64,000 bases of DNA from Arboricoccus pini (lineage in GTDB: Bacteria > Pseudomonadota > Alphaproteobacteria > Geminicoccales > Geminicoccaceae), in NCBI RefSeq assembly GCF_900187945.1, contig NZ_FYEH01000006.1, forward strand, positions 124,001-188,000, given 5' to 3'. Under the pieces are notes generated by a model. It searched no databases. It saw nothing but the letters and a program-made list of their open reading frames with translations, and was not told the DNA's origin. The translations under genes were made by a program, and so were the position numbers. This document shows, in pieces, positions 1 to 64,000 of this stretch. Each line of letters begins with the position of its first letter. The first letter of the stretch is position 1.

Positions 1-503
1 TGGGCGGAGCTCCGCTCAATTACTGCTTCGAGGCCGATACCTGCGAAGTCGTGCTGGCTGTCCCCACCTTTGCCAGGATAAACCTTGTGAAGGAGTTGCT
101 TCCGATCGGGCCCGAACAGCTTTGCATCGACCTGGAGATCGATGACGCCATCGGTGAATTTGAAGCTGGGTATCTCAAGGACGAGTGTTAGACGCTGTTG
201 TCCGGAATCAGGTGTCGCGAAGCTGTCCTTGAGCACGTAGTGGCCAAACATGGCTCCGAGGTCGTGATCCGCTGCCTGTCGAAGCATGACGCCGGGTTGC
301 GCATAATAGGCCCTGAGGCCAGCTGTGAATGACCCCTTGATCGGGTAAATGCCTTGCTGCGTAGCAGCATCGATCACCGCCACCAGCGCATCGCCGGGCG
401 CGGTCTTCTGCACCGGGTAGTCCAAGGGCGCGAGGGCCAGATCGTCTGAGCAGCCCGCCATGAAGAGCAAGGCAGAAAGAGCCAGATAGACGATCTTGCG
501 CAT
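1..503 (-). CDS. Predicted lipoprotein, C-terminus beyond left edge
   Basis: The frame is open from the ATG at 503 to the left edge, so the 3' end is missing. A strong Shine-Dalgarno (AGGAGG, six bases before the ATG) fixes the start. The protein opens with a type II signal peptide, MRKIVYLALSALLFMAGC, with the lipobox cysteine at residue 18, so it should be lipid-anchored and face the periplasm. The mature part, about 150 residues as far as visible, has alternating hydrophobic and charged residues suggesting beta structure. I do not recognise the family and assign no function. A long leader of about 230 bp separates it from the tRNA-Lys gene upstream on the same strand; nothing else was seen in that gap. 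Confidence 0.75.
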   Translation of the reverse strand, partial: MRKIVYLALSALLFMAGCSDDLALAPLDYPVQKTAPGDALVAVIDAATQQGIYPIKGSFTAGLRAYYAQPGVMLRQAADHDLGAMFGHYVLKDSFATPDSGQQRLTLVLEIPSFKFTDGVIDLQVDAKLFGPDRKQLLHKVYPGKGGDSQHDFAGIGLEAVIERSSA

Positions 504-737
504 TGAATACCTCCTAGCCGTGGCTGGACGAGGCAAAATTGGATAGCGGCTGCAGGGGCAAACACCACAGGGAAGCGACGCTCGACGCGCCGAAGCAATA
601 TCGATTATATACCGGATGATCGCCGAAACGCCATCCGACGGTCGGTATCACCCGTTTACGCGAAACGGACGACAACGCGCCTTCGAGCGAAGGCAATCGT
701 ACTGCCGGCTACCCAAATCCTAAGCTTTCGAAGGGTT

Positions 738-813
<76 letters not shown>

Positions 814-940
814 GGCGAGCGGGGACATACCGGGGATGAGGACGAGCCGTCAAGCCTGCCACCGCGTTTTGCACCATGGCACAGCCGTCCTCTGGCAAAC
901 GCGATAGCGCTTATGTGAGGCCCCCCGGCCAGACGGGAAG

Positions 941-965
941 GCAACGTGACGACAGGCCGGACGTT
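941..965 (+). promoter_or_regulatory. Candidate EcfG-type general stress promoter for the CsbD gene
   Basis: GCAAC (941-945) is followed after exactly 16 bases by CGTT (962-965). The alphaproteobacterial EcfG sigma factor recognises GGAAC-N16/17-CGTT, so this differs from consensus at one -35 base. It lies about 50 bp before the CsbD start at 1016, and CsbD genes are common EcfG targets. A similar arrangement precedes the second CsbD gene at 11796. Assignment is by eye. Confidence 0.45.
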
Positions 966-1015
966 TGTCATACAGGCATGAAAACCCATGCTCGGTTCGC
1001 AAAGGAGCGCGCATA

Positions 1016-1198
1016 ATGGATCGCAATCGCGTCGAAGGCACAGCCAAGGACGTCAAGGGCAAGATCAACGAAGCTGTCGGCAAGCTCACCGGTAACGACC
1101 GTCTCCGGGCCGAGGGAAAGACCGATCAAGTCGCGGGCAAGGCCCAAGGTGCCCTGGGCAAAAGCAAGGATGCCGTGAAGGCCGCGGTCAAACATTGA
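1016..1198 (+). CDS. CsbD family stress protein
   Basis: A 60-residue hydrophilic protein with the CsbD pattern: an N-terminal NRVEGTAKDVKGKINEAVGK followed by a second related helix (RAEGKTDQVAGKAQGALGKS) and a Lys-rich tail. It has no signal peptide or membrane segment and is cytosolic. CsbD-like proteins are very abundant under general stress in bacteria; their molecular role is not established. The ATG at 1016 is preceded by AAAGGAG at good spacing; the frame stays open upstream to 965 but without a ribosome site. The upstream EcfG-like promoter supports stress control. It stands alone between tRNA-Lys and a convergent response regulator. Confidence 0.9.
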   Translation: MDRNRVEGTAKDVKGKINEAVGKLTGNDRLRAEGKTDQVAGKAQGALGKSKDAVKAAVKH

Positions 1199-1243
1199 CG
1201 GCCGGGGAGCTTGTCTAGCCATACAGGCTCCCACTCCAGCTTT

Positions 1244-1600
1244 CTAGTGAGGCCGCTCGCTCATGAGGTAGGCAACGGCATTGGCTAATGCCTCGCGCGT
1301 GAATGGCTTCGCGAGGGCTACTGCCTCGAGGTCGTCGGTAACAGCCAGCGGCGTCGCAGTAACATAAAGGACCGGAACGTGCGAATGGAGCTGCCTTATC
1401 CGGCGTGCGGCTTCGACCCCATTACCTTGCTTTAGATGGATATCGACGGTCAGTAGCGCCGGCCGTCTGGCGACGGCAGAGGCGATAGCCTCTGCTTGCG
1501 TGGCCGCGATACTGAAGGTCGTGAGCCCCATCTCGCCAAGCAAGGCGACCATGGTCGAGGCGACCAGTCTTTCATCTTCAATAATCAGCGCGTGGGGCAT
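1244..1600 (-). CDS. Single-domain response regulator (CheY-like receiver)
   Basis: About 118 residues forming one receiver domain and nothing else. The acidic pair is at residues 8-9 (IIEDERLV), the phosphoacceptor Asp is at 53 in TVDIHLKQGNG, the switch Thr is in LYVTATP, and the conserved Lys is in ALAKPF. There is no DNA-binding or enzymatic output domain, so it probably works by protein contact or as a phosphate sink. The similarity to stand-alone receivers annotated as two-component regulators in rhizobia is good. No histidine kinase gene is nearby. The frame extends to 1639, where an upstream ATG exists; 1600 is preferred because MPHALIIEDE is the normal receiver N-terminus, though its ribosome site is weak. 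It is convergent with the CsbD gene. Confidence 0.85.
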   Translation of the reverse strand: MPHALIIEDERLVASTMVALLGEMGLTTFSIAATQAEAIASAVARRPALLTVDIHLKQGNGVEAARRIRQLHSHVPVLYVTATPLAVTDDLEAVALAKPFTREALANAVAYLMSERPH

Positions 1601-1729
1601 GGGAGAAAGAGCTTGGTTGATTCGGTCGCGAGCTCGCATTTAGCGATACGAATACCGAATGTCACCGCGGCTTACGAAAATTTGAAGAGTCCCTGGTTTC
1701 TTCGCTGGCCGCCATGCGCATCGAGGTAT

Positions 1730-2185
1730 CTACAATGCCCGGGCGCGGATAACACTGCGGATGGAAAAATTTGAATGGATGCGCGCGACGCCGGGCATGC
1801 GTGACAGCTGCTCGGTGTGAATACGCTCGTAGTGGGCCGCATCCCTGACCTCGACCCGCAACAGATAGTCGGCCATCCCACTCATCAGGTAACATTCTCC
1901 CACCTCGGGGCATCGCCGGACCGCAGCTTCGAACCGAAGAAGCGAATCCTCGGTTTGCCGCTCCAAGGTAATTTGAACGATGATCACCGTTACCGCCTCT
2001 GCACCGGGTTCATCGATCATCGCCGTGTAGCCGCGAATGACCTTGTTGCGTTCGAGCGTGCGCAGACGACGCAGACACGCCGATGGCGACAGGCCAACGA
2101 CATCAGCCAGTTTCGCATTGCTGATACGCGCGTCCTGCCGCAATTCGCGTAAAATTCGCCGATCGATGTCGTCAACAACAGTCAT
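1730..2185 (-). CDS. Lrp/AsnC family regulator of the divergent alr-dadA operon
   Basis: A 151-residue Lrp/AsnC protein. The N-terminal winged helix-turn-helix (residues 4-60: DIDRRILRELRQDARISN, then LADVVGLSPSACLRRLRTLE) is followed by a RAM ligand-binding domain including YLMSGMADYLLRVEV. Family members bind amino acids and form octamers that wrap DNA. It is divergent from alanine racemase and D-amino acid dehydrogenase, the classic arrangement of dadR/bkdR-like activators that induce alanine catabolism, so L-alanine is the likely effector (inference). The ATG at 2185 gives the usual N-terminus; an upstream ATG at 2209 in the same frame has no ribosome site. Confidence 0.9.
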   Translation of the reverse strand: MTVVDDIDRRILRELRQDARISNAKLADVVGLSPSACLRRLRTLERNKVIRGYTAMIDEPGAEAVTVIIVQITLERQTEDSLLRFEAAVRRCPEVGECYLMSGMADYLLRVEVRDAAHYERIHTEQLSRMPGVARIHSNFSIRSVIRARAL

Positions 2186-2325
2186 GCAATTTCCACTCAA
2201 GAAACACAATTAAGTTCGATATAAGGACGTTTTTCGCAATATGTTTTCCACTATGAAAGGAAATTAGTCGATCATGCCTTTATCCTTACCCCTGCGCCGA
2301 TGATCGGCGTAGGGGTTGGACGAAG
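2186..2325. promoter_or_regulatory. Divergent regulatory region between lrp-type gene and alr-dadA
   Basis: A 140-bp intergenic region with opposite transcripts on either side. It contains an AT-rich patch (about 2186-2265, including AAGAAACACAATTAAGTT and TTTTCGCAATATG), unlike the flanking GC-rich genes, as expected for promoters and Lrp-type sites, which are AT-rich and degenerate. I could not define a particular operator. Confidence 0.4.
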
Positions 2326-3528
2326 GTGCCATCGGTGAGCAACAAATTGATGGAACTGACGGCTGCCGAAATCGACGCAGCAGCGGGCGCTGTCTTGACG
2401 GTCGACCTTGATGCCGTCGTTGCCAATTACCGGCTGCTGACACGTATGCTCGGGGGCCGGCGATGCGCCGCCGTTGTCAAAGCAGATGCTTACGGCCTGG
2501 GTGCCGAGCCTGTCGCCCGCAAGTTGCAAGCCGCGGGCTGCAGACATTTTTTTGTTGCACATTTGACGGAAGCCTTGAGTCTTCGTCCTGTGCTGGACAA
2601 GACGAACAACATCTTCGTTTTGAATGGTCTCAATCCCGGCAGCGAGATTCATGCCGTCCGTCACAACATTACCCCTGTTCTGAACAGCATTGAGCAGTTG
2701 CACGCTTGGCGCCAGCAGGCGATGCTTTCCTACCGGACCCTTCCAGCTGTGTTGCAACTCGACACGGGCATGTCGAGACTTGGCCTTTCGCAATCGGAAC
2801 TCGACTCGCTCATCGCTTCGCCGCACTACCTTGAAGGCATCGATCTGCAGTTTGTCATGAGCCATCTCGCATGCGCCGACGAACCCGATCATCCAGCGAA
2901 TCGTATGCAGCTTGAGAATTTCGTCTCAATGCGCCGGCACCTTCCCGCGATCCCTGCATCCTTCGCCAATTCAGCCGGCATATTTTTAGGCTCCGCCTAC
3001 CAAGCCGACCTAGGGCGACCTGGCATCGCCCTGTATGGAGCCCATCCTGGCGCCAACCGATCGACACCGCTCTCTCCCGCCGTGAAGCTCGAGGCCAAAA
3101 TCGTGCAGCTACGCGAGATCGAAGCGGGCGCAGGGGTCGGTTACGGGCATGCCTTTATCAGCAGCAAGGCTACACGCCTTGCGACCATCAGCGTCGGCTA
3201 TGCTGACGGATGGATGCGAAGCTTGAGCGGTCGAGGATGCGCTTTTCTGGACGACCAGCCTCTGCCGATCGTCGGGCGCGTATCAATGGACAGCATGACA
3301 TTGGACGTGTCGATGGTGCCCCCCAGCAAACTGCGGCCGGGCGCCCTTGTTGAACTTATCGGCCCGCACCAGAGCGTTGATGATATCGCCGCACATGCAG
3401 GTACGATCGGCTACGAGATCTTAACGGGACTCGGAACGCGGTATGCCCGCCGCTACCGAGGCATTGGCTCGGATGAGGCCACGGCACGGACGCCGGGCGC
3501 CATGGAGCGAACGGAGATTGCGCGATGA
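2326..3528 (+). CDS. alr: Alanine racemase, catabolic type
   Basis: A 400-residue PLP-dependent alanine racemase that interconverts L- and D-alanine. Visible family signatures are the PLP lysine in [11 protein letters not shown] (Lys52), the barrel segment [22 protein letters not shown], the catalytic-tyrosine region ISVGYADGW and the C-terminal-domain motif [13 protein letters not shown]. The size fits the family (about 360-400). A GTG at 2326 is taken as start; later starts at 2335 (GTG) and 2350 (ATG) are possible and would not remove a conserved element. The stop overlaps the dadA start by four bases (ATGA), so the two are translationally coupled. The pairing with DadA and the divergent Lrp regulator says this is the catabolic racemase (DadX role), turning L-alanine into the dehydrogenase substrate. 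Confidence 0.93.
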
Positions 3529-4829
3529 AGATACTTGTTCTTGGAGGCGGCGTCGTCGGCGTTACGACTGCCTATTATCTCGCGCGCGCCGGTCACGAGG
3601 TCGAACTTGTAGATCGCCAGCCTATGGCTGCCCAGGAAACCAGCTTTGCGAATGCGGGCCAGGTTTCGCCGGGCTATGCCTCGCCCTGGGCGGCTCCTGG
3701 AGTGCCGCTCAAAGCGATCAAATGGCTCATGATGAAGCACGGCCCGCTTGTGGTTCGCCCTCAAGCCGACAACCACATGTGGGCCTGGCTCGCGCAGATG
3801 CTTCGCAACTGCACTGCCGAGCGCTATGCGACGAACAAGGCTCGCATGGTGCGTATCGCGGAATATAGCCGGGATGTCCTAAAACAGCTCCGAGCGGATA
3901 CCGGCATCCGCTACGATGATCGCGCCCAGGGAACGCTCCAACTGTTCCGCACGCAATCGCAACTTGATCACGCCGGCTCCGACATAGAAGTCCTCAAGCA
4001 GTATGGCGTGCCCTACGAGGTTTTGGATGCGCAGGAATGCGCGAATGTCGAACCGGCGCTCAAGCCCGTTACCGATAAGATCGCAGGCGGGCTCCGACTT
4101 CCTGGCGACGAAACTGGGGATTGTCATATCTTCACGCGCGAGTTGGCAACGCTGGCAACCGCGATCGGTGTCAATTTTTCCTGGAACACGTCGATCCAGC
4201 ATCTGAACGTCGCGGGCGACAAGATAGCGGGCGTGGTCACCGACCGCGGCGTGCTCAAGGCCGACTGCTACGTCGTCGCACTGGGAAGCTTCTCGCCGTT
4301 CCTCCTCCGCCCGCTGGGCCTTGATATTCCAGTCTATCCGGTCAAAGGCTACTCGCTCACCTTGCCGATCATTGATCCCGACTCAGCGCCGGTCTCCACG
4401 GTCATGGACGAAACCTACAAGATCGCCATCACCCGCCTGGGCGATAGGATCCGCGTCGGCGGTACAGCTGAAGTGAGCGACTATAAAATCCGGTTAAGCG
4501 AATCCAGGCGCGCAACGCTGGCTCACTCGGTCACCGACCTCTTTCCCAAAGGTGGGGATGTGAGTGCGGCGACTTTCTGGTCGGGCCTCCGGCCGATGAC
4601 GCCGGATGGCACACCGATCATCGGCCCGACCAAATATGACAATCTTCACCTTAATACCGGCCATGGTACGTTGGGCTGGACAATGGCTTGTGGCTCGGCA
4701 CGGGTGATGGCCGACCTGATCTCCGGACGCTCGCCGGAGATCGATACGCGCGATCTGGCCATGGACCGGTATGGTGGCTCATTTGCCGTGCGAAGTCGCA
4801 GCTCCGCCAGCAACCTGCAAAAGGCTTGA
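3525..4829 (+). CDS. dadA: D-amino acid dehydrogenase, small subunit
   Basis: A 434-residue FAD-dependent, membrane-associated D-amino acid dehydrogenase, which oxidises D-alanine to pyruvate and ammonia and passes electrons to the respiratory chain. The N-terminal dinucleotide motif is [20 protein letters not shown], then [19 protein letters not shown], which is typical of DadA. The C-terminal [20 protein letters not shown] is the family's conserved flavin contact. Length matches Escherichia coli DadA (432). It is the second gene of the alr-dadA operon by a four-base overlap and should respond to the divergent Lrp-type regulator. Confidence 0.94.
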
Positions 4830-4878
4830 CGTCGGGGCGTTGCCAGCATCCCCCTCCTCCGCTATCAACGCGTCATCT

Positions 4879-4952
4879 GCGGGTGTAGTTCAATGGTAGA
4901 ACGGCAGCTTCCCAAGCTGCATACGAGGGTTCGATTCCCTTCACCCGCTCCA
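4879..4952 (+). tRNA. tRNA-Gly (anticodon CCC), CCA encoded
   Basis: GCGGGTGTAGTTCAATGG starts a full cloverleaf: acceptor GCGGGTG/CACCCGC, anticodon stem GCAGC/GCTGC around loop TTCCCAA (anticodon CCC, reading GGG), T arm GGTTCGATTCC, discriminator T and encoded CCA. It is 74 nt in all, 50 bp after dadA on the same strand. Confidence 0.97.
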
Positions 4953-4962
4953 ATGACCTAAT

Positions 4963-5442
4963 TTATTTGTCGCTTGGCGGCGCCCAAATGTCGGCCTTGG
5001 AAAGCGTGTTGTCCGCAGCCATGCTTTGGTCAGAGGCGTTGTCGTTTGCAGCATTGTCGTTGGCTCCAACGGCTGCCAGCGAGGTCAGTTTGGCGAGGCG
5101 GGCACTGACCATGGCCTCAACCTGCGCAGGCGTTAGGCCGAAACGGGCAATGGCGTCCGGCGCCTGCTTCAGCGCAAAGTTCGCAGCCGACGCGATCATG
5201 ACGTTCTTGACGGCGGCTTTAGGATAATTCTTGGCCGCCTCCTCCATCTGGCTCGCAGCAAAGCTGACACCCCGAGTAAGGATCTCATCCAAATACTTGC
5301 GGACGACATCATCGCTCTTGAGCTTGAAATAGCTGGTGGCGCGAACGCTTAGCCAACCTGCCAGTGCTGTAAGCACGGCAACCGCGAGCGGGATGACGAT
5401 ATCCCAGAGGATGGTAAGGTTGATCTCGGTCGTCGCTTCCAT
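4963..5442 (-). CDS. Small membrane protein, holin-like (LLH type?)
   Basis: A 159-residue protein whose ATG at 5442 sits after AAGGAGA. One strong membrane segment near the N-terminus (ILWDIVIPLAVAVLTALAGW) is followed by a long amphipathic region with VRKYLDEILTRGVSFAASQ, MEEAAKNYPKAAVKNVMIAS and LTPAQVEAMVSARLAKL, then an Asn/Asp-rich low-complexity tail (ANDNAANDNAS). One membrane helix followed by helices that begin after a short loop recalls holins of the LLH superfamily, but I cannot confirm membership. The stop is only 10 bp from the 3' end of tRNA-Gly, a common integration site, so a phage or tailocin remnant is possible. No other phage gene is nearby. Confidence 0.6.
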   Translation of the reverse strand: MEATTEINLTILWDIVIPLAVAVLTALAGWLSVRATSYFKLKSDDVVRKYLDEILTRGVSFAASQMEEAAKNYPKAAVKNVMIASAANFALKQAPDAIARFGLTPAQVEAMVSARLAKLTSLAAVGANDNAANDNASDQSMAADNTLSKADIWAPPSDK

Positions 5443-5836
5443 AGCAGTCTTCTCCTTATCACTCGCATGCGCCCTGGTGCTTTGCCATCCAGAATTCATT
5501 ATAGGACTTATATCCTAGGGATGTCCAGATTTATAGTTCGTTTACACCGGCGGCCCGCTGCCACTGATAAGGGGTCCGAATTCCCCGCCGATTGGCCAGT
5601 GACTATCTCCAGGTAAATTCTTCGACTTGGCGATCCGACGTCCCGTGACCGTGTATAGCTCAAAGCGTGAACGAGGATTTTGCGGTGCCTGCTTTAGGCT
5701 TAGCCCTGCTGAGGGCATCGTCGCGTATCAGCCCTGCCGAGGTTCGGAACTCTTAAATTGAACGCCGAACGAGCGGCGCGTTGGTGAAGAACTGGTTCAT
5801 CACCATTTCTGAGAGAATGCTCTCAAGGAGATGGGG
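5443..5836. other. Intergenic region of about 390 bp
   Basis: No credible gene was found here. The only open stretch, an ATG at 5521 for 31 codons, lacks a ribosome site. TGAAC (5759-5763) followed after 16 bases by GTT (5780-5782) could be a weak EcfG-like promoter for the lipoprotein gene at 5837, but one such match in this length may be chance. Confidence 0.4.
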
Positions 5837-6211
5837 ATGAAGCGCTCGTTCGGATCGGTTCTGGCGGTTTCGCTATTATTTCTGGCTGGCTGCAGCACAG
5901 CGGGCGAGGGAATCCCGCATTGGTTCGATCTACAATATAGTCTGACCTCGTATTACAAAAATTACGCTCAGGAGCGTGGTGCCACCTGTAATCTTCCAGA
6001 CATGACCATCACCTCGACTAGGATCGTTGAGGAAACACCAAATAAAATGACGCTCGACGTTGGCTATGTATGGCGGGATACCGCATACGGTAGCGGATCG
6101 ATTGGTGGCTTCAACAACTGCATAGGCACAGACCATCGCCAATTCCTCGTCAGCAAAAATAGCGACGGTACTTATTCTGTAGAGCGAATGTCTGGTCCAC
6201 AGCGAAGCTGA
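5837..6211 (+). CDS. Small predicted lipoprotein
   Basis: A 124-residue secreted protein. The signal peptide MKRSFGSVLAVSLLFLAGC places the lipidated cysteine at residue 19. The mature domain contains IPHWFDLQYSLTSYYKNYAQ, a central beta-rich part (MTLDVGYVWRDTAYGSGS) and two further cysteines that could form a disulfide (ATCNLPD, NNCIGTD). I do not recognise the family. The ATG at 5837 is used rather than 5831 because AAGGAG at 5825-5830 abuts 5831 with no spacer but stands six bases from 5837. Downstream is decayed DNA. Base composition is a little lower in GC than the neighbours. Confidence 0.7.
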   Translation: MKRSFGSVLAVSLLFLAGCSTAGEGIPHWFDLQYSLTSYYKNYAQERGATCNLPDMTITSTRIVEETPNKMTLDVGYVWRDTAYGSGSIGGFNNCIGTDHRQFLVSKNSDGTYSVERMSGPQRS

Positions 6212-6785
6212 AGCGCAATCTGGAACTCACCGCGTTGGAGCGGGGTAGGATCACGCTCACCGGCGTCAACCTTGTCTTAACCCTTGATGAATAAAGTCAG
6301 GACCTCCCGAGCCAGCCTACCCTTTACAAGCACGATCTCGTAGCGGCGGCGGTTAGTTCGCTAGCAGCGCTCGTCGAATTGCGGGGTACGAGCAAAGGCG
6401 CGGCGATTTATGTGATCCTCGCCTCGGCCGGCGGTGCTGTAACGAGCCTCGTGCTCGCCGCACAAGCGACCACCGGGATGATCTACAGCGACACTCTGGG
6501 ACAGCGGCTACGCGCTGGCTTATCAGATCAACGACCAGACCGGATCACGTATCGTCATTCAGCATATCGATGCAACGAACGAGCTAACCGACACGTCCTT
6601 TGATTCCCAGCATAAAGATTCGCTGGTCCGACAATTGTGGCTCGCGTTGACGAAAGCGTCGCCTTCATGGGCGTAATTACGGATACTATCAGCACCATCC
6701 TGTCATTCACGATATCAATCGCTAATCTTGCTCAACAGCTACACGCGAGGCGATGAGACGCAGCCGACCATTGTCGCTCTAGCCA
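6212..6785. other. Decayed, gene-free stretch
   Basis: All six frames are broken by stops. Around 6505-6605 one plus-strand frame reads GYALAYQINDQTGSRIVIQH, which looks like a fragment of the same kind of secreted, repeat-rich protein whose remains follow at 6786. I see no promoter or RNA. Confidence 0.4.
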
Positions 6786-7300
6786 ATGGCATTTTGCCCC
6801 AGTCTGGCGCTCTATGGGCCTGAACGGCAGCACGCGGGATGCTGTCATCATCAGAACGTTCTGCAATTATCGGCAGTGTCGGCCAAGGATGGCATATTGT
6901 TGGGTTCGCCGATGCCCGCGGCGACGATAAAACGGGTATTCTATCGCAACGCGATTCCGGCGTTATTGCGCTTTGGCAGTTGAGCAATAATCAGGTCTTG
7001 CACGCCACCTCGATCGTCAGCGTGAATCAGATTTGACGCATTCTCGATTTTGACGATGTCAGCGGCGACGGGCAAGCCGGCATCAACTGGCAGAACAAAA
7101 CCGTGCCATCGCGGCGTGGTCAATCACGAACGGGTAGTTACCGGCGGCGTGACATTCGTTTCGACCGGACTTGGGTAGAATTTCCAAGGGTCCCTTGATG
7201 GCGATGGTCGGAGCTACTGGATCTGGCAACATCAATGCGGCGACGGCGATGCTTGGCAGATGACGAACGACCTTCATCTCAGCAGGCTGCCACCATAGCG
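6786..7300 (+). pseudogene. Remnant of an FG-GAP/VCBS-like repeat surface protein
   Basis: At least three consecutive degenerate copies of the repeat usually reading like GWHVVGTGDFNGDGKSDILW + QN..G..A.W.MNG are visible: GQGWHIVGFADARGDDKTGI then ALWQLSNNQ (6869-6993); RILDFDDVSGDGQAGINWQN (7037-7096) followed after a frameshift by AIAAWSITNG; and GSLDGDGRSYWIWQHQ then DAWQMTND (about 7189-7270). A TGA at 7034-7036 interrupts the frame between the first two copies, a frameshift near 7100 splits the second, and TAG codons follow. Such repeats occur in large secreted or RTX-like proteins of Bradyrhizobium and relatives. This is a dead fragment; no signal peptide or secretion gene remains. Confidence 0.7.
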
Positions 7301-7342
7301 CCGCGCGTTTACAGACTGGCATCTTTCCTAATGTTTGGTTGG

Positions 7343-8680
7343 CTAATTGCACGCCTTCTGCAAAGCAGATTCAACGATGCCAAATCCCAGATCGAGTTCG
7401 TCTTCCTTAATGTTCAAGGGAGGACATAACGTGATGATATTGCTGTTGCCTATTTTGAAACTTAGGCCGTTCTCAAGGCAGGTATAGAGCACTCTCTCTG
7501 CAACGGCGGCACCTTCTGGGTTCGCCAGTTCAATGCCCCAATACATTCCAAGGCCACGGACGCTCTTGATCGTCGGGATCTTCGCCTTCATGGCCACCAA
7601 TCGCCCGAGCCCGACAGCGCCGAGACGGGCTGCCCTGGCCAACAGGGCCTCCTCGACGATGACGTCGAGGGTGGCTAGTGCCGCCGCACACCCGAGCGGA
7701 CTTTTTTCATGCGTATAGTGACCAAGGGCCAGTCGCGGCGCCACAAGGTCAAGCTCGGGTCGGGCGATTAGCGCAGCTATCGGCATTACAGCACCCCCTA
7801 AACCCTTGCCACAGACAAGAATATCGGGGACCGCACCCGCCTGCTCACAAAGGAACATCGTCCCACTTCGCCCCAGGCCACTGGGAATCTCGTCGAAGAT
7901 CAAAAGACAACCGTGTCGATCGCAGCTTTGGCGAATGGCAGCCCAAAAGCCTGCGGGCGGCGGATATACACTTGTCCATCGCATCGGTTCGGCGATGATC
8001 GCCGCGACGTCGCCTTGAACCTCCAGCATGTAGTCGATGTAGCTTGCGAGCCGCTCGAAGCCGGCCGGCCCAGGCCCAAAAAACCTCTCGACTTGATCAA
8101 GCGGCGGCACATGTTCACTGCCTGGCAGCAACGGTCCCGCCCCTCGCCGGAACAATGCTTCGCCACCTACAGATATCGCATCGAGACTGGCACCGTGAAA
8201 CGAATCCCACATTGAGATCGTCTTGTGGCGACCCGTGGCATATCGCGCAAGTTTAAGCGCCATGCCGACGGCACTCGTCCCGCCAGGAGCAAACAAGACT
8301 TTTTCCAAAGTGCCCGGTGCAAGGCTGCCTAGTCGCTCAGCGAGTTCTATGGCCCTGATATTCGTGAACCGACGAGGAGAAAAAGGCAGATGCTCGAGCT
8401 CGTCCTGGATCGCCGCCTTCACGCGCGGATGTCCGTAGCCGACCTGATGGGCGCTATTGCCATGAAAATCGAGGATACGCCGCCCATCGATCGTCGTGAG
8501 CCAAGCCCCGTCGGCCGCCTCGATAACATCCAGACAGGGCGTGGAGAGCGATTGATGCAGAAAGGCCTTACTGTCTCGCGCCAACAAGTTACGCGTGGCC
8601 GGTCTCAAGCGCGAATGCCATGCCGCACGCGCCGGGGTCGTGTTCTGGTCGCCTTCGGCTGTGAGAGTCTCTTGCTGCAT
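7343..8680 (-). CDS. Class III PLP-dependent aminotransferase-fold enzyme, PbfA-like
   Basis: A 445-residue fold-type I class III PLP enzyme. Visible signatures are ILDFHGNSAHQVGYGHPRVK near residue 69, FAPGGTSAVGMALKLAR, SMWDSFHGASLDAISVGG (the cofactor-stacking region), LLIFDEIPSGLGRSG with the PLP-binding Asp, and the Schiff-base Lys in LVCGKGLGGAVMP. The string FLHQSLSTP and the Gly-Gly-Thr-Ser version of the substrate loop recall the (R)-1-hydroxy-2-aminoethylphosphonate ammonia-lyases (PbfA) from memory, but no phosphonate gene is in the window, so an ordinary omega-aminotransferase remains possible. It is the last gene of a probable nagA-MAPEG-PLP enzyme unit and lies near RidA, which hydrolyses the enamines/imines such enzymes release. 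Class certain; substrate unknown. Confidence 0.85.
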   Translation of the reverse strand: MQQETLTAEGDQNTTPARAAWHSRLRPATRNLLARDSKAFLHQSLSTPCLDVIEAADGAWLTTIDGRRILDFHGNSAHQVGYGHPRVKAAIQDELEHLPFSPRRFTNIRAIELAERLGSLAPGTLEKVLFAPGGTSAVGMALKLARYATGRHKTISMWDSFHGASLDAISVGGEALFRRGAGPLLPGSEHVPPLDQVERFFGPGPAGFERLASYIDYMLEVQGDVAAIIAEPMRWTSVYPPPAGFWAAIRQSCDRHGCLLIFDEIPSGLGRSGTMFLCEQAGAVPDILVCGKGLGGAVMPIAALIARPELDLVAPRLALGHYTHEKSPLGCAAALATLDVIVEEALLARAARLGAVGLGRLVAMKAKIPTIKSVRGLGMYWGIELANPEGAAVAERVLYTCLENGLSFKIGNSNIITLCPPLNIKEDELDLGFGIVESALQKACN

Positions 8681-8701
8681 CGATCCGTTGCTCGCTCGCC
8701 G

Positions 8702-9097
8702 TCAGGGTAACAGGATGGCAAGAATGGCCATGAGCACGCCGACAAGCGAGACGAGCCAAACGACGCTGCGCAGAACTGGGATCCCGGCTGCATAGAGCGG
8801 CAGATACACGATGCGTGCAACGAGGTAGAGGATGGCCGCTGACAATGTGAGCACGCCCTCTCGCCCGGTGACGTGCGCCACGATCAGGGCGGCGACGATC
8901 ACCGGCATGGTTTCGAAGAGGTTGGCTTGCGCTCGGCGCAGCCGCGCCGTCAGTCGCCCGACCGGCGGACCTTCGTCATCTCGCGGCCCGACATTGTAGG
9001 CCGTCCCCGTCTCCTTGTTGCGTGCATAAGACGCCAACAGGATCTGGACGATTGCCAGCAGCAATATCCAACCGACAAGATAGAGTTCGGTGCTCAA
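8702..9097 (-). CDS. MAPEG family membrane protein
   Basis: A 131-residue integral membrane protein with four hydrophobic segments (LYLVGWILLLAIVQILLAS; ETMPVIVAALIVAHVTG; LTLSAAILYLVARIVYLPLY; SVVWLVSLVGVLMAILAILL) and the MAPEG hallmarks RAQANLFETMPV and ARIVYLPLYAAGIP. MAPEG proteins of bacteria are often glutathione S-transferase-like, but many are uncharacterised. The start is a TTG at 9097 preceded by GGAG. It is 21 bp upstream of the PLP enzyme gene on the same strand, hence probably cotranscribed with it. Confidence 0.88.
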   Translation of the reverse strand: MSTELYLVGWILLLAIVQILLASYARNKETGTAYNVGPRDDEGPPVGRLTARLRRAQANLFETMPVIVAALIVAHVTGREGVLTLSAAILYLVARIVYLPLYAAGIPVLRSVVWLVSLVGVLMAILAILLP

Positions 9098-9222
9098 CCT
9101 ATTTTCTCCGGCTATGACCAGTGCTACCGACGGTGCGACGGTTGCCAGGGTAAGGCTGACCGGCAGACATGCCTATGAGGCTGGCCAATGTTTCTCGCCA
9201 GAGATCGTGGCGGCGGCTTGCG

Positions 9223-10377
9223 TCATTGCCTCGCGGTGGAAACTTCGTAGTCGCCGTTGATCCAGGTCCCGGTAACCTCGAGTTTGCTGTCGAGCAAGGC
9301 AAAGTTAGCTCGATAACCCGTGGCAATTCTGCCGAACTCATTCTGGAGTCCGAGGAACGCCGCGGGTACGGCCGATGCCATGCGCAAGGCTTGCTCGAGC
9401 GTTACATCTAGCCACGCACAAGCGTTGCGGACCGCCGTCGCCATGTCGAGGTCCGAACCCGCCAGGGATCCGTCAACCTCGAGAGCACAGCGGCCATCCT
9501 TCCGGACCACATTCCGGCCTTGCAACATGAAGCTCGACGATGCCGTACCTACGCCGGGCATGGCATCGGTAACCAACATAATATGCTCGGGACCTTTGGC
9601 GCGAATGGCCGCCTGCATGCTTGCGACATGAACATGGAAGCCATCAACGATCAAGCCACAGAATGACCCCCGATCCGCCAGCGCAAAACCGATGGGCCCG
9701 GGATCACGCCCGGCAAAAGGCGGCATGGCGTTGAAGAGATGCGTAAACCCTGTAAGGCCGAGTGATCTTGCGTTCGCGAGCGTTTCGCTGCTGGCGGCCG
9801 TATGACCCGCACTGACGATGACACCCGCATTGCAGAGATCGCGAATCTTCTCGAGATCCACGCATTCCGGGGCTACGGTCACCATCGAGACGCCGCCTTC
9901 GACCGATGCGAGGATGGCCACATCCTCCTCATCCAGTGGGCGCATTAAGGCAGGATTATGCACGCCTTTACGCAGCGGATTGAGGAACGGACCCTCGACA
10001 TGAATACCTAAAAGTCCCGGCAAGCCGGCATCTAGAGCGGCGGTGGCGGCCGCCACAGCTTCCCGCATTCGGCTCTGGGTATCGGTAATGAAGGTAACCA
10101 TAAAGCCTGTCGTACCATAGGCGCGATGGGCTTTTCCGATGGCGGCGATCCCCTGGACGGAGCGCTGGTCGTTGAACAGAACGCCTCCACCGCCATTCAC
10201 CTGTACATCGATGAAGCCTGGAACCAACAGGCCGGAAAGCCTCTCAGCACTCTCGGCCGCGCCCAGAGCAGAGACCGGGATTACCTGCCGCACGCGGCCC
10301 TCTTCGACGATGACAGCCATGCCGTCCTGCATGTTCAGACCGTCGAAAAGCCTATCAGGGACATAAATGCGCGGCAT
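9223..10377 (-). CDS. nagA: N-acetylglucosamine-6-phosphate deacetylase
   Basis: A 384-residue amidohydrolase of the NagA family, which removes acetate from N-acetylglucosamine 6-phosphate. Family motifs are LVPGFIDVQVNGGGGV, the metal-binding GIHVEGPFLNP (Glu near 128), VSAGHTAASSE, FTHLFNAMPP and the catalytic Asp in LVTDAMPG. The ATG at 10377 gives the standard MPRIYVPDRLFDG N-terminus; the frame is open to 10428. Neither nagB nor a PTS is adjacent, unlike classic nag operons; instead it leads a unit with MAPEG and class III PLP genes and is divergent from RidA. A related N-acetyl amino sugar or an amidohydrolase of altered specificity cannot be excluded. Confidence 0.88.
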   Translation of the reverse strand: MPRIYVPDRLFDGLNMQDGMAVIVEEGRVRQVIPVSALGAAESAERLSGLLVPGFIDVQVNGGGGVLFNDQRSVQGIAAIGKAHRAYGTTGFMVTFITDTQSRMREAVAAATAALDAGLPGLLGIHVEGPFLNPLRKGVHNPALMRPLDEEDVAILASVEGGVSMVTVAPECVDLEKIRDLCNAGVIVSAGHTAASSETLANARSLGLTGFTHLFNAMPPFAGRDPGPIGFALADRGSFCGLIVDGFHVHVASMQAAIRAKGPEHIMLVTDAMPGVGTASSSFMLQGRNVVRKDGRCALEVDGSLAGSDLDMATAVRNACAWLDVTLEQALRMASAVPAAFLGLQNEFGRIATGYRANFALLDSKLEVTGTWINGDYEVSTARQ

Positions 10378-10574
10378 GGCTCCGCTACCTCTCCGGCTAA
10401 GGCGTTCGTTCCAGCGTTCTAACGCCACTGTGCCCGCACAATCCAGCCGCGCTCGGCGTATCCATCACGGCCATGCCCCTTGCATCCCCGTCCGGCATTC
10501 CGCATGAGCAAACGCAGAGCGTTGGCATGGCGAACATGCCAGCGTCCCGCCTCGCACATTAAGGGAAAGTCACG

Positions 10575-10925
10575 ATGGTCAAGCGTATCCAGCCCGGCAA
10601 GCGCATGAGCCAAGCAGTCATTCACGGTGACACGGTCTATCTTGCCGGACAGGTCGCTGAAGATCCCAGCGCATCGATCCAGAACCAGACCCGTTCCGTC
10701 CTAGCGAAGATCGATGCAATTCTGGCCGAGGCCGGATCCTCGAAATCCGATCTCATTTCTGTCACGGTCTATCTTTCCAGCATCGCCGACTTTGCAGCGA
10801 TGAATGAGGTCTATGACGCGTGGATCGATCCGGCCAATCCCGCGACGCGCGCTTGCCTCGAGTCTCGCCTTGCCTCACCCGACCTGCGCGTCGAAATTGT
10901 AGCGGTGGCGGCCAAGCGTAGCTGA
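10575..10925 (+). CDS. RidA/YjgF/YER057c family deaminase
   Basis: A 116-residue RidA-family protein, which hydrolyses reactive enamine/imine intermediates made by PLP enzymes. The fold markers are QAVIHGDTVYLAGQVAED, TRSVLAKIDAILAEAGS, LISVTVYLSSIADFAAMNEV, the active-site Arg in ATRACLESRL and the conserved Glu in VEIVAVAA. It is trimeric and cytosolic in characterised members. The ATG follows AAGGGAAAG. It is transcribed away from nagA across a shared 200-bp region, which suggests common control with the PLP enzyme unit (inference). Confidence 0.92.
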   Translation: MVKRIQPGKRMSQAVIHGDTVYLAGQVAEDPSASIQNQTRSVLAKIDAILAEAGSSKSDLISVTVYLSSIADFAAMNEVYDAWIDPANPATRACLESRLASPDLRVEIVAVAAKRS

Positions 10926-11015
10926 AGCCTGTAGCAGCCCGGGTGGCGGCGAGGTGTGTTTTGCCAAGCTCGGGCCTGCTACGTAACACCGACTCTTCGA
11001 AGCGGCTGCGGGGCC

Positions 11016-11531
11016 TCAAGCACGCAAAGCTGCATCCAATATCGTGGCAACGGCCTGCTCCGCATCAAGCGCAAGCTCGGCTTGGCCTGCATAGAAGGAA
11101 ATCACCGTCTCGAGCGTGCACGCAAGATCGTCGGCTTTGGGAAGACGCCTTGTCGGTGCTGGAAGCAACTGCGCCAGCATTGCCTGCTCCACCTGTTCGG
11201 CGGCCAGTTCTGCCGTAGCGACCTTTTGCCGGACAGCGAGCTGAACTGGATGATCCTGAAGCTTATCGACAAGCTTCAGACTACGCCGCACTTTCCGCAG
11301 TGGCCAGACGACTTGACTGCGCCACTCCGATGCTGTCCTGTCCATTGCTGCTATGGTGAGGATGCTGGGCGGCCCGGCAATGGCCGCATGTATTAGCGCC
11401 ACAAGTAAGACGTTGACGTCGATCTTATGGCGATCCTGCAAGAGCAGACAGGCGTCCGCAACACCCGGTTGTTCGTAGACCCGGAGAGAAAAGCGCCAAT
11501 GAGCACCGTCGAGGTCAAGCTCGAAGCTCAT
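11016..11531 (-). CDS. TIGR02444 / DUF2390 family protein
   Basis: A 171-residue cytosolic protein with the layout of the TIGR02444 (DUF2390) family: HWRFSLRVYEQPGVADACLL, then QDRHKIDVNVLLVALIHA, then VVWPLRKVRRSLK and a C-terminal ATAELAAEQVEQAML. The function is unknown. The ATG at 11531 follows AGGTGAGAG; the frame is open to 11588 without support. It stands alone between ridA and the second CsbD gene. Confidence 0.8.
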   Translation of the reverse strand: MSFELDLDGAHWRFSLRVYEQPGVADACLLLQDRHKIDVNVLLVALIHAAIAGPPSILTIAAMDRTASEWRSQVVWPLRKVRRSLKLVDKLQDHPVQLAVRQKVATAELAAEQVEQAMLAQLLPAPTRRLPKADDLACTLETVISFYAGQAELALDAEQAVATILDAALRA

Positions 11532-11716
11532 TCGTCTCTCACCTGCAGCCACCGGCGACAGGCTACAAGAAGACGTCCACCGAACCACTTAGCATGCGGC
11601 CGAGTGATGTCTGCCGATTGGCAACCTTGTCGTCTGATCCAGATCGCGATGCCCACATCTTCGCCCCTTAACCCGACTGCATTATCGTCCGCAATTCGTT
11701 AAAGAAACACTAGCTC

Positions 11717-11742
11717 GGCAACGTTTTGCCCCCAAACTGTTT
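11717..11742 (+). promoter_or_regulatory. Candidate EcfG-like promoter for the second CsbD gene
   Basis: GGCAAC (11717-11722) is followed after 16 bases by GTTT (11739-11742), 54 bp before the start at 11796. The same GGCAAC...GTTT pair with a 17-base spacer precedes the first CsbD gene (940-966). Both deviate from the EcfG consensus GGAAC at one base in the same way. Just downstream, ACCGCGGT (11753-11760) is a short palindrome of unknown meaning. Confidence 0.4.
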
Positions 11743-11795
11743 ATAGCTGATGACCGCGGTCAACCGCGGACTTCCATTAACCAGACGAGGCCATC

Positions 11796-12158
11796 ATGAA
11801 CGAGGATCGAGCCGAAGCCACTCTGCGTGACGTAGGCGGTACAGGGAAGAAGATCGCGGGCGACCTGATCGGCGATGCGAAACTTCAGGCAGAAGGAACG
11901 GCCGACAAGGTCGTCGCACGCATTCAGGAAGGCGTCGGTCGGACCAAGGAACAGTTCGAGAGCGTTGCGGACACGGCCCAGCAACTTGGCGGCCGAGCCT
12001 ATGAGGCCGGCAGCAAAGCCAGTCAGTATGTTGCGGAAAGTATCAAGGAAACGCCGCTCATCACCTTGGCGGTCGGCATTGCAATCGGCTACGCGATTGG
12101 CGCGCTTGTCCATCGTCAGATCGCGCCCACACCCCCCTCTTACAAATTCTGGCGCTAG
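11796..12158 (+). CDS. CsbD-like protein with C-terminal membrane anchor
   Basis: A 120-residue protein. Residues 5-55 resemble CsbD (TLRDVGGTGKKIAGDLIGDA, LQAEGTADKVVARIQEGVG). They are followed by an Ala/Gln-rich helix and one membrane segment near the C-terminus (LITLAVGIAIGYAIGALVH) ending in a short basic tail, as in ElaB/YqjD (DUF883) ribosome-associated membrane proteins. The combination suggests a stress-induced, membrane-tethered protein. The ATG follows ACGAGG at six bases. An EcfG-like promoter lies upstream. It is convergent with arfB. Confidence 0.85.
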   Translation: MNEDRAEATLRDVGGTGKKIAGDLIGDAKLQAEGTADKVVARIQEGVGRTKEQFESVADTAQQLGGRAYEAGSKASQYVAESIKETPLITLAVGIAIGYAIGALVHRQIAPTPPSYKFWR

Positions 12159-12163
12159 GCATC

Positions 12164-12589
12164 TCAGTCATAATTGGTAGTGCTTCTCAATGCCTTTGTT
12201 CGCGAGCGTGAAGTCTTGCCCGCGATGCGCCGTTCCTTTGAAGCACGCGTGGGCCGGGTCGCCCGCCGCACTATCGGCGGCTCCAGCGCTTGCAAGACGA
12301 GGTCCTTGAGGCGTGAAATCGCGTCGTCGCGGTTCTGTTTCTGCGTACGGTGACGCTGCGCGAAAATTAAAATCACCCCGCTTTGGGTGAGACGATCTCC
12401 TGCCAGCTTCGCCAAGCGCTCTTTTGCACCTGCATTGAGCGCTTGGCTCCGCCCGACATGGAATCGCAGTTGGACAGCGCTAGCCACCTTATTGACGTTC
12501 TGGCCGCCAGGGCCCGACGCGCGCACGAAGACGATATCCACATCATCCTCGTCGAGCTGAAGGTCAGCGCTTACCGATATGCCCGCCAC
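12164..12589 (-). CDS. arfB: Alternative ribosome-rescue factor ArfB (peptidyl-tRNA hydrolase)
   Basis: A 141-residue release-factor homologue that frees ribosomes stalled at the end of non-stop mRNAs. The catalytic GGQ is at residues 28-30 in RASGPGGQNVNKV; the rest of the domain 3 fold follows (QLRFHVGRSQALN, LAGDRLTQSGVILIFAQRHR). The C-terminal basic tail (RRATRPTRASKERRIAGKTS) is what enters the mRNA channel. The length is that of E. coli ArfB (140). It lies 125 bp downstream of the NAGGN operon on the same strand; a separate promoter is likely. Confidence 0.94.
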   Translation of the reverse strand: MAGISVSADLQLDEDDVDIVFVRASGPGGQNVNKVASAVQLRFHVGRSQALNAGAKERLAKLAGDRLTQSGVILIFAQRHRTQKQNRDDAISRLKDLVLQALEPPIVRRATRPTRASKERRIAGKTSRSRTKALRSTTNYD

Positions 12590-12714
12590 GTCAGGATCTC
12601 TTGGTTTCAGTGATCAGCGCGGATGAAGGCGCCATGATATCGACGGGAGACAGTCAGCAACCTTGTCTTCGTCCTCGCTCCCGCGAGCATAATGCCATAC
12701 TGGCAGGAGGCAAT

Positions 12715-13899
12715 TTATTCGGACAACCGAGGCTCTGGATCCTCAGTCTCTTCGAGAATGGCGTCCGCTGAACGGCTGAGGGTAGCCTCGTCCATCGGTT
12801 GGTGCGTGAAGCCCTTGAGGGGTGCCAGCTCCAGAGCATCGCGGGCGATTTCCACCGGGCTCGTCACGTAAGCTGTGATCAGCTCCGCCAAGCTGCGAAG
12901 ACTATGCATGTGGATCCGCTCGTAGCCGTGGCTGCCATCGACACCAAAGGTGATGAGCGCCGTGCGCACATCGGCCCCCGCCTCGATGGCGGAGGCGCTA
13001 TCGGAGCGATAGTAGCGAAAGACATCCCGCTGGAAGCGGATATCGTGATCCTGACACAAGCGGACCAGTTTGCGGGTCAGATGCCAGTCGAAAGGTCCCG
13101 TCTGGTCGGCCATGGCGATCGTGACACCGAATTCGTCACTCGCCTGACCGGGCGCTGTCGTGCCGTTGTCCACCGCGATCATGGAAGCGATTTCCGGCGC
13201 CAGCAGCGAAGAGGCACCGACGCCGACCTCTTCGGCAATGGAGAACAGCCAATATGTGTCCACCGCTGGCGACAAGCCCTCGCGCAAGATCGCCTCGAGC
13301 GCTGCCAGCATGACAGCTACTCCGGCCTTGTCGTCGAGGTGCCGAGAGACGATGAAGCCATTCTCCAGGAATTCAGGTTGAGGCTCAATAGCAACGATGT
13401 CGCCGATGGCGATGCCTAGTCGCTCTAGGTCCCGACGGCTCTTGGCCATCGCATCGACTCGCAATTCGACATATTCCCAGCCGACCGGCTGGGTATCAAT
13501 CTCGCCGTCGTAAGTGTGCCCGGAAGCCTTGAGCGGCAAGATCGTGCCGCGGTACGTGCCATGCTCACTGTAGATGACCGTCCGCGCCCCTTCGGCAAAG
13601 CGCGATGACCAATGGCCAATCGGTACCAGCTCAAGGCGCCCGTTTGGCTTAAGGAGCTTGACCTGCGCACCCAACGTGTCGAGATGAGCGCAGATTGAGC
13701 GAGCAGGGCGCCGCTTGGCGCCCTCCAGGCGAGCTCGAATTGCTCCCCTTCGCGTCAATTCGATGACAAGGCCCAGCGAGCGCAACTCGTGGCTGACCCG
13801 GTGGACGATCTCGTCGGTGTATCCTGTAGGGCTAGGAATCGCCAACAGGGCAGCAAGCATCCGTTGAAGATAGCTCGTATCAATCTTCAGCCGGCGCAT
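12715..13899 (-). CDS. NAGGN-system M42 family peptidase
   Basis: A 394-residue metallopeptidase of family M42 (TIGR03106-type, associated with the osmoprotectant NAGGN system). Metal and catalytic sites visible: CAHLDTLG (His and Asp), SRHLDDKAGVA (bridging Asp), SIAEEVGVGAS (catalytic Glu and ligand Glu), MIAVDNG (Asp) and IHMHSLRSL (His). It starts nine bases after the synthetase gene stop and is the last gene of the asnO-synthetase-peptidase operon. Its role in the system, perhaps turnover of the dipeptide amide, has not been shown as far as I know. Confidence 0.92.
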   Translation of the reverse strand: MRRLKIDTSYLQRMLAALLAIPSPTGYTDEIVHRVSHELRSLGLVIELTRRGAIRARLEGAKRRPARSICAHLDTLGAQVKLLKPNGRLELVPIGHWSSRFAEGARTVIYSEHGTYRGTILPLKASGHTYDGEIDTQPVGWEYVELRVDAMAKSRRDLERLGIAIGDIVAIEPQPEFLENGFIVSRHLDDKAGVAVMLAALEAILREGLSPAVDTYWLFSIAEEVGVGASSLLAPEIASMIAVDNGTTAPGQASDEFGVTIAMADQTGPFDWHLTRKLVRLCQDHDIRFQRDVFRYYRSDSASAIEAGADVRTALITFGVDGSHGYERIHMHSLRSLAELITAYVTSPVEIARDALELAPLKGFTHQPMDEATLSRSADAILEETEDPEPRLSE

Positions 13900-13908
13900 G
13901 AATTGTCC

Positions 13909-15747
13909 CTATTGGCTGCCAGGCAGGGAAGCACCCACCCCAGCCTGATTATTTTTCTGGTGACGCTCTGCCGCCGCGGCTCGAGCAGCGGCGGGCAATG
14001 AGAGTGGGAAAAGCAAGTCGACGAAACGCTCCGCGGTGGGCTGCGGTTCGTGATTAGCCAATCCCGGCCGCTCATTGGCTTCGATAAATACATAGTCCGG
14101 CTGCATTGGTGACTTGACCATGAAGTCGATTCCGACGACGGGAATGTGAATGGCGCGCGCGGCACGGATTGCCGCATCCACCAGTACGGGGTGGATGCGG
14201 TCCGTTACGTCATGGATCGTGCCGCCAGTATGAAGATTCGCCGTCCGGCGGACTTGCAACTCGCTGTCGCGCTCAAGGACGTCATCAAGGGTAAATTCCT
14301 GGGCAAGGATACACCGTTCCGTCTCATCATCCAGCGGAATGCGTGATTCGCCGCCAGTCGCCAGAGAGCGCCGCTTGCTCTGCCGCTCGATCAAATCGCG
14401 GATATTGCTGGTGCCGTCGCCAACGATGCTGGCGGGTTTCCGGATGGCTGCCGCAACCAGCCGATAGTCAATCACGATCAGACGAAGATCGAGGCCATCA
14501 TGGAAGGCCTCGACGAGCACATGCTGGCAATAGGCGCGCGCGGCATCCACGGCGCGCTCGACGGCCTCGATATTGTCCAGACCGACGGCAACGCCTTTTC
14601 CCTGCTCGCCACGGGCGGGCTTAACGACGACCAAGCCGTGCTGCTCGATGAAGGAGGGCAAGGCCTCGCACTCTGCGGCATCTATCTGTTCAGGTACGCG
14701 AACCCCGGCAGCACTCACGATGCGCCGCGTCACCGCCTTATCGTCACATATGCTCATTGCGACGGCGGTGGTGAACTCGCTCAGCGATTCGCGACATGCT
14801 ATCGATCGACCGCCATAGGTCAGGCGAAAAAATCCGCCCTCCGAGTCGATGACATCGACCCCGATGCCACGGCGGCGCGCCTCGTCGACGATGATCCTTG
14901 CGTAGGGATTGAGGTTGCTCTCCACGTCCGGGCCGGCGAAGAGCCGTTCATTGATCGGATTCTTGCATTTGACGGTAAAGAAAGGAAGGCGCTCGAAGCC
15001 GAGCTTTTCATATAGACGAATTGCTACGTCGTTATCGTGCATCACGGACAGATCCGTGAATTGTGCGCCGCGTGTTTGGAAAAGCTCCACCAAGTGTCGA
15101 ACGAGCGTTTCACCTATCCCAGGGCGGGCTGACTGCGGATCGACGGCCAGGCACCAAAGCGAAGAGCCCCGGTTAGGATCCTCGAACGCGCGAGCATGGT
15201 CGATGCCCGTAACCGTACCGACGATCGCACCAGTTCGGAGGTCTTCGGCCACCAGATGGATAATTGCGCGATTGTCCCGTCGGTGCCAGAAAAAGTCAGG
15301 GGGCACAGCTACCATGTGCTGCGCCGCATAAATGCGGTTGACCTCTATCGCGTCCTCCGCAGAGGTCATGCGTCGAACCGTAAAACCGAGCGGTCGCCGC
15401 CGCGACGGCCGATAAGTCGACAAATCCAAACGATAGGTGTGCGAGGGATCAAGGAATAATTCTTGAGGGGCCGCGGCGAGCAGCACATGAGGGTCGCGGA
15501 CGTAAAAGGCGATGTCCCGTCGATCATGCCCTTCGGCGCGCATAGCGGCTGCCAGTTCGGCCGGAACCTTGAACGTCTGGCCGAAGAGCAATCTTCCCCA
15601 GCCGCAGTCAATTGAAGCATTGGGCAGGGGCTCAGCCATGTGGCCCTCCTCGGCTTGCTCGATCACCGCAGAATTATCGCGCCGCAATCGCCTCAGGCGA
15701 TCGGCAAATCCACCAAACGTGCGAGAGCCGCCGATCGCAGCGCTCAT
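13909..15747 (-). CDS. ngg: N-acetylglutaminylglutamine synthetase (GNAT + ATP-grasp)
   Basis: A 612-residue two-domain enzyme. The first part holds a GNAT acetyltransferase (about 95-275: CLAVDPQSARPGIGETLVRH then HDNDVAIRLYEKLGFERLPF). The second is an ATP-grasp ligase (about 290-590: VVKPARGEQGKGVAVGLDN, RIPLDDETERCILAQEFTLD, VGIDFMVKSPMQPDYVFIEA with the metal-binding Glu/Asn). This fusion is the TIGR03103 type, proposed to join and acetylate two glutamines to make the precursor of the dipeptide osmolyte NAGGN. It is the middle gene of the operon, 24 bp after asnO. The symbol follows usage for the Pseudomonas aeruginosa system and may differ elsewhere. Confidence 0.92.
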   Translation of the reverse strand: MSAAIGGSRTFGGFADRLRRLRRDNSAVIEQAEEGHMAEPLPNASIDCGWGRLLFGQTFKVPAELAAAMRAEGHDRRDIAFYVRDPHVLLAAAPQELFLDPSHTYRLDLSTYRPSRRRPLGFTVRRMTSAEDAIEVNRIYAAQHMVAVPPDFFWHRRDNRAIIHLVAEDLRTGAIVGTVTGIDHARAFEDPNRGSSLWCLAVDPQSARPGIGETLVRHLVELFQTRGAQFTDLSVMHDNDVAIRLYEKLGFERLPFFTVKCKNPINERLFAGPDVESNLNPYARIIVDEARRRGIGVDVIDSEGGFFRLTYGGRSIACRESLSEFTTAVAMSICDDKAVTRRIVSAAGVRVPEQIDAAECEALPSFIEQHGLVVVKPARGEQGKGVAVGLDNIEAVERAVDAARAYCQHVLVEAFHDGLDLRLIVIDYRLVAAAIRKPASIVGDGTSNIRDLIERQSKRRSLATGGESRIPLDDETERCILAQEFTLDDVLERDSELQVRRTANLHTGGTIHDVTDRIHPVLVDAAIRAARAIHIPVVGIDFMVKSPMQPDYVFIEANERPGLANHEPQPTAERFVDLLFPLSLPAAARAAAAERHQKNNQAGVGASLPGSQ

Positions 15748-15771
15748 TCGTCGATCCCTTCGCGCTGCACG

Positions 15772-17547
15772 TCAGATCCGATGCTGCTGCAACCAGAGTT
15801 CCAAAAGCCCGGCCTGCCAGAGCTCCGAGCCGCGCAGGCGCGTAATATGGTCCTTAGGATTGGCTAAGAGCTTGTCGAGCCATGTACTTTGAAAGAGGCC
15901 CCGCTCGCGCGCCGACTGACTACTGAGGGCGTCTCGCACTAACTCGAGATAGGGACCATCCAGGTATTTGAGTGCCGGGACGGGGAAATAGCCCTTCTTC
16001 CTATCGATGACTTCGTGCGGCACGATTTTCCGGGCGACGTCCTTCAAAATTCCCTTGCCACCGTCGCGGAGCTTCAGTTCATCGGGTACGCGGGCTGCCA
16101 ACTCGACAAGGTCATGGTCGAGAAACGGTACCCGTGCCTCAAGGCCCCAGGCCATCGTCATATTATCGACGCGTTTTACGGGATCGTCGACCAGCATGAT
16201 CGTCGAATCGAGACGTAACGCCTTGTCGAGGGGACCATCGGCGTTCGCCTGCGCGAATTGCTCCTCGACAAAAGCCGTGCTGACATCACTTTCAGCCAGC
16301 CAGTTAGGCGCCAGTTGGCCGGCCAGCGTCGCATGACTTCGATCAAAAAAAGCGTTGCTGTAGTCGGTCAGCGGGTCATTAGATCCCTGCATTGGTGGGT
16401 ACCAATGATAGCCTGCGAATACCTCATCGGCGCCCTGGCCACTTTGTACGACCTTGATGTGCCTGCTCACCTCTCGAGACAGAAGATAGAAGCCGACATT
16501 GTCGTAGGAGACCATCGGCTCCGACATCGCTTCGATCGTGCCGGGTAGCGCATCCAGAAGCTGCCTGGAGGGGATGAAGAGCTTGTTGTGATCAGTGCCG
16601 AAATGACTGGCGATCAGATCCGAATAGACGAACTCGTCACCTTTTTCCCCGTGGGCTTCCTCGAAGCCAATGGAGAATGTCATCAACTTTTGCTGCCCGG
16701 CCTTGGCCAGAAGCGCGACGATGAGCGAACTATCGACGCCGCCCGATAGAAGGACGCCCACTGGAACATCCGCGACCATCCGGCGATCGACCGCTGTCAC
16801 CAGTGCATTCATGATGGCGTCACGCCATTCAACTGCGCTCATGGCGGCCTCGTCGGCCTGGCGATCGAATGAAAGACGCCAGTAAACCTCGTCCTTTTCG
16901 TCACCGTTCGCTTCGATCACGCGAATCGTGGCCGGTGGCAACTTGTTTACACCTCGAAGGATCGTCCAAGGCGCCGGCACAACCGCATGAAACGTCATGT
17001 AATGATGCAGCCCCGTCGTATCGATCGATGTATCGACATCCCCGGCTGCAAGAATAGCCGGCAAAGACGAAGCAAACCGCAAGCGACGGCCGGACCTGTT
17101 AATATAGAGAGGCTTAATGCCAAAGCGGTCCCGAGCCAGAATTACGCGGCCGGTACCGCGCTCGAGAATGGCAAAAGCGAACATACCTTTGAATCGCTTG
17201 ACGCAATCCGTCCCCCAAGCGTGCCACGCTTTTAAAATGACTTCGGTATCGCCCGAGGAGAAAAAGCGATAGCCCTTGCTCTCGAGATCGCTCCTCAACT
17301 CGGGATAATTATAGATACATCCATTGAAGACGATCGTCAGACCAAGTTCCGAATCGACCATCGGCTGCTCGGACCTGTCCGAGAGGTCAATAATCTTCAG
17401 CCTACGATGCCCGAGTACGACACGCCCACGGCTGACGATCCCGGCCGAATCCGGGCCTCGGGGAGCCAGACATCCGACCATCGCATTAACACTGTCGGTC
17501 GAAGCGAGGCTGCCGTCAAAAGTCAGTTCGCCAGCAATTCCACACAT
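15772..17547 (-). CDS. asnO: N-acetylglutaminylglutamine amidotransferase (asparagine synthase-like)
   Basis: A 591-residue glutamine-dependent amidotransferase. The start at 17547 places the nucleophile Cys at residue 2 (MCGIAGELTFDG), as maturation of this class requires; the frame runs upstream to 17721, so a longer reading would bury the Cys. The glutaminase domain shows LAPRGPDSAGI, VFNGCIYNYPELR and SSGDTEVILKAW. The synthetase domain has the ATP pyrophosphatase loop VLLSGGVDSSLIVALLAKAG. In the NAGGN system (TIGR03104) it converts the C-terminal carboxyl of the dipeptide to an amide. It is the first gene of the operon; the synthetase and M42 peptidase follow. Expression is osmotically induced in characterised hosts. 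Confidence 0.93.
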   Translation of the reverse strand: MCGIAGELTFDGSLASTDSVNAMVGCLAPRGPDSAGIVSRGRVVLGHRRLKIIDLSDRSEQPMVDSELGLTIVFNGCIYNYPELRSDLESKGYRFFSSGDTEVILKAWHAWGTDCVKRFKGMFAFAILERGTGRVILARDRFGIKPLYINRSGRRLRFASSLPAILAAGDVDTSIDTTGLHHYMTFHAVVPAPWTILRGVNKLPPATIRVIEANGDEKDEVYWRLSFDRQADEAAMSAVEWRDAIMNALVTAVDRRMVADVPVGVLLSGGVDSSLIVALLAKAGQQKLMTFSIGFEEAHGEKGDEFVYSDLIASHFGTDHNKLFIPSRQLLDALPGTIEAMSEPMVSYDNVGFYLLSREVSRHIKVVQSGQGADEVFAGYHWYPPMQGSNDPLTDYSNAFFDRSHATLAGQLAPNWLAESDVSTAFVEEQFAQANADGPLDKALRLDSTIMLVDDPVKRVDNMTMAWGLEARVPFLDHDLVELAARVPDELKLRDGGKGILKDVARKIVPHEVIDRKKGYFPVPALKYLDGPYLELVRDALSSQSARERGLFQSTWLDKLLANPKDHITRLRGSELWQAGLLELWLQQHRI

Positions 17548-17936
17548 AAAAATAAATTCCAGTCTCTGACCGATGCCGCTCTGAACTATTCCGATCCGGC
17601 TGCTACACACGCGTGGAAAGCCGATCCGGCCTGTCGTGTTCGAGCCCAAGAACGGTTCACTTGGCGACCCGTTGCACGTTTTATGCAGCGGTAGGCAAAT
17701 CGGCAGCCTGGAAAACAGCAAACGATCCGAAGACGCAACCTTCCTGGCCGCAAGCCAGCTACCCGTGCCAGCGTGGGCAGGAGAAAGGAAGAACGCAGCT
17801 CTTTGGATTGTGACTAGGTTTGGCGGAAGAAGTCATTCGGGTAACGGGCAGACGAAATCTGGAAGATCGGATGCATCTTCCAGCATGGCCGCAATTTAAG
17901 AATCAGCCATGGACATCATTTAAGAAGCATCTTTGC
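17548..17936. other. Leader/promoter region of the NAGGN operon (about 390 bp)
   Basis: No gene with a ribosome site was found on either strand; short open frames here have no recognisable composition. The region must hold the asnO promoter on the minus strand. I could not identify an EcfG or housekeeping promoter with confidence. Confidence 0.35.
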
Positions 17937-18404
17937 CTACTTAACGATGATCTTTCCCTCGAATTTGCTGTTGGGCATATGATAGATGAAATTACCGGGG
18001 CGGATAGGAACAAAAGAGATCGTCGCCTTTCCGGCGTCGTCGAACTCGATCGAGTCCAGACCAAGCGGCCGAACTTCTATGCCATTGATGACAACCTCAT
18101 TGATCCAGATGTTCCTAAAGAACTCCGGCGCGGCGATCGCCATCTCGCTTGAGCCGTCGCTCTCCACCGCCCACCGGTAATATTTCCCGGCCTCCAACTC
18201 GATTGGCTCAGAGGGAAATGACTTTCCAGCAGATAATTTGAGTGGGGCGAGATTCGTGCCACGGACCGTCAAACCAGCTTGCGCCCAGGCCGTGCTGATT
18301 CCATCGGCCAACGTCAAGCAGCCAACCGCGACGATCGTGGCGGCCACGAGAGCCGTCATCCTTGTCATGTCCTCGATCCCAATCAAAATGCTAATACGTT
18401 CCAT
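17937..18404 (-). CDS. Secreted cupredoxin-like protein lacking a copper cysteine
   Basis: A 155-residue protein with a signal peptide (hydrophobic stretch TALVAATIVAVGCLTLADG, probable cleavage after STAWAQA). The mature domain ends in the cupredoxin-like pattern ISFVPIRPGNFIYHMPNS then KFEGKIIVK, where type 1 copper proteins carry Cys, His and Met; here the Cys is absent (Tyr-His-Met), so a classical blue-copper site is unlikely. The ATG at 18404 follows GAGGAA; another ATG at 18368 is possible. It stands apart, 390 bp upstream of asnO on the same strand. Function unknown. Confidence 0.7.
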   Translation of the reverse strand: MERISILIGIEDMTRMTALVAATIVAVGCLTLADGISTAWAQAGLTVRGTNLAPLKLSAGKSFPSEPIELEAGKYYRWAVESDGSSEMAIAAPEFFRNIWINEVVINGIEVRPLGLDSIEFDDAGKATISFVPIRPGNFIYHMPNSKFEGKIIVK

Positions 18405-18607
18405 GACTTTTTCCTCATGAAGCCATCGTGTCAAGACAATGACCTCGAGGAATCCGCCTGGTTGGACCGCATCAGTGATAGGCCTCGGGCTCTACCTCAT
18501 GTTAGTATCAGTGCAGCTATCTGCAGACACGAGCCCATCTTCTTGTGATGGCAGGGCAGCCTGAAAAAGAGGTCAAGCCTCGTCTTCAGGCTGCGTGCAA
18601 GCGGCCC

Positions 18608-19645
18608 CTAGCTGTCCAGGACAATCTGCAGCTTGACGTCGGTTGGACGGGCTTCGACCGCACGGTCGAACACGGCGATGCTTTCCTCGAAGGGAAAGCT
18701 GCCGGATATCAACGGCTTAAGATCGATCTTGCCCGCGATAAGCTTGATCGCCCGGTCATAGACATTCGCATAGCGAAAGACTGTCTCGATGCGGACCTCC
18801 TTGGCGATCAGCGAGGCGAAATCCACCGGTACAGGTTCGGTCGGATTGCCCACCAGTACGATGGCGCCTCCCGGCCTTACCGCTTCCATCATGACCGGAT
18901 AGGCGTGCTTGCTGCCGCTGGCATCGAAGACCAGATCGGCGCCCCAGCCCTCCGTGCTGCCTTTGACGACGTCGATCAGCGTTCCGCTTTTGACGTTGAC
19001 CGGGGTGATTCCGTCGTACTGCCCGGCAATCTTGAGCTTTTCGTCGACCAAGTCGGCAATGATGATCTGGCTACAGCCGCCAGCTAGTGCCGCCAGAGCG
19101 ATCATGATGCCGATGGGGCCGGCCCCCATCACGACACCGACGTCACCGGGCGTGATGCGCGCCTTCACCGCCGCCTGCATGCCAACTGCAAAGGGTTCGA
19201 TCATGGCACCTTCGGCGAAGCTGACATTATCGGGCAGCTTGTAGGTGAAGGCAGCGGGGAAGACGACGTAGGGCGTCAGGCACCCGTGGTCGGGCGGCGT
19301 GGCCCAGAACGTCAACGATGGGTCGAGATTATAGAGACCCATCTTGGAGAGACGGCTGTTCAAGTTCGGCACGCCGGGTTCGATACAGACGCGATCCCCG
19401 ACCTTAAGCGTCGCAACGTTCTTGCCAACTTCGACAACCGTCCCTGACCCCTCATGCCCGAGGACCATGGGTGCGTTCACCACGAACGGACCAATGCGTC
19501 CATGCGTGTAATAGTGAACGTCGCTCCCGCAGACGCCCACCGTGTGCATCTTGATCTTGACGTCGTCCGGCCCCGGCTCCTGAGGAAGATCGATGTCGCG
19601 CAGCGACAATTCATGTGGGCGTTCAAGGACCAGTGCACGTGCCAT
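18608..19645 (-). CDS. Zinc-type polyol dehydrogenase (xylitol/iditol dehydrogenase-like)
   Basis: A 345-residue medium-chain dehydrogenase that should oxidise a sugar alcohol to a ketose with NAD+. Catalytic zinc ligands are seen in [11 protein letters not shown] and [10 protein letters not shown] with the later Glu in [11 protein letters not shown]; the Rossmann motif is [19 protein letters not shown]. The lobe that usually holds four structural-zinc cysteines reads [20 protein letters not shown] with no cysteine, so that site is lost, as in some rhizobial xylitol dehydrogenases. The ATG at 19645 gives the normal [14 protein letters not shown]-terminus. It is divergent from a sugar ABC operon, implying that the imported solute is its substrate. 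It could act on xylitol, D-arabitol or sorbitol. Confidence 0.85.
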
Positions 19646-19717
19646 GTTATTCGTCCGTGTTGCGGTGCGTAGCGTGGAGGCTTGACATCTGCCTTTATGT
19701 CGCACCTTTGCCGACAA

Positions 19718-19756
19718 TGCGATTGTAAATCGAAATTTCCTTTTGTAATAGTCGCA
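19718..19756. promoter_or_regulatory. Candidate operator between dehydrogenase and ABC operon
   Basis: In the 165-bp divergent region, TTGTAA occurs at 19723-19728 and again at 19743-19748, spaced 20 bp (two helical turns). The pair is framed by TGCGA (19718-19722) and TCGCA (19752-19756), which are inverted. The segment is AT-rich against a GC-rich background. A SorC-type regulator encoded at the end of the operon is the natural candidate to bind it. Found by eye only. Confidence 0.35.
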
Positions 19757-19810
19757 CACAACCTCTCGGGAGAGGGGCGAAAATCAACGAATGGGCGAGG
19801 CTGCCAGCAA

Positions 19811-21160
19811 ATGAAGTTCTTGAAAGCATCGTGTTGCGCCCTGGCCATGGCGACGGCGCTTGCTCTGAGTTCGCCGGTCAAGGCAGAGGACTGGTCCTTG
19901 GCCAAGGCTGCAGAGCCTTTCAAGGGCGAGACCATCAATGTCATCTTCCTCGATCGTCCCGGCTATCGAGCCATCATCAAGCTGTTGCCGCAGTTTGAGA
20001 AAGAGACTGGCATCAAGGTCAATTACGAAATCGTCCCTTACGAGAACACCCGCGAGAAGGAGGTCTTGAACTTCAGTTCGCAGGGCGATCTGACCGTGGC
20101 ACTGGTCGACCTGGTGTGGGTCGGTGAATTCGCCGAGAATGGTTGGATCGTGCCCGTTGACCATTTCACGAGCGATCCGTCTATCACCGATCCGAAACTC
20201 GACCTGAAAGGCTTCTTCCCGCTGCTTCTCGATGCATTCGGGACCTGGGGCGGCACAGTCTACGGCTTGCCCTTCGACAATTATTCCGGCCTGCTCTTCT
20301 ATAACAAGTGCATGCTGAAGGATGCGGGTTTCGACAAGCCGCCTGCCACCTGGGACGAGTTGCTCAAAACCTATGCGCCGAAGCTCACGAACAAGGAAAA
20401 GGGGACGTATGCCTATGTCCTCCAATCCCGCCGCGGCGAGACTCAGTCGGCAGACAGCTTCATGCGCTTCCTCTGGCCGTTTGGCGGCTCGCTCCTGAAC
20501 AAGGAATTCAAGTCGAACCTTTCGTCCAAGGAAAGCCTGGATGGCCTGAACTTCCGCCAAGCGCTGGCGCCTTATATGCCTCCTGGATATGTGAGCTTCG
20601 ACCATGCCGAAGCGGTGAACGCCCTGGCCCAGGGCCAGGCAGCCATGCTGACCGAATGGTCGGCTTTCTATTCGACCCTCACCGATCCAAAGACATCGAA
20701 GATCGGCGACTGTCTTGCCGTTGCGCCAGAGCCCGCTGGTGCCGCCGGTCGCCTGCCAGCCCTTGGCGGGTTTTCGCTGGCTGTGGCCTCACAGGCGCCA
20801 GAAGAGCAGCAGAAAGCCGCTTGGCTCTTCATCCAGTGGGCGACCTCCGACGCCATTGCCAAGGACTATGTTGAGGCGGGTGGCGTATCCGGCCGGACGA
20901 AAGTCTACGAGGACCCCGAGATCAAGGCAAAATACCAGTTCGTCGAGCCTTTGGTGCAGTCCTGGCAGAAGGGCGTTGCGGTGTTCCGGCCGCGCTTCCC
21001 GGCCTGGCCCGCCATTTCCGAGATCATTGGCGAATGGGGCTCAAAGATGCAGTTGGGCGAAGTAAGCGTCGAGCAGGGCGCCAAGGAAATAGGCTCGCGG
21101 ATGGAGGATGTCCTCCAGAAGGAAGGCTATTACGACGGCAAGAAGAAGCTCCTTCAGTAG
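19811..21160 (+). CDS. Sugar/polyol ABC transporter, substrate-binding protein
   Basis: A 449-residue family 1 extracellular binding protein. The signal peptide ([20 protein letters not shown], cut near VKAED) precedes the binding domain: [20 protein letters not shown] then [20 protein letters not shown], and later [33 protein letters not shown] and [20 protein letters not shown]. This pattern fits periplasmic proteins for polyols and disaccharides in rhizobia. The ATG at 19811 is chosen because the longer frame to 19682 would spoil the signal peptide. It is the first gene of an operon with a SIS isomerase and two permeases, and is divergent from a polyol dehydrogenase. Confidence 0.92.
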
Positions 21161-21172
21161 GAGCCACCTCGC

Positions 21173-21724
21173 ATGAAATCCCTTTGGACACAGACCCTTG
21201 CCGAGCTCGACCACGTCTTCGCCGAACTCAAGCAGGACAGGGTTCAGCTCGTGGTCAACGAGATCGCAAATGCGCGAACGATTGTCCTCTATGGCGTCGG
21301 CCGCGAGGGACTGCAGATCAAGGGATTCGCCATGCGGCTCTACCATCTAGGCCTGAAGGTCGGGGTGGTCGGCGAGATGATCGCACCGGCCATCGGCCCG
21401 GGCGACCTGCTGATCGTCTCGGCCGGCCCAGGGCAGTTTGCGACGGTCGGCGCACTCATGACTATCGCCGGGGCAGCCGGTGCGCGGGTCCTGGTGATAA
21501 CGGCAGATCCCCAGGGCAACGCCGCCGCTCAGGCAGACTTGGCGCTGGTCCTGCCAGCGCAGACCATGGCCAGCGACCGTGACGGGGCAACGTCCGTGCT
21601 ACCGATGGGGTCGCTCTATGAGGGCGCCTTGTTTCTTCTTCTCGAAATCATCGTCCCGAAGCTGCGCCATCGTCTGGGTGTCAATCCCGCGACGATGCGC
21701 GCGAACCATACGAATCTGGAATGA
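21173..21724 (+). CDS. SIS-domain protein, 6-phospho-3-hexuloisomerase-like
   Basis: A 183-residue single SIS domain protein. VVNEIANARTIVLYGVGREG, MRLYHLGLKVGVVGEM, DLLIVSAGPGQFATVGALMT and ARVLVITADPQGNAAAQADL match HxlB-type 6-phospho-3-hexuloisomerases, which interconvert 3-hexulose 6-phosphate and fructose 6-phosphate. The C-terminal SVLPMGSLYEGALFLLLEII is also typical. It follows AGGAGCC, 12 bp after the binding-protein gene, and its stop overlaps the next permease start (ATGA). Placement of an isomerase inside an importer operon suggests that it processes the imported sugar after phosphorylation; no kinase is in the window. The hexulose phosphate synthase partner is also absent. Confidence 0.82.
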   Translation: MKSLWTQTLAELDHVFAELKQDRVQLVVNEIANARTIVLYGVGREGLQIKGFAMRLYHLGLKVGVVGEMIAPAIGPGDLLIVSAGPGQFATVGALMTIAGAAGARVLVITADPQGNAAAQADLALVLPAQTMASDRDGATSVLPMGSLYEGALFLLLEIIVPKLRHRLGVNPATMRANHTNLE

Positions 21725-22674
21725 GTACGAGCATCGAGCACGCGAACAAAACGGTCGCGGCCAGCGCCGCCCGTAATCCCTCAGGCAAGGGCCCTCGCCT
21801 TGGACATGGCCGCTTTGTCCATGTCTGGTTCCTGGCGCCCGCGGTCCTGGCGCTCCTCGCGATCGGCACCTATCCCACGATATTCGCGGTCGTTACCTCC
21901 TTTCATCAATATAACCTGACGCGGGTGCGGGACGGATTTCCCTTTGTTGGCTATGCTAATTACGTTTCCGTGCTCGGCGATAGCAGCTTCTGGAACACGC
22001 TGCTGACGACGCTCGAATTCTTCCTGGTCGTCATGCCGATCGAGATCGTTCTGGGCTTCGTCATCGCGAGCCTCCTGCATCGCGAGGGCTTGGGCTTCCT
22101 TCGCAGTGTCGCTCGCGTCACCCTCGTCGTGCCACTGGCCACGACCTACGCCGTCGTGGGTCTGGTCGGCCGCCTCCTGTTCAACCAGGATTTCGGCGTG
22201 CTCACCCAGGCCTTTCGCGCCATTGGGCTGGACATCGACTGGCTGGGCTCGGTTGGGGGCGCATTCGCGGCGATTGCCATCATGGATGTCTGGCAATGGA
22301 CGCCCTTCTGCGCCCTGATCTTCCTGGCGGGCCTCACTATGGTCCCCGGCGAGATCGAGGAGGCGGCAAGACTGGATCGCGCCAGCGGCCTCAAGCTTTT
22401 CTGGCACATTCAATTGCCCTTCCTGCTTCCTGGCTTGACCTCACTCCTGATCCTCCGCTCGGCCGACATTCTCAAGCTATTCGACATGATCTTCACGATG
22501 ACCCGCGGCGGCCCGGGCTCGGCCACGGAACTCATCTCGATCTACATCCAGCGCATTGGTTTTCGGGTCTTCGATCTCGGCACGGCTTCGGCCCAGGCCA
22601 TTCTGCTGCTCATCCTCACAATCGTGCTCTCGAGGCTCTATATCCGCTTTCTCTATCGGGAGGCCTCGGCATGA
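21721..22674 (+). CDS. Sugar ABC transporter permease (MalF-like)
   Basis: A 317-residue inner-membrane permease with six membrane segments. The N-terminal segment [20 protein letters not shown] is typical of the MalF group. The EAA loop that docks the ATPase is seen at [39 protein letters not shown] follows, as usual for sugar permeases. It is coupled by four-base overlaps to the genes on both sides. Confidence 0.94.
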
Positions 22675-23492
22675 AGACTAACCCCCTGCTTCGCCTTGGC
22701 CATCTGGTTGGGCTCATCCTGATCATCGTCTTCATGCTGTTTCCCTTTTATTGGATGCTCGCCTCAAGCCTGAAGAGCCAAGCCGATCTTCTGGCCTCGC
22801 CGCCGGTGTTCATCTTCAAACCTACATTAGAACACTACGCTGAAATCTTCGCCGATGAGAAAGTGACGCTAGCGATCCTCAACTCTTTCATCGTGGCGAT
22901 CTCGACGACTGCCTTAGCGCTATTGCTTGGAGCGCCTGCCGCCTACGCGCTGGCGCGGTTCGATTTTCGCGGCAAGAAGGATATTTGGTTCTGGTTTATC
23001 AGCAACCGAATGATCAGTCCTATCGTTCTCGCGCTTCCGGTCTATCTCCTCGCCCGCAACCTAAACATGCTCGACAGCCACATCGTGCTGATTTTGATCT
23101 ACCTCACCTTCAATCTGCCGATCGTGGTCTGGCTATGCACTGATCAGTTCGCCGGCATTCCCGGGGAACTCGAACAGGCGGCGCGTGTGGACGGTGCTGG
23201 AACATTCACCATCTTTGCCCGGATCTACCTACCTTTGGCTTTGCCTGGTCTGGCGGTCTCCGCAATCTTCAGCTTCATCTTTTCGTGGAACGAGTTGCTT
23301 TATGCTCTGATACTTACCAGACGCGCGGCACAGACAGCGCCCGTCATTGCGACCAGCTTCATGTCCGGATACGAGCTCCCGTGGGGCAAGATCATGGCGA
23401 CAGGCTCTGTCATCGTTTTGCCGGTGACCATTTTTGCGCTGCTTGTCTCTCGTCACATGATCCGTGGCTTGACCATGGGCGCCACGAAATAA
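22671..23492 (+). CDS. Sugar ABC transporter permease (MalG-like)
   Basis: A 273-residue inner-membrane permease of the MalG group with six membrane segments: [20 protein letters not shown] starts the first, and the EAA loop is [20 protein letters not shown]. The ATG at 22671 overlaps the upstream stop (ATGA); the same frame is open from 22296 but only as a shadow of the upstream gene. No ATPase gene follows; the next gene is a SorC regulator 45 bp on. The energising ATPase must be encoded elsewhere, perhaps shared, such as the UgpC/MsmX-type subunit at 49549 (inference). Confidence 0.93.
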
Positions 23493-23537
23493 CGGCGAAC
23501 GACATTGGATGCATCCGAGCGACCTTTTCACGACGGC

Positions 23538-24488
23538 ATGGCGCCGATGCAGCAAGATGCCATGGGAATCGAAGCTGAACGCATTAAGGCGCGCGTGCTC
23601 TGGTACTCCTTCATGGGCGCCATGACGCAGCAGGAGATTGCCGAACGTCTGGGTATCACCCGCCTGCGCGTCAATCGCATCATCGGTCAGGCGCGTCAGG
23701 ATGGCTCCGTTGCAATCGATATCCGCGTCCCGCTCGCCAGTTGCATCGAACTCGAGCAACGCCTGATCAAGCGTTACGAGCTCAAGGAAGCAACCGTCGT
23801 ACCGTCGATGGCAGACTATCAGCAAACGAGGCGCGTGGTCGGCGAGACAGCTGGCTTCGCGCTCGATCGCCTGCTTGAAGATGGACGATCGATCGGTGTG
23901 GGCTGGGGAACGACGCTGAGCATCGCCATCCGCGGCTTGCGACCCAGGCGACTGCAGAAGAGCTGGGTCGTCGCTCTCATGGGTGGACTGACCCGCGGTT
24001 CCGGCACGAACACTTTCGAAGTGTCAACCGAATTATCACGCGCCCTATCCGCTTCATGCTATTATCTGGCCGCCCCTATTTATTGCCCAGATGAGCAAAG
24101 TAGAGATTCTTTACTTTCTCATTATGGACTTTCTGAAGTAATACGTCTCGCATCTGAAGTCGACGTTGCCCTGGTATCCTGCGGTGATCTCTCAAAACGG
24201 TCCAATCTCGTGATGACGCCGATCGTCGAGAGCCACCTACCGGAACTCCACGAGGCAGGTGCTGTGGGCGACATCCTTGGGACGTTCATCGATGCCGATG
24301 GCCGACCGGTCAATCATCCACTAAATCGCCGTGTCCTGGCGCTGACCCCTGCCGGCCTTGGCGGCATCAAAGATGCCATTCTCACCGCGGCGGGGACGCA
24401 TAAGCACGCGATCACGCGGGCGATCCTGCAAGGTCGGTTCATCAACCGACTCATCGTCGACGAAGAAACCGCCCTTTTGCTGCTCTAA
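23538..24488 (+). CDS. SorC family sugar-responsive transcriptional regulator
   Basis: About 316 residues. The N-terminal helix-turn-helix is MTQQEIAERLGITRLRVNRI, followed by the sugar-phosphate-binding SorC domain (SIGVGWGTTLSIAIRGL, VVALMGGLTRGSGTNTFE, LVSCGDLSKRSNLV, AVGDILGTFIDADGRPVNHP). These proteins bind a phosphorylated sugar and act as repressor or activator of adjacent catabolic genes. It sits 45 bp after the second permease. The start is unclear: the frame begins at a TTG (23505), and ATGs at 23538, 23547 and 23562 are all possible, with no clear ribosome site. A patch around 24055-24150 has noticeably lower GC. Confidence 0.87.
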   Translation: MAPMQQDAMGIEAERIKARVLWYSFMGAMTQQEIAERLGITRLRVNRIIGQARQDGSVAIDIRVPLASCIELEQRLIKRYELKEATVVPSMADYQQTRRVVGETAGFALDRLLEDGRSIGVGWGTTLSIAIRGLRPRRLQKSWVVALMGGLTRGSGTNTFEVSTELSRALSASCYYLAAPIYCPDEQSRDSLLSHYGLSEVIRLASEVDVALVSCGDLSKRSNLVMTPIVESHLPELHEAGAVGDILGTFIDADGRPVNHPLNRRVLALTPAGLGGIKDAILTAAGTHKHAITRAILQGRFINRLIVDEETALLLL

Positions 24489-24494
24489 CGTCAA

Positions 24495-25337
24495 TCAGGA
24501 GCGCACGCGTCGGGGCGATGATCGACTCGCCACCGCGGAGATGCCTCCCATGTCGAGGGTAAGCGCTCTAGCGGCATCCCTGATCGAACGCCCTAATATC
24601 TGTAATCGCTCCACTGGAATGCGTGCGGTGGGACCGGAGATCGATAAGGCACCGACCGGGCTTGCATGCTCATCCAGTATCGCGGCGGCGACGCATCGCA
24701 TGCCCAACGCATGCTCCTCATCATCGATCGACCACCCCCGACCGCGTATAACGCGAAGATCCGCCAGGAGTGCGTCGATCGAGGTGAGCGTGTGCGGCGT
24801 TGCTGCAGGCAAGCCGTGATGTCGGACCATGGCTTGAACCTCCTCATCGGGCATGCAAGCAAGCAGTGCTTTGCCGACGCCCGAACAGTGCAACATCACC
24901 GAGCCGCCGGGACGACCGATCGCACGGACCATCTGACGCGATTCAACTTGAACAAGACAAATGGCGCGGCCCGAGTCGGGTACATAGAGATTAACAGTCT
25001 CGCCGCTTTCTTCCATAGCTGAACGCATACGCAGCCGCGCGATCATCGTCAGGTCGCGCGTGCGAGCGAAACCATTACCCGTGGTGAAGGCGGCAACACC
25101 CACCTGCCACAGCCCGCTCATGGCATCGAAGCGAGCAAAGCGCGTCTGTTGCAGGGTCGTGAGCAGACGATGGGTTGTCGATGGCGGAAGATCCAGCATT
25201 CGAGACAATTCACTCAAAGTCGCCTTCTCGGGAGAGGCAGCTATTGCCTCAAGCAACGACAGACCACGAACTAGCGATTGAACTTGACCGGACCGTTCCT
25301 TAGGAGAACGCTTACCGTCCGCATCTTTGGGAGTCAT
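24495..25337 (-). CDS. IclR family transcriptional regulator
   Basis: A 280-residue IclR protein. The winged helix-turn-helix is at about residues 20-80 (VRGLSLLEAIAASPEKATLS, ELSRMLDLPPSTTHRLLTTL) and the effector domain is C-terminal (VNLYVPDSGRAICLVQVESR, GVGKALLACMPDEEVQAMV, GRGWSIDDEEHALGMRCVAA with the conserved Asp/Glu-Glu and Cys, and GALSISGPTARIP). The target is unknown. It converges on the SorC gene with only six bases between stops and is divergent from the hsp20-lon pair. The ATG at 25337 is chosen; the frame is open to 25415. Confidence 0.9.
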   Translation of the reverse strand: MTPKDADGKRSPKERSGQVQSLVRGLSLLEAIAASPEKATLSELSRMLDLPPSTTHRLLTTLQQTRFARFDAMSGLWQVGVAAFTTGNGFARTRDLTMIARLRMRSAMEESGETVNLYVPDSGRAICLVQVESRQMVRAIGRPGGSVMLHCSGVGKALLACMPDEEVQAMVRHHGLPAATPHTLTSIDALLADLRVIRGRGWSIDDEEHALGMRCVAAAILDEHASPVGALSISGPTARIPVERLQILGRSIRDAARALTLDMGGISAVASRSSPRRVRS

Positions 25338-25552
25338 CGTCTTTAGGCCCTCATGCACATGGACGGCTCGCCGGTCCGATGTCGAACAACATATTGTGTG
25401 CCGCTTGACCTCCATATGTCAGCATTCCGAGCCGATTGATCACACATACCCCCAATCGCATTGCAGCGTCGGTCCAGGATCGCCACTTCTCTACCGAAGG
25501 GCAACGGCTCGCGGCGACATTCGACAACAGCCAGGCCAAGTAGGACATCGAC

Positions 25553-25960
25553 ATGCGTGGTATCGACAGGAACTGGATGTGGGCCGAAGCGCTGGGCCGG
25601 ATCGAACGTGCCGAGAGACTTCACCGGCAATATTTTCGTCCGAATGCGCAAAGACAAGGAAGCCGCACGCCGTCCTGGGAACCGCCGCTGGACATGGTGG
25701 AAACCGAGACTGAGGTTCTCATCCTCATAGCGCTGCCGGGTGTCGACCTGACCCGGGTGGAAACGACGATCGAAGGCGACACGCTGGTAGTCTTGGGCGA
25801 ACGCCGGCTGCCTGTTCAACTCGCGTCGGCGCTCGTCCATCGGTTGGAGTTGCCGCGCGGACATTTTGAACGTCGGCTTCGCCTACCCGCCGGCCGCTAT
25901 GGATCGGTCAGCCGCGAAGAAGCTCTGGGTTGTCTCCTCGTCATCCTCAGCAAGGCCTGA
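25553..25960 (+). CDS. Small heat-shock protein, Hsp20/alpha-crystallin family
   Basis: A 135-residue holdase chaperone. The alpha-crystallin domain begins near residue 44 (PPLDMVETETEVLILIALPG), continues with VDLTRVETTIEGDTLVVLGE and ends with the GHFERRLRLPAGRYG strand. The C-terminal I/V-x-I/V motif is weak or missing. AGGA stands eight bases before the ATG. The stop is 28 bp before lon, so the two probably form a heat-shock operon in which unfolded proteins are held or degraded. Confidence 0.9.
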   Translation: MRGIDRNWMWAEALGRIERAERLHRQYFRPNAQRQGSRTPSWEPPLDMVETETEVLILIALPGVDLTRVETTIEGDTLVVLGERRLPVQLASALVHRLELPRGHFERRLRLPAGRYGSVSREEALGCLLVILSKA

Positions 25961-25988
25961 AGGAAGGACGCCAGTGGAGTACGAAAAC

Positions 25989-28349
25989 ATGGCTGACAAC
26001 AGCCCCGCAGGTTCGGCACCGGCGCAAGATGCGAACCTCGCTCTCTTACCGCTTAAAAATCTGGTCGTCTTTCCCGGCTCGATGCTTCCGGTCGTAATCG
26101 AGGGCAAGCGCGCAATCGCTGCAGCACAGCAGGCCGTTCGCCAGGGCACCCAGGTGGGGCTCGTTCTCTGCCGGGAAGGCGCTCCGGAAGATCCGGGGCT
26201 GGCCGACATCCATCAGATCGGCACGGTCGCGAACATCCTGCGCTACGTGACAGCACCCGATGGCGCCACGCATCTGGTCGTCCAGGGAATAGAGCGCTTT
26301 TCCGTGCAGGCACCGGTCGCCGAAGAACCCGTGCTCACGGTACAAGCGCGACGCATGCCCGATCCTGAGGAGCGAACGGCTGAGATCGAGGCGCGGTTCG
26401 TCAACCTCCGAAACCTCGCCACCGAAGCCTTGCAACTTCTCCCGCAGCCGCCGCAGGAACTCCTGGCAGCGATCAGCGCGTCCACGTCGCCCGGCGGCCT
26501 AGCCGATCTTGCGGCGACCTACATGGACGCCAGCGCCCGCGAGAAGCAGGACGTACTGGAAACGATCCCACTTGCCCCGCGCATCGAGCGTGTGACCGCC
26601 TTGTTGGGCCACAGGATCGAGGTCATGCGTCTGTCGGCGGAAATCGGCAAACAAACAAGGGCCTCCCTTGACGATCGCCAACGGGAAGTTCTGTTGCGCG
26701 AACAGATGGCCGCCATTCAAAAGCAATTGGGTGAGGACGACGGGAAAGCGGCAGAGATCGCTGAACTCACCAAGGCGATCGAAGCCGCGCAGATGCCCGA
26801 CGATGTCGCGACGACGGCAAAGAAGGAGGTGCGCCGGCTCGAACGCACGCCTGAGCAATCCGCTGAATATGGAATGATCCGCAGCTACCTGGACTGGCTC
26901 ATCGAGCTGCCCTGGGCCATGCCGGAGGAAAAGAGCATCGACCTGGATCATGCTCGGTCCATCCTGGATTCTGACCATTTCGGCCTGGACAAGATCAAGC
27001 AGCGAATCATGGAATATCTGGCCGTCCGCAAGCTGTCGCCGACGGGTAAGGCTCCGATCCTTTGCTTTGTGGGCCCCCCGGGAGTGGGCAAGACTTCCCT
27101 CGGTCAGTCCATCGCGCGCGCCATGGGCCGACCATTTGTCCGCGTGAGTCTGGGCGGCGTTCATGACGAGAGTGAAATTCGTGGACATCGGCGAACCTAT
27201 ATCGGCGCGCTGCCGGGAAACATCATCCAGGGCATCCGCAAGGCTGGCGCACGCGATGCCGTTGTGATGCTTGACGAGATCGACAAGATGGGTCGCGGCA
27301 TCCAGGGTGACCCTTCGGCAGCCATGCTTGAGGTTCTGGACCCGGAACAAAACGCTACGTTTCGCGATGCCTATCTTGGCGTCCCCTACGATCTCAGTCG
27401 GACAGTCTTCATCGCTACCGCGAACATGTTGGACAACATCCCCGGGCCGCTGCGTGACAGGATGGAGATCATTAGCCTCGCTGGTTACACCGAGGCGGAG
27501 AAGTTTGAGATCGCCAAACGTTATCTCTTGGATCGACAAAAGGCCGCGAACGGCTTGAGCGACGTCCAGGTGACGATCGACGACGCAGCACTGCGACAAC
27601 TCATTCGCAGCTATACGCGGGAGGCCGGGGTTCGCGGCCTGGAACGCGAAATCGGTAGGCTCATGCGCCATGTCGCGGTCGGGGTTGCCAGCGGGAAGAC
27701 GACGGCTCGGACGATACACGCCGAGGATCTGGAATCCATATTGGGCCCGTCACGCTTCGAGAGCGAGGTCGCGATGCGCACCTCGATCCCGGGCGTCGCT
27801 ACCGGCTTAGCGTGGACCCCGGTGGGCGGCGACATCCTCTTTATCGAGGCGGCACGCGTGCCGGGAAGGGGCAACCTGATCGTCACAGGACAATTGGGCG
27901 AGGTCATGCGTGAAAGCGTCCAGGCGGCTCTAAGCTTGGTCAAAGCCCGCACCGCCGCCTTGGGCATCGACAGCTCTGCCTTCGAGCGCAGCGACATTCA
28001 TGTCCATGTGCCCGCCGGAGCCACCCCCAAGGACGGGCCGAGTGCTGGCGTTGCCATGGTCGTCGCCCTGAGTTCGCTCTTGACCGGTCGCACGGTTCGC
28101 AGCGATACGGCGATGACGGGCGAAATATCATTGCGTGGCCTTGTGTTGCCTGTCGGCGGTATCAAGGAAAAGGTCGTCGCGGCCGCGGCGGCGGACATCA
28201 AGCGGGTTCTTCTTCCTGCCCGCAACCGGCACGACTTCGTCGACATCCCTGACGACGTGCGCCAGGCACTCGAATTCGTCTGGCTCGATACTGTCGATCA
28301 GGCGTTGGAAGCAGCTCTGGAGTCCGCGGCCGAGGCGCGGGCCGCCTGA
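25989..28349 (+). CDS. lon: ATP-dependent protease Lon (endopeptidase La)
   Basis: A 786-residue AAA+ serine protease. The N-terminal substrate domain begins LALLPLKNLVVFPGSMLPVV. The AAA+ module has Walker A CFVGPPGVGKTS and Walker B VVMLDEIDKM. The protease domain carries the catalytic Ser in PKDGPSAGVAM and the Lys in GGIKEKVVAAA. The length is normal (E. coli Lon 784). The frame is open upstream; ATG 25989 lies after GGAG, but a GTG at 25974 with GGAAGG before it would add five residues and could be the real start. Preceded by hsp20, which suggests co-regulation under heat stress. An 8-bp hairpin follows the gene. Confidence 0.96.
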   Translation: MADNSPAGSAPAQDANLALLPLKNLVVFPGSMLPVVIEGKRAIAAAQQAVRQGTQVGLVLCREGAPEDPGLADIHQIGTVANILRYVTAPDGATHLVVQGIERFSVQAPVAEEPVLTVQARRMPDPEERTAEIEARFVNLRNLATEALQLLPQPPQELLAAISASTSPGGLADLAATYMDASAREKQDVLETIPLAPRIERVTALLGHRIEVMRLSAEIGKQTRASLDDRQREVLLREQMAAIQKQLGEDDGKAAEIAELTKAIEAAQMPDDVATTAKKEVRRLERTPEQSAEYGMIRSYLDWLIELPWAMPEEKSIDLDHARSILDSDHFGLDKIKQRIMEYLAVRKLSPTGKAPILCFVGPPGVGKTSLGQSIARAMGRPFVRVSLGGVHDESEIRGHRRTYIGALPGNIIQGIRKAGARDAVVMLDEIDKMGRGIQGDPSAAMLEVLDPEQNATFRDAYLGVPYDLSRTVFIATANMLDNIPGPLRDRMEIISLAGYTEAEKFEIAKRYLLDRQKAANGLSDVQVTIDDAALRQLIRSYTREAGVRGLEREIGRLMRHVAVGVASGKTTARTIHAEDLESILGPSRFESEVAMRTSIPGVATGLAWTPVGGDILFIEAARVPGRGNLIVTGQLGEVMRESVQAALSLVKARTAALGIDSSAFERSDIHVHVPAGATPKDGPSAGVAMVVALSSLLTGRTVRSDTAMTGEISLRGLVLPVGGIKEKVVAAAAADIKRVLLPARNRHDFVDIPDDVRQALEFVWLDTVDQALEAALESAAEARAA

Positions 28350-28368
28350 GGCGGTAACCACAGGAAAT

Positions 28369-28396
28369 CGGACGTCTGCTTAAATGCGGACGTCCG
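28369..28396 (+). terminator. Hairpin after lon, possible terminator
   Basis: CGGACGTC (28369-28376) and GACGTCCG (28389-28396) form an 8-bp stem with a 12-base loop, 20 bp after the lon stop. No run of T follows, so it would be a weak intrinsic terminator or an mRNA-stabilising structure. Confidence 0.4.
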
Positions 28397-28433
28397 TTAG
28401 TCCTGCCTCGCCGGATGATCACCCAATCTTTTC

Positions 28434-28502
28434 GCGGCAATATTTCAGCTAAATATTACGGCATTAGCTAGAATTATAATAATCAAAATAATATTTTGCC
28501 GC
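28434..28502 (+). promoter_or_regulatory. AT-rich nested inverted repeats upstream of exbB-exbD-tonB
   Basis: GCGGCAA (28434-28440) and TTGCCGC (28496-28502) are inverted around a 55-bp AT-rich core that itself contains AATATTT-cagct-AAATATT (28439-28457). The core includes GAATTATAATAATC. It lies 140 bp before the exbB start. TonB systems are usually repressed when iron is plentiful (Fur, RirA or Irr in alphaproteobacteria); this is a plausible control region, but I do not match it to a known box. Confidence 0.4.
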
Positions 28503-28641
28503 TTTCGCACCATTTTCTTGAGTATTTCAAATCCCCATCACGCAATGGACAGGTTGCGGTTTAACGAGCAGGTGTTAGATAGCGCGCAGGATCTTCGTCG
28601 TGGGCTGCCTGAGCGGCCCCTTGACCTCAGGAAAGCCGCTT

Positions 28642-29343
28642 ATGGATCCCGCTCAAGTTGCCGCGATTGCTGCAGTCCCGCACGATCTCTCTGCCGCTGG
28701 ACTGTTCATGCGCGCCGATCCGATCGTCAAGGGCGTCATGCTTCTACTGGTGATCTGCTCCATTACCGCCTGGGCGATCATCCTCGAAAAGATAGTCTTA
28801 CTCACAAGGCTGCGACGCCAGACGCGATCGCTGGAAAGACAACTGGGCAGAGGCGGCCGGCCTGAGCTAAATGACCTTGGGCCGGTCCCTCGGGCGATCA
28901 TGGAAGCTGGGCTCGGCGAATGGCGTGACGATGACGGCCAGGAAAGCCGCGGCGAATATCGCCAACGGATCGAACGCTCGATGCTGGCAGTTTTGACCGA
29001 AACGAGCCGCAAGATCGAACCTGGCCTACCGTTTCTGGCCACGCTCGGGTCCGCAGCCCCATTCATCGGCTTGTTCGGGACCGTCTGGGGCATCATGCGA
29101 AGCTTCACGGCGATCGCGCAATCGAATGACACCAGCCTCGCTGTCGTCGCGCCAGGCATCGCGGAAGCGCTTTTCGCTACCGCCATCGGGCTCGTTGCCG
29201 CTATTCCCGCCGTCGTTGCCTATAACAAGCTAATGATTGAGCTCAGCCGCTTACGCGATCGTTTGCGTTCTTCGATCGGCAAGCTCAGCGGCCAGCTATC
29301 CGCTTCGCGGGCGACGTCGCAATCCCGCGCTGCCGCCGAGTGA
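28642..29343 (+). CDS. exbB: ExbB proton-channel subunit of a TonB system
   Basis: A 233-residue inner-membrane protein of the MotA/TolQ/ExbB family, which with ExbD uses the proton gradient to energise TonB. Membrane segments are VKGVMLLLVICSITAWAIIL near the N-terminus, ATLGSAAPFIGLFGTVWGIM and GIAEALFATAIGLVAAIPAV. The central GLFGTVWGIM and EALFATAIGLVAAIPAV are family signatures. The ATG at 28642 follows AGGAAA; the frame is open to 28600. It is the first gene of exbB-exbD-tonB, spaced by 7 and 2 bp. No TonB-dependent receptor is in the window. Confidence 0.93.
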   Translation: MDPAQVAAIAAVPHDLSAAGLFMRADPIVKGVMLLLVICSITAWAIILEKIVLLTRLRRQTRSLERQLGRGGRPELNDLGPVPRAIMEAGLGEWRDDDGQESRGEYRQRIERSMLAVLTETSRKIEPGLPFLATLGSAAPFIGLFGTVWGIMRSFTAIAQSNDTSLAVVAPGIAEALFATAIGLVAAIPAVVAYNKLMIELSRLRDRLRSSIGKLSGQLSASRATSQSRAAAE

Positions 29344-29350
29344 GGGCCAT

Positions 29351-29824
29351 ATGGCGATAGGTCCCCTAATCGATGGCGGTGACGAAGAGGGTTTCCGGCC
29401 GTTAGCCGAGATCAACGTAACGCCGTTGGTCGACGTCATGCTTGTGCTCCTGATCGTCTTCATGGTCTCAGCGCCTCTCATGATGGCCGGCGTTAAGATT
29501 GATCTTCCCAAGACGAGTGCAGCCACGATAAGCCCACCCAAGGAACCGGTCGTGCTCACCATCGATCGGCAGGGCCGCCTCTTCATCAAGCAGGATGAGA
29601 TCGCCACAGCGGATCTGGCCTCACGACTCGACGCGATGGCCAAAGGCGACAAAGGTCAGGTCATCTACATTCGTGGCGACCGTGAGCTTCCCTATGGCAA
29701 AATCATGGCCGTGATGAGTGATGTGTCACAGGCTGGGTTCGCCAGTGTCTCTCTCGTCGGAGAATCGCGTCCTAATGCGTCCGAAGGGGCGGCCTTGCCT
29801 GCCGCTGGCAAAGACCAACCCTGA
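29351..29824 (+). CDS. exbD: ExbD subunit of a TonB system
   Basis: A 157-residue ExbD/TolR protein with a cytosolic start (RPLAEINVTPLVDVMLVLLI), where the membrane segment carries the essential Asp in VDVMLVLLIVFMVSAPLMM. The periplasmic domain follows (VVLTIDRQGRLFIKQDEI, VIYIRGDRELPYGKIMAVMS). The ATG at 29351 follows TGAGGG. It lies between exbB and tonB. Confidence 0.93.
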   Translation: MAIGPLIDGGDEEGFRPLAEINVTPLVDVMLVLLIVFMVSAPLMMAGVKIDLPKTSAATISPPKEPVVLTIDRQGRLFIKQDEIATADLASRLDAMAKGDKGQVIYIRGDRELPYGKIMAVMSDVSQAGFASVSLVGESRPNASEGAALPAAGKDQP

Positions 29825-29826
29825 CC

Positions 29827-30708
29827 ATGGCAAGCGAGTCCGCTTTATCTGCGCCATTTGCCATGCCATCACGTGCGCTCCTCTTCACAGTATCGCTTGT
29901 GCTTCATGGGCTCGTCCTCGCCGTCCTTTTAACAAGGCACCCTCCGGCGCCCTTGCCAGAACCTCCCGGAGAGCCCTTGAAGGTGACGGTGGCCCCCGTG
30001 GCAACCGTTCAAGCAGTGGCAGCTGGCGCGCCCGCACCCATGCCTGCTGTAACCTCTCCCCCGGTCTCCAGTTCTGCAGCCCGGCCGGAAGCTTCGGCAG
30101 CCCCCGCTCCCATGCCAGCCCCGGTTGTACCGCCAACTGCCATGTCGCCGGTAACGACACCCTCTCCGGCGACGGCGGTGCAATCTCAGCCGATACCCGC
30201 CGAGCCCCCACCGAGCAAGCCGGTTACGCGAGCGCCAAATGATCTGGCGTTGCAAAAGTCCCGCGAGAATCGCCGAGAGCCGACAAAGCCCATACGACAG
30301 ACAAGGAGACCGCCGCCAACAAGTGAAGCCCAGCCAGACCACGCTCCGGCTCCGACGAACGTACCCGTTGGCGAAAGCGGCGAAGGACCGCGATCGGAAA
30401 GTCCCACACGGGGCGACCCTCGGGCAGTTGCCAGTTATGAGGCAAAACTGTCGGCGTGGCTAAGCTCCAACCAACATTATCCGCGGCTGGCACGCATGCG
30501 TCGGATCGAAGGGACCGTCGTCCTCTATTTCCGTATCGATCGCCAAGGAAATGTTGCGGATGCGCGCATCGTCTCCGGCTCCGGCTCCGATTTGCTTGAC
30601 GAGGAGGCCTTGGCGATGCTGGGCCGCGGTCGCGCCCCTGTGCCGCCAGCAGACATTCCCGAGGCCGCACTGGCGCATCAGGTGCCCATCCGCTTCATGC
30701 TCCGCTAA
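29827..30708 (+). CDS. tonB: TonB energy transducer
   Basis: A 293-residue protein with one N-terminal membrane anchor (ALLFTVSLVLHGLVLAVLL, containing the conserved Ser-His pattern), a long Pro/Ala/Thr-rich spanning region (about 38-200) and the C-terminal TonB domain (about 205-293: LSSNQHYPRLARMRRIEGTV, VVLYFRIDRQGNVADARIVS, ALAHQVPIRFMLR). It transmits energy from ExbBD to outer-membrane receptors, usually for siderophores, haem or vitamin B12. It begins two bases after exbD. It is relatively long, with most of the extra length in the Pro-rich spacer. Confidence 0.93.
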   Translation: MASESALSAPFAMPSRALLFTVSLVLHGLVLAVLLTRHPPAPLPEPPGEPLKVTVAPVATVQAVAAGAPAPMPAVTSPPVSSSAARPEASAAPAPMPAPVVPPTAMSPVTTPSPATAVQSQPIPAEPPPSKPVTRAPNDLALQKSRENRREPTKPIRQTRRPPPTSEAQPDHAPAPTNVPVGESGEGPRSESPTRGDPRAVASYEAKLSAWLSSNQHYPRLARMRRIEGTVVLYFRIDRQGNVADARIVSGSGSDLLDEEALAMLGRGRAPVPPADIPEAALAHQVPIRFMLR

Positions 30709-30720
30709 CGTGGGATAAGC

Positions 30721-30749
30721 TTGAAATTAGGTATATAAGCCTATATTAT
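30721..30749 (+). promoter_or_regulatory. Candidate sigma-70 promoter
   Basis: TTGAAA (30721-30726) and TATTAT (30744-30749) are spaced by 17 bp, close to the consensus. The next gene starts at 30776, leaving a leader of about 20 nt with the GAGG ribosome site. The AT-rich segment is unlike the neighbouring coding DNA. Confidence 0.55.
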
Positions 30750-30775
30750 CGACTATGATGTAGTACGAGGACACC

Positions 30776-31393
30776 ATGGTCGACAAGCTCGACGCTCGCA
30801 TTCTATTACTTATCGAGGAACCCGATTCGGTCACAGTGAATGACGAGGATCTCGTGGCGGCAATTCTCGCCATCATGCGCCACGATCCCTCGAGCTACGC
30901 CGGGCCCCGGGATCTCTTCGCGCTCGAAAAACGCTTCAATAGGCTAGCTGCCAACAAGCTGCCTCTAGCCCAGGATCTGGCCGATCGCTGGCTCCGCCGC
31001 GTCGAGACCGAAAAGAGCCCGCCGACAGCAGCAGTCGCTGTTTCTCACAGTCTCGGCATATCGTTCCCCCTGAAGGAAACATTGGACGAACAGGTGGAAC
31101 GGCTTTTGGTCACACCATCTCCCCGTGTTCCCGGAGATCTCGACCTGGCTGATGCCATCGTTGCGATACTCTGGCGACAGGTCAGGCATTACCAGGGCAC
31201 AGCCGAAATCTGGGAAGTAGAGCGGGCGATCGCCAGTTACCGCGCCCGACCAGCCTTGATAGAAGCAGCGGCCGTCACGCGATTAGCGAGCAGAGAATTT
31301 CTCAAGGAGGCGCTAGCGTTACGGCAAGACGAAACCGAGGCCGTCCGTGCCCCCGCAACCTTGAGCGGCCAATCGACTTTAAGAACTGTATAG
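30776..31393 (+). CDS. Unknown protein with an internal duplication
   Basis: A 205-residue soluble protein with no signal peptide or membrane segment. Two parts resemble one another: residues 23-74 (EDLVAAILAIMRHDPSSYAG then LFALEKRFNRLAAN) and 121-174 (DLADAIVAILWRQVRHYQGT then IWEVERAIASYRARPALIEA). Each is about 52 residues with the pattern D-L-x-x-A-I-x-A-I, Y-x-G and E-x-x-[FI]. I do not recognise the family. The ATG follows ACGAGGACACC, and a good sigma-70-like promoter precedes it. It lies between tonB and a peptide-type ABC operon but may belong to neither. Confidence 0.65.
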   Translation: MVDKLDARILLLIEEPDSVTVNDEDLVAAILAIMRHDPSSYAGPRDLFALEKRFNRLAANKLPLAQDLADRWLRRVETEKSPPTAAVAVSHSLGISFPLKETLDEQVERLLVTPSPRVPGDLDLADAIVAILWRQVRHYQGTAEIWEVERAIASYRARPALIEAAAVTRLASREFLKEALALRQDETEAVRAPATLSGQSTLRTV

Positions 31394-31410
31394 ATCTTCC
31401 TGCTCCGAGG

Positions 31411-33081
31411 GTGCCAGACAGAGTGGACGAGGAGACTTGTATCAACGCCGCGGCCGGCACGGGATCAGGACCTCGCGGATACAGCCTTGACCGTCGCCTG
31501 CTCCTGTCGGTCGCTGCTGCGAGTTTCCTGCCCAGAGGTGCCGAGGCCAAGCTCGATGTCATCCCGGACGACACGTTGGTCATCGGGCAGGGAGCCGAAC
31601 CCCGGTCGCTAGATCCGGCGGTTGCCACATCGCTGAATGATTTCCGACTACTCGCCAATATGTATGATGGGCTGGTGAGAACCCGCGATCAATCGCTCGA
31701 GCTCGAACCCTCGCTTGCCGAATCGTGGACAATCGACAAGGACGCAAGCCGCTACGTCTTCTCACTGCGCGAGAACCTGACTTTCCAGGATGGCGCTGCC
31801 CTGGATGCCAATGCCATCAAATGGAACTTCGAACGGATGCTGGATGCAGACCATCCTGCCCACGACACCGGCCCGTTCCCGCTAGCCTTTTTCTTCGCGC
31901 AGGTACAATCCATCGAAGCGCCAGATCGGCAAACCGTGATCTTCAATCTGAAGGAAGCGTTCGCGCCCTTTCTCTCCAATCTGGCCTATCCCTCGGCGCT
32001 CATCGTCTCTCCACAAGCCGTCATGCAGGACAAGAGCGGCTTTGGTCGCCGTCCGATCGGGAGCGGTCCGTTTCGCTTCGAGCGCTGGGAAAGCAGAAGA
32101 CAGATCGTCCTCGCACGAAACAAGGGTTATTGGCGGAAAGAAGCGAGGCTGAAGCGACTCGTGTTTCGGCCGATCACGGACGCGAATGCACGCCTCTCCG
32201 AATTGCTAGCCGGCAATCTTGACGTTCTTGTCGAGGTCCCCCCGGATAGTACCGACGTCTTTCGTCGCACGGGTGGCTTTCAATTCACCGAGCAGGTCGG
32301 ACCACATCTCTGGTACGTTATCCTTGACGCTGCAAGCTCGCCTTTCAACGATGTGCGCGTTCGGCAGGCGGTAAACTTCGCGGTCAATAAGCAGGCGATC
32401 GTCGACGATCTCCTCCAAGGAACGGCCACGGTTGCAGCCGGTCCGATCCCGGCAGCATTTTCATGGGCCACCGACCCGAGCGTTCAACCTTATCCCTACG
32501 ATCCCGATCGCGCCCGTGCCCTGCTGCAATCGGCAGGATACGATCGAGCTCAAACGATAACCTTCTACGTTCCCGACGGCGGCTCCGGCATGCTGGATCC
32601 CGTTGGCATGGCGACCGCCATCCAAGCCGACCTTGCTGCCGTCGACATGCGGGTGCGTATCCAAACCTATGAGTGGAACACCTTTCTCGCCAAGGTTAAT
32701 GGAGGCCTCGCGGGGAGTCGCTCCGGAGATGGCGCCAAGATGGCGGAGATGGCCTGGATGACGAACGACCCGGACACGATCCCCTTTCTCACATTACGTA
32801 GCGATGCCGGGCCGGCTGCAGGCGGCTTCAATTCCGGCGCCTTCGCGGATGCCGAACTCGACAAGCTGATCCTTGCCGCAAGGAAAGCGGAGGGTCGGGA
32901 AGAACGTGCGGCTCTCTACCGACAGATAGGCAGTCGGGTACACGAGGCCGCACCTTGGATATTCGTGGCTTCCTGGAAACAGAACGCTGTCTTGAGCCGC
33001 TTCGTGGAAGGCCTCACGCTGCAACCCAGCTTTCTCGTGCGCTTTGAGGATGTCGCAAAGCTCGCCCGATCGGACGGATGA
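31411..33081 (+). CDS. Peptide-type ABC transporter, substrate-binding protein (SBP family 5)
   Basis: A 556-residue periplasmic binding protein of the DppA/OppA class. The N-terminal export signal has two arginines before the hydrophobic core (LDRRLLLSVAAASFLPRG, cut near GAEA), suggesting Tat or a long Sec signal. The family start is TLVIGQGAEPRSLDPAVATS; other markers are YVFSLRENLTFQDGA, IGSGPFRFERW and VRQAVNFAVNKQAIVDDLL. The start is a GTG at 31411. Likely substrates are peptides, opines or glycosides; not resolved by sequence. It is the first gene of an operon whose next start overlaps its stop by four bases. Confidence 0.93.
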   Translation: MPDRVDEETCINAAAGTGSGPRGYSLDRRLLLSVAAASFLPRGAEAKLDVIPDDTLVIGQGAEPRSLDPAVATSLNDFRLLANMYDGLVRTRDQSLELEPSLAESWTIDKDASRYVFSLRENLTFQDGAALDANAIKWNFERMLDADHPAHDTGPFPLAFFFAQVQSIEAPDRQTVIFNLKEAFAPFLSNLAYPSALIVSPQAVMQDKSGFGRRPIGSGPFRFERWESRRQIVLARNKGYWRKEARLKRLVFRPITDANARLSELLAGNLDVLVEVPPDSTDVFRRTGGFQFTEQVGPHLWYVILDAASSPFNDVRVRQAVNFAVNKQAIVDDLLQGTATVAAGPIPAAFSWATDPSVQPYPYDPDRARALLQSAGYDRAQTITFYVPDGGSGMLDPVGMATAIQADLAAVDMRVRIQTYEWNTFLAKVNGGLAGSRSGDGAKMAEMAWMTNDPDTIPFLTLRSDAGPAAGGFNSGAFADAELDKLILAARKAEGREERAALYRQIGSRVHEAAPWIFVASWKQNAVLSRFVEGLTLQPSFLVRFEDVAKLARSDG

Positions 33082-34040
33082 GCAAGGTGCGAAACTTTAT
33101 CCTTCATCGCCTTCTGGCTGCGATCATTGTCCTCATCGGCGTATCGGTGATCGTCTTCCTCGCCCTTGCCGCCATTCCCGGAGATGCTGCAACCGCCATC
33201 CTCGGATCGTTTGCGACACCGGACAACAAGGCAAGGTTAACCGCCTCGCTCGGTCTGGATAAACCGCTACCCGTTCAATATCTGAGTTGGTTGTCTAACG
33301 TGCTGAAGGGCGATTTCGGGCGTTCTTACGCGCTCGATCGCCCCGTACTCGACGAGGTCCTCGATCGCCTGGGCCCAACCCTCATTCTCGCGGCAGCCGC
33401 TCTCTGTCTTTGCAGCGTCATCGGACTGCTATTGGGCGCTGTTGCCGCCGTCCGGCATCGCAGCTGGATCGATCGCCTGATTACCCTGGCTGTGCTGATC
33501 GGTATCAGCACACCGTCATTCTTCTTGGGCATCGTCCTGATTTTGATCTTCGCCGTCACGCTTCGTTGGTTTCCCACAGGCGGCATGTATGCTCTTTTCG
33601 GCGGTGGCGATCTTCTTGATCTACTTCATCACCTTGTCCTGCCCGCCTTGACGCTTGCCCTTGTCGCTGCAGCGATCATCGCCAGGCTCACGCGTACATC
33701 GATGCTCGAGATCATACGCCAGGACCATGTCAGGACCGCCAGGGCCAAAGGTCTGCGCGAACCGCGGATCATGATCGTCCATGCCTTCCGGAATGGGCTC
33801 GTCGACATCATTCCGGTCATCGGCCTCCAGGCTGGCTATGTTCTTGGAGGCGCCGTCTATGTCGAAACGATCTTCCAATGGCCCGGCATCGGACGAATGC
33901 TCGTCGATGCGATCATGCAGCGGGATGTGCTCCTGGTCCAAGGCGGCGTTCTTATCGTCGCCACAGGCTTCGTAATCTTCAATCTCGCGGCCGACATCAT
34001 CCAGCGACTGGTCGATCCCCGCATCGGATCCGGACGATGA
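33078..34040 (+). CDS. Peptide-type ABC transporter permease (DppB-like)
   Basis: A 320-residue inner-membrane permease with six segments. ILHRLLAAIIVLIGVSVIVF begins the first, then the DppB signature PGDAATAILGSFATPDNKAR. The EAA-type loop is RTARAKGLREPRIMIVHAFR. The ATG at 33078 overlaps the binding-protein stop, and its own stop overlaps the next start. Confidence 0.93.
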   Translation: MSKVRNFILHRLLAAIIVLIGVSVIVFLALAAIPGDAATAILGSFATPDNKARLTASLGLDKPLPVQYLSWLSNVLKGDFGRSYALDRPVLDEVLDRLGPTLILAAAALCLCSVIGLLLGAVAAVRHRSWIDRLITLAVLIGISTPSFFLGIVLILIFAVTLRWFPTGGMYALFGGGDLLDLLHHLVLPALTLALVAAAIIARLTRTSMLEIIRQDHVRTARAKGLREPRIMIVHAFRNGLVDIIPVIGLQAGYVLGGAVYVETIFQWPGIGRMLVDAIMQRDVLLVQGGVLIVATGFVIFNLAADIIQRLVDPRIGSGR

Positions 34041-35806
34041 AAGGTCCCGTTTCACCCTCCGAACCGATGCTGCCGATCAGGCCCAAGCTATGGTCGCGCT
34101 GGGCGTCCAACCGGCTGGCCCTGACTGGCGGCTTCGTCACCCTCTTTATCATGGCGGCGGCGGCTCTGACTCCGCTGCTCGGTTTGCCCGATCCCAACGC
34201 TATTCATCCCGCTGCCCGGCTCCTGCCGATTTTCAGCAGGCAAGCGATACTCGGCACCGACCAGCTAGGCCGGGATCTTCTGTCGCGGCTGCTTTGGGGG
34301 AGCGGCCTCAGCCTCTGTGTCGGTATGGCCGCAACATTGAGTGCTTGCGTCATCGGCTCGGCGATCGGCCTCATAGCCGCCTATACCGGAGGGTTCGTTG
34401 ATTCGATCCTGATGCGCCTGATCGACATGATCATGGCGTTTCCCTATCTCCTACTGGCCCTTGCGATCGTTGCCGTCCTTGGCCCAGGCTTGTTTAATGC
34501 CCTCTTGGCCATCGGGATCGTCAATATTCCCTTTTTCGCCCGAACGATCCGCGGCGTGGCACTCAGTCTCGTGGAGCGACCTTTCATGGCAGCCGCGGGG
34601 CTCTCAGGCGCGTCGCATGTGCGCATTGTCCTTAGGGAACTCCTGCCCAACGTTCTGCCGGTCATCATCGTCACCATGTCGACGACGCTGGGCTGGATGA
34701 TCCTCGAGACCGCCGGCCTCTCGTTTCTTGGGCTGGGCGCCCAACCTCCCCAAGCTGACTTGGGATCACTTCTGGGCGACGCACGTCAACTCGTTCTGCT
34801 GGCACCGCATTTAGCACTCGTTCCGGGCTTGCTGATCATGTCCCTGGTCGTCGGCATCAACCTCGCCGGCGACGGTCTGCGGGATGTCCTGGATCCAAGG
34901 CTCCAGGGTGGCTTACTCGAGACCCCCTCGCCGAACACGAGGGTCGAGCGCGCGCCGCTACTCGAAGCGGGTCCGTCATCGCCTTCGATCATGAGCGTGC
35001 GCGGTTTGACGGTGCAGCATCGCCTGGCGGGCGACGGCCTCGGTCGCACCATTGTGGATCATGTGGATCTCGATATCGCCCCTGGCAAGGCGATCGGGCT
35101 TGTTGGCGAATCGGGCTCCGGGAAATCGGTTCTGGCGCTAACTCTCCTGGGCCTCGCTCCCAGCCCGCCAATGCAGATCGTCGATGGCAGCATCACCTTG
35201 GGCACGCAGAACCTGCTGGCCCAGTCCCTGAAGTCTTGGCAGGATCTGAGAGGCAGACGGGTCGCGATCGTCTTCCAGGACCCGCTGACGACGCTCAATC
35301 CCCTCATGCCGGTGGGCGCTCAGATCGCCGAAGTGATCGCCCGCCACCTCCCCGGCCCAAGAAGCGAGCGTCAGTCCGGGGTGCTGGCGCTGATCGATCG
35401 CGTGGGCCTGCCGAACCCTGAGGCGACAGCGCGTGCCTATCCGCATCAGTTATCGGGCGGCCAGCGGCAGCGCATCGGCATTGCCATGGCCCTGGCGGCG
35501 CAACCGGACATCCTCATAGCCGACGAACCGACTACGGCTCTGGACGTCTCGACCAAGGTGAAGATCCTCGATCTTCTGAGCGAGCTGAGACATGATCAGG
35601 GCCTCTCCATCATCCTGATTTCCCACGACTTCAGCGTGATCCAGCGCGTGTGCGACCATGTCCTCATCATGTATCGTGGACAGATCGTCGAAGAGGGGCC
35701 GACCTCGGAAATCATGGTGACGCCGACACATCCCTACACTCAGCAGCTTCTCGATGCGGTCCCGGTTTTGGGCCGTCCCGAAAAGCTCTTCACCACGCAG
35801 GGCTGA
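34037..35806 (+). CDS. Fused ABC permease (DppC-like) and ATPase (DppD-like)
   Basis: A 589-residue fusion. Residues 1 to about 290 are a DppC-type permease (LALTGGFVTLFIMAAAALTP; GTDQLGRDLLSRLLWGSG; MAAAGLSGASHVRIVLRELL). A short linker is followed from about residue 317 by a DppD-type ATPase with Walker A GESGSGKS (near 357), ABC signature LSGGQRQR (near 472), Walker B ILIADEP and HDFSVIQRVCDHVLIMYRGQ. The C-terminal HPYTQQLLDAVP is typical of peptide importer ATPases. The ATG at 34037 overlaps the DppB-like stop. Single-gene fusions of this kind are known for a subset of dipeptide/nickel importers. The second ATPase follows 11 bp on. Confidence 0.93.
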   Translation: MKGPVSPSEPMLPIRPKLWSRWASNRLALTGGFVTLFIMAAAALTPLLGLPDPNAIHPAARLLPIFSRQAILGTDQLGRDLLSRLLWGSGLSLCVGMAATLSACVIGSAIGLIAAYTGGFVDSILMRLIDMIMAFPYLLLALAIVAVLGPGLFNALLAIGIVNIPFFARTIRGVALSLVERPFMAAAGLSGASHVRIVLRELLPNVLPVIIVTMSTTLGWMILETAGLSFLGLGAQPPQADLGSLLGDARQLVLLAPHLALVPGLLIMSLVVGINLAGDGLRDVLDPRLQGGLLETPSPNTRVERAPLLEAGPSSPSIMSVRGLTVQHRLAGDGLGRTIVDHVDLDIAPGKAIGLVGESGSGKSVLALTLLGLAPSPPMQIVDGSITLGTQNLLAQSLKSWQDLRGRRVAIVFQDPLTTLNPLMPVGAQIAEVIARHLPGPRSERQSGVLALIDRVGLPNPEATARAYPHQLSGGQRQRIGIAMALAAQPDILIADEPTTALDVSTKVKILDLLSELRHDQGLSIILISHDFSVIQRVCDHVLIMYRGQIVEEGPTSEIMVTPTHPYTQQLLDAVPVLGRPEKLFTTQG

Positions 35807-35817
35807 GGGGTGCTGCC

Positions 35818-36603
35818 ATGGTTTCGCTAAGCGGCGATGCACATTCAGTTCTGGCGCTTGAGGCCGTGGGACTCGTCCACAGCTATGCGTCACGCAGCGA
35901 CTTGCGCGCGGTCGACGACGTTTCTTTGCAACTCCGGGCGGGTACGACCCTTGGTATCGTCGGCGAGAGCGGATCGGGCAAATCGACCTTGGGCCGGATG
36001 CTGACCGGCCTTATTCGTCCCACGAGCGGAGACGTTTACGTGTTTGGCAGGCCTTTGCCGAGAAGCCGACGGGCGATCGCGCGGCTCGTTCAGCTCGTCT
36101 TCCAGGACCCATTGGGTTCGCTCAACCCGCGCCGGCGCGTCGGACAGATCATCGATGATCAATTGTCGGGGCTGACGGGGCTCGGTCGGGATGCGCGCTC
36201 GAAACGCCGCGACGAGCTCTTGATGCTCGTCGAACTTGATGACTCGCTGGCGGATCGCTATCCGCATGAGTTGTCGGGTGGCCAATGCCAGCGCGTCGCC
36301 ATCGCCCGCAGCCTCGCTGCAGACGCCCCCATTCTCGTTCTCGATGAAGCGGTGTCGGCCTTGGACGTGCGGATCCAGGCTCAGATCCTCCGCCTTCTCC
36401 GCCGACTGCAGAACGAACTTCACCTGAGCTACGTCTTCGTCGGTCATGATCTGGCTGTCGTCGAAGCAATGGCGGACCATGTCGTCGTCATGCGGCAGGG
36501 CCGGCTGGTCGAGTCCAATTCCCGCGCCCAGCTTTTCGCTACGCCTCAACATCCCTACACTCGCTCACTGCTCGAAAGTGCCAAGACTGGGCTGCCCGCA
36601 TAG
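35818..36603 (+). CDS. Peptide-type ABC transporter ATPase (DppF-like)
   Basis: A 261-residue ATPase. Walker [10 protein letters not shown], signature LSGGQCQRVAIARSL (a Cys instead of the usual Arg after GGQ), Walker B ILVLDEA and the H-loop in FVGHDLAVVEAMADHVVVM are visible. It completes the importer with the binding protein, permease and permease-ATPase fusion upstream. The ATG at 35818 follows GAGGGG; the frame is open upstream as a shadow. Confidence 0.92.
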   Translation: MVSLSGDAHSVLALEAVGLVHSYASRSDLRAVDDVSLQLRAGTTLGIVGESGSGKSTLGRMLTGLIRPTSGDVYVFGRPLPRSRRAIARLVQLVFQDPLGSLNPRRRVGQIIDDQLSGLTGLGRDARSKRRDELLMLVELDDSLADRYPHELSGGQCQRVAIARSLAADAPILVLDEAVSALDVRIQAQILRLLRRLQNELHLSYVFVGHDLAVVEAMADHVVVMRQGRLVESNSRAQLFATPQHPYTRSLLESAKTGLPA

Positions 36604-38790
<2,187 letters not shown>

Positions 38791-39049
38791 GAAGCGAAGC
38801 TGTCGCTGGCCCTCATGGGCCGCGTGATTCGCGTCACATGGTCGCCAAATCAGCGCGCCGCGGGAGAGATGTACGGGTCAGTCCAAAGAGCACTCGTCAT
38901 CGGGCCTGTGGAACTGCGCCCACGGCGGCAGACCCATTCAGTTACACCGAATCAAGTAGCTCGCTTAAGCTTGGAGCATAGTCGGTCCCCCTTGCTCATG
39001 ACAACGGAGCGAGGCATGGTCCGCCCGGTGATCAGGGCAGGGAGTCAGC

Positions 39050-39895
39050 GTGGTGAAGGTCGTGCATCAGCTTCGAGAGCTACGGCAGCTTCTCGGTGCG
39101 CTCGGCCCCACGAGCTTCGTGCCGACCATGGGTAACCTGCACGAGGGACATCTCGATCTCGTCGAACGCGCCGCCACATTCAGCCAGCCTACGGTCGTCA
39201 GCATCTTCGTCAATCCACTGCAGTTCGCACCGCATGAGGATTTCAATGCTTATCCGCGCACACGCGACGCCGATCTGGCCAAGCTAGAAGCAAAGAATGT
39301 CGATATCGCCTTTGTACCATTGGTCAGCGAGATTTATCCTGAGGCCCAGTCCTGCTTCATCCAGCCCGCCGACAGCTTGGGCTCGATCCTTGAGGGAGCA
39401 GCGCGTCCTGGCTTCTTTACCGGCGTAGCCACGGTCGTCCTAAAGCTCTTCAACATGGTGCGTCCAGCCAGAGCGATTTTCGGCGCCAAGGACCTGCAGC
39501 AGGTCCGCGTGGTCGAAGCGATGTGCCGGCAACTGGCACTGGATATCGAGATCGTGGTGAATCCCACGAGCCGTGCGGCAGACGGTTTGGCGCTCTCTTC
39601 GCGCAACGGGTACCTCAATCCTGCGGAACGCGCTGAAGCGCCTCGCTTGTTTCGCGTCTTACGTGAGATGGCAAGGGCGGTCGGCGAGGGCGATACGCGG
39701 TTTCTCCAACTTGAGCACCGGGCTTCCGCCGAGTTGATCAAACATGGCTGGGCGGTCGACTACATCTCCGTACGACGCCTGATTGATCTCGAACCGCCCT
39801 CACTTATCGATCGAGAATCGCTTGCCATTCTCGGCGCTGCCAAGCTGGGCAACACGCGGTTGATCGACAATGTCGAGGTTGACCGCCGGCGCTGA
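39050..39895 (+). CDS. panC: Pantothenate synthetase
   Basis: A 281-residue enzyme joining pantoate and beta-alanine with ATP to make pantothenate. Nucleotidyltransferase motifs are FVPTMGNLHEGHLDLVERA, IFVNPLQFAPHEDFNAYPRT, PGFFTGVATVVLKLFNMVRP, IFGAKDLQQVRVVEAMCRQL and DGLALSSRNGYLNP. A GTG at 39050 is the start, preceded by GGGAG. It stands alone: panB is not adjacent and a 260-bp gap without genes separates it from ligA. Confidence 0.94.
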   Translation: MVKVVHQLRELRQLLGALGPTSFVPTMGNLHEGHLDLVERAATFSQPTVVSIFVNPLQFAPHEDFNAYPRTRDADLAKLEAKNVDIAFVPLVSEIYPEAQSCFIQPADSLGSILEGAARPGFFTGVATVVLKLFNMVRPARAIFGAKDLQQVRVVEAMCRQLALDIEIVVNPTSRAADGLALSSRNGYLNPAERAEAPRLFRVLREMARAVGEGDTRFLQLEHRASAELIKHGWAVDYISVRRLIDLEPPSLIDRESLAILGAAKLGNTRLIDNVEVDRRR

Positions 39896-39955
39896 AGGGG
39901 TCGGCGAGGGCAAAGCTGTCTAGATGGCTTGGTCCAGGATCAAGCATCAATCCTA

Positions 39956-40702
39956 TTATCTACGCCGCCGGGTCTCTTCCATCATCTCGAGTTGAATCTG
40001 CTGGATCTCGGCAAGGCGTTGCCACTGGCGGTTGATAAGATGATCCATCTTTTCGTGAAGATGTCTGATCTCGAGCTCGGCCTTCAGATTGACCCTATAA
40101 TCGTTCAGTGACCGCAAGCGATCCTTCTCCTCCTGTCGTTTCTGACTCATCATGATGATGGGCGCCTGCACGGCTGCAAGGCAGGAGAGGACGAGGTTCA
40201 AGAGAATGAAAGGGTATGGATCGAAGGCAGCCGTCGTACCGAGGAGCGCATTCAGTGCCATCCAGCACATAAGGACGACTGCAAACGAGATGAGAAAACG
40301 CCACGAGCCGCCGAAGGTGGCCAAGCCATCGGAGATACGATCGGCGAAACTCCGCTTCTCGTCAAAATCATGCTCGACGTCGGCGACAATCGTCTCGTGC
40401 GAGGCAACACTCGCGGCGACCTGTCGGTCGAGCTCGGAAAGCTCGCCGTGCTCGGTTCGAAGAAGCTCCTCGACGTAAAGCGAGCGATATCGATTGAGCT
40501 CGCTGTGGCAGATATAGGCATCCGGCTTCAGTCCAGGATGATCGAGAAGGATGCGCTTCTGTAGTTCTGGCCGCACCACATCGATCTGAACAGCGTCGCG
40601 CTTATGAACGTCCCGTTGGGAAACGGCACAGCGGACACGCTTAGAGTGCGCCGCCTCATCAAGAGATGCAGTCTGTTGATCCGGCGCCAATGGCTCGCTC
40701 AT
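39956..40702 (-). CDS. DUF1003 family membrane protein
   Basis: A 248-residue protein. The N-terminal region carries ICHSELNRYRSLYVEELLRT, then two membrane segments (WRFLISFAVVLMCWMALNAL; PFILLNLVLSCLAAVQAPII) with the DUF1003 hallmarks ISDGLATFGGSWRFLI, DPYPFILLNLVLS and IIMMSQKRQEEKDRLRS. A basic, coiled-coil-like tail follows (EIRHLHEKMDHLINRQWQRL). The function of the family is not known. Convergent with panC and standing alone on its strand. Confidence 0.9.
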   Translation of the reverse strand: MSEPLAPDQQTASLDEAAHSKRVRCAVSQRDVHKRDAVQIDVVRPELQKRILLDHPGLKPDAYICHSELNRYRSLYVEELLRTEHGELSELDRQVAASVASHETIVADVEHDFDEKRSFADRISDGLATFGGSWRFLISFAVVLMCWMALNALLGTTAAFDPYPFILLNLVLSCLAAVQAPIIMMSQKRQEEKDRLRSLNDYRVNLKAELEIRHLHEKMDHLINRQWQRLAEIQQIQLEMMEETRRRR

Positions 40703-40745
40703 GAATTCGATCTCTCAAGGTCAAGCATCCTGACCTTAAATGGCC

Positions 40746-41525
40746 CTATCCCACATCCAGCACAGCGGGATCTCGAAAATAGCCCTGACTTGATGCCCAT
40801 AGTTGCTGGCTATAGGGATGCGTAAACGTACCAGTCCGCAGATGGCGGCTGTCGGTTACTTCCACAATTTTGCCCTGGCTCATGATCGCAACGCGATCGC
40901 ACATATGCGCAACGACGGCGAGATTGTGCGACACCAGCAGATATGTCAGCTGTCTGGCCTCACGCAGGTCCGACAGCAGGTTCAAGATCTCGGCCTGGAT
41001 CGACACGTCCAAGGCAGATGTCGGCTCGTCAAGCAGCAGAATCTCCGGTTCGAGCACCAATGCCCGCGCGATTGCGACTCGCTGGCGCTGACCACCAGAC
41101 AATTGATGGGGATAGCGATAGCGATAGCGCCGCGGCAGGCCGACTTCGTCCAAGCTTTGCAGAATGCGCTCCTCTCGACGATCAAACCCGTGCACCTCAA
41201 GTGGTTCGCGAAGGATCCGATCGATCGAGTGACGTGGGTGCAAAGAAGCGTAAGGATCCTGGAAGACGAGTTGAACACGACGGCGAAAAGTCTTGGGTGG
41301 ATGCAGGGGAAGCGGGCCACCAGCGACCTGAAGACGACCACCGCTGGGCCGAACCAAAACGCTGAGAGCTCGAAGAATCGTGCTCTTGCCCGAGCCGCTT
41401 TCTCCAACGAGACCGAATGACTGACCGAAAGGTACCGTAAAGCTGACGCCCTGCACCGCTTTGAAGCTCTTGGTGCCGTGACCGAAGGTAACTTCTAGAT
41501 CCGACACTTCGATGGCCTCGTTCAC
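40746..41525 (-). CDS. Peptide-type ABC transporter ATPase (OppF-like)
   Basis: A 259-residue ATPase with Walker [11 protein letters not shown]-loop FQDPYASLHPR, signature LSGGQRQRVAIARAL and Walker [14 protein letters not shown], then LVSHNLAVVAHMCDRVAIMS. The GTG at 41525 overlaps the stop of the upstream ATPase (GTGA), which fixes the start; the frame is open to 41597. It is the last gene of a five-gene importer operon on the minus strand. Confidence 0.93.
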   Translation of the reverse strand: MNEAIEVSDLEVTFGHGTKSFKAVQGVSFTVPFGQSFGLVGESGSGKSTILRALSVLVRPSGGRLQVAGGPLPLHPPKTFRRRVQLVFQDPYASLHPRHSIDRILREPLEVHGFDRREERILQSLDEVGLPRRYRYRYPHQLSGGQRQRVAIARALVLEPEILLLDEPTSALDVSIQAEILNLLSDLREARQLTYLLVSHNLAVVAHMCDRVAIMSQGKIVEVTDSRHLRTGTFTHPYSQQLWASSQGYFRDPAVLDVG

Positions 41526-42376
41526 ACTTGGCTCCAAGCGGGATCGCGTTGCATTGTCTGGAGTCGGCTGGAAGCTTCGCTCAGGCGCGGCAAGCACGCA
41601 ATCAGGCCTCGCGTGTAGGGATGAACCGCCCTGGACAGGGCACTCGCTTCAAGCGTCTCGACGATCCTGCCGGCATACATGACGAGAACGCGGTCGCAAA
41701 ATGAGGCAACCAGCTCGAGATCGTGGCTGATCATGATAAGCCCCATGCCACGTCTGCTCACGAGATCGTCGAGAATGGCCAGGACCTGAGCCTGTACGGT
41801 GACGTCGAGTGCCGAGGTTGGTTCATCGGCGATCAGCACATCGGGCTGTGTCGAGAGCATCATAGCGATCATGGCGCGTTGGCCCATGCCCCCTGAAAGC
41901 TCATGCGGAAAACAGTGGTAAACTCGCTCGGGATTGCTGATGCGCACGGCGAGGAGTGCCTCCATCGCATGCGCACGCGCCGCCTTCCTCGTCACGCGGC
42001 GATGCATGCGGATCGCCTCTTCGATCTGCGTGCCGATCCGCATGACAGGGTTAAGCGAGAATTTGGGATCCTGCATGATCATGGCGATCTTGCCACCACG
42101 CAGGCCCTGAAGATCGCGCTCGTTGGCGGAGAGAACATCCTTGCCGCCAACCTTAAGTTTTTGGCCAGTGACGACGCCTGGGGACGGGACCAGACGCATG
42201 AGCGCCCTCCCGATGGTCGACTTGCCCGACCCTGATTCACCGACGATACCCAACTTTTCCCGCCCCATGGCGAATGATACGCCGCGAACAGCTTCGACAA
42301 GCCCGCGCTGGGTGGCAAAGCTCACGCGAAGACCCTCGACTTCGAGCAGTGGGGCTTCGGGCGATATGCTGGTCAT
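41522..42376 (-). CDS. Peptide-type ABC transporter ATPase (OppD-like)
   Basis: A 284-residue ATPase. Walker A is GESGSGKST, the signature is [15 protein letters not shown] (Gly where Arg is usual), Walker B is [13 protein letters not shown], and the C-terminal [19 protein letters not shown] is typical of OppD/DppD. The ATG at 42376 overlaps the upstream permease stop (ATGA). Confidence 0.92.
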
Positions 42377-43272
42377 GATTGCCTGGGGTCCAGAGCATCC
42401 CTCAGGCCGTCTCCCAGAAGGTTGAACCCAAGCGACACCAGAAGAATAGCGATGCCCGGAATGGTCGATACCCACCACTGATCGAGCACGTAGCCCCGCC
42501 CCGCTGCGACCATGGCACCCCATTCCGGCGACGGTGGTTGAGCGCCCAAGCCAAGGAAACCCAAGCCTGCAGCTGTCAGGATGATTCCCGCCATGTCGAG
42601 CGTAAGCCGGATCACGACGGAGGGCATGCAAAGCGGCATGACATAGCGTCGAATGATCCGGGGGGCGGAAGCGCCTTGGGCAATGGCGGCGGCGATGAAG
42701 TCGCTACGGCGGATCATCAGCGTCTCGGCGCGCGCCAAGCGCGCGTAAGGAGGCCAGCTCGTTATGGCTATAGCCAGAATCGCGCTCTCGATGCCAGGCC
42801 GAAGGGCAGCTACGAAGGCAAGCGCCAAAACTAGTCGAGGGAAAGCGAGGAATATATCGGTCAAGCGCATCAAGATGCGGTCGGTCCATCCGCCGACATA
42901 GCCGGCGACCATACCGATGATGAGACCAAGCGGACCGACGATGATCGCCACGAGCGCTACGATCATCAGCGTGATGCGGCTGCCATGGACCACACGAGCA
43001 AAAAGATCTCGGCCAAGTTCATCCGTACCGAACCAATGGAGGAGTGAGGGCGGCTGCAGGCGTCCATCAAGGTTCTGTACATAAACGGCGTCCCGCGGCG
43101 CGATCCAGGGAGCCAGCAAGGCGCTGAGCAAAAGCAGAACAACGATCGCCAGGCCGATCAAGGCAAGGGGATTGGCGCTAAGGGCCAACCAGGATGTGTA
43201 AAATCGCCCCATCCGCGCCTGCAAGGGTGATGCCGGCTGGTCCGCCAGGAGCCATGAACGTGCATTGTTCAT
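42373..43272 (-). CDS. Peptide-type ABC transporter permease (OppC-like)
   Basis: A 299-residue permease with six segments. LALSANPLALIGLAIVVLLL begins the first; GTDELGRDLFARVVHGSR and the EAA loop ASAPRIIRRYVMPLCM are family marks. PPSPEWGAMVAAGRGY is typical near the C-terminus. Both ends overlap neighbours by four bases. Confidence 0.93.
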   Translation of the reverse strand: MNNARSWLLADQPASPLQARMGRFYTSWLALSANPLALIGLAIVVLLLLSALLAPWIAPRDAVYVQNLDGRLQPPSLLHWFGTDELGRDLFARVVHGSRITLMIVALVAIIVGPLGLIIGMVAGYVGGWTDRILMRLTDIFLAFPRLVLALAFVAALRPGIESAILAIAITSWPPYARLARAETLMIRRSDFIAAAIAQGASAPRIIRRYVMPLCMPSVVIRLTLDMAGIILTAAGLGFLGLGAQPPSPEWGAMVAAGRGYVLDQWWVSTIPGIAILLVSLGFNLLGDGLRDALDPRQS

Positions 43273-44294
43273 GCGGCGTGTGCCCTGGGATCGAGGAGCC
43301 GGTAGACGAGATCCGAGAGCAGATTGAGCAATATATAGCAGACACCAACAACGATGGTGCCGCCCAGGACAGCATTCATGTCGGCGTTGAAAAGCGATTC
43401 GGTGATATATCGGCCGAGCCCGGGCCAGGCAAAAACCGTCTCAGTCAGAATGGAGCCTTCGAGAAGACCTCCATAAGACAGCGCGACGACCGTGACCAGC
43501 GGCACAGCGACGTTGCCCATGACGTGGCGCCATATGACCCGACATTCGGACATTCCCTTTATGCGAGCCGTCATCACATATTCCTGCTTCATTTCCGCCA
43601 TGACGAAACTCCGCGTCATGCGCGAAAGATATGCCATGGAATACCAAGCGAGGATCGAGGCCGGCAGGACGATATGGGAAACGGCATTCCAAAAGACTTC
43701 TGTATCGCCCGCAAGTAGAGAGTCCAACAAGAGCAGGCCCGTACGTGGCTCGATCAAGCCGTCGTAATAGATATCCAGGCGCCCTGGGCCGCCCACCCAA
43801 TCGAGCTTGGCATAGAAGATCAAGAGGCCCACGAGGCCCAGCCAGAAGACTGGGGCCGAGTAGCCCACGAGGCCAAACAGTCTGACAAGATGATCGGGCC
43901 AGCGCCCCGAGCGGACGCCTGCGAGAACACCGAGCGGCACGCCTAGCCCCACGCCGACGACAATGGCGACGCTCGACAGCTCGATCGTTGCCGGGAAAAA
44001 TGCCTTGATATCCTCAAGAACGGGCCGTCCGGTCAGGGTCGATTGGCCAAAGTTACCAGACAAGACGTTCTTCAGGTAAATCAGAAATTGCTGATAGAGA
44101 GGCAGGTCAAATCCCATGGCCGCCCGGGCCGCCGCATATGTCTGCGGCGATGCACGGTCGCCGACGACCGCGAGCACCGGATCGATCGGAATGACACGCC
44201 CGATGACGAAGGTGACCGCAAGAAGTCCCAGCAGCGTGAGTATAATCGAAGCCAAAAACGCCAGGATCGGCCGCAACAAACGCAAAGTCGGCAC
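43269..44294 (-). CDS. Peptide-type ABC transporter permease (OppB-like)
   Basis: A 341-residue permease with six segments. The N-terminus IILTLLGLLAVTFVIGRVIP and DPVLAVVGDRASPQTYAAAR fit the DppB/OppB group. The EAA loop is VMTARIKGMSECRVIWRHVM. It begins six bases after the binding-protein gene and its stop overlaps the OppC-like start. Confidence 0.93.
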   Translation of the reverse strand: MPTLRLLRPILAFLASIILTLLGLLAVTFVIGRVIPIDPVLAVVGDRASPQTYAAARAAMGFDLPLYQQFLIYLKNVLSGNFGQSTLTGRPVLEDIKAFFPATIELSSVAIVVGVGLGVPLGVLAGVRSGRWPDHLVRLFGLVGYSAPVFWLGLVGLLIFYAKLDWVGGPGRLDIYYDGLIEPRTGLLLLDSLLAGDTEVFWNAVSHIVLPASILAWYSMAYLSRMTRSFVMAEMKQEYVMTARIKGMSECRVIWRHVMGNVAVPLVTVVALSYGGLLEGSILTETVFAWPGLGRYITESLFNADMNAVLGGTIVVGVCYILLNLLSDLVYRLLDPRAHAA

Positions 44295-44300
44295 GATCGA

Positions 44301-45911
44301 TCAGTTCTTCGTCAGATTCTTATAAAGAACATGGTCCGATAGCGCGCCATCGACAAAACCGCCGACCTCCTTGCGCATTGCGACCTGATCGACATTCTGA
44401 AAAGCAATAAGGAAGGGCCCATCGTCGAGAAGCGACTTCTGGAGTTCGGCATACATGGCCATACGCGCCGTCTCATCCGTCTCCTTCAACGCCTCCTCAG
44501 TCCGCTTGGTCAGATCGGGAATGTCCCAGGCATTTCGCCAGGCGAGTGGCTTATCAGAAGCATTGTCGGAATTGTCGGGATTCCAAGCAAACGAGCCCGC
44601 ATTGCTATGCGGATCCATGTAGTCCGGCGACCAATAGAGAAGCACCGCCTGATGCTGCCGAGCACGATATTTCGTGATTACCTGACGCTGCTCGCCGGGG
44701 ACGATCGAGATCTTAATTCCAGCCTGGCCCATCGTTGCCTGAATGGCCTGGGCGACGTTAGTCGAGGGGTAGCTGTTCGACACATCGAGCTGGAGTTCGA
44801 AACCGTCTGGATAGCCGGCGTCGGCGAGCAACTTTTTCGCTTTTTCTACATCCAGCTTGTAGGGGCTGTCGTTGAGCGCACCGGGAAAGCCCTCTGGCAG
44901 GAAGGCCTGGTGCACCTTAAAGCGACCCTTGGTGATGCTATCGGCAATATTTTGATAATCGATCAGCCAGCGCAATGCTTGGCGAACACCGGGCTTGCTG
45001 AGGCGCTCATCCTTTTGGTTGAGCGCCACGTACCAGGTATCAGCCTTGGGAAACGACTCGACTTTGATTTTGGCGTTGGACTTAAGCCCTTCGATCTGGT
45101 CCGGCGACATATTCCGCGCGATGTCGACGTCCCCCTTTTCGAGGAGAAGTCGCTGCGTGGCAGGCTCCGGGACATGGCGGATAGCCACACGTTTGACCTT
45201 GGGCGATCCGCCCGCGTAGTTGGGATTTGCGTCCAGCAGGATAACCTCGTTCGGCTTCCAGCTCCGGAGCGAAAAGGCTCCCGACCCAGCGGCGTGACTC
45301 TTCAGCCACTCATAACCCAGGTCGCCGTCCTTTTGACGCGAGAGAACCTCCTTCTTATCGAGTACGGAACCCACACCGGCCGACAGGCAGTTTAGAACGA
45401 AGCTTGGCGCCAGCTTGGCCGGGATGGTCAAAGAAACCGTTTCGGGATCCTTTGCCACGACCATTTCCTCGACATTGTCCTTTGTCCATCCGAACTGCGT
45501 GAGGATAAAGGCCGGTGACTTGTCGAGTTTGACGACGCGCTGAAGCGAGAACGCTATGTCGTCCGCCGTCAAAGGATTGCCGCTCGTAAATTTCTGGCCC
45601 GGGCGAACCTTTAGGGTAAGGCTGCTCCCGTCCTTGGAGGCCTCGCTACTGGCTATGACACCGGGAACCACCTTCGACGTCGCCGGGTCGTAGGTCATGA
45701 TCCGGTCGTAGAGGTTCGCGTCGATCTCAAGGGCGGAAAATTCGTACGCTTCCGCCGGATCGATCGTTATCATGTCATCGATCTGCTTGGCCATGACGAT
45801 CGTGTCTGCCGGTGTCGCCGCGAAGCCTACCGAGGGCGTCGCCAGGATAAAGGCAAGGAAAGTTAGGCCTGCTCCGGAGAGAAGAAGCAAGGCGCGATTC
45901 AGCTGGCGCAT
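44301..45911 (-). CDS. Peptide-type ABC transporter, substrate-binding protein (SBP family 5)
   Basis: A 536-residue periplasmic protein with a Sec signal (LLLLSGAGLTFLAFILATPS, cut near VGFAA). The family pattern starts DTIVMAKQIDDMITIDPAEA; later come LTLKVRPGQKFTSGNPLTAD, DANPNYAGGSPKVKRVAIRH and RQALRWLIDYQNIADSITKG. The ATG at 45911 lies after GGAG; the longer frame to 45956 is not needed. It leads the minus-strand importer (binding protein, two permeases, two ATPases). The likely substrate is a peptide or similar amide; specificity is not visible. It is divergent from a sugar importer. Confidence 0.93.
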   Translation of the reverse strand: MRQLNRALLLLSGAGLTFLAFILATPSVGFAATPADTIVMAKQIDDMITIDPAEAYEFSALEIDANLYDRIMTYDPATSKVVPGVIASSEASKDGSSLTLKVRPGQKFTSGNPLTADDIAFSLQRVVKLDKSPAFILTQFGWTKDNVEEMVVAKDPETVSLTIPAKLAPSFVLNCLSAGVGSVLDKKEVLSRQKDGDLGYEWLKSHAAGSGAFSLRSWKPNEVILLDANPNYAGGSPKVKRVAIRHVPEPATQRLLLEKGDVDIARNMSPDQIEGLKSNAKIKVESFPKADTWYVALNQKDERLSKPGVRQALRWLIDYQNIADSITKGRFKVHQAFLPEGFPGALNDSPYKLDVEKAKKLLADAGYPDGFELQLDVSNSYPSTNVAQAIQATMGQAGIKISIVPGEQRQVITKYRARQHQAVLLYWSPDYMDPHSNAGSFAWNPDNSDNASDKPLAWRNAWDIPDLTKRTEEALKETDETARMAMYAELQKSLLDDGPFLIAFQNVDQVAMRKEVGGFVDGALSDHVLYKNLTKN

Positions 45912-46125
45912 GAAAACGTATCTCCGGTAGGCAGGCAAAGAATCCAGACAGGCCAAATGGTCGATCGAACGCTAGCTGGCTTAGCCCCCACTCTGTCAAG
46001 CGCTACACCTCGACAGAGGCCAGCCCTTGGCTCGCTGGCAAGATCCATTAAGTTCGGCCCGATCCCGACGTCATTGGCAAGGCACTCAGGGTGCCCTAGT
46101 TCCTGGCGGCGGCCAGATCCTTGAG

Positions 46126-47442
46126 ATGCCTTCGCTGGAGCACTTGATCCTTATGTGGAAGCCAGGTTTTGCCGCCGAGATGGCCACCATCGCGCTCACC
46201 GCGTGCTTCCTGGGCTTCTCATCCGCGCGGGCAGATCCCGTAACCCTGCATTTTATGTGCTCGGCCGAAGGCAATGGCTGCGCCGTGATGTCGGACGTTC
46301 TCGGGCGCTTCACAAAGGATAACCCGGACATTCAGGTTAGTGTCGACGCAGTTCCCGCTAAGACCGTGATCGAAAGCTTGCCCGTACAGTTGGCCGCCGG
46401 CGAAGGGCCCGATCTTGCACGGATTTCCGACTTCGGCGGGTTACACAATTTTTTCTTGGACATTGGTCAGTACATCGATCGCCAGCGGTGGAGCGAAAGC
46501 TTCGGCCGATCCCTCAAATGGCTGCGCGCCCGCGGGGACGACCAGGGATTTTATGGTGTTCCGCTCCAATTCTCGGTAACCGGCGGCTTCGTCAATGAGA
46601 CCCTGTTTGAGCAAGCCGGGGTTTCCATGCCCGGACCGGGTGCCACGTGGCAGGACTGGGCGGACGCCGCCTATCGCGTGGCCAAGGCGACCGATACGCC
46701 CTACCCCATGGCATTCGATCGCTCTGGTCGCGCCTTCGCTGCACCAGCGATCTCCTTTGGCGCGCGCTACGATGTGGCCGACGATGCTGCGCACGTCGTG
46801 GATGACGGCTTCCGCCTCTTTGCCGACAAGTTCGTCGAATGGACGAAAGACGGCACCATCACCAAGGAACTCTGGGTAAGCCCGAGTGCTACGACACCAC
46901 AGGATGCCGTTCAGCAATTCATCAATGGCAAGGTTGTCTTCTATTATGGCAGCAGCAATCAGGTTGGACGCTTCGAGGAAGCGATCAAGGACCGATTTGA
47001 CTGGAAGGCCGCTGTAGCGCCTTGCGGTCCTGCAACTTGCACGGCGATGCCGGGGGGCGTTGCCGTCGTCGGCTTCAAAACGAGCAAGCACCCCGAGGCG
47101 GTCGCCAAGGTGCTGGATTTTCTCAGCCAGGAATCAACGCAAAAGGAACTGGCAGTGCGAACCCTCTCGATCCCCGCGAACGAGTCGCTGCTTCGCGCAG
47201 GCTTCAGCTATGGAGGCGCGTCGTCTCAGGCGGTCGATGCACTAGGCGTGTTGTCTCGCGAAATCGGCAAAATCGCGGAGCCGGCAGAGCTCTTGGAATC
47301 CTACAGGTTTAGCCAGGCCATCTTTAACGCTACGGTAGTGCGGCTGACCCAGGCAATCATCGGCGAGTCGAGCCTTGATGAGGCGCTCGAGAGGGTCAAT
47401 CGAGACATCGCAGAAGCAGTGAAGGCTGCCGAAGGTCAGTAG
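46126..47442 (+). CDS. Sugar ABC transporter, substrate-binding protein
   Basis: About 438 residues, family 1 extracellular binding protein. A signal peptide (MATIALTACFLGFSSARA) is followed by VTLHFMCSAEGNGCAVMSDV, FTKDNPDIQVSVDAVPAKTV, GEGPDLARISDFGGLHNFFL and FYGVPLQFSVTGGFVNETLF. The start is uncertain: the frame is open from 46027, and ATGs at 46126 and 46153 both precede the signal core. It is the first gene of a four-gene operon with its own ATPase. Two cysteines near the mature N-terminus may form a disulfide. Confidence 0.88.
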   Translation: MPSLEHLILMWKPGFAAEMATIALTACFLGFSSARADPVTLHFMCSAEGNGCAVMSDVLGRFTKDNPDIQVSVDAVPAKTVIESLPVQLAAGEGPDLARISDFGGLHNFFLDIGQYIDRQRWSESFGRSLKWLRARGDDQGFYGVPLQFSVTGGFVNETLFEQAGVSMPGPGATWQDWADAAYRVAKATDTPYPMAFDRSGRAFAAPAISFGARYDVADDAAHVVDDGFRLFADKFVEWTKDGTITKELWVSPSATTPQDAVQQFINGKVVFYYGSSNQVGRFEEAIKDRFDWKAAVAPCGPATCTAMPGGVAVVGFKTSKHPEAVAKVLDFLSQESTQKELAVRTLSIPANESLLRAGFSYGGASSQAVDALGVLSREIGKIAEPAELLESYRFSQAIFNATVVRLTQAIIGESSLDEALERVNRDIAEAVKAAEGQ

Positions 47443-47459
47443 GATGGGCGCTCCATAGG

Positions 47460-48482
47460 ATGATTGACAACAGCTTCGGATCCAACGCGGATCGCCGGGG
47501 TTTTGGTCGCCGCCTTGCAAGCGCACTCGCGGCAGTGACCCGATTCGTTGAGCGGCCGATGGCCGCGCTGCAAAAGCGCGTCGGCCGCCGCGCCATGCCC
47601 TGGCTCTTTCTGCTGCCGAACTTCATTCTATTCGCCGTGTTCGCCTTCCTCCCGCTGGCCCTGGACCTCGTCTACGCGCTGACCGGTGGGGACCAACTCT
47701 CCCTCAGCTCACGTCCCTTCATCGGCGGAGAAAATTTTTCGAGCCTCCTCAGTTGCGGGAACTACCTGGATCCGACGACCTGCGAACGCGACCTCTTCTG
47801 GCGATCTCTGTTCAACACGTTACTCTTCGTCGTTGTTCAGGTGACAGCCATGGTATTGATCGCCTTGACGACGGCGCTGATACTTAATCGCAATCTTCGA
47901 GCGCGAGGCTTTTTTCGCAGCCTCGTTTTTTTCCCTGTCATGCTTTCACCCGTTGTCGTCGCATTGATCTGGAAATGGATGCTTTTGCGCCAAGGCGTCT
48001 TCAATGCTTGGCTGGAGAATGTCGGTATCGCGCCGATCGATTGGCTCTCAAGCCCCAATTGGGCCTTCTTTTGGGCAGTTCTCGTCAGCATCTGGGCGCA
48101 TGTCGGATTTTACGTGCTCATCCTGCTCGCGGGTTTACAAGCCATTCCGCGCGACATCTACGAAGCGGCCGATATGGATGCTACCGGCAGATGGCGGAAG
48201 CTGACACGGATAACGCTGCCGCTTCTATGGCCGAATCTCCTCGTGGTCATCGTTTTGGCCTTGATCCGGGGCGTTCAGACATTCGACGAAGTCTATGTCC
48301 TGACGGGCGGCGGCCCCGGGTCCGCGACCAAGCTGATCGTCCAATTCATCTACGAGACCGGCTTTGCCACGCAGCCGAGATTGTACGGACTGGCTGCGGC
48401 GGCGTCTGTCTGTCTGGCCGTCCTTCTCATTGGGCTCACTCTTGCCCAACTGAGAGCAAACCGGAGGCCGGTCAATGAATAG
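47460..48482 (+). CDS. Sugar ABC transporter permease (MalF-like)
   Basis: A 340-residue permease with an extended cytosolic N-terminus and six membrane segments (AMPWLFLLPNFILFAVFAFL starts the first). The EAA loop is DIYEAADMDATGRWRKLTRI, followed by GGPGSATKLIVQFIYETGF. It overlaps the next permease gene by eight bases. Confidence 0.93.
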   Translation: MIDNSFGSNADRRGFGRRLASALAAVTRFVERPMAALQKRVGRRAMPWLFLLPNFILFAVFAFLPLALDLVYALTGGDQLSLSSRPFIGGENFSSLLSCGNYLDPTTCERDLFWRSLFNTLLFVVVQVTAMVLIALTTALILNRNLRARGFFRSLVFFPVMLSPVVVALIWKWMLLRQGVFNAWLENVGIAPIDWLSSPNWAFFWAVLVSIWAHVGFYVLILLAGLQAIPRDIYEAADMDATGRWRKLTRITLPLLWPNLLVVIVLALIRGVQTFDEVYVLTGGGPGSATKLIVQFIYETGFATQPRLYGLAAAASVCLAVLLIGLTLAQLRANRRPVNE

Positions 48483-49530
48483 CCTGCTCACCTTCGTATC
48501 GCGCCGCCGCGGCACGCACGGCAGCCTCCATTGGACCGACTGGGTATCTTATGCCTATCTCTGCCTAGGCACGATCGCGATGCTGTGGCCTGTTGCTTGG
48601 CTTGTCTTGTCCTCGTTCAAATCGGAGGGCCAGCTGCAGGATTTTCCCGCCAGCGTCATGCCTTATAGCCAGGTCAAGGTCGATGTCGCAGGCATGCAGG
48701 ACCAATTGCCGCTCTTCAATGTTAAGACCACCGACGGCACCGTTACGCAGATGGTACAGATACGTCGGGTCGGCATCACGGCCGAGATGGCATTCCCGAA
48801 CGAGCCGGGTCGGACCATCGAAGTCAACATTGATCAGCGACAGCCGGTAACCGAAACGAAATTCGCCTGGGGCAACTATCGAGATTTGTTCCATAGCTCG
48901 GATTTCGTCGGCTATGCCTGGAACAGTATTTTCATCACGGCGATGTCGACGATCATCGTGCTCTTCGTGAACAGTCTGGCTGCCTTCGCATTGTCGAAAT
49001 ATGAGTTCCGCGGCCGATCCACCGCCTACGTCCTCAGCATCGCCACGCTGATGATCCCACCTACGATTGTGCTCGTGCCGCTCTTTCTTGTCGTGAACCA
49101 ATTGGGTTTGCTCAACACCCCCTGGGGCATCATATTGCCGGGCGCAGCGACGCCGGCCGGGGTATTCCTGTTGCGGCAATATATGCTCACGATCCCCGAT
49201 GACCTGCTGGATGCCGCAAGGCTCGATGCGGCAAGCGAGTGGAAAATCTATTGGCGCATCGTCCTGCCGCTCGCTGCCCCGGCGCTGGCGGTCCTTGCGG
49301 TCTTCGCCATCGTCTGGCGTTGGAACGATTTCTTGTGGCCGCTCATCGTGCTCACGCGAGACGACCAGTTCACGTTGCAACTGGCCTTGAATTCCTACCA
49401 GGGGGAACCGCAAATGCAGTGGAGCAGCATTCTCGCGATGACGGTGCTGACGTTATTGCCGATCGCTTGTGTATTTACCTTTCTGCAACGCTATATTCAA
49501 ACCGGCATTGCCGAAACCGGCATCCGCTAG
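48475..49530 (+). CDS. Sugar ABC transporter permease (MalG-like) with a periplasmic insert
   Basis: A 351-residue MalG-type permease, about 75 residues longer than the usual 275-280. The extra segment lies between the first and second membrane helices (about residues 52-130) and includes VKVDVAGMQDQLPLFNVKTT, VTQMVQIRRVGITAEMAFPN and TIEVNIDQRQPVTETKFAWG, which look like beta strands and would face the periplasm. The EAA loop is DLLDAARLDAASEWKIYWRI. The ATG follows GGAGG. An insert at this place is reported for some carbohydrate permeases; a role in binding-protein docking is inference. Confidence 0.92.
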   Translation: MNSLLTFVSRRRGTHGSLHWTDWVSYAYLCLGTIAMLWPVAWLVLSSFKSEGQLQDFPASVMPYSQVKVDVAGMQDQLPLFNVKTTDGTVTQMVQIRRVGITAEMAFPNEPGRTIEVNIDQRQPVTETKFAWGNYRDLFHSSDFVGYAWNSIFITAMSTIIVLFVNSLAAFALSKYEFRGRSTAYVLSIATLMIPPTIVLVPLFLVVNQLGLLNTPWGIILPGAATPAGVFLLRQYMLTIPDDLLDAARLDAASEWKIYWRIVLPLAAPALAVLAVFAIVWRWNDFLWPLIVLTRDDQFTLQLALNSYQGEPQMQWSSILAMTVLTLLPIACVFTFLQRYIQTGIAETGIR

Positions 49531-49548
49531 AAAGATCCGATCTCACAC

Positions 49549-50667
49549 ATGGCGACGCTCGAGCTCATCAACGTCACCAAGCGCTTCGGCTCCACAGAAG
49601 TCGTCCGCGACGTCAATCTCTCGATTCGTACCGGAGAGTTCTTCGTGTTTGTCGGTCCTTCCGGCTGCGGAAAATCGACGATTCTTCGCATGATGGCGGG
49701 GCTGGAAAGTGTCAGCAGCGGTGAAATCCGCATTGACGGGACCGCCATCAACGATAAGCCTGCGGCCGAGCGCGGCTTCGCCATGGTGTTTCAGTCCTAC
49801 TCATTATATCCGCACATGACCGTGCGGCAGAATCTCGCGTTCGGTCTCGAAAACATCGGCACGGCGCGGCCTGAGATCAACAGGCGGATCGAGGAAACAG
49901 CGCGGTTATTAAGAATAGACTCCTATCTCGATCGACGCCCCAAAGCTCTCTCGGGCGGCCAGCGACAGCGGGCAGCCATCGGCAGAGCCGTGGTCCGCGA
50001 GCCGGCGATGTTTCTTTTTGACGAACCGCTGTCCAACCTCGATCCCGAGCTCAGGGTGGCCATGCGTATCGAGATCGGCACCATTCATGCCAGGCTCGGC
50101 AACACGATGATCTATGTGACGCATGACCAGCTGGAAGCCATGTCGATGGCGGATAGGATCTGCGTACTGCGCGATGGCCAGGTAGAGCAGATTGGTGCGC
50201 CGCTCGACCTGTATAATCGACCGGCCAACCGTTTCGTTGCCGGGTTCATCGGCAATCCCAGAATGAATTTTCTCGACGCGAAAATTGAGAAGATCGAGTC
50301 AAACGGCGTCCAGGTTGTCGTCGAGGGCGTGGCTCCCATCTTTGTGTTAGCGGACGCAGGCGACTTGCGGCCTGGCGATCCTGTGACACTCGGAATCAGG
50401 CCGCAGGCGGTCGAGGTCCAGCAAGGTACCGGCCTCGACTTCATCGTCGAGGCGACGGAGCAACTGGGTGTCGAGAGCTATATCTATGGCGAACTGGTCA
50501 AGGGGTCCAAACTGATCATCCAGCAGCGAGGTCAGACGCCGGTCACGCGAGGCCAGCGAATCAAGATCTCATTGCATCCAAGATTCTGTCACCTTTTTAG
50601 AACCTCGCCAGGTGAGCCGGCGCTGGAGCCGGTAGAACAACGCCCATTGGTCACCGCCGCTCAGTAG
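49549..50667 (+). CDS. Sugar ABC transporter ATPase (UgpC/MalK-like)
   Basis: A 372-residue ATPase with Walker A VGPSGCGKST, Q-loop FQSYSLYPHM, signature LSGGQRQRAAIGRAV and Walker B FLFDEPLSNLD. The C-terminal regulatory TOBE domain (about 240-360: PANRFVAGFIGNPRMNFLDA then LGIRPQAVEVQQGTG) is complete. It is cotranscribed with the binding protein and permeases upstream. ATPases of this type often serve several importers, so it may also power the ATPase-less transporter at 19.8-23.5 kb (inference). A perfect 10-bp hairpin begins at its last base. Confidence 0.94.
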   Translation: MATLELINVTKRFGSTEVVRDVNLSIRTGEFFVFVGPSGCGKSTILRMMAGLESVSSGEIRIDGTAINDKPAAERGFAMVFQSYSLYPHMTVRQNLAFGLENIGTARPEINRRIEETARLLRIDSYLDRRPKALSGGQRQRAAIGRAVVREPAMFLFDEPLSNLDPELRVAMRIEIGTIHARLGNTMIYVTHDQLEAMSMADRICVLRDGQVEQIGAPLDLYNRPANRFVAGFIGNPRMNFLDAKIEKIESNGVQVVVEGVAPIFVLADAGDLRPGDPVTLGIRPQAVEVQQGTGLDFIVEATEQLGVESYIYGELVKGSKLIIQQRGQTPVTRGQRIKISLHPRFCHLFRTSPGEPALEPVEQRPLVTAAQ

Positions 50668-50691
50668 CATCGCGCTCTATTAGCGCGATGC
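50667..50691. terminator. Perfect 10-bp hairpin between convergent genes
   Basis: GCATCGCGCT (50667-50676) and AGCGCGATGC (50682-50691) are exact inverted copies with a five-base loop CTATT. It starts at the last base of the ATPase stop codon and covers the stop of the convergent small gene at 50680. Stem length and GC suit a bidirectional terminator, although no T run follows on either side. Confidence 0.6.
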
Positions 50692-50916
50692 GGCCAGCGT
50701 GCGGCTGGCCCGGCGAAAATTGCGGTAGCCAAGCGACAATCCAATTGCCAGCGAGCATAGAGCAGAGGCGATCGCAAGAGATACCGACTGGGTAGACCAC
50801 CATACAGCGGCGCCGCTCGTCAGCCCTATCCAGAAGCCGGCATCGGTCGAAGAATCGAAGGCACGATGAGATCGGGCATTACGTCTTCGTGTTTTGTCTA
50901 TTCCGAGACCCGACAT
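50680..50916 (-). CDS. Small predicted membrane protein
   Basis: A 78-residue candidate gene. A basic N-terminal part (IDKTRRRNARSHRAF) is followed by two hydrophobic segments (AGFWIGLTSGAAVWW; SLAIASALCSLAIGLSLGY) and a basic tail (RNFRRASRTLAASR), so a two-helix membrane protein is possible. AGAGG stands eight bases before the ATG at 50916. The frame is open to 51003. I recognise no family. Its stop lies inside the hairpin with the sugar ATPase gene. It could be non-coding. Confidence 0.4.
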   Translation of the reverse strand: MSGLGIDKTRRRNARSHRAFDSSTDAGFWIGLTSGAAVWWSTQSVSLAIASALCSLAIGLSLGYRNFRRASRTLAASR

Positions 50917-51171
50917 CGTGGGCGCCTCTAGCTTTTCGACATCGCCGCTCACGCCAATCCGAGAGCCTACCTGCCGATTATCAACCCTAGGTTTCCTAAC
51001 CAATAGCGATAGTAAATACGATTAAAAATCACTCTAGCGTGATCGAACGCAGGAAACACGGTAATTTTGTTCGCGCCTGTATCCTGGAGCGGCACCCAAC
51101 AAGGTCCAGATCGTAAGCCCTAGCTTACATTCCAACGGAAATCACTGTCGCGTAAGTTGGATGCTACAGCA

Positions 51172-52167
51172 TCAGTTGCGCTCGGGTCCAGCAGGTAGGC
51201 TTGGCTCCAACTCGACAATCGCCTTCGACAGGTTTGGCAATTGGCCGATCATGCCGGCTTGCCGATACCATCGGCCGATCGTCTCCAATGTCTTAAGGTC
51301 GCCTCTCGCGATCCCTCTCTCCGGCACCGCATTGTGATTGCCCAGCGGCGCTCCGAGCGTCGACGGCAGATCCATCGCGGCCGCCCACATCGACCCGGCT
51401 TGCTCCGGATGAGCCACTGCCCATTGGTTCGCCTGCAATAGGGCGTCGAATAGAAGTTGCAGGCACTTAGGATCACGGGCGACGAATTCTTCGCTGGCCA
51501 ATGTAACGATCGCGTTTTCGGAGCCAATGGCACTTCGATCCAGGAGGACCCGCGCGTCGTAACGCGTTAATGCGATCGTCAGCCATGGATCCCAGATGGC
51601 CCATGCATCCACGGCGCCCTGCAGGAATGCGTTGCCCGCATCAGCGGGACTGAGATAGACGGTCGTGAGCGATCCCTCAGGCAGGTCATATCGGCTCATC
51701 GCGAGCCTCAAGAGGTACTCACCCGTTCCGCCCCGATTGACGGCCACACGTCGTCCGACTAAGTCCGCGACCGTTCGAATGTCATCGGCCTTGCGAACGA
51801 TAATAGCTTCGCCCTGTGGTCCCAGCGGCTGATAGGTAAACAGGACGATCGGAGCACCGGCGGCCAACGCTACGACCGATGACGTGGAGCTGCCCACCGT
51901 CACATCGATCGCACTAGCGGTCATCGCCTCGACGGCGGGAGAAGATGCCGGAAACGGCCCCGCCCATTCGACGTCAATGCCTTCCGCACCCATCCCCGCC
52001 AAAAACTCCTGGCGGGCTTTCAGCAACGTCAGGGTGTTGGTTCCCTTAAGCCAGCCGATGCGAAGGACGCTTGACGGCTTGGCAGACACGGCCCGATTGC
52101 CCGCGAGGGTGGCGGAGGTCGCTATCGCGCCTATAATGCGACGCCTCGTTTGACCTCGTAATATCAT
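51172..52167 (-). CDS. Orphan SsuA/TauA-like ABC substrate-binding protein
   Basis: A 331-residue periplasmic binding protein of the aliphatic sulfonate/nitrate class. The signal region MILRGQTRRRIIGAIATSAT carries consecutive arginines (Tat-like) and ends near AVSAKP. The mature part has VLRIGWLKGTNTLTLLKARQ, TASAIDVTVGSSTSSVVALA and LVGRRVAVNRGGTGEYLLRL, which fit SsuA-type proteins binding sulfonates or related anions. No permease, ATPase or monooxygenase gene is adjacent, so it must work with a transporter elsewhere or as a sensor. Convergent with nothing; divergent from the AT-rich island. Confidence 0.87.
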   Translation of the reverse strand: MILRGQTRRRIIGAIATSATLAGNRAVSAKPSSVLRIGWLKGTNTLTLLKARQEFLAGMGAEGIDVEWAGPFPASSPAVEAMTASAIDVTVGSSTSSVVALAAGAPIVLFTYQPLGPQGEAIIVRKADDIRTVADLVGRRVAVNRGGTGEYLLRLAMSRYDLPEGSLTTVYLSPADAGNAFLQGAVDAWAIWDPWLTIALTRYDARVLLDRSAIGSENAIVTLASEEFVARDPKCLQLLFDALLQANQWAVAHPEQAGSMWAAAMDLPSTLGAPLGNHNAVPERGIARGDLKTLETIGRWYRQAGMIGQLPNLSKAIVELEPSLPAGPERN

Positions 52168-52808
52168 AGCTTCTCTTCAACGTGTGCAGGCCTGAGTCGG
52201 ATCTCTCTGGATCGATGCGAGCGATGCGCTCGGGTGGGTGGAACAGGCATTGAACACGACCCACGAATGGTTCGGCAACCGGAAGCAGGGGGGGCGTGCA
52301 TGAGAGCCAGCGGATCGTTGCCGCATCGCAACACGCAAGACTTACCCCCCTCTTCAGAGACCATTATCGGACGCCAGTCGTGGATCTACGGCGAAAATAA
52401 CGCTCTATCGAGCTTTAGCTAAAAAAATTTTCTGCGCGTTTTTGAAATTAAATTGTTTGTATTTTTGCCTCATAAAAAAATATATCGATGCATGTAGCAG
52501 CACATATATTAATACGATCTGCTTATGTGAAGAACAAATAACTATATTATCAATATTTTGTTTTTTATTATATTTGTAGATTTGATTTTTTGCGTTTTAT
52601 GGCTAATTTTATTTGAAATTTTGCATATCATTGCAAATTTATTATTTTACGATACTTATATATACCTAATAAATAATTTTATCACCTTTGTTTTCTTCAA
52701 AACATCGACATTTAGACACCTCGTTTTTGCATTGCACCATTGTCTTACTGACAGGGTCTCGCTACATGACGTTTTAGTGACATGATAAAAGGGCGCGGAG
52801 GCATTCAA
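52168..52808. other. AT-rich intergenic island
   Basis: A 640-bp stretch without a credible gene. The part from 52441 to 52740 is about 24% GC by hand count, against the GC-rich surroundings, and is rich in T runs and TATATA steps. Such DNA is bound by silencers such as MucR/Ros in alphaproteobacteria. It lies directly before a small membrane protein gene with a strong ribosome site. An open frame at 52558 reads as hydrophobic residues, but it has a TTG start and no ribosome site, so it is explained by base composition. Confidence 0.75.
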
Positions 52809-52943
52809 ATGAACGACACCACAACGCGGCGGCTGGATGCTGGGCATCGACCTCTAGGCGATTTCGCGTTTGCTGCAGGCGTGAGCCTTGCATCATGGCT
52901 GGTCATCGTGATCCTTGGAGTGTCGCTGTTCAAGCTGATCTGA
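52809..52943 (+). CDS. 44-residue single-pass membrane protein
   Basis: MNDTTTRRLDAGHRPLGDFA is followed by one membrane segment (FAAGVSLASWLVIVILGVSL) and a short end (FKLI). GGAGG stands seven bases before the ATG at 52809, one of the best ribosome sites in the window, and the codons are normal for GC-rich DNA, unlike the AT-rich island just upstream. I know of no family. The N-terminus is probably cytosolic because of its arginines. A tiny membrane peptide behind an AT-rich promoter might be stress- or virulence-regulated (inference). Confidence 0.6.
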   Translation: MNDTTTRRLDAGHRPLGDFAFAAGVSLASWLVIVILGVSLFKLI

Positions 52944-53192
52944 GCTGTCTCGGCACAGCCGGCGGCAAGGTACGCAAAAAGCCTGCGCCCTTTGATAGCG
53001 CTTGCTGTCCAGGATGAACGGCGCGCCTGCTGAATCTTCGGATCGGCAGGCTTACTGACGTCCTCTTCGTCTGACGCCCGCCCGCGCGTACCGACGGGCA
53101 TCTTTTCTCGCCTTGAACCCCGCTTATTTTTCATCTGATAAGACGTCGAGCTACAGCTCTGGGTGCTGCGGCCATCTTCTTGTGGGGTCCAC

Positions 53193-53648
53193 ATGGTAGC
53201 GTCGACTATCGGTTATCAGGACACGACGCTCGCTGCCTTTCACGACACGCTTCGTCAAAACGGCGTTGAAGTACTGATCGACGTGCGTGCCATAGCGGCG
53301 TCGCGACGGCCGGGCTTTTCCAAACGCCTTCTGGCAAACGGGATAGCGACGTTCGGCATAGACTATTTACATCTGCGTGATCTTGGTACTCCGGCGAGCG
53401 GCAGACAGGCCGCCCGTGAAGGCCGAACTGCCGAGATGCGGGCGATCTACGAAAAGCATCTTGAGACGCCCGAGGCTAATTTTGCCTTCATGGAGCTCAA
53501 GGAACTGGTCCGTGGAGGCAAGCATATCTGCCTGCTTTGCTTTGAGCGGGACCATAAGAGCTGCCACCGTGCGGTTCTAGCCGAGCGGCTCGAACAAGGC
53601 ATTGGTGCCAAGTTCATCCACCTGGAACCGCTCCCTCCCCAACCGTGA
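53193..53648 (+). CDS. DUF488 family protein
   Basis: A 151-residue protein. The family pattern is seen: STIGYQDTTLAAFHDTLRQN at the start, VEVLIDVRAIAASRRPGFSK in the core, IDYLHLRDLGTP in the middle and the C-terminal Cys/His-containing CLLCFERDHKSCHRAVLAER. DUF488 proteins are widespread and unassigned. The ATG at 53193 gives the usual length; a GTG at 53163 is possible. Confidence 0.88.
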   Translation: MVASTIGYQDTTLAAFHDTLRQNGVEVLIDVRAIAASRRPGFSKRLLANGIATFGIDYLHLRDLGTPASGRQAAREGRTAEMRAIYEKHLETPEANFAFMELKELVRGGKHICLLCFERDHKSCHRAVLAERLEQGIGAKFIHLEPLPPQP

Positions 53649-53745
53649 ACCCGATTGGCGAGACGTTGGGTCGCATCGAGAACGACCCAGCTTTCCCTTG
53701 GCAGACGATCGGGGCATAGAGCAGCAGCATTTGAGATGAGGCGGG

Positions 53746-54486
53746 ATGGGACAGAGCGAAGTCGATGACGGGCCATTGACGCGGCTTATCAATGGGTTTG
53801 AGAAGTTTCGAGCGGATCATTTCGATACCGACGACCAGCTCATGGCCGACCTTGCGCAGTTTGGCCAGCGGCCCGCTGTCCTCGTGATCGCCTGTTCCGA
53901 CAGCCGGGTCGATCCTGCCATCATGACTCGGGCTCGGCCGGGCGAGCTCTTCATTATCCGGAATGTCGCGGCAATCGTACCTCCCTATGCGCCCGCCTCA
54001 AAGGTGCAGGGTACGAGCTCGGCGATTGAATTCGCAGTACGAGCCCTCCGCGTTGACCATGTCGTCGTCCTCGGCCATGCCAAGTGTGGTGGCATGAAGC
54101 TACTTCATGAACGCGGCACCGCCGGTCATGAGGACCGCTTTGAGTTCGTCGATGCTTGGGTTGAACGAGCAGCGGCGGCGCGAACTGCCGTTCAACGTAC
54201 CAAACTGCCGCCGGAGCAAGAAGAACGATTGCTGGAAGAGGCAGGCGTCGTGCTGTCGCTACAAAATCTTCTCACCTTTCCTTGGGTCAAAGAACGCGTG
54301 GCACACAATGACCTCGCCCTGCACGGGTGGTATTTCGACCTCACTATCGGCGAGCTTCTGGCGTTCGATGACAAAGATGCGCGATTTGTGCCGGCCAAAG
54401 GTGCAGCTCACCCGCTCTCAGGCGCCCGAGTCCTAGATAACGGATGGATCGCGCCCGAACGCTTCGTGCAGCACGCCGTCTCTTAG
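53746..54486 (+). CDS. Beta-class carbonic anhydrase
   Basis: A 246-residue enzyme converting CO2 and bicarbonate. The Zn site is complete: Cys50 with Asp52 and Arg54 in VIACSDSRVDPA, His111 and Cys114 in VVLGHAKCGGMK. The substrate channel motif PGELFIIRNVAAIVPPY is intact. The C-terminus LALHGWYFDLTIGELLAFDD is typical of plant-type beta enzymes. The ATG follows GAGGCGGG. It is not next to cyanase or a sulfate transporter, so a housekeeping bicarbonate role is likely. Confidence 0.94.
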   Translation: MGQSEVDDGPLTRLINGFEKFRADHFDTDDQLMADLAQFGQRPAVLVIACSDSRVDPAIMTRARPGELFIIRNVAAIVPPYAPASKVQGTSSAIEFAVRALRVDHVVVLGHAKCGGMKLLHERGTAGHEDRFEFVDAWVERAAAARTAVQRTKLPPEQEERLLEEAGVVLSLQNLLTFPWVKERVAHNDLALHGWYFDLTIGELLAFDDKDARFVPAKGAAHPLSGARVLDNGWIAPERFVQHAVS

Positions 54487-54546
54487 CACCCGCACGCTTT
54501 TGCGATCTGCTAAGAAGCTGCTTCCTACAGCAGCGTCGGTTACCCC

Positions 54547-55413
54547 ATGCCCTCCGATCTAGCGGCGGATCACGACCGTACCGCCCTCTTTCATCCTTGC
54601 CAGGACGATCCAGACTGCCCGTACTGCAACGGCACGAAACAGGACACGCCCTGTGACTGGAGTTTTCTCGACGGCGCCTATTGCATATCGCTGCAGAGCC
54701 GGGCCGAAAGAACCGACCGTGCTACAAAGCATTTTCACGCCCTCGGCCTCTGTCGTCATGTCACGTTTTATAGGCCCGAGCGTCACCCAACTCGGGTAGT
54801 GGCCGGCATATGGGAATCGCACCGCGCGGTGGCGATGGACGCCTTAGCGAGAGGGCTGAAAAACGTTCTTATCATGGAAGACGATGTACGTTTCATGAAC
54901 CGTGCTACCCCGAAGCGTATAGCTCGCATCCCGCGCGAAATTGCGAAATTGCCGGCTGACTGGCGTATCTATTTTCTCGGCCACTGGCCATTTTGGGCGC
55001 GCTTCCATACGCCATTCACGCTCAGGGTGTCCTCGGCTTGTGCCCATGCCTACATTGCCAACCGCCCACTGCTGCAATGGCTGGAAGCCCACTCATTCGA
55101 CCAGCGACGGCACCTCCCTCGCCGTCAGATAGCCGGCAAGGGCATCGACGCTTACTACGCCATGCTGCCGGAGACGTTCGCGGCACTGCCTATGCTCGCG
55201 ATCCAGGATGGTAGTGCCAGTGACCATTTCGCCGAGGCTCGCGCAAAGCGCTCACTGCGCCTTCACCATTTGATCACGAAGCCTCTCTGGTTCGAAAAAG
55301 TCTTCGCCCGCTTGCCGCTCCTTTTCGAAGCCTATGCAGTCTTCACAGCACTGCCGGTTGTCATCGGGTATGCAGTGTATCAGCGTCTTTGGGGTGGGCG
55401 CTCGAAGGTTTGA
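54547..55413 (+). CDS. Family 25 glycosyltransferase (LPS-type) with N-terminal Cys cluster
   Basis: A 288-residue protein. The GT25-like core has AYCISLQSRAERTDRATKHF near residue 44, GIWESHRAVAMDALARGLKN and the acidic motif VLIMEDDVRFMNRA expected to hold the metal-sugar nucleotide, then DWRIYFLGHWPFW. A hydrophobic C-terminal segment (LPVVIGYAVYQRLWG) may attach it to the membrane. The first 40 residues hold four cysteines (18, 24, 27 and 36) in a C-x5-C-x2-C-x8-C order that is not part of the usual fold. Its stop is 22 bp from the convergent MFS gene. It probably modifies lipopolysaccharide or another glycan. Confidence 0.8.
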   Translation: MPSDLAADHDRTALFHPCQDDPDCPYCNGTKQDTPCDWSFLDGAYCISLQSRAERTDRATKHFHALGLCRHVTFYRPERHPTRVVAGIWESHRAVAMDALARGLKNVLIMEDDVRFMNRATPKRIARIPREIAKLPADWRIYFLGHWPFWARFHTPFTLRVSSACAHAYIANRPLLQWLEAHSFDQRRHLPRRQIAGKGIDAYYAMLPETFAALPMLAIQDGSASDHFAEARAKRSLRLHHLITKPLWFEKVFARLPLLFEAYAVFTALPVVIGYAVYQRLWGGRSKV

Positions 55414-55435
55414 GGGCTTCTAACATCAGTTCAAG

Positions 55436-56635
55436 TTAGACTTTCTCGGCGCGTCCGGCGGCCGCTCTCGTATGCGTGGCAAGCACCATGGTGAGGACCA
55501 ATCCGGCAGCCGATGCCATGGCAGCGGCGAGGAACGCCGTTTCGTATCCCGCTCGCGCTATCAAAAACCCTACAAGCGGGCCGCTTATACCGAGTGCCAA
55601 GTCGAGAAAGACTGAGTAGACGCCGAGCGCCGTGCCACGGCTCGCAGGCGCGATCTGACCCACAGCTTCGACGCCAAGCGCCGGAAAGACGAGCGCAAAC
55701 CCACCACCAGTCAAAGCCGCGCCAAGCTGAGCGGCAATCGGGCCATTAGCGTGCCATAGCACCAATAGCCCCAGCCCCTCGACGACAAAGGAAGCCATCG
55801 CCACTTTGAAGCCACCAAAGCGTGCGATCGAGTCGGCAAAGAAAAGCCGGCTTAGAATGAAGAAGAGCCCAAAAGCACTGAGGGCCATGGCCGCATGTGG
55901 CCATGATTTGCTGGCGAAATAAAGCGTGATGAATGTCGCAATCGTGCCGAAGCCGATGGAACCTAACGCCAGTCCTAGGCCATGCGGCAGCACACGTAAG
56001 AGTACGCGTCTAAATGGCAGCCGTATGCCGGCGACAATCGCCGTCGCCTGTTTACGCCACGCAATCGATGCGCCGAGGACGGCTATGAAGAGGATGGTTG
56101 CACCGATCACACCAAAGCCAAAGGAGTCGAACATGACCACCCCCACCGGGGCGCCGATCGCTAGGGCGCCGAAGGTGGCGATGCCGTTCCATGAGATAAC
56201 CTTGGCCGTCGATTCCGGGCCGACCGTTGCCACGGCCCATAGAATTGCACCTGTGCCAATGCAGCTTTCGCCGAAGCCGACGGCCAAACGGCCCATAATG
56301 AGGAATGCGAGGCTGAGAAGGGGGTAGCTCGAGGTGTAGGCGGCCGCCAGCATCAGGATGCCGCTGAGGAAGCAGGCGGCCATACCTCTGAGGACAGTCT
56401 TTCGCGGACCGTCGACATCGGCCATTCGCCCGGCTGACGAGCGAGATAGCAGGGTTGCCACATACTGGCTGCTGATCGCGAGACCGGCCAGCATTGATCC
56501 AAAACCCAGCTGCTCGTGCACGAAGCCCGGAACCACCGCCAGAGGAATGCCGATGGTAAGGTAGCATAGGAACGTGAGGATGACGAACCCGACGATAATC
56601 AACGTGGTTCGAACCGACTTATCGTTGCCGCGCAC
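55436..56635 (-). CDS. MFS transporter, YhhS-like
   Basis: A 399-residue major facilitator with twelve predicted membrane segments. LIIVGFVILTFLCYLTIGIP begins the first. The A-type motif after segment 2 is SRSSAGRMADVDGPRKTVLR, and SIGFGTIATFITLYFASKSW begins the second half, as in the YhhS/YfcJ group of exporters. The start is a GTG at 56635 preceded by AAAGG. A drug, sugar or amino-acid exporter is likely; substrate not visible. It lies downstream of the RND operon on the same strand, about 100 bp away. Confidence 0.87.
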   Translation of the reverse strand: MRGNDKSVRTTLIIVGFVILTFLCYLTIGIPLAVVPGFVHEQLGFGSMLAGLAISSQYVATLLSRSSAGRMADVDGPRKTVLRGMAACFLSGILMLAAAYTSSYPLLSLAFLIMGRLAVGFGESCIGTGAILWAVATVGPESTAKVISWNGIATFGALAIGAPVGVVMFDSFGFGVIGATILFIAVLGASIAWRKQATAIVAGIRLPFRRVLLRVLPHGLGLALGSIGFGTIATFITLYFASKSWPHAAMALSAFGLFFILSRLFFADSIARFGGFKVAMASFVVEGLGLLVLWHANGPIAAQLGAALTGGGFALVFPALGVEAVGQIAPASRGTALGVYSVFLDLALGISGPLVGFLIARAGYETAFLAAAMASAAGLVLTMVLATHTRAAAGRAEKV

Positions 56636-56739
56636 GATAATGGCCTTTGCAGAGAGAATAAAACCGGGAAGAGGCGGATGAAATGTCGGGGAGGACGTCT
56701 AACAGGTTTTTAGGCTCGAAGGGCTGCAACTTTATCGGA

Positions 56740-59700
56740 TCACGGTTCCATCAACGGGGCCTGGCGGACCTTGGCCTCGCCGGAACGGCTGGCGAACGGC
56801 CAACGGATCTTATCCATCAACAGGTAGATGACGGGCGTGGTGTAGATCGTCAAAAGCTGGGAGATGAGAAGGCCGCCCACGATCGCAACGCCAAGAGGCC
56901 GCCTCAAAGCTGAGCCTGGACCTGTAAATATCAGGAGCGGTACCGCGCCGAGCAGGGCTGCCAGCGTCGTCATCATGATCGGGCGGAATCGCTCCACGGC
57001 AGCCCGTGTGATCGCTTCCTTAGCCGGCAACCCTTGATTGCGCTCGGCCTGCAGCGCGAAGTCGACCAGCATGATCCCGTTCTTCTTGACGATACCTATC
57101 AGAAGAAGGATCCCGATCAGCGCGATGAGCGAGAGATCCATGCCGAAAAGCTTGAGCGCCAGCAGCGCGCCCAATCCGGCGGACGGAAGGGTCGAGATGA
57201 TCGTCAAGGGATGACGAAGGCTCTCATAGAGAATGCCAAGGGTGAGATAGACGGCGATTACGGCCGCAATAAGTAGCAGTCCCTCCTGGCTGCTGGACGC
57301 GGAGAAACCCGAAATGGGTATGGTGTGGATCTCGTCCGGCAAGTGTAAGCCGTCCACCATTTCATTGATGGCGGCGAGCGCTGTTCCTGGCGCGGTACCC
57401 GGTCGAAGATTGTAGCTTATAGTGACCGAGGGAAACTGCCCTTGGTGGTTGACGGTCAAGGGCGAAACATCACGGACGATTCTGATTAGCGCTGAGAGTG
57501 GTACCGAGGCCCCGTCCGTGCCCGCCAAGTAGATATGGCCGATGCCGGCAAGGCTACGATGCGTCCCACCTTCGGCCTCGAGCACCACCTGATACTGATT
57601 GCGCGAGCCGTACATCGTCGAGATCTGGCGCTGAGAGAATGCGTCGTTCAAAGCGGCGTCTATGTCCTGCATCGAAACGCCGAGACGCGATGCGGCATCT
57701 CGATCGACGATGAGGCGTGCTTGCGGTCCTGGCTCATTCCGGTCATTCGACACGTCGGTGACGCCATCGACCTTGCGCATCGCCTCCGTAACGGTCGCTG
57801 CATACCGAGTGAGCAGCGTAAGATCGGGGCTCCAGAGCGTGTATTGGAACTGGCCGGATGTCTGCCTTGGGCCCGTCGGCACCTCCTGAGCCGGAAAGAA
57901 AAACACTTGGGCACCGATAATACGCTGCATCTGTGGACGTAGGCGTTCGATAACCTGAAAGATCGATGCATCTCGTTGCTCGAACGGCTTGAGAGCAACA
58001 AACATGTTACTCGAATTTCCCGCCGAGAAGACGCTCGAGCCGATCGATGAGGCGACCGATTCGATGGCGGGATCCTGACGCAGGATGGCGATGACCTCTT
58101 CCTGCAGCGCCTTCATCCGTTCGAACGACGCATTGGCCGGTCCCTGCACGCTCCCGAACATCAAGCTCGTGTCGTCCTGCGGCAACGTGCCCGCCGGGAT
58201 GATTCGAAATAGGCCAATCGTCATGATCAGGACGACCAAGGTGGCCCCGCTCATCCATGCCCGGCGCTTCAAAGCCCAACGAAGGCTGCGTTCGTAACCG
58301 CTGGCCAGGGCGTCGAGCAATGGTTCGATCCGGCGATCGAGCCAGGTCTCGCCAGGGCGTGGGCTGCGCTTGATGAAATAGGCGCAGACGACAGGGGTAA
58401 CGACCAAAGAGACGATGGCCGAGATGACGACCGCCACGGAGAGCGTCACCGCGAACTCGCGCAGAAAACGCCCCTGGATGCCACTCATGAACAGAATCGG
58501 GATGAAGGCTGCCACCAGCGAAATGCTGATCGAGATGACAGTAAAGCCGATCTGCCGCGCCCCTTCCATGGCCGCACGCAGCGGCCGCATGCCGCGCTCC
58601 AGGTGGGCAAAGACGTTCTCGATCATGACGATCGCATCGTCGACGACGAAGCCGACCGATATGGTCAATGCCATCAACGAGAGATTGTCCAAGCTGTAAT
58701 CGAGGATCCACATGACAGCGAGGGTGCCCGCGAGCGAGAGCGGCAACGCTAGGCCCGCGGCCAGGGTCGGCACAATGCGTCTTAGGAAAACGGCAACGAC
58801 CGCCATCACCAGGACGGCGCTCAAGAGCAAGGTGAACTGCAAGTCGTGGACGGAGGCCTGGATGACCTCGGTCCGATCGGAAACGATGTTGACCGACATG
58901 CCCGCAGGGATGAATTCCGCCAGCTTCGGCAGTTGCGCCCTGATGCGGGCAACGGTGGCAACCGTATTCGCGTCCGCCGCCTTCTGTACGAAGAGAAGAA
59001 TGGCCGGCTTCTGATTGAACCAGCCAGCGTTGAGTCTTGAACGACTGCCCTCTCGGATCGTGGCGATATCGCCCAGTCGCACGATCGTGCCGTCAGCCAG
59101 CTTTATCGGTACCTCGGCATAAGCAGCAGGCGTCTTCAACTGCCCATTCAGGCCGATGGTGATCGAAAGATCGCTGCTATCGAAGACGCCAAGAGGGCTG
59201 AGAACGTTCGAATTAGCTATCGCCGTCCGAACGTCATCCAGCTTGATTCCTCTGGCAGCGAGACGCCGGGGATCGACTGCGACCCGGATGGCGGGTTGTT
59301 CGCCACCGCTGACGGTCACTTCAGCCACCCCCTCGATCTGAGACAAACGGGGTCCCACCGTCGTGTCCGCGACGTCGTAGAGATCCCGGCTTGGCGATTG
59401 ATCGGAAGTCATGGCCAAAATGAGAATGGGGATTGAGGCCGGGTTGGATTTGCGCAGCCGTGGTTGTTGGGTGAGGTCGGAGGGCAAGTCCTCGGCGGCT
59501 GCATTGATCGCGGCTTGAACGTCGCGCGCGGCGCCATCGATATCGCGCGAAAGATCGAACTGGACGTTAATATTGGTTGATCCGAGCGTGCTGCTCGATG
59601 TGATCGAGGTGACCCCGGCAATCTCGCCCATGCGCCGCTCCAGGGGCGCAGCCAGCGTTGCCGCGATCGTCTCGGGATCCGCGCCAGGCTCGCTAGCCGT

Positions 59701-59847
59701 CACCCTGATCGTCGGCAGGTCGACCATCGGCAAAGACGCGACCGGTAGAAAAGGATACGCGATGAGGCCTGTCAGAAGCAGCGCTATCGACAGCAGCAAC
59801 GTTGCGATCGGCCGGCGGATGAAAGGTGCCGAGACGCTGAGCCGCAT
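56740..59847 (-). CDS. mdtC: RND efflux pump subunit MdtC/MuxC-like
   Basis: A 1035-residue inner-membrane drug/proton antiporter of the HAE1 family with twelve membrane segments and two large periplasmic loops. The paired Asp of the proton relay is in VGFVVDDAIVMIENVFAHLE. GDIATIREGSRSRLNAGWFN and NGIMLVDFALQAERNQGLPA are typical. MdtB and MdtC work as a heterotrimer. It begins five bases after the mdtB stop and is the last gene of mdtA-mdtB-mdtC. The window has no outer-membrane TolC-like gene after it. Confidence 0.92.
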   Translation of the reverse strand: MRLSVSAPFIRRPIATLLLSIALLLTGLIAYPFLPVASLPMVDLPTIRVTASEPGADPETIAATLAAPLERRMGEIAGVTSITSSSTLGSTNINVQFDLSRDIDGAARDVQAAINAAAEDLPSDLTQQPRLRKSNPASIPILILAMTSDQSPSRDLYDVADTTVGPRLSQIEGVAEVTVSGGEQPAIRVAVDPRRLAARGIKLDDVRTAIANSNVLSPLGVFDSSDLSITIGLNGQLKTPAAYAEVPIKLADGTIVRLGDIATIREGSRSRLNAGWFNQKPAILLFVQKAADANTVATVARIRAQLPKLAEFIPAGMSVNIVSDRTEVIQASVHDLQFTLLLSAVLVMAVVAVFLRRIVPTLAAGLALPLSLAGTLAVMWILDYSLDNLSLMALTISVGFVVDDAIVMIENVFAHLERGMRPLRAAMEGARQIGFTVISISISLVAAFIPILFMSGIQGRFLREFAVTLSVAVVISAIVSLVVTPVVCAYFIKRSPRPGETWLDRRIEPLLDALASGYERSLRWALKRRAWMSGATLVVLIMTIGLFRIIPAGTLPQDDTSLMFGSVQGPANASFERMKALQEEVIAILRQDPAIESVASSIGSSVFSAGNSSNMFVALKPFEQRDASIFQVIERLRPQMQRIIGAQVFFFPAQEVPTGPRQTSGQFQYTLWSPDLTLLTRYAATVTEAMRKVDGVTDVSNDRNEPGPQARLIVDRDAASRLGVSMQDIDAALNDAFSQRQISTMYGSRNQYQVVLEAEGGTHRSLAGIGHIYLAGTDGASVPLSALIRIVRDVSPLTVNHQGQFPSVTISYNLRPGTAPGTALAAINEMVDGLHLPDEIHTIPISGFSASSSQEGLLLIAAVIAVYLTLGILYESLRHPLTIISTLPSAGLGALLALKLFGMDLSLIALIGILLLIGIVKKNGIMLVDFALQAERNQGLPAKEAITRAAVERFRPIMMTTLAALLGAVPLLIFTGPGSALRRPLGVAIVGGLLISQLLTIYTTPVIYLLMDKIRWPFASRSGEAKVRQAPLMEP

Positions 59848-59852
59848 GGCCG

Positions 59853-62800
59853 CTACTCAGCGGGCCGGGCAAGGCCCGACGAACGAGGCCCTGCGACACT
59901 TCGAGATTTCGACCGACTGACTAGTCTGTCCTTGAGGCCACCCATCGCAAGGTAGATGACCGGGGTCGTGTAGAGGGTAAGAAGCTGGCTGAGCAGAAGG
60001 CCGCCGATGATGGTGATACCAAGCGGGACGCGCAATTCGGCCCCCGGACCGCTGCCTATTGCCAGCGGCACGGCGCCGAACAAGGCTGCTAGGGTAGTCA
60101 TCGTGATTGGCCGGAAGCGGAGCGTTGCGGCCTGAAAAATTGCATCCAGCGGTGCAAGCTTGTCACGGCGCTCCGCCTCGATGGCGAAGTCAATCATGAT
60201 GATGGCGTTCTTTTTGACGATGCCCATGAGGAGAACGATCCCGATCAGGCCCGGAAGCGTCAGTTCCAAATTGAAGAGCATCAGGGCAACGAGCGCCCCG
60301 ACACCTGCCGATGGCAGGGTCGTCAGGATCGTGAAGGGATGGACGAGACTCTCATACAGAACACCCAGGACGATGTAGATGACTACAATCGCCGCCAAGA
60401 TCAAAAAGGGCTCGTTCGCCGTGGATTTGGCGAACTCGGCGGCATCGCCGACAAAGACGCCCGATACTGTCTCAGGCATACGGATATCTTGCCGGGTAGC
60501 CTCGATCGCCGAGACGGCAGCACCCAGCGACATTGATGATGCAAGGTCGAAGCTGATCGTCGCAGCGGGAAACTGATCCTGGCGAAGGACGACCAGCGGT
60601 GCGGTCGTCCGCGAGATGCGCGCGACGGCCGTCAGAGGCACTTGCGTTCCATCGCTCGCACTGACGTAAAGCCGACTAAGCGTCGCTGGGTCGCGCTGGA
60701 ACCGGGGCTCGGCTTCGAGGACGACGCGGTATTGGTTGGACTGACCGAAAATGGTCGAGATCTGCCGCTGCCCGAATGCGTCCGACAGCGCGTTCTGCAC
60801 AGCACTCATCGTGACGCCGAGACGGCCGGCCAGGACGCGATCGACGTCGATTTGAACGCGTGGCCCGTAATCTTGAAGGTCTGAGGATACACCAATCAGT
60901 CCGGGGAGTGCCGACATCGCCGAGGTCAGACGCCCGGTCCATAGCTGAAGTGTTTTGCTGTCGCTGGAAGTCAGACGATACTGATACTGCGTCCTGCCTG
61001 TCGTCGTGCCGAGTTGCACGTCCTGGACGGGCTGGAAAAAAACTCGGACGGACGGCAACACCGCCAGACGTTGCTGCAGGCGGTCGACGACGGCCGAGAT
61101 CGTCTGATCCCTGTCTTCCTTGGGCTTAAGAACGATCTGCAATCGCCCGGCATTCGGAGCCGAGACCGCTGTCCCGACACCGACTAGCGATGTCGTGCTG
61201 ACGACGTCAGGATCCTGCCCCACAATTTCAGCAACCTGTTCCTGCGCGCGGCTCATAGCGTCGAAGGACACATCCTGCGCCGCTTCGGTTGTCGCAATGA
61301 TCAGGCTGGTATCCTGTCGCGGCAAGAATCCTTTAGGCACGATGAGATATAGCCAGACGGTCAGGACGGCGGTGCCAATCGCCACCAGGAGCATCAGGAT
61401 GCGATGCCTCAGGACGACACGCAGACTGCTGGCATAACCGGCTTGAAAGCCGTCCAGAATGCGTTCGATCCCGCGGCCAATAGGGCCTGGTTGCTTTGCA
61501 TGGGAGCGATCGCGCATCAGGCGCGAGCACATCATGGGCGTGAGGGTCAAGGAGACGACCGCCGAGACGACGACGGCGATCGTCAAGGTCAGGGCAAACT
61601 CCCGGAACAGGCGCCCGACCACGCCAGTCATGAAAAGTAGAGGAATGAAGACCGCGATCAGGGACACGGTCAGCGAGATCACCGTAAAGCCGATCTCGCC
61701 AGCACCCTCGAAGGCTGCGCGTAGCGGCGGCATGCCAGCCTCGAGCCGACGGGAGATGTTCTCGATCATGACGATCGCATCGTCGACCACGAAGCCCGTG
61801 CCGATCGTGAGCGCCATAAGCGACAAATTGTCGAGCGAGAAGCCGCAAAGCCACATGACGCCAAACGTGCCGAGCAGGGACAAGGGCAGCGCGGTAGCGG
61901 CGATGAGCGTAGCACTTACCTGGCGAAGAAAGATGAAGACGACCATGACCACGAGGGCGGTCGAGAGCATGAGGGTGAATTGAACATCCTGCACGGAAGC
62001 GCGGATCGTCTCCGTTCGGTCATTGACGATCGAAAGGGCCGCACCTCGCGGCATCGCCTGCTTAAGGCGCGGCACAAGTTCGCGAAGGCTCTGAACCGTC
62101 TGGACAATGTTCGCGCCCGGCTGCCGTTGCACGTCGATCACGACCGCCGCACTCGCAGCCGACCAGGCGGCAACCTTGTCGTTTTCGACGCCATCAATGA
62201 CGGAGGCGACATCACGCAGTCGGACAGGGGCGCCGTTCGCATAGGCAACGACAACGTCTTTATAGGCTTGTGCGTCCTCGAGCTGATCGTTGGCGGCGAC
62301 GGTGAACGCCTTGTCCGCCCCGTTCAAGCTTCCTTTGGGCCCGTTCGTATTGGCATCGGCGATCGCCGTTCTAACGGTATCGAGGCCCAGCCCCAGACTG
62401 GCGAGCTTGTCGAGATCGACCTGGATCCGGACCGCTGGCTTGATGCCCCCTTGAACGGACACGCGCCCGACGCCGGCTACCTGACTCAGGCGCTGTGCTA
62501 GAAAAGTATCGGCAAGGTCCGCCAGCCTAGAAACGGGTAGCTCGCTGGAGGTCAGCGCGATGGTGAGGATCGGCACATCCGCCGGATTGACCTTCGAATA
62601 GGTTGGCGGATAGGGTAGGTTGCTTGGTAGCGTCGAGTCGGCCGCATTGATGGCGGATTGGATGTCCTGTGCCGCCGCATCGATATCGCGGTCCAATGCG
62701 AACTGAAGTGTGATCTGCGACAGACCGGCAGCGCTGGTAGAGCTCATCGACGTCAAGGACGGTACCTGGCCGAGCTGACGCTCGAGCGGTGCCGTCACCA

Positions 62801-62984
62801 GGTTGGCCATCGTATCAGCGCTGGCACCGGGCAGGCGGGTCGAAACCTGGATGGTGGGGAAATCGACCTCCGGCAATGAAGCCACGGGCAGTTCGCGATA
62901 GCCCATGATGCCCGCCAGCAGGAGGCCGACGGCCAACAACAATGTTGCTATCGGTCGGGCAATAAAAGGCGCCGAGACGTTCAC
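59853..62984 (-). CDS. mdtB: RND efflux pump subunit MdtB/MuxB-like
   Basis: A 1043-residue HAE1 antiporter, a paralogue of the next gene. The proton-relay aspartates are in GTGFVVDDAIVMIENISRRL. LDNLSLMALTIGTGF and KKNAIIMIDFAIEAERRDKL are also seen. The GTG at 62984 overlaps the stop of the adaptor (GTGA). Two RND subunits encoded in tandem is the mark of MdtBC-type pumps, which export bile salts, novobiocin and similar compounds in E. coli. Confidence 0.92.
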   Translation of the reverse strand: MNVSAPFIARPIATLLLAVGLLLAGIMGYRELPVASLPEVDFPTIQVSTRLPGASADTMANLVTAPLERQLGQVPSLTSMSSTSAAGLSQITLQFALDRDIDAAAQDIQSAINAADSTLPSNLPYPPTYSKVNPADVPILTIALTSSELPVSRLADLADTFLAQRLSQVAGVGRVSVQGGIKPAVRIQVDLDKLASLGLGLDTVRTAIADANTNGPKGSLNGADKAFTVAANDQLEDAQAYKDVVVAYANGAPVRLRDVASVIDGVENDKVAAWSAASAAVVIDVQRQPGANIVQTVQSLRELVPRLKQAMPRGAALSIVNDRTETIRASVQDVQFTLMLSTALVVMVVFIFLRQVSATLIAATALPLSLLGTFGVMWLCGFSLDNLSLMALTIGTGFVVDDAIVMIENISRRLEAGMPPLRAAFEGAGEIGFTVISLTVSLIAVFIPLLFMTGVVGRLFREFALTLTIAVVVSAVVSLTLTPMMCSRLMRDRSHAKQPGPIGRGIERILDGFQAGYASSLRVVLRHRILMLLVAIGTAVLTVWLYLIVPKGFLPRQDTSLIIATTEAAQDVSFDAMSRAQEQVAEIVGQDPDVVSTTSLVGVGTAVSAPNAGRLQIVLKPKEDRDQTISAVVDRLQQRLAVLPSVRVFFQPVQDVQLGTTTGRTQYQYRLTSSDSKTLQLWTGRLTSAMSALPGLIGVSSDLQDYGPRVQIDVDRVLAGRLGVTMSAVQNALSDAFGQRQISTIFGQSNQYRVVLEAEPRFQRDPATLSRLYVSASDGTQVPLTAVARISRTTAPLVVLRQDQFPAATISFDLASSMSLGAAVSAIEATRQDIRMPETVSGVFVGDAAEFAKSTANEPFLILAAIVVIYIVLGVLYESLVHPFTILTTLPSAGVGALVALMLFNLELTLPGLIGIVLLMGIVKKNAIIMIDFAIEAERRDKLAPLDAIFQAATLRFRPITMTTLAALFGAVPLAIGSGPGAELRVPLGITIIGGLLLSQLLTLYTTPVIYLAMGGLKDRLVSRSKSRSVAGPRSSGLARPAE

Positions 62985-64000
62985 GATCCTGATGCCGCAC
63001 GGCTACCGGCGGCACCCGCATCACCAGCCGTACTGCGATCGATCCGGACCGCTTCCCCGTCGGTCAATCGGACAAACCCGGTCGTTATGACCTCGTCCTC
63101 TGCCGACAGGCCGCTCGTCACCACCGCCCGCTTTTCATCTTCTTGGGCCACCTGGATGGACTTGAGGCGAGCCACAGTCGCTGTATCGCCCTGCCTCTCG
63201 ACAACGTAGGCAAAGGTACCATCGGGACCCTGCTGTACCGCTGCTGCCGGAATCGTCAGCGCATCCTTGCGAGTATCGATCTGCAACCTGACATTAACGA
63301 ATTGACCGGGCCAGAGCTGCAACTCCGCATTTGGGAAGGTTGCCTTCAGCTTGATCGTTCCGGTGGTCGTGTCGACCTCGTTGTCGACGACTTCCAGTGA
63401 GCCCCGATCCAGCGGTTCGTCGGCACCACTCCGGAAGGCCTGCGCGGCTAGCGGCACGCCCGCAGCCATTGCGTTGCCTAGCGATGAAAGCTGGGTCTCG
63501 GGGAGAGTGAAGAGGACGGATATAGGCCGAAGCTGGGTGATCGTCACGATACCCGTTGTGTCCGATGCGCGCACGATATTGCCGACATCGACTTTGCGGA
63601 TGCCAGTTCGCCCGTCGATCGGTGAGGTGATGCGCGTATAGCCAAGCGATGTGCGCGCGCTGTCGATGGCGGCCTGATCGGACTGGACCAGTGCCGTATA
63701 TTGACGGACCTGCGCTGCCGCCGTGTCGGCTTCCTGCTTGGTGGCATAGTCGGTCTTGGCCAGCCGTTGATACCTTGCCGCGTCGAGCCTGGCATTGGCT
63801 AACTGCGCGTAGTCCTGGCCCATCTTGCCGATCGCCTCGTCCAATTGCGCCTGATATAGGGCAGGGTCGATGAGGGCCAGCAGGTCGCCTTTCTTGATAT
63901 CCTGGCCTTCGCGGAAACGCAGCTCGAGCAGGCGGCCGTCGATCTGCGGCTGTACCAGCACGGATTGATAAGCCTGGACGGTCCCCACACCCTCCAAATA
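62981..64000 (-). CDS. mdtA: RND periplasmic adaptor MdtA/MuxA-like, N-terminus beyond right edge
   Basis: The frame is open to the right edge, so the 5' part (signal peptide and the first residues) is missing; at least 339 residues are seen. GVGTVQAYQSVLVQPQIDGR, FREGQDIKKGDLLALIDPAL, the alpha-hairpin (about DYAQLANARLDAARYQRLAK), LGYTRITSPIDGRTGIRKVD and GIVTITQLRPISVLFTLPET match MdtA closely. It bridges MdtBC to an outer-membrane channel. Its stop overlaps mdtB (GTGA), giving an adaptor-pump-pump operon. Confidence 0.92.
   Translation of the reverse strand, partial: YLEGVGTVQAYQSVLVQPQIDGRLLELRFREGQDIKKGDLLALIDPALYQAQLDEAIGKMGQDYAQLANARLDAARYQRLAKTDYATKQEADTAAAQVRQYTALVQSDQAAIDSARTSLGYTRITSPIDGRTGIRKVDVGNIVRASDTTGIVTITQLRPISVLFTLPETQLSSLGNAMAAGVPLAAQAFRSGADEPLDRGSLEVVDNEVDTTTGTIKLKATFPNAELQLWPGQFVNVRLQIDTRKDALTIPAAAVQQGPDGTFAYVVERQGDTATVARLKSIQVAQEDEKRAVVTSGLSAEDEVITTGFVRLTDGEAVRIDRSTAGDAGAAGSRAASGS

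Follow-up and report, generated by a model that had tools for sequence, protein, structure and literature searches.

The operon at 19811-24488 of the window (the whole 64,000-nucleotide stretch of DNA that was analysed, positions 124001-188000 of the 295-kb contig C8) encodes a sugar importer together with a SIS-fold protein and contains no ATPase gene, raising the questions of how the importer is energised and what the SIS protein contributes to catabolism of the imported polyol. The coordinates agree with the gene order, the tight spacing and the divergent polyol dehydrogenase originally described for this locus, which consists of the following genes:

18608-19645, minus strand: divergent zinc-dependent polyol dehydrogenase, sorbitol/xylitol dehydrogenase-like, 345 aa (Pfam ADH_N and ADH_zinc_N)
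19811-21160, plus strand: polyol-binding periplasmic component of a CUT1 importer, 449 aa (SBP_bac_1)
21173-21724, plus strand: SIS-fold protein, 6-phospho-3-hexuloisomerase type, phosphate loops altered, 183 aa (TIGR03127, AF2 model)
21721-22674, plus strand: CUT1 permease 1, MalF/UgpA-like, 317 aa (BPD_transp_1)
22671-23492, plus strand: CUT1 permease 2, MalG-like, 273 aa (BPD_transp_1)
23505-24488, plus strand: SorC/DeoR-type sugar-sensing regulator, 327 aa (Sugar-bind PF04198, 192 bits, and helix-turn-helix)

An import operon without an ATPase gene

All five plus-strand genes are open, with starts that overlap or lie close, and 4-base overlaps link the SIS gene to that of permease 1 and the latter to that of permease 2. 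The binding protein and the two MalF/MalG-type permeases identify a CUT1 importer, and the helix-turn-helix and sugar-binding domains of a SorC/DeoR regulator are both present. No MalK-type ATPase gene was found within 9 kb of the permease genes, and in the whole window Walker A and ABC signature motifs occur together only in the open reading frames at 33878, 40746 and 49549, which bears out the original observation that the operon has no ATPase gene. Since the operon is internal to contig C8, the missing gene is not an artefact of a contig end. Beyond the operon, at 24495-28349, we read an IclR-type regulator gene convergent with the SorC gene, then an Hsp20-like gene and a gene for a Lon-type protease.

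A locus scan with one genome per species yielded 31 loci carrying relatives of the SIS gene. Their usual order, which varies, is dehydrogenase, binding protein, SIS protein, two permeases, a TIM-barrel epimerase (PF01261) and SorC, followed by an FGGY pentulose kinase, a MalK-type ATPase and a xylulokinase. Such fuller operons were found in Chelatococcus, Pseudoxanthobacter, Phyllobacterium, Mesorhizobium, one Geminicoccaceae MAG and others, so that the search for relatives with the same order and an added kinase or ATPase gene, suggested with the original prediction, returned both. In contrast, the window copy is without the ATPase, the kinases and the epimerase. A SorC gene lies beside or near the SIS gene in most of the related loci. 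The same binding protein is also encoded together with a divergent ugpC gene on plasmid records of Caballeronia, Skermanella, Ruegeria and Paracoccus, and its identity to the window protein is 59-79% across Alpha- and Betaproteobacteria and Deinococcus. In this last genus, which belongs to a different phylum, a plasmid of Deinococcus sp. QL22 (locus L106, 9938-13350) carries the orthologous binding protein and permeases, and no ATPase gene of the ugpC/MalK type is annotated nearby.

Candidate ATPases for the importer

The polyol CUT1 importer was confirmed to be without an ATPase of its own and, as had been proposed, must therefore borrow one encoded elsewhere. Two ATPases of the genome have to be considered:

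C23:13448-14527: stand-alone MalK/UgpC-type ATPase, 360 residues (UgpC family, 530 bits, cut-off 432)
49549-50667, plus strand: MalK-type ATPase (UgpC family, 445.5 bits, cut-off 432)

The ATPase on contig C23 has complete ABC motifs and an OB/TOBE domain, and there is no permease gene beside it. Orthologues with 68-80% identity are present in 18 of 30 other Geminicoccaceae genomes, most of them without a permease gene within 1.5 kb, whereas less similar paralogues usually have one. MalG-type permease genes are located about 3.3-3.5 kb from the orthologues of G022 and G026, and the ATPase gene may therefore have begun in an ordinary operon. Over the permease-contact region, the C23 ATPase is the closest of the 18 ATPases of its own genome to those of the complete orthologous operons.

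To put these genes in the context of the family, MalK-type ATPases and MalG-type permeases were listed in nine Geminicoccaceae genomes and paired by distance. Half of the MalG-type permeases of the window genome (7/14) had no MalK-type ATPase within 6 kb, and reading the sequences of the six such loci outside the window revealed no MalK-type ATPase in any of them. The same applied to 7 of 11 permeases in G022, a single-contig genome, as confirmed by reading approximately 7 kb on each side. Among the seven family genomes with a C23-type ATPase, 54 of 108 MalG-type permeases were without a nearby ATPase, compared to 2/11 in the two family genomes without an orthologue of the C23 ATPase and 2/23 in the outgroups Phyllobacterium phragmitis (0/17) and Chelatococcus composti (2/6) together. 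As permeases within one genome are not independent, the Fisher values are guides only, with p ~0.0002 for the comparison with the outgroups and 0.06, a weak contrast, for that with the two family genomes.

From these analyses, a shared ATPase similar to MsmX and MsmK appears to be the best explanation of the ATPase-less operons, in which case the C23 ATPase would energise the permeases of the window operon and also drive the other ATPase-less CUT1 importers of its genome. In Firmicutes and Streptomyces, it is well documented that one orphan ATPase can serve several CUT1 importers, and a Synechocystis protein can substitute (PMC7658222). Like MsmX of B. subtilis, MsmK of S. pneumoniae and S. 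suis and MsiK of Streptomyces, the C23 ATPase is a stand-alone MalK-type protein in a genome with several ATPase-less CUT1 importers, and in the permease-contact region it shares 72% identity with MsmX. Unlike these proteins, it is alphaproteobacterial, we infer its sharing, and three of the four proposed MsmX signature residues (D77, R104, E110 and K154) differ, D77 alone being kept. With one of four positions kept, the signature was dropped as support for multitasking; its proposers reported a working substitute ATPase that keeps only two of the residues (PMC7658222). A dedicated ATPase gene elsewhere in the genome had been named as a finding that would speak against the original prediction; this applies only in part, as the product of the gene found elsewhere looks shared rather than dedicated. 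So far, most demonstrations of shared sugar-importer ATPases come from Gram-positive bacteria, and a family-wide lone ATPase with many ATPase-less importers would, if true, extend this principle to Alphaproteobacteria.

The original prediction regarded the ATPase at 49549 as the only free-standing candidate in the window. However, this gene lies directly behind those of its own binding protein (46027-47442) and two permeases (47460-48482 and 48475-49530) and is thus not free-standing; it closes a separate, complete importer operon (46027-50667), and the real stand-alone ATPase gene is the one at C23:13448. The ATPase at 49549 could in principle energise the window permeases besides its own importer, as MalK-type ATPases of different importers can replace one another and as, in a whole-domain tree, the ATPases of the complete orthologous operons have 49549 and not the C23 ATPase as their sister (support 100/97). 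We nevertheless consider this unlikely, since in the contact region 49549 resembles the operon ATPases less closely than the C23 ATPase does (58% versus 64%), and since sharing of 49549 would give no reason for the six other ATPase-less operons and for the conserved lone ATPase.

Less likely still, the window operon could be decaying, having lost its epimerase, kinases and ATPase, with an importer that no longer works. Four further genes are present at the loci of the relatives and none of them in the window operon, which would be compatible with such a loss. On the other hand, the five remaining genes are open and closely spaced, the binding protein is 76-79% identical to those of intact operons, permease 1 is 69% identical to the permease of the complete Phyllobacterium operon and permease 2 is 79% identical to that of a complete operon. 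Moreover, a second family genome (G002) likewise has no ATPase alongside its retained binding protein and permeases, and ATPase-less operons are common in Geminicoccaceae, all of which argues against decay.

A different arrangement was seen at another locus of the window genome (L029, G000:C16:56000-70000, 699-12438). There, genes for a binding protein and two permeases are accompanied by those for SorC, an FGGY kinase and two ATPases that adjoin each other, and by a GlpD-like gene; the set may resemble the glycerol importer of Rhizobium, which has two ATPases.

The SIS protein and its altered phosphate loops

The description of the SIS protein as 6-phospho-3-hexuloisomerase-like holds for its fold and catalytic Glu and His, but not for its phosphate loops or its family score. 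An AF2 model of the protein (pLDDT 93.3) kept the hexuloisomerase SIS fold, the best structural matches being YckF, AF1796, an HPS-PHI fusion and MJ1247 (Z 22.5-24.2), with YckF closest (Z 24.2, rmsd 2.7, 177 residues aligned). No variation occurs at the catalytic Glu150 and the C-terminal His179 among the 28 aligned sequences of the subfamily. In contrast, the window protein has the loops GREG and AGPGQF where hexuloisomerases have GRSG and SGSG(E/R)T, the latter pair being found in all four solved relatives named above, and GRE(G/A) and xGPGxx stand in place of GRSG and SGSGET in 27 of the 28 aligned members. By comparison with GlmS, the residues replaced here correspond to the four whose side chains bind phosphate in the SIS fold. 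The TIGR03127 score of the window protein is 152.8 bits, under the curated cut-off of 160, and a second SIS copy in the same genome scores 159 bits. Hence, fold, catalytic Glu and C-terminal His are shared with YckF/HxlB and MJ1247, whereas the loops differ, as does the setting, a polyol-import operon with no synthase partner; no hexulose-phosphate synthase was seen in any of the operons read.

Since the usual phosphate hold is lost, the substrate of the SIS protein is expected to be a free ketose or one that is held differently. The protein would then be a hexuloisomerase-fold enzyme that isomerises ketoses, most likely allowing a second polyol or ketose to enter the same route. Genes for CUT2 importers, for SorC, for a Dak-type kinase and for an EryC-like epimerase are found near those of close SIS relatives. 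In Chelativorans (L077), such a relative is accompanied by a D-erythrulose-4-phosphate isomerase whose score exceeds its own cut-off. EryC-like epimerase, Dak-type kinase and erythrulose-4-phosphate isomerase are part of the erythritol/threitol pathway, of which the window operon has no genes. Judged from gene content, the shared theme of the SIS neighbourhoods appears to be ketoses from tetritols and pentitols and not hexulose phosphates.

Two of these neighbourhoods may be described further. The Chelativorans sp. locus (L077, 6712-16060) is an apparent tetritol/erythrulose cluster encoding a TPI-like protein, the erythrulose-4-phosphate isomerase, the SIS protein, SorC, a CUT2 importer, the EryC-like epimerase and the Dak kinase. 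The second SIS copy of the window genome, of the same subfamily, is located near a contig end (L021, G000:C25:45000-60552, 6672-15236) in a CUT2 operon with the order LacI, binding protein, RbsA-type ATPase, permease, SIS, FGGY kinase and class II aldolase.

Alternatively, the SIS protein could be a non-enzymatic sugar-binding partner of SorC, as SIS domains are the sensors of RpiR regulators and as the SIS and SorC genes adjoin also where the transporter genes are unrelated (L056, L058, L070, L071, L076 and L077). However, the protein has no DNA-binding domain and the invariance of the catalytic residues points to an enzyme, and we rate this role as slightly less probable than decay of the operon. 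Least probable of the alternatives is a route from polyol to ketose to 3-ketose phosphate with a true 6-phospho-3-hexuloisomerase, which the retained fold and catalytic residues and a score just below the cut-off would allow, but against which speak the changes at each of the four positions that correspond to phosphate ligands in SIS proteins and the lack of a synthase gene in the operons read. The 3-ketose-phosphate isomerisation of the original prediction is unsupported, as the phosphate positions are replaced and the score is under the family cut-off, and the relatives have pentulose kinases or erythrulose-phosphate enzymes.

Members of the SIS subfamily are annotated as "SIS-domain protein" or "6-phospho-3-hexuloisomerase". 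Judging from the changed loops, the second of these names probably leads predictions of polyol catabolic pathways astray. In the literature, we found no description of this SIS gene in polyol operons except for an hxlB-like gene in a Pantoea region with sugar importers.

The probable polyol and its proposed catabolic route

The best solved relatives of the divergent dehydrogenase are sorbitol dehydrogenase (274 bits) and xylitol dehydrogenase (214 bits). For the binding protein, the nearest solved structure is the sugar ABC binding protein 5iai (171 bits), a distant relative in which ribitol is bound (PMC8468352); the structure model of the window protein itself (pLDDT 46) was too poor for use of the ligand site. 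A pentitol substrate is indicated by the ribitol of 5iai, the xylulokinase and pentulose kinases of the relatives and the sorbitol/xylitol-type dehydrogenase taken together. Thus, the imported polyol is probably a pentitol, sorbitol also being possible, and a route by way of a pentitol or related ketose agrees better with the findings than one through 3-hexulose 6-phosphate.

Of the pathway originally proposed, the polyol CUT1 importer with its polyol dehydrogenase stands, and the subsequent 3-ketose-phosphate isomerisation does not. After import, the polyol would be oxidised to a ketose by the divergent dehydrogenase, and D-xylulose may then be phosphorylated by a lone xylulokinase (XylB, C9:139994-141454) and enter the pentose phosphate pathway. 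This XylB is 62% identical to that of the orthologous operons, and a distant pentulose kinase (38% identity) is encoded on C10; no match to the epimerase of the relatives' operons was obtained in the genome at E 1e-5. The SorC regulator would control the operon in response to a sugar ligand. We find it somewhat probable that all these elements apply together, that is, a polyol importer borrowing the C23 ATPase, a ketose passing to the pentose phosphate pathway, a SIS ketose isomerase that does not grip phosphate, and control by SorC. A bolder version, in which a SIS family without phosphate grip shifts the carbonyl of free pentuloses or erythrulose and as many as 18 CUT1 importers in a single genome are powered by one lone ATPase throughout the family, is doubtful. 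Among described systems, SmoEFGK of Sinorhizobium meliloti (PMC10433430) has its own ATPase, SmoK, and no SIS gene described, whereas the window operon has a SIS gene and no ATPase gene; a CUT1 polyol importer, a polyol dehydrogenase and a DeoR-type regulator are common to both.
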